Shown in pieces: positions 1 through 64,000 of a stretch of DNA of 64,000 nucleotides; within the stretch, counting starts at the first letter, position 1, and each line of letters begins with the position of its first letter. The position numbers and the translations under genes were made by a program. The DNA comes from Asterias amurensis (taxonomy: Eukaryota > Echinodermata > Asteroidea > Forcipulatida > Asteriidae): the NCBI RefSeq assembly GCF_032118995.1, contig NC_092655.1:12162406-12226405 (forward strand), in the 5' to 3' direction. The notes beneath the pieces were generated by a model that made no database searches, was not told the DNA's origin, and saw only the letters and a program-made list of their open reading frames with translations.

Positions 1-67
1 TCTTTAATTTCCTCACAGTCCCTGTCAACTTTCAACCTATTTGTTCATTGTGTGTATTTTCAAACAG

Positions 68-885
68 GTTTAGTGCCGAGAACAAAGAATCCATACAACC
101 CGGTACTTATTTGCCTTTTGGTATTGGACCTAGAAATTGCATCGGCATGCGATTTGCCTTGCTGGTAATTAAAATGGCGCTGGTACGTGTGATGCAGAAC
201 TTCCGGTTTGAGGTCAGCCCGGAAACTGAGGTAAGTGTGGTAACCAAAAGAAAAAAAAATGGCTTTATTCTATGCGAGATTGTTATCTTTCTGCAGAAGT
301 TATTTTGAGACTTTTGAACGTTCCTGTTAAAAAGTGCGTAAGAGTCCAAATGGGAGGTTGTTATAAAACCCTGCATGTTGGCAACTTCCAATGCTACAAA
401 TAGTCATCGTATTTCACAATTCCAGGGGTTGTCCTTTTTAAAGATGTGGTCAGGTTTCAAACATTATTATTAATACAAGAAAGAAAGCTCGTTTGTGTAT
501 CCATTTATAATGGGGAATTTAAGACAGCGGACCAGTCTATGTTGTAACAAATCCAGCAGGTGAACGGCCTTGCTCTGGCTACTCAAATCTGAAGTTTATT
601 TGTTTCTCAAGCGTATTCTCTTAGAATTAGGGGCAAAATAGAATATAAACTGAATTCATAGACAGAGTAACTAGCCCCCCAAAAAAGCTTGATTAGCCAA
701 TCGCTAACTGGGAGTTTTCAGGTGCACCTTGGATAATGTGATAGTCTACAAAAAATAAAAATAAATTGTTCTTACTGATAACATGATTTAAAACATTTCA
801 CGTTGTATTTCAGATTCCTCTTACACTTGGCAGTACTAATTTGGCTCCGAAGACTCTGTTCGTGAGATTTGTCCCACGAAAGTAA
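68..885 (+). CDS. Cytochrome P450 (CYP3-clan type), last two coding exons, 5' part outside window
   Basis: A haem-thiolate monooxygenase, expected to be anchored in the ER membrane. Exon 68-230 follows an acceptor (TTTTCAAACAG) and ends at GTAAGT. It encodes the haem-binding loop [14 protein letters not shown], whose Cys is the axial haem ligand, then a helix and the [12 protein letters not shown] segment. The final exon, 814-885, follows a pyrimidine-rich CAG acceptor and reads [19 protein letters not shown] to a TAA stop. The junction is phase 0. The motif and C-terminus resemble vertebrate CYP3A and related CYP3-clan enzymes; the exact family cannot be assigned from about 78 residues. The gene runs opposite to the lectin array, and nothing suggests a functional link. 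Possible polyadenylation signals lie near 2325-2345. Confidence 0.88.
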
Positions 886-2482
886 AATCAACATGTTGAA
901 GTGAAACGGATTTGCCTGGATTTGTTCGTGTCCTGCTGCGACAACGGAGACTTATATACATGTATAAGGGTGGGAGGGTTGAGTTTTTTGTTAATGCCAA
1001 GACGGTCTCGGGAGCAGTGGTTATTTCAGAAAGGGTCTATTCATCAACGTTGTAGCTACCCAAACTTGAAGGCAGTGGACACTATTGGTAATTACTCAAA
1101 ATAGTTATTAGCATAAAACCATACTTGGTGATGAGTAATAGGGAGAGGTTGATGGTATAAAACATTGTCAGAAACGGCTCCCTCTGAAGTGCCATAGTTT
1201 TTGAGAAAGAAGTAATTTTCCACGAATTTGATTTCGAGACCTCCGATTTAGAACTGGAGGTTTCGAAATCAAGCTTCTAAACGCACACAACTTCGTGTGT
1301 CAAGGGTGTGTTTTTTCTTTTATTATTTTATACATGTTGAGACCAACTGTGAAGGTTAGTCTTTGACAACTGCCAATAGTGTCCACTGCCTTTAGTGCCT
1401 AATCATCTTTGGACATCTCCTGCGTGACGTGCATGGAAGCACGAAAGTGTCTACCAAACCTCGAAGTGGCCAATTAAAGCTTCGTTCTCGTGGACCACGT
1501 CCATAGAATAGACTCGGGCAGTCTGTAAAATCAAAGTCCTCTATTGGCCGATTCAAAACCGCTTTCAAAAACCATCTTATCTCCCAGTATATATAGCATA
1601 GTTTACATGTATTTTGTCTTGTTTTAAATGTGCTTTGTTTTGCTTGGTACCTCTTTTATTAACCTTGTCGTAATGTTGCATATGTCCATCTGATGTGTAC
1701 TACAGTTTATGTTCTATCCCGTTTGTTTGTCTGTTTTTGTTTCATTGTTTTGTTTTGTCTTTTGTATTTTGTTTTGCTAGTTCTTTATTGTTTACTTAAG
1801 TCTATTTTTTGTATGGTTAAGGCATTCCATTTATGCTTCGGCTTCCTGGGTAACGCCTCCACTTGTAGTGTTATTGTATCTATTGTTTTGTTTTCTTATT
1901 AAATGATTACTCTTTGTGGAAATGTTCGTTGAATTGAATTGAATTGAATTGAAGGCATACTGATCGAAACGTCGAAATGGTACGCATAGGTGCTTTTGCA
2001 TTACAGCAAACCTTATAACCTGTTGAATTGTTTTCAATTTCAGTTCCTCATTGTATATCAGTAACTATAAGTTCAAATTTATTTTATCTAATTCGTCTCA
2101 TATATTTCACATTGTAATGACATCGGCATCCTTGCAATCGCATGTAAAAAAAACACCAAATATCAATAAATAGTATTGATTATAAAAGTAATACAATTAT
2201 TTAAATCAATTGTTCTTTTGTTTTTAATATTTGTTTCCATGCAATTAAATGTTTTTGTTGTTTTGTAAAGATGCTTTTTATATTGATCCTTGTAAATGTT
2301 TTGTAATAGTTTTGATCAATGCACTGTAAATAAGAAATAAATTATAAACGAGAATGCTATCATCACCAAGTTTAACATAAAGCAAATAAAAATTGTATGA
2401 TCACAAAATGTGATTTTAATCTATTCCATACAAATATTACTATTACTGATAGATAGCATAATTTGTAACTTAAAAATACAGA
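886..2482. other. P450 3' flank, no further gene seen
   Basis: Probable 3' UTR and downstream DNA of the P450. It holds one TTAA element (1066-1394), T-rich sequence, and a short (GAATT)n tract near 1929-1952 of the kind left at LINE or SINE tails. An AATAAA-like cluster lies at 2325-2345. The small open frames here have no recognisable protein features. Confidence 0.5.
1066..1394. mobile_element. TTAA-type MITE, copy 1
   Basis: Begins near TTGAAGGCAGTGGACACTAT and ends GTGTCCACTGCCTTTA, so the ends are inverted repeats. An internal short palindrome (TTTCGAGACCTC...GAGGTTTCGAAATC) is shared by all family members. Confidence 0.85.
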
Positions 2483-2626
2483 ATGGGATACTTTTGAATG
2501 CTCGGTGGCAGAAGACTTACAGTAAATTGCCATTGTTTATGTCGTTTTGAACATGCTCCTAATATTTCTATGGAACAATGGCTTTACGTGGTAAGTCTGC
2601 TGCCACCTAGAATTCAAAAGTATCCC
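2483..2626. mobile_element. Hairpin MITE (GGTGGCAGCAG family), copy 1
   Basis: About 144 bp with long inverted ends: GGGATACTTTTGAATGCTCG on the left against CAAAAGTATCCCC on the right, and GGTGGCAGAAGACTTAC against GTAAGTCTGCTGCCACC. The same family recurs at 7749-8009, 17887-18062 and 45477-45625. Confidence 0.8.
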
Positions 2627-2655
2627 CAAAAGTACCCGAAAGTCTCCGATTGACT

Positions 2656-2943
2656 TTAAAGGCAGTGCACACTATTGGTACATACTCAAAATAATTATTA
2701 GCGTTAAAGCTTACTTGGTAATGAGTAATGGGGAGAGATTGGTAGTATAAAACATTGTGACAAACGGCTCCCTCTGATTGAAGTGACGTAGTTTTCGAGT
2801 AAGAAGTAATTTTCCACGAATTTTATTTCGAGACCTCAAGTTTAGAATTTGAGGTATCGAAATCAAGCATCTGAACGTACACAACTTCGTGTGACAAGTG
2901 TTTTTTTTTTTCATAGTTATCTCGCAACGACCAATCAAGCGAA
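2656..2943. mobile_element. TTAA-type MITE, copy 2 (truncated)
   Basis: The left end TTAAAGGCAGTGCACACTAT is present. Similarity fades just after the ATCTCGCAACGACC box, so the right terminal repeat is missing. Confidence 0.75.
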
Positions 2944-3697
2944 CGTGTTCCGTCGACAAGGGCGTCTAATTTACAGAAAGGACGGTTTTGCACGGGGGCG
3001 GACATGATTGCATATGCAAAACCATTGCATAGAGGACATATTTTGCATGCAGACGCCTTGCATGGGCCTTTGTATACGTTTTTGTGCTCTTTCGGATTTC
3101 AACCCTATTTTAATTTTTCATTTCATTTTGCGATATCAGCTTCCTATGAATTTCAAAAACAATTTGCATTTATAGGTTATTAGATGGACAAAAACGAATT
3201 CAAATTCGTAGGACCTTCTGAATAGGTAAAACCAACCATACTGTTTTCCCCGTTTATTTTTACACACAAAATGTAATCCTTATCGTTAATTAAAATTGAT
3301 ATGTGTTCTTGCCAACTGTAATTTGCCATTTCTTTATTTTTTGCCATGTAGCGACTCCTAGTCTCATTAGTAATCATTGTTGTAACTTTAATGACAATTA
3401 TATTGGTTTTTCTAAGTGAGCGATGGTTGGTTTTCTAATCTTATCAAATTGTTTTTGTGCTCTTTTTAAGTTTTTACATTAATATATTTTTTGTCTATAT
3501 AATAGTAATGTTTTTCAATGACTTTTTTGTAAACTGTGCATTTCGGCTTTTTAGCCGCTGTATTGCAGTGTTTTAATAAATAAACCATGAATAAATATGA
3601 ATAAAGTTGTTGTACGATTTTTATCTTTCTCTTTTGACTATTAAAAATTACATTATTTTGATTACAAAACTATGACAACAATGATGAGACATGTCAA

Positions 3698-4282
3698 CTG
3701 GGCCCAATTTTATAAAGCATGTATAAGCATACCAACTTGCAAAGCACAGCTTAAAGGCAGTGGATGCTATTCGTTAATACTCAATATAATTATTAAATCC
3801 TTACTTGGTAACGAGTAATAGGGAGAGGTTGATAATATAAAACATTGTGAGAAACAGCTCCCTCTGAAGTAACGTGTAGTTTTCGAGAAAGAAGTAATTT
3901 TCAAAGAATGTGATTTCGAGACCCCATAATTAGAATTTGAGGTCTCGAAATCAAGCATCTGAAAGCAACCTTGTGTGACATGGGTGTTTTCTTTTATAAG
4001 TATCTCGCTACTCCGGCGATCAATAATTGAGCTCTAATTTTCATAGGCTTTTTTGTATGCATATGTTGAGATACACCAAGTGAGAAGACTGGTCTTTGAC
4101 AATTATTACTAATAGTGTCCAAGAGCCTTTAACATACATATTACAAACAGAAACGGGTTACCAGCCAACATTCCATGAAGTTTGCATTGTTGCAAAAAGC
4201 TCCTAACTCATTTGTTTTCCTAGCAGAGAAATTTGCTAAGCAGTATTTACTGCTTTTAACAGGTTCATGAAACTGGGCCAAT
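3698..4282. mobile_element. TGGGCCC-ended element interrupted by a TTAA MITE
   Basis: The left end CTGGGCCCAATTTTATAAAGC is roughly inverted relative to the right end GTTCATGAAACTGGGCC. A complete TTAA MITE (3751-4132) sits inside, so this older element was the landing site. The superfamily is not determined. Confidence 0.5.
3751..4132. mobile_element. TTAA-type MITE, copy 3 (nested)
   Basis: Starts TTAAAGGCAGTGGATGCTAT and ends AATAGTGTCCAAGAGCCTTTAA. It is full length and inserted in a TGGGCCC-ended repeat. Confidence 0.85.
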
Positions 4283-6100
4283 ATGACTTGAAGTTTCAAA
4301 CTCATGGGAATGTTCCAGTAAGACTAATCTTCAAAAAGTGCATCACTGTCTGCGACCAATATGCAATTAGACAAACGCCCGACAGTGAGGCATCACCTTG
4401 ATTCAAGTGGAGGACAACATTAACAAGTTCAACGAATAACATCTAACTTCTTTGGGATGGGGGAGAAGTGGGATTTTTTCTTCTCGTCTAATTTATTAAA
4501 CCTTGGTATGGACAATTTAACCAGGGTAACCCAGCCATGAGTTGTCAACAAACTACTTGTGGTTATAACCAGTATGTTTTTTGCTCTATTCGCACATTTC
4601 ATCTGAATTTCAGACTATTCCTTTACTGTCATTTTTTTTTTACTGCTAGCTCTCTGGGGCTTGCTTGAAGGCGCTCTATAAATCATTAATCCATTGTTCG
4701 ATTACAAAAATCAGCTGAAAATTACCTACAAAACCACATACAGCTCAAATAAGTACATATGTCATACTAGAGATAAAAACAAATCAAAACAACAACTCCA
4801 ACCACAAAAAGCCGTCGTTTAAAAGACAAAAAGGGATTCATACAAATTTGAAAATTCTAAAAGTAGGGGGTGATGGTAACCTGCAAAAAAAGAAAACAAA
4901 TAGATCTTCGCTTACCGTTCGCCATTTTACGGATGACCTCCATTAGGTTTGAAGCTAAACCCAATGCTCAATCACACACACAATCCATAGAACCTTTAAA
5001 TCGTTGGCAACTGTTTGTCGAGATAGTAATCCAACAGAATTGTCCATCAATGTATCTTGTTTTGGGGGCTGAAATGGGTGGAGCTCTCCCCAGTCTTGGT
5101 CTGCCTCAAAATAGTGCGAAATTTATTCCTCAATGCATGGTGTGAAACGCACCATCAATGGGTCTTGGCCAACCATATGGAGGTATGCAAAGGAGGCCTA
5201 CCTGGGCTAGGTCAACCACAGCTTCACAAATCTTCTCTAAAGCTACAATTTAACAGTCAACCTCTATCGGCACTCCTGCAGCCTCCAATCAGAAAGAACA
5301 TCGCTGTGACGATGTTTGTATCACGTTAGCCCGACTTTCAATCGTAAAGGTTTCACAGCTCTACGGTAAACTAATAGAGCTCTCTGCATCCGCCCGTGTG
5401 ATCAACATTGAAGTTATAAGAGCTTGAGCTATGAGCTTGAGCTATAACTCCCGTGGAACTTGCGATTCCCAAAGGTATCAATAGCCTTACCTGTTTGGAA
5501 TGTTCTGCATTAAAACAAACTTCCTTCTGGCAAGTGGACTAAGCAGGCAAGGTCGGTAGAAATGTCCCGATGACGACCAAGCCGTTTTGCACTAGATAAG
5601 GCAATGAACTCAGCACATCAATGTTGCCAACTGCTTCATCAGTTGTTGACATTTCTTCTGAATGTATGAGCTATGGTTTCTGTGAAATGTGTCAATGGTC
5701 ATCACAAACGCGACATCCGAATCCTAAAGCCGAGTGGTATACGACCAAATTGCCTCCAGAACGTTGCGACGAACCTGTCCCGTCCCGTACTCAGCTGAAA
5801 ATGCCATACCGTGCTGACCAAAGATTATAGAGCGCCGCAAAGATTATAAGGCTGGCCTACTTCCAACCATGAACAAAACCGCGACGTTTACACACAAACA
5901 ATGTGATCTATTTGGAATGTGGCATGACTGCAGTAAACTCCGGTCGGAAGAATGTCAAGAATAGACTTTTTTTTGTTCGACGTTCATTATCGAACGGTTA
6001 TTATGCAGGTTACTAAAACTTAAAGGGTACGATATACGTTTGTTCATAACTCCCAAAACTTCCTTGGTTTACACACCCAACCACACCGAACTCGTTATAA
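4133..6100. other. Intergenic, no gene recognised
   Basis: Open frames of 69-91 codons at 4870-5145, 5057-5329 and 5621-5830 overlap in different frames and show no domain, signal or splice context. I see no tandem repeat or terminal inverted repeat here beyond short low-complexity stretches. Confidence 0.5.
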
Positions 6101-6345
6101 GGAACAGTAGGCCTACGTTGCCTGGGATAGGACGAGTTGGTCTATAAAAATCGTTTGTAACCGTTTGTTATAAAATGCATATAGTCGGAATGATGTTTTA
6201 AAAGTAAAAAACAATGATCCGGACAAACCTGCCTCGGAATTGCGTGGTTTTCCTTTTACTTTCCGAACTAACAATTTCGAGGCATGTTTGTGTGGTTCAT
6301 TTGCATTCTACTTTAAAAACATCTTTCCAACCATAATAACAAAAC
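6101..6345. mobile_element. Inverted-repeat element related to 39026-39412
   Basis: Shares with 39026-39412 the blocks GAGTTGGTCT, AACCGTTTGTTATAA, CAATGATCC, TTGCGTGGTTTTCCTTTTAC and ACATCTTTCCAACCATA. The two halves are inverted copies, so the element folds on itself. The right end is less complete than in the second copy. Confidence 0.65.
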
Positions 6346-6520
6346 AAAGTTCTTATAAAGCGCACATGTCCTACTAGACAAAACCATAATATGCATTTTA
6401 AAACAAACGGTGCAAAACAACCATCTGGACTCCAAGAAACCGGACACGAAAAAGACGGCGACAAAACAGAAGTAAAGCTAAATTAAGCACATATATTATA
6501 TACTATTATTATTTTATTAA

Positions 6521-6619
6521 AGGGCATTGCTTGGCAGCAGACAGCGCAGGATAGAGTGAAATAGAGAAAAATTTCTATTTTACTCTATTCTGCGCTGTCT
6601 GTCGCCGAGCAATTCCTTT
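6521..6619. repeat. Near-perfect hairpin, about 99 bp
   Basis: Left arm AGGGCATTGCTTGGCAGCAG followed by ACAGCGCAGGATAGAGTGAA is mirrored by ACTCTATTCTGCGCTGTCTG and GCCGAGCAATTCCTTTT. A half copy (GGGCATTACTTGGCAACGG) lies at 32093-32137. It is probably a small non-autonomous DNA transposon. Confidence 0.7.
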
Positions 6620-6629
6620 TGGTGAAGAG

Positions 6630-7740
6630 GCTATGCTCCTGCAGTGGAGTGATAAAGGCTAGACAGATAAACACGCGTGCAGCCAATAACTTTTTACCGG
6701 AGACCACCACTGGTTTGGAACAAAGAAAGCATTTTGTTTATTTATCATAGGATTTGGGTACTTAAATATTACACTTGACTTTTAATATTAATCTGAGAAT
6801 CCATTTCAATTTTTTTTTTTAATTTCTAAACATTTTGCTAATGTCAGGTAGTTGTATCTTCTAAGCGCCTTGCAAAATTATTTTTTATCATCAAAGATGT
6901 TGGTCAATGCCGTCTAGTGCAATCACTCCATTTACAATTGGTATACCGACTTATTTCAACGTCTGACATAAAGCCTAGTTCATTTTTTTCATAACTTTTT
7001 CGAAACATATTTAAAGGGTTAATTCTTTTCCAAGAGGGACATTGGGAGGGGCAGTGCGCGGTTGGTCGTGTTGAAATAGTTACATTTGATTTGCAGTGCG
7101 ATTGGTTAACTTTAATACAAGAAGTATTGAATAAATAAAATGTTTAACTCGTCATTACCGTGAGGTGTGTGCAGTGGTGTTTCTGACGCTTTAATAGTCA
7201 ACCGGGAATGCAGGAACGTATACCACGTGACCGTGATTGGTGACTCGTGTCAGGTGCCGGTGTCGCATGCAACTATGTCCTCTATGCAATACTATCCGGA
7301 GGACATTATTGCATATGAAATAATGTCCGCATTATTGCATATGCAACCGTGTACGCCCGGACGCTGCTTTATAATGCAATTGTGTCCGTCCAGTGCAGTT
7401 GTGTTCGCCCCGTGCAAAACCGCATCTGACACCGGTGGCATATTTTTGCCGCAGGCTGCGAGGGGTGTAGTATTGTAACACACCTTTAAGTAATGTATTG
7501 AGATAATACTACGTTATTAATAGCGCCGTTATGCAAATTATGTTTCCTTAATGTAGGATTATTTAAAAAAGGGAAAGAAGGCATAAATTTTGTATATTTA
7601 TTATAACGCCGTTATTTATACACATCTCCTTCATGGAGGACTATTTCAAAGAGCGTGGAAACGTGGTCTCCTTTACGCAAGAAAGGAATTGCCAGTTTAC
7701 AGTACGAAACCTCGCGTACAAATACGCATACCGGCCACAT
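6630..7740. other. Intergenic, no gene recognised
   Basis: AT-rich DNA. Positions 7260-7440 contain several short motifs of the form TTGCATATGCAA and GTCCGC that also occur at 2990-3070, which suggests a degraded repeat. The 103-codon frame at 7167-7478 overlaps this repeat and looks non-coding. Confidence 0.45.
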
Positions 7741-7748
7741 CTGATACT

Positions 7749-8009
7749 TGGGAACTTTGAAATGCTTGGTGGCAGCAGACCTACAAAGGGGTGCGTATTG
7801 GCGGTCGTAACCAGTATAATTCTTGCAGTCATTGGACAGTGGTTAACCAATTGGCAACTTAACCAAAACAGCTATTGGTTACGACCGCCAAAACGCATCC
7901 CTGGTATTGGTAAACTGTAATCACTTACGTTGTTGTGAGCATGCGCATAGTAAAATCATAGATTTCACTGGTAAGTCTGCTGTCACCTAGCTTCCAAAAA
8001 GTCCCCCAT
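7749..8009. mobile_element. Hairpin MITE (GGTGGCAGCAG family), copy 2, with an inner insertion
   Basis: Outer ends GGAACTTTGAAATGCTTGG / CACCTAGCTTCCAAAAAGTC with the GGTGGCAGCAGAC box. The middle is occupied by a second hairpin element at 7789-7900. Confidence 0.75.
7789..7900. mobile_element. Hairpin MITE (GGTCGTAACCA family), copy 1, nested
   Basis: Left arm GGTGCGTATTGGCGGTCGTA is the inverse of right arm TACGACCGCCAAAACGCATC. A diverged relative lies at 43855-43969. Confidence 0.75.
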
Positions 8010-8448
8010 TGAACAACAATAGTTTGTGCCCTGACGATTCAACCCTAGAAGATTCTGTTTCTGATCGTTAGACTTCCTGGAAGACTGTGCTGGAGTCAAA
8101 ACGTCGGGCAATAAGCTATTTCTTTTTCCATTTATACTATAGGTCCCTTAGGTTTGTGAGCAGTTTGCAGCGATTTGTTTTGTTTTCCTAAGTTGTTAAA
8201 GTGGATGTTGGTTCCTCTTCAACTATTGGCTCCCTACATGCGCCCTCTGTGACTTTTTGAGTACTAAAAAACGGTTATCTAAAAGTACACCGGATAACCC
8301 ATGCACACTGCTCCAGATACATATCCTGTTTTGTTATGAGCTACTTGGTTACAGTTAAAGAAAAACAGAAAACCTCATAACCTTAAATTAAAACCATGTT
8401 TATAGTGTGTTAATAAAACATGTGACAATTAAAACGGCGTAAAAAATG

Positions 8449-8454
8449 TTTATT
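8449..8454 (-). terminator. Polyadenylation signal of gene A
   Basis: AATAAA on the minus strand, about 50 nt past the stop codon of gene A. The corresponding positions downstream of genes B and C no longer match AATAAA although the surrounding 3' flank is conserved. Confidence 0.6.
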
Positions 8455-8502
8455 TTTCTGTCAAGTGTAGTTTTGGATCGCGTTCTCGTCGGCCGTTAAA
8501 GC

Positions 8503-10477
8503 TTACGGACCCTCGCCTCTGGGAGCATCTTCTTGAATCTTTACCCATCCACCAACCTTCTTTGGAAAACGCTCTTTGACAGGTTCTTGTGGTTCTGGTT
8601 CCTTTATGACTATCTTTGGGTTGTGCTCTTCGACAGGTTCTTGTTGTTTGGGTTCCTTAATGACTTTCTTTGGCCCAGCAAGAACCTTCTTTTGGTTCAG
8701 GTCTTCGACGGGTTCCATTGGTTCTGGTTCTTTTATGACTTTTTTGGGGTTCTGATCTTCGACAGGTTCTATTGGTTCCGGTTCCTTTATAACTTCCTTT
8801 TGGTTCGGCTCTTCGACAGGTTCTTTTGGTTCTGGTTCTTGTATGACTTTCTTTGGGTTCTGCTCGGTGACAGGAACATGTTCTGTGGGTTCTGGCGCCT
8901 CTCCACACGCGTCTTTTGTGATGAGCTCTTTTACTGTCACCTCACATAGCTGCAGAAAAGAACGCCTATCAGAGGGTATGTCGACGCTAATGTAACGCGC
9001 CACCAACGGTGGGTCGCATACGAACTCAATGGTTCCCCCAATGGGGGCTGCCATGTCGCTGCTCACTTTATCACCACACTGGGGATTGTCATGAATGTCG
9101 GCACTGGTACCCGCGCGAACAACAGCATTCTCCAAACGCTCACCTGGTGATAGTAATAAACAAAACAACAGAGACTGAAATGGTTTTCAACAATCTATCA
9201 GCTGAATTACTCACATCGTCGGTGTTAGGTTAGTATTCCTTTCCCCTGATGCCAGTGATGCAACATCTATTATTTTATAAATCGTTGTGGTACCCGCTGC
9301 CGAAAATAGGATTCGATATGCCTCAAAGCTACCTCTAGCAATATTGGTTGTGTAGTTGGTAAGACACTGCTATAGCATTGCAAACGTCGTGGGTTTCAAT
9401 CCCACCTGAGTTATATGCATGTGATGTATTTTCACAGAATACGGGAAACAGCCGAATATACAGTTCTATAAACACCAAACCAATAATTCAACGGTTAAAC
9501 TACCCATTCTGGTCGGGTAAGTTACCTGGGAGGAAAAAATTCCCGGGCTGTTCGCATTGGACTTAGAATGGGTAAGTTACCGATTCTAAGTCCAATGCGA
9601 ACATGGCTTAATACATTTATTCAATAAAGCAGATGTGTTGAGTACTTACTGCAACAATCCCCACGATTGAGAAGGACCACTCTACTGATGCAGTGTTCAC
9701 CTTGAAGGTTTACCATCCACCATGGATCATCTTCATACTCTAAAAACACAAAAGAGCAAAGAAAGAATCAAAGGATAAATTAAATCAGTTTGATAGTCGT
9801 CTTCCGGAGCTTTCTCTAGAAGACCATTAAAACATACTGATCGAAACCTCGAGTTGAAACCAACGGTTCTTTTCAGAACCACCCCAACTCAATTAGAGAG
9901 AATATCATTACATTGTGTTACCGCAAACCCCTCATGCAAAGTTTCGAACCCTACTTGTCTTCTTTACTATTGTTTGTCAAATCTTATAAAGGAGTGCACG
10001 ACATTGATTTATATAAATTAACAGATTTGCACAAGACTCTATACATGGTGTGCGCAGCCACAATCATCGGTACGTGTTCGTGTCCATTTAATGAACAGTT
10101 TAAAAACCACTGATGTAGCAAGTAATTCTCATATCATTCATGTATCAATAAACAATCGCCGTGTCATAAAAAGGTGGTTGAATTTGTCTAACACAACATC
10201 TGCAAAGAGTTACTAAAATGTTTATTGTCTCTGTAACAAAACGAGTATGGTTCATGTTTGTGGATGTACACTGATGAATGCTGATCATTTAAGAAAGAGT
10301 ATACAACATCACTGACTTTCCTCTGTATTTTAATGGAACAAAACTTACTGGTGTGTGTACATCGGTAGTGTTTGAACCATTGTGGATCACGGTTGCCATC
10401 TGCAGCTCTGTCTGACGAATATCTCTCGTCGTAATCTGAACTTTGCTGCGTTGGCCTATCAATAATGGACAAATCTC
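8503..10477 (-). CDS. Gene A FTP domain 3 and repeat tail (exons 9-11)
   Basis: Exon 10349-10477 encodes the RDLSIIDRPTQQSSDYDERY start of the domain, 9650-9739 the WWMVNLQGEHCISR strand and NRGDCC core, and 8503-9143 the rest. The fucose motif is complete: the His in CTHT, 26 residues, then R-G-D-C-C-S-E-R. After Cys490 the protein becomes six degenerate units of about 18 residues (PEPxEPVEExNPKKVIKE) and ends in KIQEDAPRGEGP. Confidence 0.87.
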
Positions 10478-13400
10478 CTGCGAAGTAAAAAATAAATATA
10501 TATATATATATTTTAATAGTTATAAATTGTTTTCTTAATTACTGGATAATAAGGGGCCATGATACATCAAAACCCTTAGTGCCTTCATGCCTACTTGTGT
10601 ATTACCCTGAGTATTACTCAACAGTTTATTTTCAGTAAAAGCTTTGAAAAAAAGGCATGAGAAATAAGATGATGTTTCAGTGGCGAGGGCAAGCTAGTCG
10701 TTTACCCGCTGGATTTGTTTACATCATAGACTAGTCCGCTGTCTGTCGTGTTGTAACGATACTGTTTGACACACAAGGGCCCAACCGAGCAAATATTTGA
10801 GGGTCCACATCTTACATGATTTGCCTATACTTCCCTACGGTTTTCCTTTCAATACCTTAAAATTCCTTGTCTCCCCCCCCCCCCGAACAGTGATCAAGTT
10901 CGTGTTTCTTATAAAATCCATCTACTTTGAGTATTGCGGTTATTCGATTATAATATCAAATAATTGTCGTTGCACGAACCCCAGTTTTAAAGGTTAAGTA
11001 TACCTTTGGTTTTTAAAACCGCTCGATTGTTCTTTTTTCCCTTAGAGATGTAGACAATTAAACATCCGATTTTTTTTTTCTTCTGAGGTATCACCGAAAA
11101 TCTTGAGCAAGTATGTTTACGCTTCTCAAAATCAAGTTCGGGGAATGCGGTCTGTTATATTTTTGAGAAAACCACATTACTTTGAAGTGAAATGTTTGTA
11201 AAAATGCGTTCTACAATCAAATGCTGATGTATGCTTAAAGCAATTGACACTGAAATACTCAAAATAATTAGCATAAAACCTTATTTATATAGTAATGAGT
11301 ATAGGGAGAGGTTGATAGAATGAAACATTGTGAGAAGCGGCTCCCTCTGAAGTGATGTAGTTTTCGAAAAAGAAGTAATTTTCCACGAATTTGATTTCGA
11401 GACGTCAGATATAGAATTTGAAATCAAACATCTGAAAACACACAATTTCGTGTGACAAAGGTGTTTTTTTCTTTCATTATTATCTCGCAACTTCGACCAC
11501 CGATTGAGCTAAAATTTTCACAGGTTTGTTATTTTATGCACATGTTGAGATACACCGAGTCAGAAGACTGGTCCAGTGTCTTTAATCAAAGGTTTCAATC
11601 AAAATTGTCAATGAACTTTAGTGATAACCAAACGAATACCTTCCCGATTCAACATCATCATACTAACTTTCATCACTCTCGCATGGGTTAACTTTCAGTT
11701 CCTCAATCTCGACCTCACGCAGTTGTAAATGCTCCTCTGTGTCTGGTATGTCAACACTGACGTAAAGCGCCCTCAACGGTGGACCACAATAGACATCCAG
11801 TATGCCACCAAGATGGCTGGCTTGACCAGCAGTTATGGGTGACCCGCACTGAGCATTGGAATGTATGTCTGGACTCAGCCCTGCTCTTACAACTGCACCT
11901 GCCAATCTGTCGCCTATTGAACAAAAAATGTATGACATGATCCTGTTTAGTAACGGTCGTTTTTCAAAAACACTACTTAACTAAAATACATTTTCTTATA
12001 TAATAACAATAATGTTCAACAACTCTAGTGCGCCATGTCTGTCAATGATGACACTCCTGGCACAAACAAACCGAGAACCCTACTAATACACAACGACATA
12101 ACACAACATAAAGTTTGAAGGCTATCGTTTTACGAAATAGATATGTTTTGAGATGCAGTTGAAGTTTCTGAGTTTCTGAGTTCAAGTCGGACGCTGTTCA
12201 AAAGAGATGACCCGGCATGTGAAAAACAGTGATCACGCCATGAGTGCAAGCAGCGTGGAACGTTCAGGAGCAGCGTGGAACGTTCAGGAGCAGCGTGGAA
12301 CGTTCAGGAGCAGGGTGGTTGAGGATCGAAGCTGTCTGGGAGGTTTGTACACATGAATTAAGTCATTGATGTAATCGGGTGATGCGCCATCCATGGAGTG
12401 GAAGATGAGGAGGAGAACCTTAAAGATTGTTGTTGTTTTTACAACATTTGCAGGAAAAGGAAAAGGCAATTGGGTACGTAGCTTTTTGGATGCTAAGTAG
12501 CAGCAGATGCTCTCGGCAATGTCCACAGAGCTACGTTATCAGTGAAAATTCACCTGTAAGTCTGCTGCCACCTAGCGTTCCGCAAGCAACCATTTTGTTA
12601 GCCTGAATATCTGACGTCACACTTCGAAGGCTCGTGAATAGTCCAGAGATTTGCCTTCAGCCTAAGTCGCGATTCTGACGGTCACATGGTACGGAAGTGC
12701 CGCTATCCTCTCGCAATCCGTACGTAAGCGTACGTAAAACATGCACCGTACATGTACCATTAATGTGTATTGTAATAAATTTGCGTTGGATCCATTGATC
12801 TGGTTCGGTACGACCAGTATCTGTCTTTAAGATAACGACTGGGGACCAGTTTACCATTTTTGCAATTCAGTTTTTTAACTGCGAGTCATGTTTTAATAAA
12901 CCATTTTTGAATTGAATTTGAATTGAACAATACTTACTGCAACAATCAATGCGGTTATAAAGGGTGACTTTACTGATGCAGTGCTCCCGTGATAGCGTCA
13001 CTTTCCACCAAGGATTAGAATCATAGCCTGCATGTGGGGACAAACAAAACATTATCTAAAACCATTATTGGTTACTCAATTATATGAAGTTATTTATGTG
13101 ATAAAAAAAGGGTTGGGAAAATACCCAAATATTGATCCGATATTATGAACGAATCGCATTCTGGCAGACTATGGTATTGATGATGATGTTCTTTGTTTGT
13201 CTGTTAGTTTGTTTAGATAACCTTTTCAAAAATCAAAGCTCCCACAAGGGAATATTAAGACCAAGCTGGTAAAAAAAATACATCCAGCTGGCATGCTACA
13301 GCCATTCTCTCTCATACAAAGACTCGTTTAACTATAGATTGTAAACTGCACAAAATAAAAAAATTGTGATTCGTTAGCTAGACGACAATAACTATTCTAG

Positions 13401-16400
13401 CCAATCAGCAGGTATCTTGACCGGATTCGAACCTACAACCTTGTGGTTGAAAGTCTCGCAGTCTAACCTCTTGAACATAGTGACGTAAAAAATGGATAAA
13501 GATCGAAGGTGGCAATTCGCAAACAGGGGAAGTCATGGCTGTGTACTGGAGAGCAAAGCATTTGCTCAGAACTATGTTAGGTCATTAATGGTAATGTTTT
13601 ACGTAATGATCAAAGAGTCCTAAAACTTACGGGAGAACGTAATAATAGCATAAATGAAATGCATGGGAAGAAATTTTGCTTTCTTTTGGACAAACATTAT
13701 ACGTACAGGAAAATTCTTGAAAAATATCCCATTTACCAGGACTTCCAATATAATATGCAAAGCAGTTTGGCAAAATCCTTACAAATTGCACAAATTGCAC
13801 TAAAGGACCTTAGAGTTCTGAGCAGAGGAACGTATGTTATTTATTTTCCAGAGGTGTGGACAAGAAGTATAAATGTTACAGCAGAATGGTGAGTTAATAG
13901 AGAGTGCGTCAAGGCAGTGTTTGCCCAGGGAAGTCATTATTACTTCACAAATACGTCATTCGTAGAAGTCCAAATTAAAAGTTTACGACTAGATAGAGTA
14001 AATCAAATTGGTATATTTGAGTACATCTTTTGAAAATAGAGCTTATGATTGCTCTTGATTTTTCAGAACAACGATTGTCTCAGTGAGAAACTAAACGTGC
14101 AATGGCAAAATGACATCTTGAAAACGACATTTTGTCAGAATGCACTCTTGGTGGCGCACTATATTTCCTATCACCCTTTGTATTTTTTAGCAAACAGTGA
14201 GGTATCGGCTTACCTGTGAAAGCAAATCCTTGTTTGTGTAACGTTAAAATGTAGCCATCCCCGGCCACTCTTGCGGGATGCATTTTGTCGAAGGTAGAGC
14301 TTTGTTCTTTCGTTTCTTGTAGAATGGAGACCCTTCCTGTCAATACAAAAAGGTTGTACTTTTAAAGGCAGTGGACACTATTGGTAATTAATCAAAACAA
14401 TTATTAGCATAAAACCTCACTTGGTAACGAGTAGTGGGGAGAGGTTGGTTGTATAAAACATTGTGAGAAACGGCTCTCTCTCTGAAGTGACGTAGTTTTC
14501 GAGAAAGAAGTAATTTTCCACAAATTTGATTTCGAGACCTCAGGTTTAGAATTTGAAGTCTCGAAATCAAGCATCTGAATGCACACAACTTAATGTGACA
14601 ACTAAAGGTGTTTTTTCGTTCATATTTATCTCGCAACTCCGACGACCAATCGAGCTCAAATTTTACTAGGCTTATCATGTTAAGCATATGTTGAGATATA
14701 CCAAGTGAGAAGACTGGTCTTTGCCAGTTACTAATAGTGCCCAGTGTCTTTAAATCTAAATCAAGTTTTTGATAAATATAAGATAGACCTCCAACATAGA
14801 GCTATAGAAAGCTGAGTTGTAGAGCTCCTTATCCGGATGTCACAGGTTAAAACCTCGCTCCTTCAAACTTGTCTTGGTAGTTGTGATAGTGTCAAAACAG
14901 TTTTGTTTTGTAACCCGTTTTTTTAATGTGATTATCTTGATACTCTCTGTCGGCTACTCAGATCGTTCTGACAATTCTTTTGTTTCATGCTTTGTCAATA
15001 TGATCTGGGGTTTTCCATGAGTGTTAGGCCGATCATATTCCTTAATTACGTGTTTCTGATACCAATAGTTGAAAATACTATGTATTTTTACCTTTTCCAT
15101 TTGTGGAGGTTTCGTATAAATAAATAAAAACAAATAAATAAATAAATAAATATTTTGTGATTTACTTTGTGGTCGATGACATCGTTGGAGAGGATACTCC
15201 TCCACCATGACCTCCATGAGCTGAAGGTGTTGTTTGAGCGGTAGAACCACGCTGACCTTTGTCGCCAACAATGGAGGGTCACAGTAGACATCAATAACGC
15301 CTCCTCGTTCCTGGGCCACGTGTTCCGCCACTTGAATCCCGCATCTCTCATTTCGGTTGGGGATATTGCTGACACCAGCTCTAACCGTCGCCATCTTCAA
15401 ACGGTCACCTAGGGCAAGATGGAAATTGCTTGCTATAAACCCATTGCAAAACGCGCAGCGCACTTGTACGCGCCTCTGCTGTTTGCTTGTGTCCAAAACG
15501 CGCACAAAAGGATTGTAACGTGTTTACACACCTCAGATGGGAGGTTCAACGGAAATTTTGTTGCAAAAGTCTTACGTTTTAGGCATACGTGAAGTTGCCA
15601 CTTTTCATGTCAGCATGCAATAAGCCCAAAGTGGTGACGTCACCTAGAAACAACACAATTTTTTGACGTTCACGTTCATGTTTTTGCTCGCGCAGCGTGC
15701 AGCTAAACCTCACTATGAGTGTCCACCCACCAGTTCTGCCTTTTTTGGGAGTCCATTTCTTTTGTGCACGTTTTTACAAACAAAATGGCAGGCATGAGTT
15801 GCACGTGAATGTGCGCTGCACGGTGTGTATAGGGTCTATTGTTCTTTTATTTACAATATTTACATTTTGACTGGTTGTGTGCAGGGGTGGGTTTCGTTAA
15901 GACTAGTCTTATCTCGAGTTAGGACCAGTTACTCGTCCTTACTTAGGACTATCCATGCAATTTGTATATCTCCTAGGACTAGTCCTAAGTTAGGACTAGT
16001 CCTAACTCTTTGTGAAACCGACCCCAGTTCTCTGGAGAGTAAAGTCAATCACGTGAAAAACAACAATTTACATCACATCAAATTTAAAACATTCATGCAT
16101 TAGGAGCAGATAAGCAAATGGTCCACATCTTGGAACCTTTTTCCATTTATGGAAATCACGTGAGACATTAATTAGGCCAAGCCTAATCAAGCAAAAAAAA
16201 AAGCCAAAGTCTATCATTATTATACCAAGATTTTGGGAAGCATATTGTTACCGAAAAGGGCTTACCATGGCATCAGACTTTATACAAAGTAATTCCATCG
16301 ATCGTAAATAATGAGTTACCTGGTTTGTCTGCTGCCACCTAGCGTTCAAAACTTATCCACTTCAATCCATACTCACTGCAACAATCTGCCCGATTGTAAA

Positions 16401-19400
16401 GAGTGACTTTTCCAATGCAGTGTTCCCCTTGAAGATAAACTGACCAGGCCGGGTTTCCTTCCAGATCTTTAACGAAACGTCAATATTAAAACGCCATAAA
16501 TAGTAAGTTTAAATAACACAACAAATTATATACCCCCTTGTTTTTAAACTTCATGCGGCCACTATCTGCCATTGTCTGCCATGAGACAACGTTCATAATC
16601 ATGCAAGTAAAGGGTACGTTTCGTTTGTACAAACACTGCCAACGTTTGTCAACATCAATCAAGTTAAATAAAGTTGTGTGCCGCCAAAGGTGGCAAATGG
16701 AACATCAACCATGGGCGACGGCATGTCAAGGGTGTTGGTTTGTGATTTTAAAACGGCGAACGGTTGCGCTAGTGGTTAATAGTGTGCGAGAGTGTCACTT
16801 TAAATGCACCTTGCGCAATATACCAACACGGGCAACTTCGTTTCCAGCTAGGTGTGATCGATCTCGCTGCCACTCCAAAAATGGCAATATCAATGTATAT
16901 GGTGACGTTAGAAAAATTGGGTCAATGTTTTCTCGATTTTAAACCTTTGGTGGCTGGTGCTTTGCGCAAGGTTGGCCAAGGGTATATTGATCTACCGTTA
17001 AATAAGTTTAATTTTGCCTTTGAATAATTGTTCTTTGCTTGTTCGCATTTATGGTTTTGCAATGTCAGACACGGTACACAAATTGACCATGACTGCGTGA
17101 GGGCGCTTTCATCGGGGAACGTCTTGCATCACAATTACAGTTTATCAAACATTAACTACAATACGAACACATTATTAACACAAAATTAATGGAAACGTAT
17201 GTTTACTTGTTTTTCGCCATGTGAAATTGATCCACTTCGCTCTCAGGCGGTTCAAAATACGGCATTTAACGAAAGTATCGATATCGATACCTCTCATCAC
17301 TAACCACTGGGAGGCATGTACTGAGAAAGAACGCTGATTGGCCCAGGAAAATGGTTATGCATTAGATGTCAAGTGCGTGTGGCGTAGTTTTAAGTTTTTT
17401 TTTATAAATATAGATTATAATACTTTTCTATATCTATCATTTTTTTATGTTGATCAAGCCCGCGTTTTTTATGACACGAACCCGTTTTTTAAAAACAAAA
17501 ACAAAAACAAAAACACTCTTCAAGACGAAAGACATGCATGCGCGCGTAGAAAAGATTGAATAATGAATATGTACGCTCATTTATGGCTAATTTAAATGTG
17601 CGAGCATATAGCACATTTAAATTTGCCAATTCCAGGGGTTGTGATCGAGCGAGGCATGCTGGGAAAAAATGGCGCGGTGATATCGATCACTTCTGTGAAC
17701 GAGGTTGTGTCTTACCTGTTATCGCGATACCATTCTCTGTGTCGCCATCAGCTGCATTTTGGGAACTGTAATCTATATCGCCTTCCTCGAATGTAGAGCT
17801 TTGCTTGGTCTTCAATCCAACAATGGACAACTCTATGATATCATTAACAAAATAATATTAAGTTAATATTAATAATGCCTCTACAGCAATGGGAGACTTT
17901 TGGGACGCTTGGTGGCAGCAGACTTACCAGATAAAATCCATTGTTCTCGGTAATGTGCGCATTATGTTAACTATACGTAAACTATAACAATGTTAACTAT
18001 ACGTAAAATGGACATTTACCTGGTAAGTCTGCTGCCACCTAGCGTTCCAAAGTCTCCTATTGAATATGTGTCACTTGTTATACAAACAAACAAACAAACA
18101 CCCCATTAAAAAAAAAAAAAAAATTAACAAACTTTGAAGCTGTTAAATTGAAGCTTTGTAATAAGTTCTCTTCCCGTGAGTAATAACAATATACTGGGCA
18201 AGATTGTCATCAGAATGCACAATTATTATGTTTCCCAATTTGTCTTTCGTGTAAACTGTGCAAATAAGGATTATCCCCACACGCAGGTTTTGTTGCATTT
18301 ATACGAGAACGAATTGTACGTACTTTGGAGTTTATACTTGTTGATGTCAGCATCCCCTGTGTCATCTGCCTAAATACATAACGAAACAAATGCAGTCAAA
18401 CATTACGTTAAGGTTCGTGTATGAAAAGGGTTGCACTGGACCACAACGGGTGCGAATGTGTGTATAATGTTCAAAAATGAGAGTAACACCTGAGGTTTGG
18501 GGACGTTTTAAAGACACTAGACACTGTCAAAGACCAGTCTTCTCACTTGGTGTATATCAACGCACGCGTAAAATAACAAACCTGTGAAAATTTCAGCTCA
18601 ATCGGTCATCGAAGTTGCAAGATATTAATGAAAAAACCCTTGTCGCACCATGGTTACACGAAGCTTTAAGATGCTTCATTTCGAGACCTCAAATTCTAAA
18701 TCTGAGGTCTCGAAATCAATTCGTCGAAAATTACTTTTTCCTCGAAAACTACAGAGGGAGCTGTTTTTTACAATGTTTTATACTGTCAACCTCTCCCCAC
18801 TACTCGTAATCAAGAAAGGTTTTATGATAATAATTATTTTGAGTAATTACCAGTAGTGTCCTCTGCCTTCAAACAGTCACTATGTTGTTTTAAGACAAGT
18901 CACTTATACAATGATTTTGTAGACATAGATAACCAAAGGCTCAAAAGTGATATCGACATTGTTAAAACCGACAGGGTCGTGGCCGTGCGATAAAGGCCCG
19001 AGCCGCACGAGCACGACCCTGCATGGTTTTAAACGCCAGTTTAAGAACGAGTCACTACTCTTTTATTCCCATTCATAACTGCCTTTTGGTTAAAAGGCGT
19101 AATAAAGTAAGCAACTCAGACGTCCTTGAGCTTTGTATGTGTGTTGCATTCGTGCGCGTAGTTAGTCTTGGTGCAAGACGTTTCTCGTTTTCCTTTCACA
19201 CACAGCGCGGCCAACTCACCATAGCGCCCGCATCGTCCGTAACGAGAAACGTCTTGCACCAGGACTAGCGCGTAGTATGCATCTAAACGTATTCAAAAAC
19301 AACCGCTTATAAACAGCTCCACCTAGTCTTTATCAACCGTTTAAACACCCACACGTGACGCGCTCTCCACCAGCGAAACTGTCTGAGGTATTTATGAATT

Positions 19401-19872
19401 GATGTTTAAACCTAGTCCCAGAGTACAGCATAGATGGGCTATATAGTTTTTACATGGAAATCAAACATCTAAAAGCTGTTATTACGCAGTAAAAATGCAT
19501 AAAGTTTTCGCTTAGAGTGCGTTTAATAATAATAAAAATCGCTGAAAAACAGTTATACATTCAGTTCAGAACAGTTCAGGTCAGTTCACAAGCAGTTGAC
19601 GACCCATTCTTGAGTCTTAGTTTCAAGGCAGGATGTTTCAAGGCAGGATGAGTGCATCTTATTGATGAAAACGTAAATTGTGTACTAGATATCAAGGGGC
19701 TACGATTCAATGTCAAAGAGGCACAGTGACAATTGCCCTCACCCCTGCCTCAATTAAGTATTACCTGAGACAGTTCAGTAGAAAACAAGCTACACTAGAA
19801 CTAGAGTTGTCATACCTTTAATCCCGTGATTGCCAAGAGGCTGAACAGTAACAAAAAGATGGCGACCTCCAT
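8503..19872 (-). CDS. Gene A: secreted triple-FTP (fucolectin-type) lectin with Pro/Glu/Lys repeat tail
   Basis: Predicted extracellular sugar-binding protein of 623 aa. Coding exons: 19816-19872, 18324-18369, 17716-17832, 16377-16466, 15166-15408, 14214-14336, 12938-13027, 11668-11913, 10349-10477, 9650-9739 and 8503-9143. All have GT-AG sites, and lengths sum to 1872 nt with no internal stop. Residues 1-19 are the signal peptide, 20-34 an acidic spacer, 35-184 FTP1, 185-337 FTP2, 338-490 FTP3 and 491-623 the repeat tail. Each domain has the NRxDCC core, with the adjacent cysteines typical of eel fucolectin. Intron 1 is phase 0 and all others phase 1. The histidine of the fucose motif is present only in FTP3 (His379); FTP1 has Ile and FTP2 has Phe there. 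The ligand is inferred from the family. Expression is unproven. Confidence 0.87.
8533..8900 (-). repeat. Coding minisatellite, about 54-bp unit, in the tail of gene A
   Basis: Tandem units with the core GGTTCTTTTATGACTTT (plus strand) encode about six Pro/Glu/Lys-rich repeats. One unit is interrupted by an extra LAGPKKVIKE segment. Genes B and C retain roughly one unit at the same place, so the array expanded in A or collapsed in the others. Confidence 0.85.
9240..9480 (+). mobile_element. tRNA-like SINE copy
   Basis: Contains TAGTTGGTAAGACACTGC (A-box-like) and GTGGGTTTCAATCCCACC (B-box), preceded by GGTACCCGCTGCC. The same unit is better preserved at 37500-37735, and inverted copies lie at 43556-43806. 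It sits in intron 10 of gene A. Confidence 0.6.
9550..9602. repeat. Perfect 53-bp hairpin
   Basis: GTTCGCATTGGACTTAGAAT and its inverse ATTCTAAGTCCAATGCGAAC flank a GGGTAAGTTACCG loop. It lies in intron 10 of gene A. Confidence 0.8.
9798..9935 (+). repeat. Dispersed repeat with CATACTGATCGAAAC motif
   Basis: Shares ACATACTGATCGAAAC, GAGTTGAAACCAACGG and CCAACTCA...TCATTACA with the inverse of 21990-22100. A short piece also lies near 1955. It resembles a retroelement end, but the family is not proved. Confidence 0.5.
11235..11585. mobile_element. TTAA-type MITE, copy 4
   Basis: Both ends are present (TTAAAGCAATTGACACTGAA / GGTCCAGTGTCTTTAA). Located in intron 8 of gene A. Confidence 0.8.
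11668..14336 (-). CDS. Gene A FTP domain 2 (exons 6-8)
   Basis: Exons 14214-14336, 12938-13027 and 11668-11913, all phase 1 on both sides. The domain opens RRVSILQETKEQSSTFDKMH, continues GYDSNPWWKVTLSREHCISK, then NRIDCCSDRLAGAVVRAG, and closes LQLREVEIEELKVNPCESDE. The R-x-D-x4-R half of the fucose motif is intact. The histidine position reads AFTG, so His is replaced by Phe and canonical fucose binding is doubtful here. Confidence 0.87.
12250..12309. repeat. Three perfect 20-bp tandem repeats
   Basis: GCAGCGTGGAACGTTCAGGA occurs three times head to tail with no mismatch. It is in intron 7 of gene A, immediately beside a LINE fragment. Confidence 0.85.
12310..12445 (-). mobile_element. LINE reverse-transcriptase C-terminal fragment
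   Basis: The minus strand encodes IFKVLLLIFHSMDGASPDYI, then NDLIHVYKPPRQLRSS. This matches the region after the RT domain of CR1/L2-like LINEs and parallels LIQLYKPNRYLRSS in the copy at 46283-46790. Short and decayed. Confidence 0.65.
12541..12580. repeat. Solo end of GGTGGCAGCAG-family MITE
   Basis: CACCTGTAAGTCTGCTGCCA followed by CCTAGCGTTCC equals the right arm of the family. No left arm is found nearby. A similar solo arm lies at 16316-16350. Confidence 0.65.
13032..14200. other. Intron 6 of gene A, no further gene recognised
   Basis: Positions 13415-13480 carry a minus-strand GGTTCGAATCC box in a tRNA-like context, probably a SINE relic. The 77-codon frame 13659-13892 (LLDKHYTYRKILEKYPIYQD) has no recognised family and lies within the intron, so it is probably chance or LINE debris. 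Confidence 0.45.
14362..14753. mobile_element. TTAA-type MITE, copy 5
   Basis: Full-length copy with TTTAAAGGCAGTGGACACTA and GCCCAGTGTCTTTAA ends. It lies only about 25 bp from exon 6 of gene A, on the acceptor side, and so may supply part of the polypyrimidine or branch region. Confidence 0.85.
15166..17832 (-). CDS. Gene A FTP domain 1 (exons 3-5)
   Basis: Exons 17716-17832, 16377-16466 and 15166-15408. The protein reads KLSIVGLKTKQSSTFEEGD, then DLEGNPAWSVYLQGEHCIGK, NRADCCSDRLKMATVRAGVS, GGVIDVYCDPPLLATKVSVV and HLQLMEVMVEEYPLQRC. The R-A-D-C-C-S-D-R part of the fucose motif is kept. The histidine site reads IAITD, with Ile in place of His. Confidence 0.87.
15884..16026. mobile_element. 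Hairpin MITE (GACTAGTCCTAA family), copy 1
   Basis: GGGGTGGGTTTCGTTAAGAC on the left mirrors CTTTGTGAAACCGACCCC on the right. The middle is built from repeated AGGACTAGTCCTAA palindromes. Other copies lie at 31813-31955 and 57960-58064. Confidence 0.8.
17887..18062. mobile_element. Hairpin MITE (GGTGGCAGCAG family), copy 3
   Basis: CAATGGGAGACTTTTGGGAC / GTTCCAAAGTCTCCTATTG ends with long inverted arms. Very similar to 45477-45625, including the GGTAATGTGCGC centre. In intron 2 of gene A. Confidence 0.85.
18324..18369 (-). CDS. Gene A exon 2, acidic spacer
   Basis: Acceptor ATTTAG, donor AAA|GTACGT; 46 nt encoding ADDTGDADINKYKLQ. It links the signal peptide to FTP1. The orthologous exons in B and C have the same position and the same unusual GTACGT donor, which supports this call despite the small size. 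Confidence 0.75.
18508..18872. mobile_element. TTAA-type MITE, copy 6
   Basis: Reverse orientation relative to copies 1-5. Starts TTTAAAGACACTAGACACTG and ends TAGTGTCCTCTGCCTTCAA. Confidence 0.85.
19165..19265. repeat. Hairpin repeat with GTGCAAGACGTTTCTCGTT arms
   Basis: The arms TCTTGGTGCAAGACGTTTCT and AGAAACGTCTTGCACCAGGA are inverse, separated by about 60 bp. In intron 1 of gene A. Confidence 0.75.
19816..19872 (-). CDS. Gene A exon 1, signal peptide
   Basis: Encodes MEVAIFLLLFSLLAITGLK and ends at a GTATGA donor in phase 0. Length, phase and the ACAATGG start context match the first exons of B and C. The hydrophobic core directs secretion; cleavage is expected near the exon end. Confidence 0.85.
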
Positions 19873-19953
19873 TGTACGTTAATCTCCTCTCATCCGTTCC
19901 TCTTTTCTCACAGATGCAGACACCAATTGATTACAAAATCTCTCTTCAAGTGC

Positions 19954-19966
19954 TTTTTATTATGGA
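19954..19966 (-). promoter_or_regulatory. TATA-like element of gene A
   Basis: CCATAATAAAAAGCA on the minus strand, about 85-95 nt upstream of the ATG. B and C have TTTATAATAAAAAGCA at the same distance and share the following CAATTGGTGTCTGCATC and the GAGAAGAGAGGAAC-like leader, so this is a conserved core promoter. The A version has a weaker TATA. Confidence 0.6.
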
Positions 19967-20029
19967 AAACGGTTATTTTGGGAATACCTAGAATATATTG
20001 ATTTGCCTATAAATCTTTTTAGGTAAATA

Positions 20030-20215
20030 TGCTATTAATCAATTATCGATAGGGAGCAGGTGTAATTGGGAAACAGTGATGACGTCACCGACTTATCTCC
20101 TATGGGTTCTGTGTTTTGATCATTATGCCTAAACACGGTTGAAGGGTTGTTTTGATTGCATTAACTGTTAGGTGACCACGCCCTCTTTCGTTCCCCCTCT
20201 GTAAACAAACAACAA
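20030..20215 (-). promoter_or_regulatory. Conserved upstream block of gene A with CRE palindrome
   Basis: Shares long blocks with 63310-63480 upstream of gene C, including TTTTGATCATTATGCCTAAA and CACGGTTGA. A perfect cAMP-response-type palindrome TGACGTCA lies at 20080-20087; the gene C copy reads TGACGCCA. A regulatory role is inferred from conservation among paralogues. Confidence 0.45.
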
Positions 20216-20253
20216 TTTCCTTTTTACGTTTTGAATTATTTATCTTGATAGGT

Positions 20254-20992
20254 TTAAAGGCAGTGGACACTATTGGTAATTACTCAAAATAATTATCGTC
20301 ATAAAACCTTTCTTGATTACGAGTAATGGGGGTTTTATAGGATACAATCATGTGAGAAACTGCTCCCTCTGAATTAATGTAGTTAGACGAGAAAGTAATT
20401 TTCCACGAATTTGATTTCGAGTCATCAGATTTATGATTTGAGGTCTCGAATTCAAGCATCTGAAAGCACACAACTTCGTGTGACAAGGGTGTTTTTCCTT
20501 CCATTATTATCTCGCAACTTGGACGACCAATTAAACTCAAATTTTTACAGGTTTGTTATTTTATGCGCATGTTGGTCTTTGGTATTACTCAAAGTAATTA
20601 TTAGCATAAAACTTTACTTGGTAACGAGTAATGGGGAGAAATTGATATTATAAAACATTGTGAGAAACAGCACCCTCCGAAGTGACGTAGTTTTCGAAAA
20701 AGAAGTAATTTTCCACGAATTTGAGTTCGAGACCTCGAGTTTATAACTTAAAACACCCTCGTCACACGAAGTTGTGTGCGTTTAATTGATTGATTTCGAG
20801 ACCTCAAGTTCTAAATCTGAGGTCAAGAAATCAAATTTGTGGAAAATTACTTCTTTCTCGAAAACTATGGCACTTCAGAGGGAGCCGTTTCTCACAATGT
20901 TTTATACCATCAACCTCTTCCCATAATACACATCACCAATAAAGGTTTTATGGCAATAATTATTTTGAGTAATTACCAATAGTGTCCACTGC
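20254..20992. mobile_element. TTAA-type MITE cluster (copies 7a and 7b, composite)
   Basis: A forward copy running from TTAAAGGCAGTGGACACTAT to GCATGTTGGTCTTT is fused to a second forward 5' half from 20582. That half joins a reverse-orientation half near 20740, ending AATAGTGTCCACTGC. The order suggests nested insertion or template switching. Confidence 0.75.
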
Positions 20993-21227
20993 AAAAACTA
21001 ATGCCTACTTGGTTATAAGCAACACAGCATATTATTTACAATAATTTTAAGTAGTGCGGTAACGGACAAAATCTATCAGTTCCCCAAAACTTGAACCTGA
21101 GAAGCGTTACTACTGACAGCAATGTCTTCCAGATTGTGTGTTCCTAAGAGGGGTTTTACTCCCTTCGTGGACATAAGTCGCTCCGGATTTTCAGTCCTAC
21201 AAACAAACAAACAAACAGACAGCCAGG

Positions 21228-21634
21228 GAAGTGTCTCGGCCGAGCGGTTAAGAGCACTGATTGTAAACTCTGGTGTTTCTGATCAGCAGAGTGTGGGTTC
21301 AAATCCCCAGCCGTGACACGTGTGCCCTTAAGCAAGACACTTAACCATTGCTTCGTCCTTCGGGTGGGACGTAAAGCTGTTGGTCCCATGTCTTGTGAAA
21401 CGCATGTAAAAGAACCCATTGCACTTATCGAAATAAGAAGGGGTTCGCCCCGGTGTTTCTGGCTGTGGCTGCTGTATGCGCCGTAGCACTTTGTAACCCC
21501 TTATAAGGTGCTACACATTGGGTCTCAGAATTCATCTCTGCAATAACCTATCTTTCTGAAAGGTTGTATAATACTCAGCGCCTTGAGTACCTTGTTCGGT
21601 AGATATGTGCGCTATATAAGACCTCAATATAAAC
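21228..21634 (+). mobile_element. tRNA-derived SINE, full length
   Basis: The tRNA-like head has an A box (TCGGCCGAGCGGTTAAGAGC) and a B box (GGGTTCAAATCCCCAGCC), resembling a serine or leucine tRNA. The body contains CCTTCGGGTGGGACGTAAAG and the tail GCGCTATATAAGACCTCAAT. RNA polymerase III transcription is expected of the family. Confidence 0.8.
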
Positions 21635-21989
21635 ATTGTACCGCCCTCTGCTGCTCGCGTGACAATGTCCTCTTTTAGTGGGCTGTTCTAGTTTTAAGAA
21701 ATATAATCGACATATTTTGCATAAACAATACTGTTTGATACGTCAATAACTAATTAATCGATCAATACTGTTCAAATATCGCACGTGATTCCTTGAAACC
21801 TCCGTTTCCCACGATTACTTACGTGCGAAATAGACAAACCACCCATTTTAACGGACAACCAATCGAATTAGCCTTTCTGAGGAATGCAAAGACACTGCCC
21901 AAGTGCACTGTGTGTTTTGGCTAGGCCTATTTAATGTTCCCACCATTACTATATTTATACCATTATTAGTTATGATATGGAAAGGTTTA

Positions 21990-22260
21990 CGGTAACACCA
22001 TGTAATGACTATTTCTAATGAGTTGGGTGGTTTTGAAAGGAACCGTTGGTTTCAACTCGACGTTTCGATCAGTATGCTCTGATCGTCTTCTGGAGAATTT
22101 TTTGTTTCCTTCTTTGGTTTTTTGGAATGACCCTTTTTAGTAGCATTCGATTTTGCACGAAATAGAATAGCGTGGTTGTTGAATTGGCTGCTCATTTGCC
22201 GAAATTGACCGAAAACTGTAATAAATCCAGGCATTTCTTCTCGTTTCATATTCCTCGTGA
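21990..22260 (-). repeat. Dispersed repeat pair (CATACTGATCGAAAC and ATTCGATTT blocks)
   Basis: 21990-22100 is the inverse of 9798-9935. The adjacent 22125-22220 block (GAATGACCCTTTTTAGTAGC, TGCTCATTTGCCGAAATTG) recurs at 34100-34190. No coding capacity is evident. Confidence 0.5.
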
Positions 22261-22439
22261 TATGGCGCTAATTGTGCTAATTGTTGTGTAATAATTTGTG
22301 TTTTGAATTAAATCTATAACAAAACAGTTGGTTAATTTGTTTATCAAAACTAATTATTACCATTCTGGCCAACTGCAGCTGTTTACTTTGGTATACACAA
22401 TAAAACTTTACAGTAATTAACCCAAATGACATTGTGAGA

Positions 22440-23420
22440 AGTGGCACAGATCAATCCGCCGGATACATCAAATAATGGCCGTGATCTTTGCTATTGTATT
22501 GAATTGGGGCATCCAGGTGCGTGAAATTGATCCGTAGACGGCAACGACACAACACTCTTGATCGTGTTTGTGAAAGGTATTGAGAGTAGTGGGTTAATGG
22601 GTTATGGTTGCGTTATGGTGTTAGGCTGTTAGTGTGGGAATGTTTTTATTTCATTATAAGTGTTTGCGTTTATGACATTGTTTTTTGTTTGTCTATTTTG
22701 CAAGGCATTCCTGACACCTTCAAGCGGGTGAGATCAATTACAAAACGACGTAGAACCAGTTTCGAAAACTATTCAGTCTGTTGTTATACGTATAACCATA
22801 ATATATAGCATTTGGAATTTTACCAATTTGAGGTGGTTCGCACGACTGCGAAATACCAAAAATGGGAATAACTGGTTGATAAAAACGGAAAAGCAACAAC
22901 AAACGAAACGGCGCGTGTCCAGACGATTTTTTATAACAACAAACTGTATGCAATAATTTAATAAACAGCAACGGTGAACCAATGAAACCCACAATCAATA
23001 AATACTGAAAAACATTGAAGACGTCCAAAAACATATTTGGCCTCATAAGAGAATGAAATACCTACTTAAACACAACTTAGGTCCGTGTAATGGGAAGTCC
23101 ATCGAGCGAGTGGGGTAGTCTTCAAAGCTATACATGCTGTCGGACATTGCCCCCCCCCCCCCCAGCTAGAGCACATCATGAAGCACGTCGACCATCACGC
23201 CAAAGTGTCGTTCTGTCAGTCGTAGTTGAGAGCGTCAGTCAATCCCCATGGTCGAGTCGACGGAGACCTCACTTGCGTTGGTGGGCAATGCTTTTGAATG
23301 TACGCACTTTCGTGTTAAATGAAGCACGACCACTTAATTGTTATATAAAAGTAGGTATTCAGCCAGCCGATAACAGCGTAGAAAGGGAGACATACACTAG
23401 GAATGTTCAGCCCGGTAATT
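22440..23420. other. Intergenic block paralogous to 42540-42965 and 43960-44215
   Basis: Shared blocks include CGTGATCTTTGC, GGTTATGGTTGYGTT, CCACGACTSCGAAATA and GAAGCAYGACCACTT. This spacer upstream of A was therefore duplicated with the gene to give the spacer upstream of B. The 146-codon frame at 23090-23530 spans the C-rich run and is not conserved as protein. Confidence 0.6.
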
Positions 23421-24194
23421 ATGTAGCTGAACACAATGTCAAAAAGGAATCAGGTTGTAAAAACTGTGACCTTAATACTTTCAAAAACATTTTTATTTTC
23501 CCTTTTTTTTTTATTCTGGATTTGTTCTAGTAGCTCCGTAAATGAGGTTAATCTCACCATGTAATAGCTGGTTTAATTTTGGTTTGGGGAGAGGACGTAC
23601 CACTCCTCATACCTTCCCAAACTTCATTCCTTCAGAGCACCTGGCCATTGATAGTTCCATGTCATAAACAAAAAAGTCACAGTTGCCGATTCATGGATGT
23701 TATGGGTTCGTTTCCGTTGGTTTGATTTTTACTGTTCATCTAATAATACGAATAATCAAGAAGGTACAACTTTTACAAGCTCAAGTCCTCTGCGTTGTAC
23801 TAGGCCCATGTCACACGAGGCAATTTACAGGCAACCTGTTCGAGGCAATCTTTAAGAAGAAAAGTCATTCTCATTTTAGTGTTCACCTTTTGTTTTAGGG
23901 GATCGTAAGACAAAGTTGGGAAAATGACTTGTGTAATACCCAAGTGGATCTGTAGCATGCACTGCAGCTGGTTACCTCCGAGTTGCCTGCAACTGTGACA
24001 AGGCCCTTATTTGTATTGAAACATGTCGAATTAACCAAATCCCGGTTGGATTTTCGGAGATTTCGGATGTTAATGATAATGATATTAAAACCACATTATG
24101 TGCGCATTTCACACACAAAAATGTTCACAAAAATCTGCACAATCGAAAAAAAACAGCAGAGAGTACGAAAGAAAAAGATTATTTAAATTTAACC

Positions 24195-24835
24195 TAAATC
24201 CCGGTTGGTTGAGTAAATAGCTGTAACCGAAATTTCAGTCGGATCAACCGGGATTCCGGTTGGCTTACCTGGGATTCCAGTTAAATCAACCAGGATTCAA
24301 GTTGGATTGCCCGGGATTCCGGTTTGATTAATAGGGACTCTCGTTGGCCAAACCGGGATTCCGGTTGGATTATCTGGGATTCCAGTTAAATCAACCAGAA
24401 TTCAAGTTGCCTAATCCGGGATCCCGGTTGGATTAACCGGGATTCCAGATAAATTTAAGAATTGACCGTTAAGGTAACTTGGTTCAACCAGGATTCCAGT
24501 TATTTCGATCGAAATTAAGGTTTGATTAAACGGGATATCAGTCGGATCAACCAGGATTACGGTTGGATTAACCAGGATTCTGGTTTTCAACCAGGATTCC
24601 AATTGGAATCGACTGTGTTTCCGGTTGCATTAACCGGGGTTCCAGTTGATTCACGAAGGAAGTAAAAATCAACCGAGATTCCGATTGGATTAACCAGGAT
24701 TCCAGATGAGTTTTAACCGGGAACGCGGATGGTAGGGTTACTGGATTAAAACGGGACTCCAGTTTAGATTAAGCGGGATACTGGTTGGATTAACCAAAAT
24801 TCCGGTTGGCTTGGACCCTGTCAACATCCTAACAG
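24195..24835. repeat. Degenerate minisatellite, unit about 20-22 bp (ATTCCGGTTGGATTAACCGG)
   Basis: About 25-30 imperfect units alternating GGGATTCCGGTTGGATTAAC and GGGATTCCAGTTAAATCAAC. The related short array at 45965-46100 sits at the equivalent place downstream of the next spacer. Confidence 0.8.
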
Positions 24836-24839
24836 TATC

Positions 24840-26260
24840 CCATTAAATTCCCATCCAGGATTCCACCGGGATCCTGCAAAATATCTCCAAGTTGTTCCAG
24901 CCGGAACCTCGGTGGTCCCCAGCGGCATTTCCGGAGGGGTCCCGGAGGGAATCCTGCTGGCAATCTGTATGTAAAACATTTGTATAGACCATGGAAACTT
25001 TGTTTACATTAAGTGTGACCTTGTACATTCTATGAGTATTCTTGCAGACACAATACTGCACTGGTCCTATGGGAAATTGGATATTAATTGTGTAACAATT
25101 TCCACATAAAACCTAAAGTTGTGAAAATAAAAAGTTGATAAGTATTAGACAGTGCAATCTCCATAAAATATCAGATTTTATATTTTCTTCCATTGAGCTG
25201 TGTACAAATCGTCCCTGCAGGAAGTCAAGGATCTGTGGCTCTTTTGTAAACATGTGATGTCACATGTAAAATCGTCTGTATGGTTGGGAACACATCCAGG
25301 TCGCACAACCTCTGTAGAATCACGTTTTAAAATCATATCTTTGTACAAATAAGAACTCTTTAAAGGTGTTAACAATTAGACACAAAACAGGCTTTCTCCA
25401 TATGGCTTTTCACAGCCAACGGCTAATAGGCTATGTTTATTGAAGAACGTAAATACCCCTTTCTTTAAGCAGTGTTTTTAACGAAAACAACCGGCTACCT
25501 CATACGCTGTAGATATTTTCTGTGATACTCTGTACATGAGATGGCACTCTGACAACATTTTATAAATAATCCTGTCTTGGGCTCAAGTGATATTGTATTA
25601 GGCTCCTTCTATACCACACACGGCTATACTCTGGTATCCATGTTATCAATTAATTTAGTTTAATTTAATTTAATTTATTTATTTATTTATTTATTTATAT
25701 AATTCTGTATTTATTTTCCTCATTTCTTGCTTTTTTATAATTGTTTTTCCGTTAATGTTCTGTCTTGTGCTATTTCAACTTGGTTTGTTTGTATTGGTCG
25801 AATAAATATTAATAATACTTATAATCTATCTTATTTTTATTTTTTCTTTGTAAGGACATATCTTCCACATCATACCTGCTGTTGTACTGTACTGTGTAAC
25901 TGAAACTTCACAGGACTGGTACACTAAATGATACTTTAACGCTAGAAGAACTGGTGTATTATCTATGGTAATCAACCTTTTGGATTTTTTCTTCTAATAC
26001 AGGCTTCCGACGAATGAATACATTTTTATAATAATATTTTATAACCTTAAACGGTAATCTGTACCTATCTACAGTGCGTGCAGCAGATAATCAGTTTTGT
26101 GTTAAGCTACTTGGCAAATATCATTTAGTGAAATAAACACATGGCAACCCAGAACCTCAAATTAAAAACCTTGCAGTGTTGTAAAACACGAGACAATTAA
26201 AACGCTATAAATAATGGTTCATCTGTAAGAGGAGGTTTGGGATCGTGTTCTTTGCTGTTA
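24840..26260. other. Intergenic, 3' flank of gene B
   Basis: AT-rich with a (TTTA)n tract at 25660-25700. Blocks near 25860-25950 (CTGCTGTTGTACTGTACTGT) match 48785-48840 downstream of gene C. The last 110 bp (ACACGAGACAATTAAAACGC) match the 3' flanks of A and C. No gene is recognised. Confidence 0.5.
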
Positions 26261-26264
26261 AAGC

Positions 26265-27525
26265 TTAGGGCCCCATGTCATCTGGAACATCCTGTCGAAT
26301 CTTGACCCCACCACCAGCAACCCACCTCTCTCGATCACCAAGAACCTTCTTTTGGTTATCCTCTTCGACAGCTTCGACAGGTTGTTGTGGTTGTTGTGGT
26401 TCTGGCGCCTTTATGACTATCTCTTCAGGTTCTCGACACGCGTCTTCTCCAATGAGCTCCTTTACTGTCACCTCACACAGCTGTAGAAACGAATGCTTAT
26501 CAGAGGGGATGTCGACGCTAATGTAACGCGCCACCAACGGTGGGTCACATACCAACTCAATTGTGCCTCCGCGTGGAGTTGCCATGGCAGGACTGACTAC
26601 ATCACCACACTGGGGGTTGCGTTGAATGTTGCGACTGGTACCCGCGCGAACAACAGCATTCGTCAAACGCTCACCTGTTAATATTTATTAACGAAATAAT
26701 AGAGAGATGTTTTTCATTGTTGAAACACAAAGTAGCCCATTAATAATTTAATAAAGCAGTTGTGTTGAGCACTTACTACAACAATCCCCACGATTGAGAA
26801 GGACAACTTTACTGATGCAGTGTTCTTTTTCAAGGTCAACCAGCCACCATGGATCGTCGTCTTCCTCTGTTTAGTACACAAAACAACAACACAAACATTA
26901 AAACAGAGTAAGCAAATCGCATCAGCCCATGCTATTTCAACCTCCTTTATAGACAGTGGACACTTTTGGTAATTGTCAAAGACCAGTCTTCTCACTTGTT
27001 GTATCTCAACATATGCATAAAATAACAAACCTGTGAAAATTTGAGCTCAATTGGTCGTCGAAGATGCGAGGTATGAATGAATTAAAAAAAACACTCTTGT
27101 CACACAAAGTTGTGTGCTTTCAGATGCTTGATTACAAGACCTCAAATTCTAAACTTGAGGTCTCAAAACCAAATTCGTGGAAAATTACTTCTTTCTCGAA
27201 AGCTATGTCACTTCAGAGGGAGCCGTTTCTCACAATGTTTTATATTATCAACCTCTCCCCATTACTCGTTACCAAGTGTAGTTTTATGCTGATAATTATT
27301 TTGAGTAATAACCAATAGTGTCCACTGCCTGTAAGATCTTTAGCACAAATTCACATGACAAGTATTCACAAATTGGTTTAGCGAATGTTGACTTACTTGT
27401 AATTGAACAGGTAAATCCCGGTGCCACCTTAGCGTCCAGGTTTCCGTCTGCAGCTTTATCTGGCGAGTACCTGTTGTCATAGTAAGAACTTTGCTCCGTC
27501 GGCTTACCGATTATAGACAAATCGC
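26265..27525 (-). CDS. Gene B FTP domain 3 and short tail (exons 9-11)
   Basis: Exons 27397-27525, 26777-26866 and 26265-26674 are open. RDLSIIGKPTEQSSYYDNRY, KEDDDPWWLVDLEKEHCISK and NRGDCCSERLTNAVVRAG match gene C closely. The histidine site is CSIT here against CTHT in C, a single His-to-Ile change. The tail has one PEP unit (APEPQQPQQPVEAVEED) and ends VKIRQDVPDDMGP. Confidence 0.85.
26947..27334. mobile_element. TTAA-type MITE, copy 8
   Basis: Reverse orientation, full length: TTATAGACAGTGGACACTTT to GTGTCCACTGCCTGTAA. Lies between exons 9 and 10 of gene B; gene C lacks it there. Confidence 0.85.
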
Positions 27526-27884
27526 CTGTTCAGAAATTGAAAAGTAACCCTTTCAAGTTAGACTAATATTTGGTTTAGAGTAACCTTTGTGTCCGAATTG
27601 CTTGCTATTCAATCTCAAATAGGTGTGATTACATCGAGTAGCTATGGTGACAGTAAATTTAGTTTGGTATTGGACATTCACATAGATTTGTACAGTGTCC
27701 AATAACGATGTTCAATATAGACAATCACTGTACAAACCTACTTGAATGTCAAATGTCCAATATTGAAATAGCAACATTGATATTCGCTCTACAAACCTAC
27801 AGTTGTGGGGAGCACGTTCTTTCTTGGCTACTGCGGGGAAGGTGTGGAATAGTCTTCCTTACCACACTTGCTTTTAAAAATTAT

Positions 27885-30400
<2,516 letters not shown>

Positions 30401-30554
30401 CATTATTAAAGTGAATGAAAAAGTCCAACATCAAACTAACTTTACTGCCATGTAGTACGACGGTTGATTACTGTTACTTGTGTTTTACCTTTTACCGATG
30501 TGTGTTAACATTTGAAATCCACAGGTGTAATAAATCACAACTGGTTATACTAAC

Positions 30555-33500
30555 GTTCGTCACTCTCGCACTGGTTGACGTCAAGTTCGTAGATCTCTAC
30601 TTCACGTAGTTGCAAATATTCTTTCCTGCCTGGTATGTTAACACTGACGTAACGCCCCGATAACGGTGGTCCACAGTAGACGGCTAGATCTCCACCAACA
30701 ATCTTGGCTTGGTCTTTGGTTATCGATAATCCGCATTGAGCATTTTGATTTATGTCTTTTTCTGTTCCTACTCTCACAACGGCATTTGCTAACCGGTCGC
30801 CTACAGAAACAAGTGTAAGTTACAATAAAAAATCTTCATTAAAGGCAGTGGACACTATTGGAAGTTACTCAAAATAATTATCACCATAAAACCTTTCTTG
30901 GTAACGAGTAATGGGGGTTTTCTAGGATAAAACAATGTTAGAAACTGCTCCCTCTGAATTAATGTAGTTTTCGAGAGAGTAATTTTCCACGAATTTGATT
31001 TCGAGACCTCAGATTTAGAATTTGAGGTCTCGAATTCAAGCATCTGAAAGCACACAACTTCGTGTGACAAGGGTGTTTTTCCTTCCATTATTATCTCGCA
31101 ACTTGGACGACCAATTAAACTCAATTTTTTACAGGTTTGTTATTTTATGCGCATGTTGGTCTTTGACAATTCCCAATTGTGTCCAGAGTCTTTAAGTCTT
31201 ACACATACAATGGATACAGTTTTTGTTCGTTTCTATATCACTGTAGCAATATTTAAAAAATTCCAAATAATGGCTCAGGATAAAGATTTGGAAATAGTAT
31301 AGACTACTACATCTATCTGGGCAAGAAGATCAACTTTAACAACGAAACGGGAGAGGAAATAAAGAGAAGAACTCAGTTAGGATAGGTGAAGTTTGGCACA
31401 ATGAGCTCCATCTTTCGAGACCACACCCAACCCATGTCTCAGAAAAGGCAGGTATTCTATCATAGCATTATACGTGTCCTGTAGTACGGTGCCGAGACAT
31501 GGACAACAACCGAGCAGTGCATCATACATGTCCTTTCCTTTGTTGCCAAAACATGTACAACCACCAAACAACTTGGAAGAAAAAAACTACAACAAAGAAG
31601 GACAGGGTGACGAATGAGGACCTACGAAAGAAAGCACGAATGCAGGATATTGTTAAGACAATTATTTTTTTTTTTTTATGCAAGTCGCCTGACACACAAG
31701 GCCTGAAGGCCACTTCAAGGTGTGGGCTACAATTTTTTTTTTTCCAGAGGCCATTGTCACCTACTCCTAGGGCTGAAACAGGGTTACCCCTTTCACAGTA
31801 AGCTGAGATACAGGTGTGGATTTCACAAGGAGTTAAGACTAGTCTTATCTCGAGATGACGAGTTACTCATCCTAACTTAGGACAACCCGTATGTTTTTAG
31901 TATCTCTTGGGAATAGTCCTAAGACTAGTCCTAACTCTTTGTGAAATCGACCCCTACTAGCATAAAGGTATAACAACAGATGGGCATGCAAAACAAACTA
32001 CTGGACTCCAAAAAACCTATCAACAATAAAAAAAAAACAGTGCGCAAAACAGAAGGTGGACAGATGAACTAAAGTACATATATAGGGGCATTACTTGGCA
32101 ACGGACAGCGCAGAGTAGAGCAAAATGGATTGGTGAAACGGGCTGTTTCTTTCCATAAATGACAGGGAATACTTACTGCAGCAATCCCAACGGTTGAACA
32201 GAACCACTTTACTGATGCAGTGTGTTTCTTGAAGATCTACTCTCCACCACGGATCAAAGTCATGACCTGCAAATGAAGTATTAATATTTTGAATGGAAAA
32301 TTAAGGAAGAGATTTCAAATAAAGCCCTAAACAACAAACATTTGATTCGTGGGGGAAATCAGCAAATACTTTCGAAAGCAAACCTTAAAAGTCGCTATTC
32401 GCTGGTAACCACAATCTTTCACAGAACTTTTGCTCATTGAGTTTTATCGGGGACAATTAGATTGCTGGAAAAATATCGAGCAACTACTTATGGATTGAAT
32501 GTTTGTAAACCAAAAACAAACTGACAATCAATGTGATTGAATATTAAGTGCCAGCTTTATCTGGTGGAAGAACTTCCAGGCGCGGCATACCCTGTTTATT
32601 GGTGTAACAAATTGTGTAAGTCTTAGGGACAGTTGAAAGGCAAAAATTCGTGTAAAGGATTTGGGGTGTATGGATTTCAGTGACAATGGGGTCTGATAAC
32701 GACTGATCGATTTCGATTAAAGGATTTGGGTACTTTTTCAAAATGTCCATAGACTTACAATAAACTTACAGGGTTTGAAGATAATGTTAGTGGAAAGCTG
32801 CCATTCAAACATTACTTACTAAGGTGCTGTAGTTTTTGAGAAATGAGTAAAACAATGTCATGAAAATACGTTTGTAAATGCTTAAAATGTATTTCGTCTC
32901 ATGAGACGAAAATTATTTTCATGACATTGTTTTACTCATTTCCCCAAAAACTACAGCACCTCAACATGTAATATTTTCAGGGAAGCTTTGTACTATCATT
33001 ATGTTCAAACTGTGTACGTTTAGTGTAAATTGTGTACATTGTGTTTTTGTCCTACAAAATGTACATACACCCTTTAAACTGTCGCAATATTTCGACAAAT
33101 GCTATCGAAACAGGATTTTAAAGCAACAAATATTTATTGTACCATGTTTTCCTTCCAAATAAATTAAACATGCCTTATATCAAACAAATCAATCTAACTT
33201 TTGTAGACATGCATGTGGAAATTGATAATTCCCTCTTTTGTCTTGTAGTATATTGCATACTCGTCATAAACATGTCTCTCCCGATCTCTTTTCGGCCTGG
33301 TGAGAGGACCCGGTTCTTACTTTGTTCTTCTAGAAGTTTGTATTTAGAAAACAAACATTTTGAAAATAACTTGAAGGATTTGGGTACTTTTTCAAAATGT
33401 CCACAGATTTACATTAAACTTACAGGGTTTGAAGATAATGATAGTGGAAAGCTACCGTTCAAATATTGGCAACTAAATTTCTGTAGTTTTTGAGAAACGA

Positions 33501-34411
33501 GTTATACAAGTCACAAAATAATTTCGTCTCAGTGAGATGAAAATTATTTTGAATGTATAAACCCATTAACCAGTTATGATATTATACCATAAACATTACA
33601 TAACTGGTTAATACGTTTTTATATGCTCATTTCATTCATTTTTAAAAAACTGCAGCACCCCAGTAAGTAAAATTTCAAGGGAAGCTTTCTACTGTCATAA
33701 TCTTCAAAATATTTAAGTTCAATGTAAATCTGTGGATATTGTGTTTTGTGTGAGGAAAAAGTATATAGAAGAAGCTTTTTTATATAGGTTTTCTCTGTCA
33801 AATTCAGAAAATGAACAGCCAATTTCATGTTCATGCGTTCGAATTATAGCTGTTTTGCCTCTCCAGTTGCTACTGCGTTTCAAATTCAGAATTCGGCCAT
33901 TCAATTACGTTTGATTCGGGTCAAATTCCTAAAGAACTATGTTCAATTTAGCGTATCGTCATTCTTTTTTGTGACACACACGCCTCAAGAAGCGTCTGTG
34001 AATTTGAATGCTGCTTTGATGAATTGTTAAATTGAATGATTCTTTTGTTAAATTGAGTGACACAACATTACATTTGACTAATCATAAAACGAAATCGAAT
34101 GACCCTTTTCAGTAGCATTCGATTTCGCGCGAAATAGAATAGCTTGGTGGTTAATTGACTGCTCATTTGCCGAAATTGACCGAGAAAACCTATATTACAT
34201 ACAAATGAAGATTATAATTCAAAATAAACCTGTTCTGGACTCTAAGTGACAGTAGGATTAATTAGGCATCATATGATTGACTTACCGGTGACACTAAAAC
34301 CTAGCCCTTTAAACTTGCCAATAAAACCATCGGCAGCCATTTCCGCTGGGTACTTGGTATCATCGTATCCAGAGCTTTGTTCGGTCGGGGAGTTCAGAAT
34401 GGAGAGTTTTC
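30555..34411 (-). CDS. Gene B FTP domain 2 (exons 6-8)
   Basis: Exons 34286-34411, 32177-32266 and 30555-30800. RKLSILNSPTEQSSGYDDTK, GHDFDPWWRVDLQETHCISK, NRWDCCSDRLANAVVRVG and YLQLREVEIYELDVNQCESD are all in frame. The histidine site is FSVT (Val) where gene C has FSHT. The R-W-D-C-C-S-D-R part remains. Confidence 0.85.
30839..31195. mobile_element. TTAA-type MITE, copy 9
   Basis: TTAAAGGCAGTGGACACTAT to TGTGTCCAGAGTCTTTAA. Its closest relative in the window is the first copy at 20254, sharing GGGGGTTTT in place of the usual GGGGAGAGGTTG. In intron 7 of gene B. Confidence 0.85.
31685..31800. repeat. Dispersed repeat (GTCGCCTGACACACAAGGCC), copy 1
   Basis: Nearly identical to 51197-51315, including GGTGTGGGCTACAAT and CCTACTCCTAGGGCTGAAAC. 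Both copies end near ACAGGGTTACCCCTTT. Non-coding interspersed repeat of unknown class. Confidence 0.7.
31813..31955. mobile_element. Hairpin MITE (GACTAGTCCTAA family), copy 2
   Basis: GGTGTGGATTTCACAAGGAG mirrors CTCTTTGTGAAATCGACCCC. Same family as 15884-16026. Confidence 0.8.
32717..33077. mobile_element. TTAA-ended element (GGATTTGGGTAC family), copy 1
   Basis: TTAAAGGATTTGGGTACTTT on the left against AAAATGTACATACACCCTTTAA on the right. The centre is a palindrome around ATTTCGTCTCATGAGACGAAAAT with TTTTACTCATTT arms. Related copies are at 33371, 35306 and 58317. Confidence 0.8.
33371..33750. mobile_element. TTAA-ended element (GGATTTGGGTAC family), copy 2
   Basis: Begins TTGAAGGATTTGGGTACTTT. 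The centre ATTTCGTCTCAGTGAGATGAAAAT is followed by an extra inverted pair (TAACCAGTTATG / CATAACTGGTTA). The right end fades near TGTGGATATTGTGTTTTG. Confidence 0.7.
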
Positions 34412-34630
34412 CTGGGTTAGAGGTAAATATAGTTAACGGTAAATGTGGGGTTAGATTTAAACTAGGGTTAGGTGTTAATTTGGGTTGGAGGTTAATTTGA
34501 GTTGGAGTTTAATTTGGGTTGGAGGTTAGTTTGGGTTGGAGGTCAATTTGGGTTTGAGGTTAGTTTAGGTTAAGAGGTAGACTTAGTTTTTAGGGTATAT
34601 TGGGGTTTTGAGATAAACTTGGGTTAAGAA
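34412..34630. repeat. Degenerate minisatellite (GGTTAATTTGGGTTGGA)
   Basis: About 12 units of roughly 17-18 bp, directly upstream of the acceptor of gene B exon 6. Gene C has the same kind of array at 55165-55370 and 55790-55980 in the equivalent intron. Confidence 0.75.
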
Positions 34631-35305
34631 GTAACTTTTTTATATATAGTGATGTAAATACAAAATGAATATCGCTAACTTATAATGGGGTGAGCAATGA
34701 AACCATGACAATAGCAGGATTTAAACCTAAGATATATGTTCTCTATCAATAATATACTTGTTGAGATATGGTGTTTGGTTTGCGTATACCAAATGATTTA
34801 TCCAAATCTTAAAGTGCCATTCATTGTGTCCAGCATTAATTTAAAACGGCTTCTGACAATTAATGGCCGTCTTCCAATTGTCAGAATCTTAGTTCGGGAC
34901 CATTTAAGAGTGAATATCAACTGTGTACCTTCCATTTTAAAGTATTTTATGATTTAGTGAAACATTCGTCTGATTATTACTCCCTGACGTACTTTCAAGT
35001 TTTTGACAGCGTTCAATGGGATACTCTTCAAGCTTAACTTCATGCAGTTGTAGGTATTGCTTGTACGGTAGAACAACATTGACCTCACTCGCCAACAACG
35101 GCGGGTCACAGTAAACATCAATGACACCGCCATACTTTTTCGTCAAGTGGGGTTCCACAGGTACCCCGCACCGTTCATTCAGATTGTAGAATTTACTGAC
35201 GCCAGCTCTGACCACAGCATTCCCTAAACGATCACCTGTTAAAGAAAACATTCATGTATAGCTTTCAGTCGTTCAGTATGTTAATGCCCAATAGAGATAA
35301 TGTAT

Positions 35306-35673
35306 TCAAGGATTGGGTACTTTTTGTAACACAACACACAATGTCCAAAGATTTGCATTAAACTAACACCATTTGAAAATAATGATAGTAGAAAGCGTAC
35401 CTTAAAATATTAGTAGCTGAGGTGCTGTAGTTTTTGGGAAATGAGTAAAACAATGTCATGGAAATACGTTTTTACATGCTAAAAGAATGTTCGTCCCATG
35501 ATCTAACAGCTGAAAGTTATTTTCATGGCATTGTTTTAATCAATACTCAAAAACTACAGCACCTCAGCAAGTCATAATTTCAGGGAAGCTATCATTATCT
35601 TCAAACTGTGTAAGTTTAATGTAAATCTGTGGACAATGTGTTTTGTCCTACAAAAAGTACATAGACCCTTTAA
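35306..35673. mobile_element. TTAA-ended element (GGATTTGGGTAC family), copy 3
   Basis: TTCAAGGATTGGGTACTTTT to AAAAAGTACATAGACCCTTTAA, with TTTTCATGGCATTGTTTTA in the centre. A partial right end of the same family follows at 35757-35844. Intron 4 of gene B. Confidence 0.8.
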
Positions 35674-35849
35674 AGTACAAGTGCCTACGGCATTTCTTTG
35701 TGGATACTTGATGAACCCTCAAACAAATCTGAAAAGTCGTGATTTGTTTACCATTTCTACTATCATTATCTTCAAATTGGTAAGTTTAGTGTAATTCCGT
35801 GGATATTGTGGTTTTTGCCCTACAAAAAGTACGTAGACCCTTTAACAAA

Positions 35850-35995
35850 CTAGTATTTTGAAGTTGAAAAACTAGTATTTGAAGTCGACAAACTAGTGTT
35901 TGGAGGTGGCAGACTACGGAAGTTGACAGTCTCGTATTGGAAGTCGCCAAACTAGAATTGGAAGTTTCAAACTAGTATTGAAAGTTAAAAAACTA
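35850..35995. repeat. Minisatellite (AACTAGTATTGGAAGTTGA), short array
   Basis: About seven imperfect units of roughly 20 bp in intron 4 of gene B. Intron 4 of gene C holds the same unit expanded to about 470 bp at 58795-59266. Confidence 0.8.
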
Positions 35996-36345
35996 AATCA
36001 AAACAACACTCAAACAAATTACACTTCTGACTCGTTGAAAAAAAAGGCTCTCCGATGAAAAATTGATGCGCAGCAAACTTCAAAACTACGACCAAATGAT
36101 AACTAAACACACAAAAGGTCAAATCTGTTCGTAATGTTTAAGCGTTTTTGTTCAAGTTGATCTTAAAAGTCAATACTTACTGCAACAGTCTCTACGATTG
36201 AAAAGGGTGACCTTTCCAATACAGTGTTCCTCCTCGAGTCGAACAGTCCAGAACGGACGCTTATCGTTCTCTGTTTTTAAAACAAGCAAAACACAATGAG
36301 AGCAGTTAGGTAGAAACAGCAACAATGTCTATACAAGTCGTTACT

Positions 36346-36732
36346 TTAAAGACAGTGGACACTATTGGTAATTGTCCAAGACTAGCCTTCACAGTTGGTG
36401 TATCTCAACATATGCATAAAATAACAAACCTGTGAAAGTTTGAGCTCAATCGGTCATCGAACTTACGAGATAATAATAAAAGAATAAAACACCCTTGTCA
36501 CACGAAGTTGTGTGCGTTTAGATGGTTGATTTCGAGACCTCAAGTTCTAAACCTGAGGTCTCGAAATCAATTTCGTGGAAAATTACTTCTTTCTCGAAAA
36601 CTATGGCACTTCAGAGGGAGCCGTTTCTCACAATGTTTTATACCATCAACCTCTCCCCATTACTCGTCCCCAAGAAAGGTTTTATGCCAATAAATATTTT
36701 AAGTAATTACCAATAGTGTCCACTACCTTTAA
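36346..36732. mobile_element. TTAA-type MITE, copy 10
   Basis: Reverse orientation, full length, TTTAAAGACAGTGGACACTA to GTGTCCACTACCTTTAA. It abuts copy 11. Confidence 0.85.
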
Positions 36733-37043
36733 AGGCATTGAACACTATTGGTAATTTTTAATTTTTTGTTTACATAAACATTACTTGGTAACGAGTAATG
36801 GAGAGCTGATGTTGAAAGTATAATACAGCCCCCTCTGAAGTAACGAATAGTTTTGGAGTAACAAGCAATTTCTCACTAAAGTATTAGAATTTGATTTCGA
36901 GACATCAGAATTAGAATCCGAGGTCTAGAAATCAAGCATCTAAAAGCACACAACTTGTGCAACAAGGATGTTATTTTATGCGTATTTCGAGATACACCTG
37001 TTGAGAAAATCTGACAATTGCCAATAGTGTCCAGTGTATCTAA
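36729..37043. mobile_element. TTAA-type MITE, copy 11, sharing its end with copy 10
   Basis: Forward orientation, TTTAAAGGCATTGAACACTA to GTCCAGTGTATCTAA. Copies 10 and 11 meet at a single TTTAAA, as if the second inserted into the TTAA made by the first. Confidence 0.8.
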
Positions 37044-37319
37044 GCCTGTGAAACCATACACAATAATTCAGCTTTTACCAGAACTGAAGCAAATGTAATT
37101 CTGAATGGAAATGTTGCTCTTTGACCCATCACCTCCAGGGGTGAGTCTACAACCCCCTGGATCCAACCCCTGCCCGCTCCATCGGTCTTTCATGTTTGTA
37201 TGGGTGTATGCATTTATATCATCAATGAGGTAGCATTTTGACTTATCATTGAAGGGTGGATCCCGAATTTAAGGGCACTGGGCCAGAGTTTTGTTTCCCT
37301 TAAATCGATGGGAGATGAA

Positions 37320-37350
37320 GACGATGACGATGACGATGACGATGTTGGTG
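37320..37350. repeat. Short (GATGAC)n tract
   Basis: GACGATGACGATGACGATGA, then GATGATGATGG. Simple repeat in intron 3 of gene B. Confidence 0.8.
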
Positions 37351-37427
37351 ATGATGATGGTAACTAACACAAACAAATCAATATCAGATTCACACAACAA
37401 GTGTCAATTTTTTATATATTACACCTA

Positions 37428-37736
37428 TTTTACCCATACACCTATGTGTCTTAGCACTGTATACTCAGTACTTTCCCGAGTCCTGTGAAAAAATATCCTT
37501 TATCCCCGATGCAAATTTAACATCTATTATATCGTTGCGGTACCCGCTGCCAAAACATAGGATTCGAACTGCCTCTAGCTACTGGGCAACCTCGGTAGTC
37601 TAGTTGGTAAGACACTGCACTAGAATTGCAAGGGTCGTGGGTTCGAATCCCACCCGAGTAATATGCCCGTGATACTTTTTTCACAGGACTCGGGAAAGTA
37701 CTGAGTATACAGTGCTAACACACATCGGTGTACGGG
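37428..37736 (+). mobile_element. tRNA-like SINE with an inverted partial copy
   Basis: The plus-strand unit has TAGTCTAGTTGGTAAGACAC (A-box-like) and GTGGGTTCGAATCCCACCCG (B box), followed by GGACTCGGGAAAGTACTGAG. The 37428-37497 part is the inverse of that tail (CTCAGTACTTTCCCGAGTCC), so the whole folds back. The end lies about 35 bp from gene B exon 3. Confidence 0.7.
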
Positions 37737-37889
37737 AAAAAAAAACCTGTTAATTGGCTCATACTCACTTGTGATGGCGAGGGCCATCCACTACGTTACC
37801 GTCCACAGCTTTTGAGGATGAATATATACTTTGTAGTCAGAGCTTTGTTCCGTGTGGAATCCGATGATGGACAATGCTGTCAAACAAAC

Positions 37890-38235
37890 AGTCAAATCAA
37901 TTCAAGTCAAATCAAATCAATTCAATTCTTTATTCAATTCTTTATTCATCATGTCCAACACGAAAGTCACTTTCTACATGAACCGTAGAAATTAAAACAC
38001 CAAAAATCTACTAAAATATCACACGGTACATATAAATAGTTTTTTTTTAAATACACCGGAATTAAAATATTCATCAAAACAGTTAATAAACCAAGGATGA
38101 ATTGCAAGGAAAGGAAGGGGGTGGAAAAGGACAGAAGGAAGGGTGGGGTGGGAAGACAATACATGGGAACAAGGGAGTGGCCATAGGTAACATGGATTGG
38201 TAAGTACGAAGCAGTACATCTAATTAGATTGTTGT
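37890..38235 (-). repeat. Probable LINE/SINE tail with (CAATT)n and A/G-rich body
   Basis: AATCAATTCAATTCTTTATT at its left end, as in many L2-like tails read on the minus strand, then GGAAAGGAAGGGGGTGGAAA. The 90-codon minus frame here has no recognised domain. Confidence 0.4.
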
Positions 38236-38330
38236 GCACGAAAACATTAAATACATGTCTATTTTTTGCTGAAACTGGCCAGGAAAACCTACAGTTAGAG
38301 TCTTTTCGTTACAAATCTCAAACATCACCT

Positions 38331-38716
38331 TTAAGACACTGGACACTCTGTATGTCAAAGACCACTCTTCTCACTTGGTGTATCCCACCATATGCATAAA
38401 ATAACAAACCTGTGGACATTCTTGAGCTCGATTGGTCGTCGGAGTTGCGAGATAACTACGAACGAAAAAACACCCTTGTAACACGAAGTTGTGTGCTTTC
38501 AGATGCTTGATTTCGAGACCTCATATTCTAAAATTTAGGTTTCGAAATCAAATCGTGGAAAATTGTTTCTTTCTCGAAACCTAAGTCACTTCAGAGGGGA
38601 GCCGTTTTTCACAATGTTTTAATACTACCAACCTTTCCCCATTACCCGTTACCAAGTGAGGTTTTATGATGATAATTATTTTGAGCAATTACCAATAGTG
38701 TCCCACTGCCTTTTAA
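38331..38716. mobile_element. TTAA-type MITE, copy 12
   Basis: Reverse orientation, TTAAGACACTGGACACTCTG to GTGTCCCACTGCCTTTTAA. Intron 2 of gene B. Confidence 0.85.
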
Positions 38717-38891
38717 GAGCAAAACTCATGACGTGATTTGGGTCATCAGCAATAAATAGTTTGCACATTTCAAGTTTGTACATTTCGTTCGGTCAAAAGA
38801 AGAAATGAAATGCAGTTTCGATGAGTATCTCAAAAATACATTAATATGTTGGATGTCAAAAACAAGTCACGAATATATTGTTGTTACAGCA

Positions 38892-39470
38892 GACGAAAAT
38901 TATTTTAGCGTGAAAACGTTTGTGACCTTGTTTTACTAAATTCTCAAAAACTATAGCACCTCAGCAAGTAACATTTTAAGGTATAAAGCTTTCTACTTTC
39001 ATTATTTTCAAACAGTGTCAACTTAAAAGGAACATGTTGCATTGGATCGGTCGAGTTGGTCTTTCAAAAGCGTATGTAACCGTTTGTTATAAGATGCATT
39101 TGGTTAGAAAGATGTATAAAAAGTAGAATACAATGATCCACACACATTTGCCTCGAAATTGCGTGGTTTGCCTTTTACTTTCTGCGAACTAACACGGTCG
39201 GCCATTTATGGGAGTCAAAAATTTGACTCCCATAAATGGCCGACCGTGTTTGTCGACGAGGTAAGAAGAAAACCACGCAATTTCGAGTGATACTTGTGTG
39301 GATCATTATATTATATTCTACTTTTAAAACATCTTCTCTAACCATATGCATTTTATAACAAACGGTTACAAACGCTTTTAAAAGACTAACTCGACCAAAG
39401 GCAAAGTGTTCCTAAAATGTTACTCTGTGGAAGTGTGTTTTGTGCTACAAAAAGTACCCAAATCATTTGA
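38892..39470. mobile_element. GGATTTGGGTAC-family fragment split by an inserted element
   Basis: The left part 38892-39025 (CGAAAATTATTTTAGCGTG to AAACAGTGTCAACTT) and the right part 39413-39470 (GTGTTTTGTGCTACAAAAAG, TACCCAAATCATTTG) are consecutive pieces of one element. They are separated by the inverted-repeat element 39026-39412. Confidence 0.65.
39026..39412. mobile_element. Long inverted-repeat element with a perfect central hairpin
   Basis: The ends TCGGTCGAGTTGGTCTTTCA and AAGACTAACTCGACC are inverse, as are CCGTTTGTTATAAGATGCAT and ATGCATTTTATAACAAACGG. The centre 39192-39251 is a perfect palindrome (AACACGGTCGGCCATTTATG and its inverse). Confidence 0.85.
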
Positions 39471-39786
39471 AGTAGGTCTGTACAAACTCCGTGGCCAAAG
39501 AATATGACACTAGAGAGGTAAGTTTTAGGGGAAAGCAACCACGTCGGTTTTAAAATAGAGTTGAATCCAACCAAGTTATCATGTCATTTGAATGTTGTCG
39601 GGCTATCACGGCTTGACGTAGTGATAAAACGTTGCATATACGACCCCAGCCTTTGTCAATTATTATTATGTTTTATATAAAGTTAAATTTTTGTCAAAAT
39701 AATACTAGTTGTCACTAATTGTTGAGCGATTACTAAGCTGTACCCTGTACCCTTACCCACTCTGGCAAGATTTCAGTTCGGGAATG

Positions 39787-40155
39787 TGACTAGGTCACAA
39801 AGTGATCAGTCCTCCTCACTTGGTGTATCCCAACATAAGCATATAATAACAAGCCTGTAAAAATTTGAGCTAAATTGGTAATCGAAGTTGCGAGAAAAAG
39901 ATGAGAGAAAACATATCCTTGTTGGACGAATTTGTGTGCTTTTCAGATAGGAATAAAAGACTTCTAGCTAGTAAGAAGCCTTTTATTATTTAAGTGAGAA
40001 ATTACCCTCTTTCTCGGAAATCTATGCTACTTCAGAGGGGGAGCCGTTCCTCACAATGTTTTATACTATCAACAGCTCTCAAATGCTCGTTACCAAGTCA
40101 GTTTTTAAGTTAATGTGTGTTTTGAGTAATTACCAAACGTGTACCCTCCTTTTAA
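39787..40155. mobile_element. TTAA-type MITE, copy 13 (old, diverged)
   Basis: Internal boxes are recognisable (CCTCACTTGGTGTATCCCAA, CAGAGGGGGAGCCGTT, TTTTGAGTAATTACCAA). The terminal repeats are eroded. Confidence 0.65.
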
Positions 40156-40175
40156 ATGCCCGAGTTTGTACGTAC

Positions 40176-40238
40176 GTTTGAGCTATATAGAATGTCATCC
40201 ACCCCTCCTAAGCCGTCCCAATCAGCACCACCTTGAGC
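40176..40238 (-). CDS. Gene B exon 2, acidic spacer
   Basis: AQGGADWDGLGGVDDILYSS after a CAG acceptor, with a GTACGTAC donor. It is 63 nt against 64 in C, because TATAGCTC replaces TATGAACTC. Using the second GT of the donor run would give 67 nt and the correct phase. Confidence 0.7.
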
Positions 40239-40602
40239 CTGTTCAGATAAAATAGAAAAAAACATGAACAATCGAGTCATTTTGGGTCTACCATGAGCTA
40301 TTAATTTTAGAAGAGAAGACTCACTCATGTTCTCTTTCATCTAGAAGTTAAAACTATCAGTTTTAACAAACGTGAGAACGTTTATCGAAATCGGTGCACA
40401 AATGTTCAGCCAAGGCGGCCATTGAAGGAAAACACATCACACAAGTGTTCTATAAGCCTTTTTGAGGTATGGCAGACGTGATAGGAGTGTACATTTATTT
40501 TTTGTTTGGGTGTATACACACAAATTTATCAAAACCTTATAATAGTGTTGTAGCAATGTGTCAGCCATATCTCAAAAAGGCTTATACATAGGCGTTGGTT
40601 TC

Positions 40603-40890
40603 AGTGTCATTAAGGGACAGTGTCATAAGGGACAGTGTCAATAAGAGACAGTGTCATAAGGGACAGTGTCATAAGGGGCAGTGTCATAAGGGACAGTGTC
40701 ATAAGGGGACAGTGTCATAAGGGACAGTGTCATAAGGGACAGTGTCATAAGGGACAGTGTCATAAGGGACAGTGTCATAAGGGACAGTGTCATAAGGGAC
40801 AGTGTCATAAGGGACAGTGTCATAAGGGACAGTGTCATAAGGGACAGTGTCATAAGGGACATTGTCATAAGGGACAGTGTCATAAGGGAA
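40603..40890. repeat. 15-bp minisatellite (CATAAGGGACAGTGT)
   Basis: About 18 head-to-tail units, most of them identical, with a few 1-base variants (GGGGACAG, ATTGTCATAAG). It lies in intron 1 of gene B. The open frames translating it as GQCHK or YDTVP repeats reflect only the period of three. Confidence 0.92.
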
Positions 40891-41376
40891 TGTATTCCCT
40901 GAGTAGATATACACCATTTAAACCGAGACAAAATAGGACAGTAGAGTTAAACGGGTCGGAAAGGTCCACAGTTGGAGAACGTGTACAAAACCAAAGGGGC
41001 CCGTTTCAAAAACAGTTTGAGTATAAACAAAGAGGGACTATATCTGGTCCACAGTTACAGACGTATACAAGCTTGCATGTGTGTGTTTCCCGATGGGGAA
41101 AGTAACATAAACTATGGAAAGTCACGAGGACGGTATGAGATAAATTTTGTACGCGATTTGATGAATGGGAGACAGAATCACCTCTGTGACAACAGTACTC
41201 AGAGTCTCATTTTGATGTTCAAACCAATGTGCAAGTTACTAGGATCTAACAATGAAGGACGTTAGGAAAAGGCCTAAAGCAGATTTTGTGCGCGTCTTTT
41301 TGCTTTATTGATGAGGCGACAAAGCCAAAGCAAAGGTAAGGTTTGACAAGGTCCATAAGAAGAAAGAGCAGAGGTT

Positions 41377-41770
41377 TGAAAAAAAGGGAGCACGAACCGA
41401 GTTTCGAAATGACCAAAAGGGAGAATCGCGAGCCGAGGATTGGAAAAGGCACAGGGGGAGCCTCATTTTAAAAGGCATAAAGGGAGCACCAGGCGATGTT
41501 TAGAAAAAGCCAAAAGTAAGCACGAGCCGAGGTTTGGAAAAAGCACAAGGGAGCACGAGCCGAGGTTTGGATTAGGCCCACAGGGAGCACAGGCTGAGGT
41601 TCGTAAAAGGCCGAAAGAGAGTACCACGAGCGTAGATTGGCAAGGGCACAGGAGGAGCCTGAGCCGAGGTTTGAAAAAGACCAAAAGGGAGCCTAGGTTG
41701 GAAAAGGGCCGTATAGGAGCAAGAGCCGAAGTTTGCAAAAGACCAAACACTCGAGCCGAGGCTCGGTAAA
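41377..41770. repeat. Degenerate minisatellite, unit about 36-38 bp (GGGAGCACGAGCCGAGGTTT)
   Basis: About ten imperfect units with GAGCCGAGGTTTG and AAAAGGCACAAAGGGAGC cores. In intron 1 of gene B. Open frames on both strands follow the repeat and have no domain signature. Confidence 0.8.
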
Positions 41771-42056
41771 TGCCCCAAAATAATAGTTCCATTCAAATGA
41801 GCTAAGAAACATATTATAAACAAATACAGATAATAACCCAATCTTCATTCTTAGAGGCAAGGCAGATTGTTGTTAGAAGAGTGCACCATATTGGTGGAAA
41901 TGTTAATGTGTACGGAAACATCTCAAGGGGGCAACGATGCAATGTCAATGGGATAAAAAAAAAACAATTGTCCCCGCCCCCCCCCAGCTTGCCCCTACCC
42001 CTATCACGCCATGGACAGGTGAGAGTAGAGATACAGAAATAAATGATTGTCCTTAC

Positions 42057-42113
42057 CACTGCTCCCTTGGTTGTCAAGACGCTGAACAGTAACACAAGGA
42101 TGAAGACCTCCAT
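42057..42113 (-). CDS. Gene B exon 1, signal peptide
   Basis: MEVFILVLLFSVLTTKGAV, 57 nt, phase 0, donor GTG|GTAAGG. One of the clearest paralogous exons, with the ACAATGG start context conserved. Confidence 0.85.
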
Positions 42114-42193
42114 TGTACATTAATTTATTCTCATCTGTTCCTCTCTTCTCACTGATGCAGACACCAATTGATTTTAAGTTCTCTCTCAGTTGC

Positions 42194-42208
42194 TTTTTAT
42201 TATAAAAA
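42194..42208 (-). promoter_or_regulatory. TATA box of gene B
   Basis: TTTTTATAATAAAAAGCA on the minus strand, about 85-95 nt above the ATG, in a block nearly identical to gene C (CCAGGGTTTTTATAATAAAA). The upstream TTTTGTCAAACTGGACAGCT is also shared with C. Confidence 0.65.
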
Positions 42209-42355
42209 CCCTGGCTAAAAAATATTGATTTGCCTAGAGGAAATGACGCCATGGCGGCCATGCTTTCAAGGTTTTTTTTCTTTGGACACGTTAAAATCAT
42301 TACTCAAAAACACATTTGGTTTTGTCAAACTGGACAGCTCTTGAAATAACGTATT

Positions 42356-42530
42356 AAGCACTCTACACTGGAAACGTGTGGTCATTGTTGTAGTCCAGTA
42401 TTCTCACTTAAGTTAGTATGTTCCAGCATATGCGGAAAACAGCAAATCAATGAAAATTGGGACTCAATTGGTCATCGACGTTGCAAGAGAATAGTGATAA
42501 AAAAAACAATCTGTTTAGCTTTCAGATGAC
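42356..42530. mobile_element. TTAA-type MITE relic, copy 14
   Basis: Only the TTCTCACTTAAGTTAG, CAGCATATGCGGAAAACAG and TCAATTGGTCATCGACGTTG boxes survive. The same relic, better preserved, lies upstream of gene C at 62945-63275, so it predates the B-C duplication. Confidence 0.6.
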
Positions 42531-42970
42531 TAAAAAAAAACAATCAACCATCTACATCAAATAACAGCCGTGATCTTTGCAATTGAATTTTGTCATCAGG
42601 GTGCGTGACATTGAGCATTAGAAGGCCTCAATTAAACACGGCCTTTGTATATGTTTGTTGGTTTTGAGTGTAGTAGGTTACTGGGTTATGGTTGTGTTTG
42701 GTTTTAATAGGTCATTGGTGTGGAAATGCTTGTCTTTCATCAATTGTAGCCGTTGATGGCGTTGTTATTGTTTGTTTGGTTTATAAGTTCCAAACGCCAT
42801 GTGCAGTTTCCTCTTGTACATAATTATCAGAAATCGAAAAGCATTCAGTCTTTTGTTTCTCATCCAGAGTTTAACCAATTGAAGTGGTTTCCACGACTCC
42901 GAAATAACGAATACGGGAATAGCTAGTTGATAAAATGGGAACACCAGCAACAAACAAACCGGTGCAAAAC

Positions 42971-43330
42971 TTAAAGGCAGTGGACACTATTGGTAATTGT
43001 CAAAGACTAGCCTTCATAGTTGGTGCATCTCAACATGTGCATAAAATAACAAACCTGTGAAAATTTGAGCTCAATCAGTCATCGAAGTTGCGAGGTCACA
43101 CGAAGTTGTATGCGTTTAGATGGTTGATTTCGAGACCTCAAGTTCTAAATCTGAGGTCTCGAAATCAAATTCGTGGAAAATTACTTCTTTCTCGAAAACT
43201 ATGATACTTCAGAGGGAGCCGTTTCTTACAATGTTTTATACCATCAACCTCTCCCCATTACTCGTCACAAAGAAAGATTTTATGCCAATAATTATTTTGA
43301 GTAACTACCAATAGTGTTCACTGCCTTTAA
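42971..43330. mobile_element. TTAA-type MITE, copy 15
   Basis: Reverse orientation with excellent ends TTAAAGGCAGTGGACACTAT and GTGTTCACTGCCTTTAA. Inserted in the spacer block that is uninterrupted at 22.9 kb, so it postdates that duplication. Confidence 0.88.
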
Positions 43331-43555
43331 AGCAACTTGAAGTTTGTATACATCAATTGTTTGTAATATTTGGCTGCTTAAAAAATTAAAAAAACTGCTG
43401 AGAATACTCACATCGCGGGAATGAAGTCTGTTGTCAACAACACCACACGGCGTGGGATAGTGAGTGGTCTTCACAGCGAAACAACTTGTCAGACATAATA
43501 GATGTTAAATTTGCATCGGGGATAAAGAATACTATTATTATTATTATTTTGTTGT

Positions 43556-43806
43556 TTACCCATACACCGATGTGTGTTTAGCACTGTATACTCGGTACTT
43601 TCCCGAGTCCTGTGAAAAAAATATCACAGGCATGTTACTCGGGTGGGATTCGAACCCACGACCCTTGCAATTCTTGCAAAAAGACACTGCTCTAAAATTG
43701 CAAGGGTTATGGGTTCGAATCCCACCCGAGTAGCATGCCTGTGATATTTGTACACAGGACTCGGGAAAGTACTGAGTATACAGTGCTAACACACATCGGT
43801 GTATGG
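43556..43806. mobile_element. Head-to-head inverted pair of tRNA-like SINEs
   Basis: 43556-43683 is a minus-strand copy (CCCATACACCGATGTGTG ... GGGTGGGATTCGAACCCACG) and 43681-43806 a plus-strand copy (GGGTTCGAATCCCACCCGAG ... CACACATCGGTGTATGGG). Together they form a palindrome of about 250 bp. Confidence 0.8.
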
Positions 43807-43854
43807 GTAAAAACCAAAATTAATAATCTTGTCAGACCATGCCCCCTGGCCAGG

Positions 43855-43969
43855 GGTGCCTTTTTTCGCGGCTGTAACCAATAAATGTTTCGGTCATTGG
43901 CCAGTGATTTACCAATGGCCAATTCAATCGAAACAGTTATTGGTTACGACCGCGAAATCGCACGGCACC
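43855..43969. mobile_element. Hairpin MITE (GGTCGTAACCA family), copy 2
   Basis: GGTGCCTTTTTTCGCGGCTG / CGACCGCGAAATCGCACGGCACC arms with an inner ATTGGCCAGTG/ACCAATGGCCAAT pair. Related to 7789-7900. Confidence 0.75.
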
Positions 43970-44207
43970 AAGCCAGCGACCACACTAAAGTTTCATCATC
44001 TGTCAGTAGTAGTTGAGTGCCGTCAATCCCCGGGGTGTAGCCGGTCAGCATCTCATACAGGACTCTGAGTCGAAGCAGGCCGTAGCGTTGGCATACAACC
44101 AAATGACTTATTATGTTAATCCGCAAGGTGTCAAATGAAGCATGACCACTTGTAGTTATAAAGGAACTCAGGTGTTCAGCCTGGCGATAAGGAATGTTTA
44201 GCTCGGT

Positions 44208-44672
44208 ACATGAGGCTGTGTCCCTGAGCAAAACACATAACTAGATGCTTCTCTCAACCCACGGGTATTAATGGGTACATGTGAGGGCAGAGATGGCTCT
44301 TGTAATGGACCCTTCCCATGAAATATGCTAATCACATTCACGCATGCGTACAGACCATGTTGGTTGGCAAACGCCATAGAGTTGTGCACTAAGCAGACGC
44401 GCAATCGCGTCTGCGTCACGCACACATTAGCCGTGTGCAAAACGGTGCGATGTTCCCTCATTTTGCCAACCAAAACGTTAGTGCGCACGCGCTATGTGCA
44501 ATTTACATATTTCATGGGAAGGGTCAATTGATATAGCCGAGTAGCTCATATTTGTTGCACAAGGCTGTATACTCCCCACCAGGGAGCTGAGATGGTTTTA
44601 GGAATGATTTAAGGCCCAGTGACCAGGGTTAATAACGGAAGCGCTTTGAGATGTCCTCAGGGGGCTGGGCAT
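44208..44672 (+). mobile_element. SINE-like repeat split by a MITE
   Basis: 44208-44307 (GAGGCTGTGTCCCTGAGCAAAA, AACCCACGGGTATTAATGGG) and 44526-44672 (GGGAGCTGAGATGGTTTTAG, GGAAGCGCTTTGAGATG) are two halves of a CCCTGAGCAA-type SINE body. A 218-bp hairpin element separates them. Confidence 0.6.
44308..44525. mobile_element. MITE with 20-bp perfect terminal inverted repeats
   Basis: GACCCTTCCCATGAAATATG at the left and its exact inverse CATATTTCATGGGAAGGGTC at the right. Inner arms GTTGGTTGGCAAACGC and TTTTGCCAACCAAAACG are also inverse. Confidence 0.85.
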
Positions 44673-44689
44673 CGTAGAAGGTGTGGCTT

Positions 44690-45470
44690 AGATCGCGAAA
44701 ACGCAGGCATGTATACGCGCTTATTGTACAATTTGACGTGTCTGAGATCCGGGTACAAAGCTTAATTTGTTTAACAAGTTATTTTAATTTAGCAGCGTGG
44801 ATGGTATCTGTGGTTGCTGGGCACCTCTCTTCAGCCAACAAACAGGATCACACATTTAGATGTTAACAAAATTTCAGGGTGGGGTATTTGGGGAAAAGGA
44901 TTTTCGAAACGTTTACAAAATAGTGGGCAAATTTAAGCTTGCTCATCTCACTTTAGTCACACCTCTGTTAACGCGGGCTCCACTCTAGCACCGAGTGCCG
45001 GCTCAAAAAGTGCATAAATTGTTGTAGAAAAGTATATTAAAAGACCCATGGGGTAAACAATTTTTTGTTCCACGGACTTAAACAACTCGGTGGAGAGAAG
45101 CAAATTGTACAAAGTGCCTTGCTCAAGGACACAGGTGAAGCAACTAACCAGGCCAGGATAGTGTCAATGCTGTCAATTACAGATGTTCACAGCCTTAGGC
45201 CACGACAATCATATTTTGAGAAGGAAACTTGATAAACACTGACCCGATGAGCCATTTTGGCTCGGGACAGACTCTCATACATAGTGTTGATATAAATTTC
45301 ATTCAGAATAGTTGGTGTTGTCTAGTAATAAAGTTCATAGTTTGTATCTTTACAAGCAGCGGATAAAAAGAGTCTTTGCTTTCCAACTCAAGGTAACCCA
45401 ATAAAGTAAATATCAAAGAGATGACAAATATGTGCAGTGCTTACTTTTAGCGAGATTTCAGCTATTAACT
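44690..45470. other. Intergenic, nothing recognised
   Basis: No coding frame of note, no tandem repeat and no terminal inverted repeat that I could see. Confidence 0.45.
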
Positions 45471-45476
45471 TATAGG

Positions 45477-45625
45477 CAATGGGAGACTTTCAGGACGCTT
45501 GGTGGCAGCAGACTTACCAGGTAAAATCCATTGTTCTTGGTAATGTGCGCGTACCCAGAACTACGTAAACAATGGGCATTTACCTGGTAAGTCTGCTGCC
45601 ACCTACCGTTCTAAAGTCTCCTATT
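45477..45625. mobile_element. Hairpin MITE (GGTGGCAGCAG family), copy 4
   Basis: CAATGGGAGACTTTCAGGAC / GTTCTAAAGTCTCCTATT. The arms are nearly identical to copy 3, suggesting fairly recent activity. Confidence 0.85.
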
Positions 45626-45699
45626 AGGGTAGTGATCTTTGATTTGTGTTTATACATCTTCTGATGAGTTTTTTATTACTTCCATAGAAAATTAGTCAA

Positions 45700-46100
45700 G
45701 ATTTCCCCACGATTCCAACAGGATCCACCGGGATCCTACCGGTATAGAGAATCATCCAAGTTTCTTACCAAGATCCATGTTAAGGTCAGTCAGAAGATAA
45801 GGAATATCGGCCTGGAACCTGATTTAGTACAGGGAAACCTTTATAGGTTACTGTCACGTGATGTGATGCCACTTTCAACAAAGATACTGCGGTTTGCTAT
45901 AACTTAGATACCACTGGCAGCCCCAAAAATGAAGCCGGGATTGTGCCAGGATTCTGCTGGGATCGCACTAGGATGAGAGAAACTCCTGGATATCCCGGTT
46001 CTTTACTGGGATCCCGGTCATGGTCATTGAGAAGAAATTGGATTCCGGTTAGATTAATCGGGATTCCAGTTGGATTAGGCTGGATTCCAGTTGGTTTAAA
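45700..46100. repeat. Block paralogous to 24.2-24.9 kb with GGATTCCAGTTGG units
   Basis: GGATCCACCGGGATCCTACC matches GGATTCCACCGGGATCCTGC at about 24856. The units at 46030-46100 are the same minisatellite as 24195-24835 but only about four remain. Confidence 0.65.
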
Positions 46101-46282
46101 AGACATCCTTTGGATCTGTTTAATTTATTGCTTTTTTTTCTTTTTGTGTTATAGTGTTTATTGACTCTTATTGTTTTTTCTCATTGCTTATCTTTTTTTA
46201 GCTTAATGTTAACATGTCAATATTGTCTTTACAGCGATTTGGATTTGTTTATGTAAGACTCACGTAATATCATCTGTTGATT

Positions 46283-46790
46283 GTCAACGCCTTCAACGGC
46301 TCCAAAATCGTGCAGCTAAACTGATCTACCTGGCCAAGAAATATGAGTCACTCCCATCCTTCACGATCTTCACTGGCTGACAGTCTCTAACCGTATCAAT
46401 TTTAACATACTTACCCTGGTCTATAAATGTCTCAATACCGCCTCTGCGCCTTCATACCTAACGGATCTCATTCAGTTGTACAAACCTAACAGATACCTCC
46501 GGTCATCTACTGACACCAGACTACTTGCCATCCCCAAAACACGCACCACTACTGGGGAAAAAAGCTTCCACGCTGCTGCCCCCAAACTCTGGAATGATTT
46601 ACCTCAAAGCATCCGCCACTCTAGCTCACTAGCAGCCTTCAAGAAATCTCTCAAAACACACCTGTTCAAAAGATTTGCTTGCTTTTATTTCTTATATGCT
46701 CTTTGTTTATTTTGTGTGTACAGCGCTGTGGTACTTTCCCCTGTTAGTTAGAGCGCTTTGTAGATACCTTGTAAAGACGCTATATTCAAT
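46283..46790 (+). mobile_element. LINE 3' fragment (CR1/L2-like RT C-terminus)
   Basis: Across frames the DNA encodes RLQNRAAKLIYLAKKYESLP, then LIQLYKPNRYLRSSTDTRLL, TTTGEKSFHAAAPKLWNDLP and SSLAAFKKSLKTHLFKRF. This is the typical end of ORF2 in CR1/L2-type non-LTR retrotransposons. A frameshift near 46370 (LHWLPVS-like region) and the missing RT core make it dead. The tail GCGCTTTGTAGATACC...CGCTATA follows. Confidence 0.85.
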
Positions 46791-47265
46791 AATATACCAC
46801 GCTATGGTATACCACACGAGGCTACTACATACAACATTGTACTGTAGATCTGTATCAGGTTTTCATGCAATGCCACATTAGGCTACATTGGTATACCATG
46901 TGGGAGGCCACTGCATCATACAGCTTTGGCTACTGTAAATTTTGTACTGGGTTCCTTCTTTACATTATTAGGCTGTACTGGTATATCATATGAGGCTATT
47001 GCATACAGCAATGGCTACTGTGGATCTGTATCAGGTTCATGCAATGCCACATTAGGCTACATTGGTATACCATGTGAGAGGCAACTGCATACAGCATTGG
47101 CTACTGTGAATTGGTATTTGGTTCCTTCGGTGCCTTTTAGGCTATACTGGTATACTATAATATGAGGCTATACTGCATACAACATTGGCTAATGTGATAT
47201 TGTAATGGTATACCATGTGTGGCTACTGCATAAAGCATTGGCTACTGTGATACTGCAGAGGTTTC
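46790..47265. repeat. Degenerate long-unit tandem repeat (GGTATACCATGTGAGGCTAC)
   Basis: Alternating units of about 60-120 bp: GGTATACCATGTGRGGC, GCATACAGCATTGGCTACTG and TGGATCTGTATCAGGTT. The pattern is seen at least five times. Confidence 0.7.
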
Positions 47266-47369
47266 CTGTGATAGACTATATTATAACACCCCTTGCAAGT
47301 ATTCTGCCTGCTCATTGGTTTAGAGCGCGTCACATGACATGTCTTAGTTTTGCTAGACGACGGCCGTGT

Positions 47370-47460
47370 GATAGTGCGTCGGTTTGCCATGCGCTAGTCC
47401 GAAGACTAGCACACGGCGCCGTGCGCTAGTCCGACAGACTAGCACACGGCGTGCAGTACC
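47370..47460. repeat. Inverted and direct repeats of GCGCTAGTCCG / AGACTAGCACACGGC
   Basis: CATGCGCTAGTCCGAAGACTAGCACACGGC is followed by a second GTGCGCTAGTCCGACAGACTAG copy. Compact GC-rich hairpins beside a larger palindrome. Confidence 0.6.
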
Positions 47461-47652
47461 CAGACGTCCGTTGCGTGTACGAGGATGATAAATTAATAGT
47501 CTGTAACCATTTCGGATTGCACGACACTACATGCAACACAGTAAATAAAAGTGTTTGCAATCTGTATTCGCGTCGTCCGTGGATTGTAGCATTCAGGTCT
47601 GTAACTTAATAATAATAGTACAGTATTTAGAAATGTTTGGGGTGTTATAAAA

Positions 47653-47819
47653 CAAATATTGACTGCTTTTACTCGTGCAATGGTTAAAAACTATGACTCC
47701 CTCGGTGATCCCCGGAGCGTTCTATTTTCCCGAGGCGAAGCCTCGGGAAAATAGAACGCTCCGGGGATCACCTCGGGAGTCATAGTTTTAACCATAGCAC
47801 TCGAAGCAGTCAATATTTG
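47653..47819. repeat. Near-perfect 167-bp palindrome
   Basis: The arms run from CAAATATTGACTGCTTTTAC to the centre CCCGAGGCGAAGCCTCGGG and back to GCAGTCAATATTTG. GATCCCCGGAGCGTTCTATT is matched exactly by its inverse. The arms are about 80 bp with a few mismatches and essentially no loop. A shorter relative with CCCGAGG ends is at 51777-51895. Confidence 0.88.
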
Positions 47820-47955
47820 TATACTGGTATACACCTACGAGGCTGCTTATAAAACACAAAATAAATTTTACTGTGACACCACATGTTTTGCTACAACTAA
47901 CTTTAATAATGTTATGCAACTGGCTATTGTACCTGGGTCAACTATTTGAAATAAT

Positions 47956-48167
47956 ATAGACCATGTGACCTATGTTTACGTTCAAACCGCCCTCTGTTGA
48001 AAAAACACTGTATACGTCATGTTTCGCCGAGCAAAACGACACTTTAGTCGTGGTAAGATTGCATACACTTTCTAGCTGGCTGCCAAAACACAAAGGTTTT
48101 GACCGGCGGTATGCGCGCGAATCATGTTATGGTTTTCGTGTGACGTCAGAGGTCACATTGTCTATAC
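47956..48167. mobile_element. MITE with ATAGAC-ATGTGACCT ends, copy 1
   Basis: Left ATAGACCATGTGACCTATGT, right GTCAGAGGTCACATTGTCTAT. An inverted copy lies at 54798-55006 and a partial one at 63840-63955. Confidence 0.8.
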
Positions 48168-48216
48168 TATAGGAAGTTGCCGCATGCTGTATCGGGTAAT
48201 ATTTGTTTCCTTTATA

Positions 48217-48357
48217 AGGCCGTTTCCGAGTTGGTGGCTACGGATGCGGCTACGACCGTTGCCAGGGGTGTTGCTAAGAGTGCCCTATACTTCAATGCAT
48301 GATGACGCGGTGATCCAGCCGTAGCCGCTGCCGTTGCCGCCAGTTCGGATCCGGCCT
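48217..48357. mobile_element. GC-rich hairpin MITE (AGGCCG...CCGGCCT)
   Basis: AGGCCGTTTCCGAGTTGGTG mirrors CCGCCAGTTCGGATCCGGCCT, and GGCTACGGATGCGGCTACG mirrors CCGTAGCCGCTGCCG. About 140 bp. Confidence 0.7.
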
Positions 48358-48911
48358 AACGTTACCGTTACAATATTCTACAAAAGGGAGATACCGCATC
48401 TACTGAGAAAAATGGATAGTATTATATCAGACCATTGGCAGGAGTACCGTATTAGGATATCGACGAACTGTGTTAGGATATTTGGTTACCATTGAATCTC
48501 AACTTTAATGCGAAGCCATTGGCTACGTGACGATCTACTATAGTGGCCACATATTGGGGGAATTGAATTTTTGATGAAACAAGAACGGAGTTCCGCACAC
48601 AGTCGGGGTATGTATATTGAGAACGAAAATCTCCTAAAGAGACATTGCAGATTTGACCTAAGGTAATCTAGGTAAAACTCTAACCATCAATGGTAACAGT
48701 TTTTATCATTTTGAAAATGCTTGTTATATTTCATCCATCTTTTTTTCTTGTTGTTTTTAAGGAAAAAAATATTTTCCACCTCCCATCTGCTGCTGTACTG
48801 TACGGTATAACTAAAACGTTAAAGGTACACTGAATGATATTTGAGCACATGAAGCTACTGCCTGATTTGTGTTACAGTTCAGGTCAATGGAACAATGCGG
48901 CTTGAGCAATG

Positions 48912-49302
48912 TTGAGAACACTGGACACCATTGGTAATTGTCAAAGACCACGTCTTCTCACTTGCTGTATCTCAACATGTGCACAAAATAACAAACCTGT
49001 GAACATTTGAGCGTAATCGGTCATCGAAGTTGCGAGATAATAATGACAGAAAAACACCCTTGTGTTGTCACACGAAATTGTGTGATTTCAGATGCTTGAT
49101 GTTGAGACCTCAAATTCTAAATCTGAGGTCTCGAAATTAAAAGTCGTGGAAACATACTTCTTTTAGGAAAACTACGTTACTTCAGAAGGATCAGTTTCTT
49201 ACAATGTTTTATACTATCAACAGCTCCCCATTACTCGTTACCAAGAAGGTTTAATGCTAATAATTATTGTGAGTAATTACCAATAGTGTCCACTGCCTTT
49301 AA
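48912..49302. mobile_element. TTAA-type MITE, copy 16
   Basis: Reverse orientation, TTGAGAACACTGGACACCAT to GTGTCCACTGCCTTTAA. Downstream of gene C; the paralogous flank of gene B at 25.95 kb lacks it. Confidence 0.85.
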
Positions 49303-49611
49303 ACTACTTTTTGGATGATGTTTTTTTTAAGACAGGCTTCCGACGCACCATAATGAATACTATGATAACTATATAAGAATTTCAGTGTTATAATTTGATA
49401 TCTGTATCTACTGTACGTGCAATGGATTAAACAACGCACACTACTACAGATACCAAACCTGTTTTGTATTGCGCTACTTGGATATAGTGAATTAAAACAT
49501 ACAATTTCAGAACCTCGAATCAAAAACCTTGTTTAGGTTGTGCTTAAACACGAGACAATTCAAACGCTATAAGTAGTGGTTCTTTTGTCAGGTGTTAGCT
49601 TAGATTGAAGC

Positions 49612-50443
49612 TTAGGGACCCATGTCATCTGGGACATCCTCTAGAATCTTGACTTCACCACCAATAACCTTCTTTTGCTCCTGGTCTTCGACAGGTTCTT
49701 CTGGTTCGGGTGCCTTTATGACTACCGGTTCAGGTTCTCGACACGCGTCTTCTCCGATGAACTCCTTTACTGTCACCTCACACAGCTGTAGAAACGAACG
49801 CTTATCAGAGGGGATGTCGACGCTAATGTAACGCGCCACCAACGGTGGGTCACATACCAACTCAATTGTGCCTCCGGGTGGAGTTGCCATGGCAGGACTG
49901 ACTACATCTCCGCACTGGGGATTGCTTTGAATGTTGCGACTGGTACCCGCGCGAACAACAGCATTCGTCAAACGCTCACCTAGTGATAGAGATGAACAAA
50001 ATAACAGAGAATTTGTTTTCATTAATGAAACAAAAGTAACCCATTATTTCAATAAAGCAGTTGTGTTGAGTACTTACTACAACAATCCCCACGATTGAGA
50101 AGGACAACTTTACTGATGCAGTGTTCATCTTCAAGGTCTACTATCCACCATGGATCAATCTCTATCTCTGTTTAGTACACAAAATAACAACAAAACATTA
50201 AAACCAGAGTTAACAAATTACATCAGTACATGCTATTCTAACCTCATCTAGGTATTTTGCACAAATTAACATGACATGTTGTATCCACAAAGAAGTTACG
50301 ATTTGTCGACTTACTTGTGTGTGTACAGATAAATCCTGGTGACAGCTTAGTGTCCAGGTTTCCGTCTGCAGCTTTATCTGGCGAGTACCTGTTGTCATAG
50401 TAAGAACTTTGCTCCGTCGGCTTACCGATTATAGACAAATCGC
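49612..50443 (-). CDS. Gene C FTP domain 3 and short tail (exons 9-11)
   Basis: Exons 50315-50443, 50078-50167 and 49612-49979. RDLSIIGKPTEQSSYYDNRY, then CTHTK with the motif His, KIEIDPWWIVDLEDEHCISK, NRGDCCSERLTNAVVRAG and LQLCEVTVKEFIGEDAC. The tail has a single APEPEEPVEDQEQKKV unit. Introns here are the shortest of the array (about 100-150 bp). Confidence 0.9.
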
Positions 50444-53400
50444 CTGTTCAGAAACCAAAAAATATATTTAGTGTATTGTGACTTTGTTGTCAGAATTGCT
50501 TGGCATTCAAACTCCACTAAGTTTAGCAGCTTACCAAGTAGATGTGATAACGGTCCCACTGCAGCGATAACGAGAACGATAACGATCACGACGCAAAGAG
50601 AACGCGTTTTATTGGTTGAATTGCTCCACGCAGATTACGCACACGCCCATTCAACCAATAAAATGCGTTCTCTTGGCGTCGTTATCGTTAATGTTCTCGT
50701 TATCGCTGCAGTGGGACTGGGCCTTAAAGCTACTTTGAAATTGGGCATTTTGACATTTACATAGGTTTGTGCAGTGTCCACAATCGATGTACAATTACTG
50801 GGTAGAAACCTACTTGAATGTGCTATTTCCAATACCGATATAGCAACGTTGACAAACCTACTTGAATGTGCTATGTCCAATATCGATATAGCAACGTTGA
50901 CAAACCGATCTGAATGTGCTATGTCCAATATCGATATAGCAACGTTGACAAACCTACTTGAATGTGCTATGTCCAATATCGATATAGCAACGTTGATTTT
51001 CGCTGTACAAATCTCAGTGAATCACTGAGATTTGTACAGCGAACTATGAATGTTGCTATTTCGGTGTTTGTCACTTGACATTTAAGTAGGTTTGTTGGAC
51101 GTGTCAAACATCAAACTAACTTTGCTGCCATGGTGTGAAGGTTGATTATTGTTATTTGTGTTTACCCTCCACGATGTTTTGTTTTTGTTTGTTTTATGCA
51201 AGTCGCCTGACACACAAGGCCTGAAGGCAATTTCAAGGTGTGAGCTACAATTGTTTTTTCCAGAGGCCATTGCCACCTACTCCTAGGGCTGAAACAGGGT
51301 TACCCCTTTTACAGTCCATACGAATGTAGGCTTGGGTATCATCAATTCGAAGCCGGGCCGGTAGAACAGAAAGCACTACCTCCCCAAGTTTATGTAGCGA
51401 GTGTCACGACACGACATAGATCCGTACCCACACCCTGCTGATGATCATCATGTATATTATTGTGACCCTCTCAAAAAATTAAATCATCGGATAAGGATAG
51501 AGGCTACGGCAGTTTGTTTCTTTACACTCGGTGCACAGTGACCATTTTATTCCTGTAACAGACGAATAAATATGTGTTGCAAGGTTTTCGCTGGAAATCA
51601 GTATGAGGGTTGTGGAAGCGCGCGAAATTGAAATGCATCTCAAGAGAGGGCGCTCCTCATGAATAATTAAATGTTACATAATAAAAAAAAATGCAATAAA
51701 AATAATAGTTGGGGTACAATTCATATGACCGTCACATTATTATACAGATATTTACTGGTAATGAGGTAACTACTGTACGTCTATTCCCACGAGGGACTTG
51801 AGTGACCAGAAGTGCGACCGATTTCCCGAGGCCGAAGGCCGATAAAAATAGGCCCCCTCTTCTGGTCACTCACAGGCCCGAGGGGAATAGATGTACACTG
51901 GTTACCGAATTATGCCAGTCAATGTGTGTTTTATAACACAGCTCGGTCTGAAATGGAATTAAGAACCGAAATCCTGAAAAAGAAAGGAAGTGTTGTAGTT
52001 GCTGTTCACGGTTCAAGTCAAGAGAAGGCGCTGTAACCGGGCACTATTTCCAAAGACTAGTGCCCGCTTGGGAACTAGTTCCCGCAAAACACGTGCGCGC
52101 CATCACTAGACTATATGAGTTCATCCCACGTGACCGTGTTTCAGCCAACCAGAATACAGAATAAGCAAGTGGTGTGTTATAAAACTGATTATACTAACGT
52201 TCGTCACTTTCACACTGGTTGACGTCAAGTTCGTAGATCTCTACTTCACGTAGTTGCAAATATTCGTTTCTGCCTGGTATGTTAACACTGACGTAACGCG
52301 CACTCAACGGTGGTCCACAGTAGACGGCCAGAACTCCGCCTCTAATCTTGGCTTGTTCAGCGGTGATTGCTGATCCGCATCGGGAATTTGTGTGTATGTC
52401 TTTACTTGTTCCTGCTCTCACAACAGCATTCGATAAACGTGCGCCTAATGAAATAAATGTAAAAATACAATATCAAAATCTTGTTTCGGTCACACGCACA
52501 CATTCAATGTTTTGCATCCCTGTTGAAACAGTATTCAGAATTCCCCTATGAGTCCCTGTTTGTGTTCCTTCCTTGTTTGGATCTCGGTCTCCAGAATGTA
52601 GTGATTATAAAATAATTTAGTTTGTGTTGCAGTCGCTGTGAGGACATTGCCTTGGTCTCTGTATACATGCTCTTAAAGATACTGGAAATATAATTTTTTT
52701 TTTTTCAAACATAAGAGTATATGCTTACGAACAATAAAACAATTCTTTAAGTAATTGTTTGTCACGATTTATATGTTTAAAAAATATATAAAGTTGTTTG
52801 GGGGGCTGACTCCGCCTACCCCTTTTGTGACGTCAATCGAGGCAGACTTTGCCTGCAATGCGTATAGTAAACACACGTGCAAAGTAAATGTACGTCTAAG
52901 TCGTGAGTTGGTACATTTCAAAAAGTGTTTTTCTGCATTCAGCAGCAATGCACCTGGTCGGCATTGCCGGAAAAAAAACAATTTTTTGTTGTTGAAACGT
53001 ACAAACTCACGACTTGGTCCGTACATGTACTTTGCAATTGTGTTTACAATACGCATTACAGGCAAAGTCTGCCTCGATGGACGTCACAGCCAGCGCCCTC
53101 TCGGGTCGGGGTCTATTCTTAAATTTGTAAATAACATAAGAACTGATTTTTTAAAACCTTAGTTAACTGTTTATTCACATTCCACTCATTAAAACACATA
53201 TATTAGTGACAAAAGCTTTATTTTGAAAAAAACCCACTTCCAGGTGACTTTATTACTGGACATTATTGGTAATTGTCAAAGAGGTTGCGAGATAATAATA
53301 GAGGAATTTGATTTCGAGACCTCAGATTTAGAACTTGAGGTCTCGAAATCAAGCATCTGAACGCACAGAACTTCGTTTGACAAGGGTGTTTTTCTCTTTC

Positions 53401-56400
53401 ATTATTATCTCGCAACTTCGACGACCAATTGAGCTCAAATTTCCACAGGTTTGTTATTTTATGCATATTTTGAGATACAGCAAGTGTGCAGGCTGGTCTT
53501 TGACAATTACCAATAATGTCCAGTGTCTTGGGGGATAGCATGCTCTATTGGTCTCATTGCTAACCTGGACATCTGACGTCACACGTCAAGGCTGGTGAAT
53601 TAGGCAGGAGATCTGCCTTTAGCTTACTGTCAAAGTCCATAATCACCTTTCACCTAAATTCATTTAACATACACACTGCATGCGGCTTGCCGAAATAAAT
53701 TGAATAGCAATTTACAAGAATGCATGATTGTGAATTAGGCTTCTATCTGTCATAACTGACATGGAAACCCTATACTTACTGCAGCAATCATAACGGTTGA
53801 ACAAAACCACTTTACTGATGCAGTGCGTGTCTATAAGATCTACTCTCCACCATGGATCAAAGTCATGACCTGCAAAGGAAATATTGATATTTTGAACGGA
53901 AAACTGAGGGAATATTTTCCACTAAAACCCTACTCTATAAAAGTTTGAAAGACACACACTACCCGTCTTAATCTTTTGTGACGTCACTTAGTTATCCGAG
54001 GTCTGTCTCCACTACCCTGATTCAGGGAGGTTCAATTCAATTCAATTCAATGAACATTCATTTTCATGTAGACAATAACAATTTAAGCATATACACTAGA
54101 AAACAAATATCGATGAATATAATAATGAAGGACTGATTTGAAGATAATCTAAGGCAACGTGTTCCTTTAAGAGATAAACAAATTTTTCACAAACTCTTTT
54201 TCGCTAGGTTTGAGCTTGGAGCAAGTTGAGCATCAAAGGAGAAACAAATCTGTCCTTTCCACTTTTATTTTACTAAGAAAAACAGTATAATTTTAACATT
54301 TTGAAAACAACCTTAAGAAAAGTTTCTATATATTACGACAAAAGAGTGAACATTTATGGCTAACTTGTTTCAGACACTGGACACCGTTGGTAAATGTTGT
54401 GCTTGGTGCAACTAAACATCTAAACAACATAATGAACCTGTGAAAAATTTTCGAAGTTGCGAGAAACTTTTGAAGAAAAAGTATCCTTGTCACCCAAAGT
54501 TGTATGCTTTCAGATGTTAACTTCGGGAGCTCAAAGTCTAATATTCTGAGGTTTTGAAATCAAATTCGAATATTCTGGCGGAAAATTACTTTTTTCTTGA
54601 AAACTACGTTACTTCAGAAGGTGCCGTTTCTCACAATGTGTTATACTATCAACCTCTCCTCATGACTTGTTAATGTTACCAAGAAAGTTGTAATGCTAAC
54701 AATTATTTTGAGTAATTACCAATAGTGTCCAGTGTCTTTAAAAAATGAACCTGTTATTGTCTCCAAGTGAAAGTGGGTATATAATGAGGCACCCTAATAT
54801 AGACGATGTGACCTCTGACGTAACACGAAAACCATAACATGATTCGCGCGCATACCGCCGGGCAAAACCTTTGTGTTTTGGCAGCCAGCTAGAAAGTGTA
54901 CGCAATCTTACTGTGACTGCGCAACTCAGTGCCCGGCGAAACATGACCTATAGAGTGTTTTGTCAACAGAGGGCGGTTTGAATGTAAACATAGGTCAGAT
55001 CGTCTAGAGGTTGTTTACCGTCCAGCAGAATGACTTACCGGTGTGACTGAAACCTGAGTCTACAAACTTGCCAATAAAACCATCGGCGGCCCTCTCCGAT
55101 GGGAACCTCGTATCATCGTATCCGGAGCTTTGTTCGGTCGGGGAACTCAGAATGGAGATTCTCCCTGGGTTAGAGGTAAATATGAGAACGAGGTAAATTT
55201 GTGTTAGAAGTAAACTTGGGTTTGGGTGTAACTTCGGGTTCCGAAGTTAATTTGAGAAATAGGTCGATTTGGGTAAAGAGGTAATAGTTTGGGGTTCGAG
55301 GTTAATATTTGTGTTTTGGGGTAAATCATGTTGAGGAGGTAAATTTGGGTTTGGAGGTAAATTTGGGTTTAAAGCCATTGGACACTTTCGGTAAAAAGTA
55401 CTGCCCAAGGCCTACACTTCGTGTATCACAATTTATGTATAAATAAAATTACAAACCTGTGAAAATTCAGACTCAATCAATCATCGGAGTCTGGAGAAAA
55501 TAACGGGAAAACCCACCCTTGTTTCCATACGTTTCGCCGTGTCATGACATGTGTTTAAAATATATCCGTAAATCTCGACATCGAGAATTGAGAATTGAGT
55601 TTTCTCAAAAAGTAAAGCATTTCATAGAACAATATTTCTAGAGAAGTCTTTCACATTTACCTTCTGTAATCCCTGTAAGTTATTTGTAAATCTGTGAATT
55701 TTGTTTTCAATGTCTTTAATAGGTTCACTTGGGTTTAGAGCGAAGAGCTATATAATAAGATCTTAATTAGCTTGATGGTTTCGAGGTAAATTTGGGATGG
55801 AGGTAAATTTGGGGTGGAGATAAACTTGAGGTTTAGAGATTAATTGGGTTCAGATGTAAATTTTGGTTTTGGGGTAAACTTGGGTTTTGAGGTAAAATCG
55901 GGTTTAAGAAATAATTGAGTGTAGAGGTTAATTATTTCGGTTTAGAGGTAAATTTGGTTTGAGAGGTAAATACACAGCTTATTGTTTTGCTTTTTCTTCA
56001 TTAAAGCCATTGGACCCTTTCGGTAAACACTATTGTCCAAGGCCCACACTTCGTGTATCACAACTTCTATATCAAATAACAAACCTGTGAAAATTTAGGC
56101 TAAATCGATTATCGGAGTCTGGAGAAAATAACGGGGAAAACCCATCCGTGTATCCGCGCGTTTCGCCGTGTCGTGACATGTGTTTAAAAATCCGTAATTC
56201 TCGCTAACGAGAATTGATATTGTTTTACTGTTTCCTCAAAAAGCAAAGCATTTCATGGAATAATATTTCATGGGAAGTCTTTAACCACTACCTTCTGTAA
56301 ACCCTGTAAGTTATTTGTAAATCTGTGACCTTCTTTTTTTTCTGTACCGAAAGGGTCCAATGGCTTCAAAACATATTCTAGTTATATCCCAATTTACTGT

Positions 56401-59400
56401 TTTACGATGCTTGTACACCCACACTTCATTATTTAATTAATCTGAATACTGTTAGAGCGTGCGTTATCTGTTTTTCCTTTTGTTCTCATAAATTCACATT
56501 GATTGAAAAATTATGGATGTTTTCGTTTGACGTAATTCTGATTATTCAACTCTCTGTGATCAATGGGTGACGTTGATTCCTGTCATGAATGTTATTTTTA
56601 GTAGCGTTACATCTAACTACAAAAGGATGAAGGTTAATGCATAAAGGCTCTTTTGTATTCGTGAACTTTAGATTATGGATTATATACAATGAAAGACAAA
56701 CTCTTTGGAACCAAATGGGCTTGAACGTTAAACCAAAGAGTGTTTTGTTGGCGACAGCTGTGAGATGCCTTTGTGTGCAAACTAATTAGCTCTTTGGTTA
56801 AAGGCAGTGAATACTATTGTTAGTTGTCAAAGAATAGCCTTCACAGTTGGTGTATCTCAACATATGCATAAAATAACTAACCTGTGAGAATTTGAGCTCA
56901 ATCGGTCATCAAAGTTGCGAGATAGTAATGAAAGAAGAAAACACCCTAGTCATACTAAGTTGTGTGCGTTTATTAGATGGTTGATTTTGAGACCTCAAGT
57001 TCTAAATCTGAGGTCTCGAAATCAAATTCGTTGAAAATGGCTTCTTTCTCGAAAACTATGGCACTTCAGAGGGAGCCGTTTCTCACAATGTTTTATACCA
57101 TCAACCTCTCCCCATTACTCGTCACCAAGAAAGGTTTTTTGCTTATGATTATTTTGAGTAACTACCAATAGTGTCCACTCTCTTTAATAGAAAATGAGTC
57201 ACGATAGTTGATGCGTAGGCCTACTTTAATTATCGGGATTAACTTTTTTTATACATGTAGTGTAGCATAATCGCTAACTTAATTACATTTTAGTAATAAT
57301 GGTGTAAGCGATAGACACATGACAAGATCAAAGGATTTGAACCTGCAATTTCTAGGCTGATCAGTTCCTTAAAAAAATACACATCTGCAGCGTTACGCAA
57401 AATGTCGTGTCATAAGAATCTTTTTTTTTTTTTCACAACCAGATTTCTTCGAAGTAAAATGTTTCTCAAAATGCTGTATACTATCAAACGCTGAAAAGAT
57501 TAGTAGTGTCATTAGTTTAAAAGAGTGATTATCAAACGTTTACTTTTTTACTACTAAAGTATTTTACGATTTAGTGGGGAAATAATTTCTGATAATACTC
57601 CCTGACGTACTTTCTATTTGGTGGCATCGTTGAATAGGATATTCCTCAACCTTAACTTCATGAAGATGTAGGTAATCCCTGTTTGGTAGAACAACGTTGA
57701 CCTCACTCGCCAACAACGGCGGGTCACAGTAAACATCAATGACGTCCCCATTGTTCAAGTGGGATTCCAGTGGTGACCCGCATCGTTGATTCAGATTGTA
57801 GAATGGACTGACCCCAGCTCGGACAACGGCGTTCGCTAAACGTGCACCTGTTGCACAAAAAACAAGTGTTCAACTTTCAGTCGTTTTGATTAATTTGTGT
57901 TCAATATGTCATTGCCTAAATGGAAAGGGGTATTTAGGCACAAGAGATGAAGCACCTCTGGGGTGGATTTCACAAAGGTAGTCCTAACTTAGGACTAGTC
58001 CTAGGCAATGCTAAGAGATAGGACTAGTCCTAAGTTAGGACTACCTTTGTGAAATCCACCCCTGGGGTAATTTCTGGATACTGGATGAATCTCCACACAA
58101 ATTATTAATGGTCGTGATTTTTTTAACTTCCACATGGTCACTCATCACTTTTCAGCGAGATAGTCTTTCGTTGCCATTATTGAATACAACATTTTCACGA
58201 GTTTGGAAAAGTTTGTACACCCTTGTTAATCACATGGTGGGATTGGCTGGCGAAATTGCGCGCATGCGTGAACGATGCCTTAGGCCGTATGAAAATGGTG
58301 GCGCATGTGCAGGAGCTTAAAGGGTTTGGATACTTGTTTTAACACAAAACACCATGTCCACAAATTTACGTTAAACTCATACCGTTTGAAGATTATTATA
58401 GTAGAAAGCGTACCTTAAAATATTGGTTGCTGAGATATGAGTAATACAATGTCATGAAAATACGTTTTTACATGCTAAAAAAATTTTGTCTCATGATCAC
58501 TGAGACGAAAATTATTTTCATGATATTGTTTTACTCATTTCTAAAAAACAATAGTATTTCAGCAAGTAATATTTTCAGGGTAGCTTTCTTCTATCATTAT
58601 CTTCAAACTGTTTAAGTTTAGTGTAAATCTGTAGACATTGTGTTTTTTTCAACAAAAATTACATAACCCTTTAATGAAGCTGAAACAGAGATATCGTAAA
58701 CTGTTTGAGATAGAATCATACAAACAATACATGGTTATTTCGGGTGACCAGTTGATGTTAGCTCCCCTTCGTATTTTGGAAGGTTGCAAACTTGTATCAG
58801 AAGTTTAGAAACTAGTAATAGAAGGTTAGAAACTAGTATAGGCCTATTGGAAGTTTACCCTACTGGCAAGTGAGAAACTAGTATTGGAAGTTGAAAAACT
58901 AGTACTGGAAGTTGACAAACTAGTGTTGGAAGTTATTAAACTAGTGTTGGAAATTGAGAAACTAATATTTCAAGTTGACGAACTAGTATTGGAAGTGACA
59001 GACTTGTATTGGAAGTTGACCCTACTGGAAAGTGAGTAATTAGTATTGGAAGTTGAGAAACTAGTATTGGAAGTGGACAAACTAGTGTTGGAAGTTGGCG
59101 GTCTAGTATTTGAAGCTAATAAACTAGTGTTGGAATTTGAGAAACTAGTATTTCAAGTTCACGAACTAGTATTGGAAGTGACAGACATGTATTGGAAGTT
59201 GACCCTACTGGAAGGTGAGAAACTAGTATATTGGAAGTTGAGGAACTAGTATTGGAAGTTGACAAATAAATCAAAACAACACTGCAACAAATTATATTGC
59301 GGACTCCATTCGTTGGGAAACGGGGCTATATAGTTTTACCGATGACATTTCAGCAAAATTTGTTGCGTAGAAAACTTCAAACTTACGCCAAATGATATCT

Positions 59401-62400
59401 TAACACATAAAGGGTCCAAATTGTTTTAGCGACTTCGTTCGTCGAGTTGATCTTTAAATACTTACCGCAACAGTCTTTACGATTGAAAAGGGTGACCTTT
59501 CCAATACAGTGTTCCTCCTTGAGTTGAACTGTCCAGAACGAATGCTCATCATTCTCTATTTTAGAAACAGGCAAAACACACTTGGGAATTTAAAGAAATT
59601 AAGAAAAATAATCGTTAAGATCACAGATTACAGCTTGCACGTTCTCATGATGATGATAGCAGACAGTGGCGTAACTAGACATTTTCATTTGGTGGGGCAA
59701 GTGGGGGCAAAGATTAAATTTGGGGGGGGGGCCAAAGAAGTGCAAGATTATTATTAAATATGTTAACTGATATATAGTTGATACACACCAATGCAGTTCT
59801 AAAACAGTCTATAGTCAGCATGTAACAAAAGATTGCGAAAACAACAAAATCTTAGAGAACATGTCATTTTGTATAAGATAAAACTTTTTGACTGTATAAA
59901 AGGATTAAATTACCAACTGTGGTCAACAAGTACCAATTTAGAGTTGTACACGGTATTCTCAACTAGGCTTTGTGGGTGTGTAAATACCCAAAACATAATA
60001 ATATTAGGCCAAGTAAAAATAGAAAAATAGAAATGTTTAGCGTCCCCGCCCGCTTCCTTTTTACAGGACACCTCTTTTTTTTTCTGAGCGGGTTCTGAGC
60101 GGGGGTGGCGCCGCCCCCCTGCCCCCCCCCCTGCCCCTCCTGCCCCCCCCCCCCCTCTGGTTACGCCACTGATAGCAGAAAACATCCCTTAAAAAATGTT
60201 TGTCTGAAAAGTCATTTGATGAGAAATGAATAATCTATTTCCGTGTTTGGAGTTTATCGCTCAGTGAGCATTCGAGATTTACCATTATAACTGTGTGTTT
60301 AAAAAGCCTTCCAAGGCGTTTTCATGCAGTATAATTTCTGAAGATTCTGAAGATAAAAGATAGATACAACAAGATCTCTAGAACTATAACGATAAGTTAA
60401 ATTTAAAAAACTACACACGAAGTCGTCAGACGATTGGGCAAGTAATTGGCAATAGAAGAAAATATTAAACAGACGCATTATCAATATCACTCAAAAACTG
60501 TATAATTGTTTTGCTCATTTCTCAGGGGCTGCAGCGCCTCAGTGAGTGGTATTTCGGGGGAGGTTTTCTACTGTCATTGTCTTCGGGCCCAGTAGGTTTG
60601 GTTTGGAAATGTGGACATTTTGAAAAAGTACCCAAATCCTTCATGGGCCTTAGTTTTATTGTTTTATGTTATAATAGTTATTGTGTATATCGTTTGTGTA
60701 AATTGCTTTTTATTTACCAGTGTTTAATGTACAGTATATAAATGTTTACCTTTTTATGAGCTAGGTCTGGAAGGGCACATTTATTTTTGATGTCAGGTGT
60801 TTTTTTTTTTTTTTGTATTGTTCTTACTTTTGCCCTTCCCTTGACGTACTTGTTTTATTGTTTTGTCCGAAGAATTAAAGCAAAATAAAATAAATAAAAT
60901 ATGTATACATGATACTCACTTGTATGGAAGAAGCCATGATTTACGTCTCCGTCTACACCTTTTGAGGATGGATATAGGTTGCTATCATAGTCAGAACTTT
61001 GTTCCGTATGGAATCCGATGATGGACAATGCTGTCAAACAAAAATAAATTCATTTCAAGGGATTGCATAACATTTGGTATTTGGGACCATACGCTTGTTT
61101 CAATCGTATGCAGATAACATACCATCAAACTATAGTATCTGAATGTTTTATTTAAAGGGAACAAAATCTACAGAATGTTGAACAAAATCCAAAGAATGTT
61201 CGTGTTTCTGTAGGCTTTCTCAACATTTATGTTTTGTGATTTGTTTACACCTTTTGGGCCTGCATGACCAAAACATGTGAGTTCTAGAAATGGTTCCTTT
61301 CTTTATTCCCGGCTTCGACTTTTGTGATTTGTTTACACACTTTCCATTCATTTGTTTGTGGTGGTGATATAATTGCTGAAGCTTGTGTAGATTTTGTGAG
61401 GGATGTACATTTACGCATGAACAAAAAGTTAATAAATATGAACAACAATAAGGGAATAACATGTGATGATCAGGGCCAAATTTCGTTGTATGTACATGTA
61501 CATTATTAAAGGATTAAAACAATCGAACGGTTCAACTTTGAAAGACTTTGTCAGTCTTGATAACAACACTTGCAGTTTTAAAGACAAAGTGTACGTTTTC
61601 CTGACCCCCCCACACCCCCCAAAAAATAAATGTGTTTGGTTTGAAACATCTTTGGATCATAGAAAGTGTATGTTGTTATAGATTTCATGCCAATAAGCCT
61701 GACGCTTTTCTCATATTCAAACCTGTGGGGGTAACAAAAATATCCCTTTCTCTAAAACTAGTTAAAAGGGTCGTTCCTCATACTGTTTTTAATATCAATT
61801 TAGACCACGAGGGAAACTGACTGGGTAAATTTTGAAATGATTTTTTGGGTTGAACAAAGAATTGACTAGAGTGGGATTCAAACCAACGACCTCCGGATTA
61901 ACGTGCCGGCGCTATCTAGCCCTATGTTGGCGGAGTCCCTGTTTTGTCAATATCTTTGTTCGGGGTAACAGTCAGAAGCCTTACAACCGTTAACTGCCGT
62001 GTAGCCAGGGATCACACCCAAATTACGATACAACCTGGGAAGCGGCAGCCAGGACTTTTTTTTCAGATATCGATATAAACCACAAGGGGCTCAACAACTC
62101 TCAAGTGGTCTTTATACCAAAAGTATGTTTTGTATTGTCACTAATTTGTTGACGATTGCAAAAGGAACTGTAATACCTGAAGCAAGGTTCAGGCATGGGA
62201 ATGGAACCTGGGTCTCAACATGATGTGAAAAGTAGTCAGTGAACCACTTCGCTTACTATAAAGGCAAAGTTTCTACGTACGTTTGAGTTCATACAGACTG
62301 CGATCAGCCTCTCCAAAACCGTCCCAGTCCAAATCATCTTGAGCCTGTAACGATAAAAAAAAAATGAACAAATGGTTTTAGACATTTTGGGGCTACCGTG

Positions 62401-62710
62401 AGCTAGCGATTTAAAAAGAAAAGACTCATTCCTGTCATGCACAGCTATGCAAATTTACATGGGAAAGGGCACATAAGGAGCCTTAGCCGAGATTGGGAAC
62501 AGTTGGGAATATATACCCCTGCACCCCCCGGGTGACACCCATGTAAATGTGTCAAAGGGGCAAAATGGCAATTGCCCCGTTCCTACGCTCTGAGTGAAGT
62601 ATCACGCCATGGACAGGTCAGAGTAGAGATACATAAATAAATGTTTGTCTTACCACTGCTCCCTTGGTTGTCAAGAGGCTGAACAGTAACACAAGGGTGA
62701 AGACCTCCAT
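49612..62710 (-). CDS. Gene C: secreted triple-FTP (fucolectin-type) lectin, all three fucose motifs intact
   Basis: Predicted extracellular lectin of 535 aa. Exons: 62654-62710, 62281-62344, 60920-61030, 59466-59555, 57611-57847, 55039-55164, 53780-53869, 52199-52444, 50315-50443, 50078-50167 and 49612-49979. They sum to 1608 nt and are open throughout, with intron 1 phase 0 and introns 2-10 all phase 1. Residues 1-19 are the signal peptide, 20-40 an acidic spacer, 41-186 FTP1, 187-340 FTP2, 341-493 FTP3 and 494-535 a short tail. H-x26-R-x-D-x4-R is complete in each domain (His76, His227, His382), with the adjacent cysteine pair that in eel fucolectin forms a disulfide under the sugar. Three sites in one chain would allow multivalent binding or agglutination, an inference from the family. 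The tail ends KILEDVPDDMGP. Confidence 0.9.
50552..50717. mobile_element. Hairpin MITE with GTCCCACTGCAGCGATAACG arms
   Basis: The left arm continues AGAACGATAACGATCACGAC and AACGCGTTTTATTGGTTGAA; the right arm is the inverse with few mismatches, ending GATAACGAGAAC-inverse and CTGCAGTGGGAC. Intron 8 of gene C. Confidence 0.85.
50806..50997. repeat. Four tandem 48-bp units followed by a palindrome
   Basis: AACCTACTTGAATGTGCTAT followed by GTCCAATATCGATATAGCAA repeats four times. A hairpin (TTCGCTGTACAAATCTCAGTG and its inverse) lies at 51000-51045. One diverged unit is present beside the (TAC)n array of gene B at 27735-27800. Confidence 0.88.
51197..51315. repeat. Dispersed repeat (GTCGCCTGACACACAAGGCC), copy 2
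   Basis: Nearly identical to 31685-31800. In gene B the copy is in intron 7 and here it is in intron 8, so it is not simply inherited with the duplication. Confidence 0.7.
51777..51895. repeat. Hairpin repeat, CTATTCCC / GGGAATAG ends
   Basis: GAGTGACCAGAAG is inverse to CTTCTGGTCACTC, around CCCGAGGCCGAAGGCC. It resembles the centre of the 47653 palindrome. Confidence 0.7.
52199..55164 (-). CDS. Gene C FTP domain 2 (exons 6-8)
   Basis: Exons 55039-55164, 53780-53869 and 52199-52444. RRISILSSPTEQSSGYDDTR, then FSHTGHDFDPWW with the motif His, VDLIDTHCISKVVLFNRYDC, SARLSNAVVRAGTS and NVNQC-type closing YELDVNQCESDE. His, Arg, Asp and the final Arg of the fucose motif are all present. Confidence 0.9.
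52827..53087. mobile_element. Inverted-repeat element with GTGACGTC ends
   Basis: GTGACGTCAATCGAGGCAGA and GACTTTGCCTGCAATGCGTA on the left are inverse to the right side (CGCATTACAGGCAAAGTCTG, CCTCGATGGACGTCAC). Inner arms GTCGTGAGTT/AACTCACGAC. About 260 bp. Confidence 0.85.
53252..53530. mobile_element. TTAA-type MITE, copy 17 (internally deleted)
   Basis: TTACTGGACATTATTGGTAA, then a jump from GTCAAAGAGGTTGCGAGA straight to GATTTCGAGACCTC. The right half is normal. Intron 7 of gene C. Confidence 0.8.
54368..54741. mobile_element. TTAA-type MITE, copy 18 (diverged)
   Basis: TTTCAGACACTGGACACCGT to GTGTCCAGTGTCTTTAA, with a 10-bp internal duplication (AATCAAATTCGAATATTCTG region). Intron 6 of gene C. 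Confidence 0.8.
54798..55006. mobile_element. MITE with ATAGAC-ATGTGACCT ends, copy 2 (inverted)
   Basis: Reverse complement of 47956-48167 with small indels. It ends about 30 bp from exon 6 of gene C, on the donor side. Confidence 0.8.
55369..55719. mobile_element. TTAA-ended element (AAGCCATTGGACACTTTCGG), copy 1
   Basis: TTTAAAGCCATTGGACACTT on the left; the right terminal repeat is degraded (TTCAATGTCTTTAA). Sits inside the GGTAAATTTGGG minisatellite of intron 5, gene C. Confidence 0.75.
55790..55980. repeat. Degenerate minisatellite (GGTAAATTTGGGTTTAGA), with 55165-55370
   Basis: About 17-20 bp units (AGGTAAATTTGGGRTGGAG). Same intron and same unit type as gene B 34412-34630. Confidence 0.75.
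56001..56369. mobile_element. TTAA-ended element (AAGCCATTGGACACTTTCGG), copy 2
   Basis: TTAAAGCCATTGGACCCTTT is exactly inverse to AAAGGGTCCAATGGCTT at the right end. About 80-85 percent like copy 1 by eye, 280 bp away. Confidence 0.82.
56798..57186. mobile_element. TTAA-type MITE, copy 19
   Basis: Reverse orientation, TTAAAGGCAGTGAATACTAT to GTGTCCACTCTCTTTA. Close to copies 10 and 15 in internal sequence. Intron 5 of gene C. Confidence 0.85.
57611..61030 (-). CDS. Gene C FTP domain 1 (exons 3-5)
   Basis: Exons 60920-61030, 59466-59555 and 57611-57847. PLSIIGFHTEQSSDYDSNLY, GDVNHGFFHT (motif His second to last), NDEHSFWTVQLKEEHCIGK, NRKDCCGARLANAVVRAGVS and HEVKVEEYPIQRCHQIE. Exon 5 is 6 nt shorter than in A and B, and still in frame. 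Confidence 0.9.
57960..58064. mobile_element. Hairpin MITE (GACTAGTCCTAA family), copy 3
   Basis: GGGGTGGATTTCACAAAGGT is exactly inverse to ACCTTTGTGAAATCCACCCC. The youngest-looking copy of its family here. Confidence 0.88.
58317..58674. mobile_element. TTAA-ended element (GGATTTGGGTAC family), copy 4
   Basis: TTAAAGGGTTTGGATACTTG to AAAATTACATAACCCTTTAA, with the CTGAGACGAAAATTATTTTC centre. Intron 4 of gene C, the same intron that holds copy 3 in gene B. Confidence 0.8.
58795..59266. repeat. Minisatellite (AACTAGTATTGGAAGTTGA), expanded
   Basis: About 22 units of 20-22 bp. There is a higher-order period of about 185 bp, because the block GACCCTACTGGAAAGTGAG recurs near 58855, 59019 and 59200. 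Frames across it read as KLVLEVD repeats by chance. Confidence 0.88.
59664..60171. mobile_element. Non-autonomous hAT-type element with 8-bp target duplication
   Basis: Ends CAGTGGCGTAACTAGA and TCTGGTTACGCCACTG are inverted repeats. Identical ATAGCAGA sequences at 59656-59663 and 60172-60179 are the target-site duplication. CAGxGG ends with 8-bp duplications are characteristic of hAT transposons. The 508-bp interior encodes no transposase and has long G and C runs near both ends. Intron 3 of gene C. Confidence 0.88.
60494..60643. mobile_element. GGATTTGGGTAC-family right-end fragment
   Basis: TTTTGCTCATTTCTCAGGGG, then GAAAAAGTACCCAAATCCTTCA. The left half is missing. Confidence 0.65.
61050..62270. 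other. Intron 2 of gene C, no further gene recognised
   Basis: 61867-61935 has a minus-strand GGGATTCAAACC box next to CTATCTAGCC, a tRNA-like SINE relic. Small frames (61-72 codons) lack features. Confidence 0.45.
62281..62344 (-). CDS. Gene C exon 2, acidic spacer
   Basis: AQDDLDWDGFGEADRSLYEL, 64 nt, acceptor CAG, donor AAAC|GTACGT. Ends in phase 1 and joins CA|TTG of exon 3. Confidence 0.78.
62654..62710 (-). CDS. Gene C exon 1, signal peptide
   Basis: MEVFTLVLLFSLLTTKGAV, 57 nt, phase 0, donor GTG|GTAAGA. Differs from B at two residues. Confidence 0.86.
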
Positions 62711-62790
62711 TGTACATTAATTTCTTCTCATCCGTTCCTCTCTTCTCACTGATGCAGACACCAATTGATTTAAAGTTCTCTCTCAGTTGC

Positions 62791-62805
62791 TTTTTATTAT
62801 AAAAA
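62791..62805 (-). promoter_or_regulatory. TATA box of gene C
   Basis: TTTTTATAATAAAAAGCA on the minus strand, same position and leader as in gene B. The transcription start is expected about 30 nt downstream, giving a 5' UTR of roughly 55-65 nt. Confidence 0.65.
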
Positions 62806-62944
62806 CCCTGGCCAAAAAATATTGATTAACTTAAATTAAAGGTAAACGACGCATGCTTTCAAGGTCTTTTCATTTGACACATTAAAACAAACCCCATCTG
62901 TTTTGTCAAACTGGACAGCTCTTAAAATAACGCACTAAGCGCAC

Positions 62945-63275
62945 TTTAAAGCACTCGACACGGCTGGTAATTTGCCAAGTTCAGTTTGCTCACTTTGTGT
63001 ATCCAAACATCCGCATTACGTAACATAATGTGTGAAAATGGGTACTCAATTGGTCATCGAAGTTGCAAGAGAATAATGAAAGAAAAAGAAAATCACTCTT
63101 GGTAACTTACAAATGTCTGAGAAATTATGAAAAGACTTCCGCTTTAATATTGAGTAAGAAATTACCTCTTTCTCAAAATCTACTTTTCAATTTTTTTATA
63201 CTGTAACAGCTTTCCATTTTCTCGTTATACAGAGTAATTTTTTCTAATAGTTATTTTGATTAATAAGCAATGGTG
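62945..63275. mobile_element. TTAA-type MITE, copy 20 (old)
   Basis: TTTAAAGCACTCGACACGGC; the boxes TCAATTGGTCATCGAAGTTG and TTATTTTGATTAATAAGCAA remain, while the palindromic centre is lost. It separates the core promoter of C from the conserved block at 63310-63480. Confidence 0.65.
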
Positions 63276-63309
63276 TAATTATCATAATGTTATTTTGTTA
63301 ATTATATTA

Positions 63310-63480
63310 TTTCTCAATTATTGATAGGGAACAGGTGTTATAAGAAATAGTGACGCCATGGATTGATATTTTATGGGTTCTGCGTTTTGATCATTATGCC
63401 TAAACACGGTTGAATAACATTATAAATGCAGTCAGTGTTTATAGGCGACCATTTTCCCCTCCGTTCCCGCCCTGTGGGAA
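63310..63480 (-). promoter_or_regulatory. Distal conserved block upstream of gene C
   Basis: Matches 20030-20215 upstream of gene A over about 170 bp, including ATTGATAGGGA, GGTTCTGYGTTTTGATCATT and ATGCCTAAACACGGTTGA. No equivalent was seen upstream of B, where a TTAA relic and other spacer lie. Confidence 0.45.
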
Positions 63481-63839
63481 AAAAACAATACAAAAGTTGC
63501 CCTACGTTAGGAGGAGTTTTGTGAAATCGAAAATGTCAAGCCGTGAACTTTGCTGAATTTCATTAAAAATGTTTTTAAATTAATATATTGATATGTCAAA
63601 GCATTGTCATTTTGACGCGCGCCGTCAACGGCAGAAGTGTTTTTAGTTTTTTCAAAACCTTGAGGTAGGGGGCTGATTTTTATTTTAAATTACGAAAAAT
63701 TCAGAAGTGTACACATATCAAAAGTACATTTTTATGGTGAACATACGCATCATAGACAAGTCAAAATAGCATCTCCGTTAAAACATTCCGCTCAAGTAGC
63801 TGTTTAAAGATGTTTCTTTGAGAATTAGGTATCCAATAA

Positions 63840-63955
63840 TATAGACGATATGACCTATGTTTACATTCAAACCGTCCTCTGTTGACAAAACACATGTTTC
63901 GCCAGGCAAAGAGTAGCGTGCTTTCGAAAGACCACGGTAGGGACACAGGACGGTG
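63840..63955. mobile_element. MITE with ATAGAC-ATGTGACCT ends, copy 3 (partial)
   Basis: ATAGACGATATGACCTATGT, TTCAAACCGTCCTCTGTTGA and TTTCGCCAGGCAAAG are shared with copies 1 and 2. The right half is not recognisable. Confidence 0.7.
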
Positions 63956-64000
63956 AACAAATTCTAAGCGTGTTTTTTTTTTTTTCCCAGGGAAGATGAG

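What the first reader, a model, noticed from the sequence alone, without database searches (positions are those of the whole stretch)
49612..62710. Graded loss of the fucose-binding histidine across the array
Seen: H-x26-R-x-D-x4-R is complete in all three domains of C and only in FTP3 of A (FTP1 Ile, FTP2 Phe). In B the site reads Val in FTP2 and Ile in FTP3, and the FTP1 exon ends AIT, so no domain has it. The R-x-D-CC-xx-R half is kept everywhere. Established: this motif contacts fucose in eel fucolectin. Inference: scaffold kept, sugar specificity changed or lost gene by gene.
Basis: partly seen in the sequence, partly recalled or inferred. Interest (0 to 1): 0.8.

Follow-up and report, generated by a model that had tools for sequence, protein, structure and literature searches.

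The report
Starfish lectin genes with varying sugar-sites
A starfish genome carries a row of five related lectin genes, each with three sugar-binding modules; most modules keep the histidine that touches fucose, one apparently intact gene has replaced it in two modules, and a second gene that lacks it looks broken, so this is a clear but not unusual case of a lectin family varying its binding site.

Summary
Genes A, B and C are three-domain F-type lectins whose fucose triad is spread over three phase-1 exons per domain. The His-site reads A: Ile/Phe/His; B: unreadable/Val/Ile; C: His/His/His, with R-x-D-C-C-x-x-R kept in 9 of 9. Three corrections. (1) B domain 1 did not simply become Ile: its first exon carries indels and an in-frame TAG, and B's linker exon is one base short, so B is probably a pseudogene. 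(2) The array has five genes; D (His 3 of 3, but R-x-D-CC altered in two domains, last exon not found) and E (His 3 of 3, open) lie outside the window. (3) Non-His sites are not special here: 4 of 14 readable array domains against 5 of 35 sampled elsewhere in this genome (p = 0.25), and oyster bindin isoforms are a published precedent (PMC5712786). Gene A is open and its branch constrained (omega 0.28), so decay is unlikely to explain its two His-less sites. Codon models suggest diversifying selection at some sites; the loop-versus-core contrast is mixed. Sugar specificity is untested. The genome fits the Asterias amurensis assembly.

The parts
49612..62710 (-). Gene C: three-domain F-type lectin with signal peptide, open, His in all three sites
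   Evidence: exon models; signal exon; stop codon at 49612
62654..62710 (-). Gene C signal-peptide exon, MEVFTLVLLFSLLTTKGAV, donor phase 0 by my reading
   Evidence: found as conserved block in all five genes
62281..62344 (-). Gene C linker exon AQDDLDWDGFGEADRSLYELK, phase 0 to 1
   Evidence: conserved in C, D, E; one base short in B; a shorter, weakly similar candidate in A
60920..61030 (-). C FTP1 exon 1, ends GFFHT; His codon CAT 60924-60926
59466..59555 (-). C FTP1 exon 2, RKDCC
57611..57847 (-). C FTP1 exon 3, starts with the second Arg
55039..55164 (-). C FTP2 exon 1, ends GFSHT; His codon CAC 55043-55045
53780..53869 (-). C FTP2 exon 2, RYDCC
52199..52444 (-). C FTP2 exon 3
50315..50443 (-). 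C FTP3 exon 1, ends ICTHT; His codon CAC 50319-50321
50078..50167 (-). C FTP3 exon 2, RGDCC
49612..49979 (-). C FTP3 exon 3 with acidic Pro/Glu tail and stop
26265..42113 (-). Gene B: same architecture, probable pseudogene (two 5' lesions)
40176..40238 (-). B linker exon, 63 nt against 64 in C, D, E (frame lost)
   Evidence: coordinates counted by hand from that alignment
37769..37876 (-). B FTP1 exon 1: indels, in-frame TAG; ends ATC ACA only when read in the donor's frame
34286..34411 (-). B FTP2 exon 1, ends GFSVT; His-site GTC (Val) 34290-34292
32177..32266 (-). B FTP2 exon 2, RWDCC
27397..27525 (-). B FTP3 exon 1, ends TCSIT; His-site ATT (Ile) 27401-27403; its 5' part is nearly identical to C, its 3' loop diverged
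26777..26866 (-). B FTP3 exon 2, RGDCC
8503..19872 (-). Gene A: open in all three domains, most diverged gene of the array, long repeated acidic tail
   Evidence: linker candidate at 18324-18369 tentative
17716..17832 (-). A FTP1 exon 1, ends IAIT; His-site ATA (Ile) 17720-17722
16377..16466 (-). A FTP1 exon 2, RADCC
14214..14336 (-). A FTP2 exon 1, ends FAFT; His-site TTC (Phe) 14218-14220
12938..13027 (-). A FTP2 exon 2, RIDCC
10349..10477 (-). A FTP3 exon 1, ends CTHT; His codon CAC 10353-10355
9650..9739 (-). A FTP3 exon 2, RGDCC

Best explanation
This is a local cluster of probably secreted, multivalent F-type lectins in a sea star. Each gene encodes a signal peptide, a short linker, three F-type domains and an acidic tail. 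The fucose triad of each domain is laid over three exons (His at the 3' end of exon 1, Arg-x-Asp-Cys-Cys at the 3' end of exon 2, second Arg at the start of exon 3), so the two halves can change independently. After duplication, point replacement in the binding loops and uneven homogenisation of exons between copies made the sites diverge. In gene A, which is open throughout, two of three sites became hydrophobic (Ile, Phe) while the gene stayed under purifying selection; the likely result is a lectin with one canonical fucose site and two sites that bind another ligand or none. Gene B carries the same kind of change but is probably a recent pseudogene. Shown: anatomy, residues, lesions, selection estimates. 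Inferred: secretion, multivalency, homogenisation, altered binding.
For: Motif table. Alignment of the C3 site to 1K12 and 3CQO. Pfam PF22633 above cut-off in 8 of 8 domains given, of 15 in the array. Omega 0.28 on the A branch, omega = 1 rejected. Site model M2a over M1a: 2dlnL 27.7 with all columns, 23.4 with gap columns masked, 26.0 without A, 16.6 with B, C, E only. C/E replacements in 18 of 147 loop codons against 9 of 305 others, p = 0.0002. B/C dS 0.48, 0.31, 0.09 for FTP1, 2, 3 points to homogenisation of FTP3; for the diverged end of B3 exon 1 the search found no closer copy than C3 at 87%. B lesions.
Against: No binding, expression or structure data. The loop partition is mine, from motif positions. 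Replacement-to-silent ratio in loops against core is not significant: C/E p = 0.22, B/E 0.07, B/C 0.12. FTP1 alone shows no support for M2a (2dlnL 0.9) and several top sites lie outside the loops. In the five-gene set the FTP2 His site has posterior 0.27 and the other two His sites are not among the 30 sites listed. Gene conversion can inflate site models. The A branch is unrooted and near silent saturation. CDR2 aromatics Phe45/Tyr46 of AAA are not conserved in His-bearing C3, so 'His kept' need not mean 'binds fucose'.
Confidence: 0.6

Rival explanations
1. Relaxed constraint: extra copies are drifting, and loss of the His is decay with no new function.
For: B is broken at two places; D has altered R-x-D-CC in D1 and D2 and no last exon was found. 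8-29% of positions invariant in the other copies have changed in A or B, so losing one residue is not rare.
Against: Gene A is open with omega 0.28; omega = 1 is rejected on the A (2dlnL 76), B (8.1) and D (5.8) branches, not on C or E. Arg, Asp, Cys, Cys and Arg are kept in every non-His domain of A and B.
Confidence: 0.27
2. Oyster-bindin-like diversification: the array encodes recognition lectins (gamete or immune) whose sites are driven apart by positive selection, His loss included.
For: M2a preferred over M1a in the four joint sets. C branch omega 2.2, although omega = 1 is not rejected (p = 0.16). In B, C and E alone the His sites of FTP2 and FTP3 have posterior 0.86 and 0.89 for the omega > 1 class. 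Published: five of ten modelled oyster isoforms lack the triad (PMC5712786 section 12).
Against: Expression site unknown. In the five-gene set the FTP2 His site has posterior only 0.27. B, where those changes sit, is probably a pseudogene. Loop-against-core replacement/silent contrast not significant. Gene conversion biases the test.
Confidence: 0.3
3. Assembly or gene-model error: the non-His residues or the B lesions come from mis-assembly or wrong splice choice.
For: No transcript was available; exon ends were chosen by hand from splice signals, and the first models of A1, B1, D1 and D2 had to be corrected.
Against: Same phase-1 structure, GT/AG splice signals and x26 spacing recur across the 15 domains. 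The genome's size and contig lengths fit an assembly made from HiFi reads (PMC10625585 passages).
Confidence: 0.05

Closest known systems
Eel fucolectin AAA (PDB 1K12) and striped-bass FBP32 (PDB 3CQO)
   Same: F-type domain, His / Arg-x-Asp-Cys-Cys-x-x-Arg site in register; C3 matches 3CQO at 1.5e-36 and 1K12 at 1.4e-20
   Different: Three domains plus acidic tail; triad split over three exons; His replaced in A1 and A2; CDR2 aromatics of AAA not conserved in C3
Oyster bindin (Crassostrea gigas F-lectin), from PMC5712786 section 12
   Same: Tandem F-type domains, an intron inside each domain, loop diversification, isoforms without the triad
   Different: Here separate paralogous genes; in A and B only the His is lost and both Arg stay, whereas the oyster isoform 7 named in the legend has Val, Gln and Lys at the three triad places
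Second F-type cluster of the same genome, C8:20.56-20.77 Mb
   Same: Same three-exon modules, many copies
   Different: 15 closely similar modules in a row all keep His; of seven plus-strand copies sampled five replace the Asp of R-x-D while keeping His

Membership tests
F-type lectin (FTL) family | F-type / F5_F8-like domain by sequence | tested here: met
   PF22633 above cut-off in 8 of 8 domains given; 1K12 and 3CQO hits for C3 and A1
F-type lectin (FTL) family | Fucose motif, printed as HX24RXDX4(R/K) in PMC5712786; x26 in 1K12 by the alignment | tested here: inconclusive
   Complete in A3, C1-C3, E1-E3 (7 of 15); His lost in A1, A2, B2, B3; B1 unreadable; D1 has Glu for Asp, D2 lost Asp and Cys-Cys, D3 lacks exon 3. 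Met domain by domain, not for the whole array
F-type lectin (FTL) family | Cation motif h2-D-G-x | tested here: inconclusive
   Of 8 readable window domains AA precedes DG in 6, AG in A2, GV in C1; x is N or D in FTP1 and FTP3 but F or Y in FTP2
F-type lectin (FTL) family | Binding of alpha-L-fucose | not testable with these tools
   needs protein
Oyster-type F-lectin bindin | Positive selection at the binding face | tested here: inconclusive
   M2a over M1a significant in joint sets and C/E replacements enriched in loops; not in FTP1 alone, several top sites outside loops, replacement/silent contrast not significant
Oyster-type F-lectin bindin | Sperm acrosomal expression | not testable with these tools
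   no expression data held

The most novel reading that the evidence does not exclude
The His-less but double-Arg sites (A1, A2) are tuned to 4-substituted fucose. In the active outer glycan (fragment 1) of the egg-jelly substance ARIS described for Asterias amurensis, each fucose of the repeat is 4-O-sulfated or 4-linked (PMC3528131 passages), so none offers the free axial 4-OH that His52 contacts; a pocket with His replaced by Ile or Phe and both Arg kept could take a sulfate instead. The inner chain (fragment 2) does hold a fucose printed without sulfate. Gene A would then read self-type sulfated fucans while C and E read ordinary terminal fucose.
Probability: 0.06. Interest if true: 0.75.

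Novelty: new member of a known kind. Interest (0 to 1): 0.4.

Why it matters
It gives natural paralogues in which the His of the fucose triad is exchanged while the Arg-x-Asp-Cys-Cys-x-x-Arg half is kept. That allows a direct test of what the His contributes and what a double-Arg site binds without it. It also suggests how splitting the triad over three phase-1 exons lets the two halves evolve apart: His lost in part of this array, Asp lost in part of a sister cluster.

Tried and rejected
Rejected: reading B1 as a His-to-Ile replacement (indels and a stop). Rejected: rescue of B by simple exon skipping, since the linker exon is one base short and, by my reading of the donor, the signal exon ends in phase 0 while domain exons start in phase 1. 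Not found: a donor elsewhere for the diverged loop of B3 (matches were B3 itself and the FTP3 exons of C, E and D). Uninformative: paper searches for His mutants of F-type lectins (15 of 1,012 listed), sea star fucolectins (5 of 5), echinoderm F-type lectins (15 of 644, 12 of 96) and motif variants (3 of 3); of these only listings with abstract starts were seen, apart from PMC5712786, and none of the listed titles is on this array. The first search for a signal exon gave nothing; it was then found by conservation. First splice models of A1, B1, D1 and D2 were wrong and were corrected. The loop table had a wrong label for FTP3 loop 4; one search replaces it (denominators changed, the replacement and silent counts did not; contrast recomputed). 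The free-ratio model gave an implausible omega of 20 on one short internal branch and was not used. Structure prediction was not run: spliced proteins are not read letter for letter from the DNA, which the tool requires.
Full report
Source. The window is G000:C8:12162406-12226405 of a 491.5-Mb, 23-contig genome. Contig lengths 38.01 Mb (C1) and 23.75 Mb (C9) fit the longest chromosome (38.00 Mb) and N50 (23.75 Mb) of the published Asterias amurensis assembly of 491.53 Mb (PMC10625585, passages). The species is therefore very likely but inferred.

Anatomy. A profile search of 184 kb around the window found 15 F-type domains in five minus-strand genes: A, B, C in the window, D and E beyond its right edge. 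Each domain is three exons (exon 3 of D3 not found) and the modelled domain introns are phase 1. Ahead of them lie a signal-peptide exon (ATG at window 19872 in A, 42113 in B, 62710 in C) and a short linker exon, clear in C, D and E, one base short in B, and only a weak candidate in A. The last exon of A, B, C and E carries an acidic Pro/Glu tail, longest and tandemly repeated in A. The coordinates of the finding are those of gene C alone.

The site. The residue aligned with His52 of eel fucolectin is the second last full codon of exon 1. It reads A: I, F, H; B: unreadable, V, I; C: H, H, H; D: H, H, H; E: H, H, H, with 26 residues to the Arg in 15 of 15 (B1 in its donor's frame). R-x-D-C-C-x-x-R is complete in 12 of 15 domains: D1 reads RKELCCTR, D2 has lost Asp and Cys-Cys, and D3 has no exon 3 that the profile could find in the DNA searched. 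The register is set by phmmer alignment of C3 to 1K12 and 3CQO. For A1 phmmer puts Ile on the His of 1K12, but puts the His of 3CQO opposite a gap next to that Ile. Eight domains were given to Pfam, the window's nine less B1; all eight match PF22633 above cut-off. The exon E-values come from profiles seeded with window exons and are not independent.

Gene B. By eye, its FTP1 exon 1 has a 4-base net deletion and a later 1-base insertion against C1, and it reads into an in-frame TAG; 'AIT' exists only in the frame of the donor. Its linker exon is 63 nt against 64 in C, D and E. Since the signal exon appears to end in phase 0 and domain exons begin in phase 1, skipping the bad exon does not restore the frame. 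B is therefore probably a pseudogene in this assembly; FTP2 and FTP3 are still open, and omega for B (0.45) is below 1 (2dlnL 8.1, p = 0.004), so the loss would be recent.

Selection. Counting by Nei-Gojobori, C and E differ by dS 0.00, 0.083, 0.020 and dN 0.018, 0.055, 0.028 in FTP1, 2, 3; B and C by dS 0.48, 0.31, 0.086. The uneven dS points to homogenisation of FTP3 among B, C and E. Within B3 the 5' part of exon 1 is nearly identical to C3 while the loop that holds the site differs, and a genome search found no closer copy of that loop. Two-ratio branch models: A 0.28, B 0.45, D 0.53, E 0.97, C 2.2; omega = 1 is rejected for A, B and D, not for C (p = 0.16) or E. The A branch is unrooted, so it includes the stem of the other genes, and its silent changes are near saturation. 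Three topologies differ little (lnL -4476.4, -4475.2, -4480.8). M2a beats M1a by 27.7, 23.4 with gap columns masked, 26.0 without A, 16.6 for B, C, E only; by domain 0.9 (FTP1), 20.7 (FTP2), 10.4 (FTP3, gene D dropped). Top sites include two in the loop before the His of FTP2, but also sites outside the loops. C/E replacements fall in loops in 18 of 147 codons against 9 of 305 elsewhere, p = 0.0002; B/E 29 of 130 against 37 of 300, p = 0.013; B/C 31 of 130 against 40 of 300, p = 0.010. The stricter contrast of replacement to silent changes in loops against core is not significant (C/E 0.22, B/E 0.07, B/C 0.12).

Base rate. At least 93 exon-2 matches and 100 exon-3 matches lie in the genome. 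In a sample outside the array the His site was read in 35 domains: 30 His (15 of these are closely similar tandem modules), and K in L024, C in L027, L in L032, Y in L037, S in L044; three more (L023, L030, L045) were not readable (my reading of exon ends from those outputs). Twelve of the 35 were picked by similarity to a His-bearing exon, which favours His. With the 15 modules counted as one it is 5 non-His of 21. In the array it is 4 of 14 readable. Neither contrast is significant (p = 0.25 and 1.0). So non-His sites are not shown to be special to this array. In seven plus-strand copies of C8:20.60-20.75 Mb the reverse is common: the Asp of R-x-D is Y, F, F, K or V in five, with His kept in the exon 1 paired with each (for L039/L052 the pairing is by position).

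Reading. What remains is gene A: open, constrained, with two hydrophobic sites and one canonical site. Deviations from the triad are known for F-type lectins (PMC5712786: section 4 part 1 and section 12 read, further passages seen). His52 touches the axial 4-OH of fucose (same source), so A1 and A2 most likely bind fucose poorly or bind something else. That step is inference. The idea that they take 4-sulfated fucose as in the outer ARIS glycan of this species (PMC3528131, passages) is speculation that a glycan array can settle.

Noticed in passing
window 27885-30343: A pure TAC trinucleotide array of 2,459 bp (about 820 copies, 100% matches) in the gene B intron between FTP2 and FTP3; it underlies five open frames of 841-930 codons that are not genes.
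   Followed up: partly
L021-L022 (C8:20564000-20583999): Fifteen F-type modules in 19 kb; most units alternate 1264 and about 1370 bp, and within each alternating set identities (best aligned piece) are mostly 99.7-100%: a very recent tandem amplification, all 15 with His.
   Followed up: partly
L025, L039-L043, L052-L056 (C8:20.60-20.75 Mb, plus strand): Sister F-type copies that keep His but in five of seven sampled (L024 and L053 are the exceptions) replace the Asp of R-x-D-CC (Y, F, F, K, V), the other half of the motif.
   Followed up: partly
window 9860-9905 (+): Histone 3' UTR stem-loop match (Rfam RF00032, 37.4 bits) inside a gene A intron; no histone frame was evident in the 360 bases before it.
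   Followed up: partly
window 37589-37661 (+): tRNA match (52.5 bits) inside the FTP1 intron of gene B, opposite strand.
   Followed up: no
window 8571-8865: 54-bp tandem repeats that lengthen the acidic KEPEP-type tail of gene A against C and E.
   Followed up: no
C8:12244969-12254250 (window coordinate 82564-91845, outside the window): Gene D keeps His in three sites but has altered R-x-D-CC in FTP1 and FTP2 and no FTP3 last exon found, so it may also be broken.
   Followed up: partly
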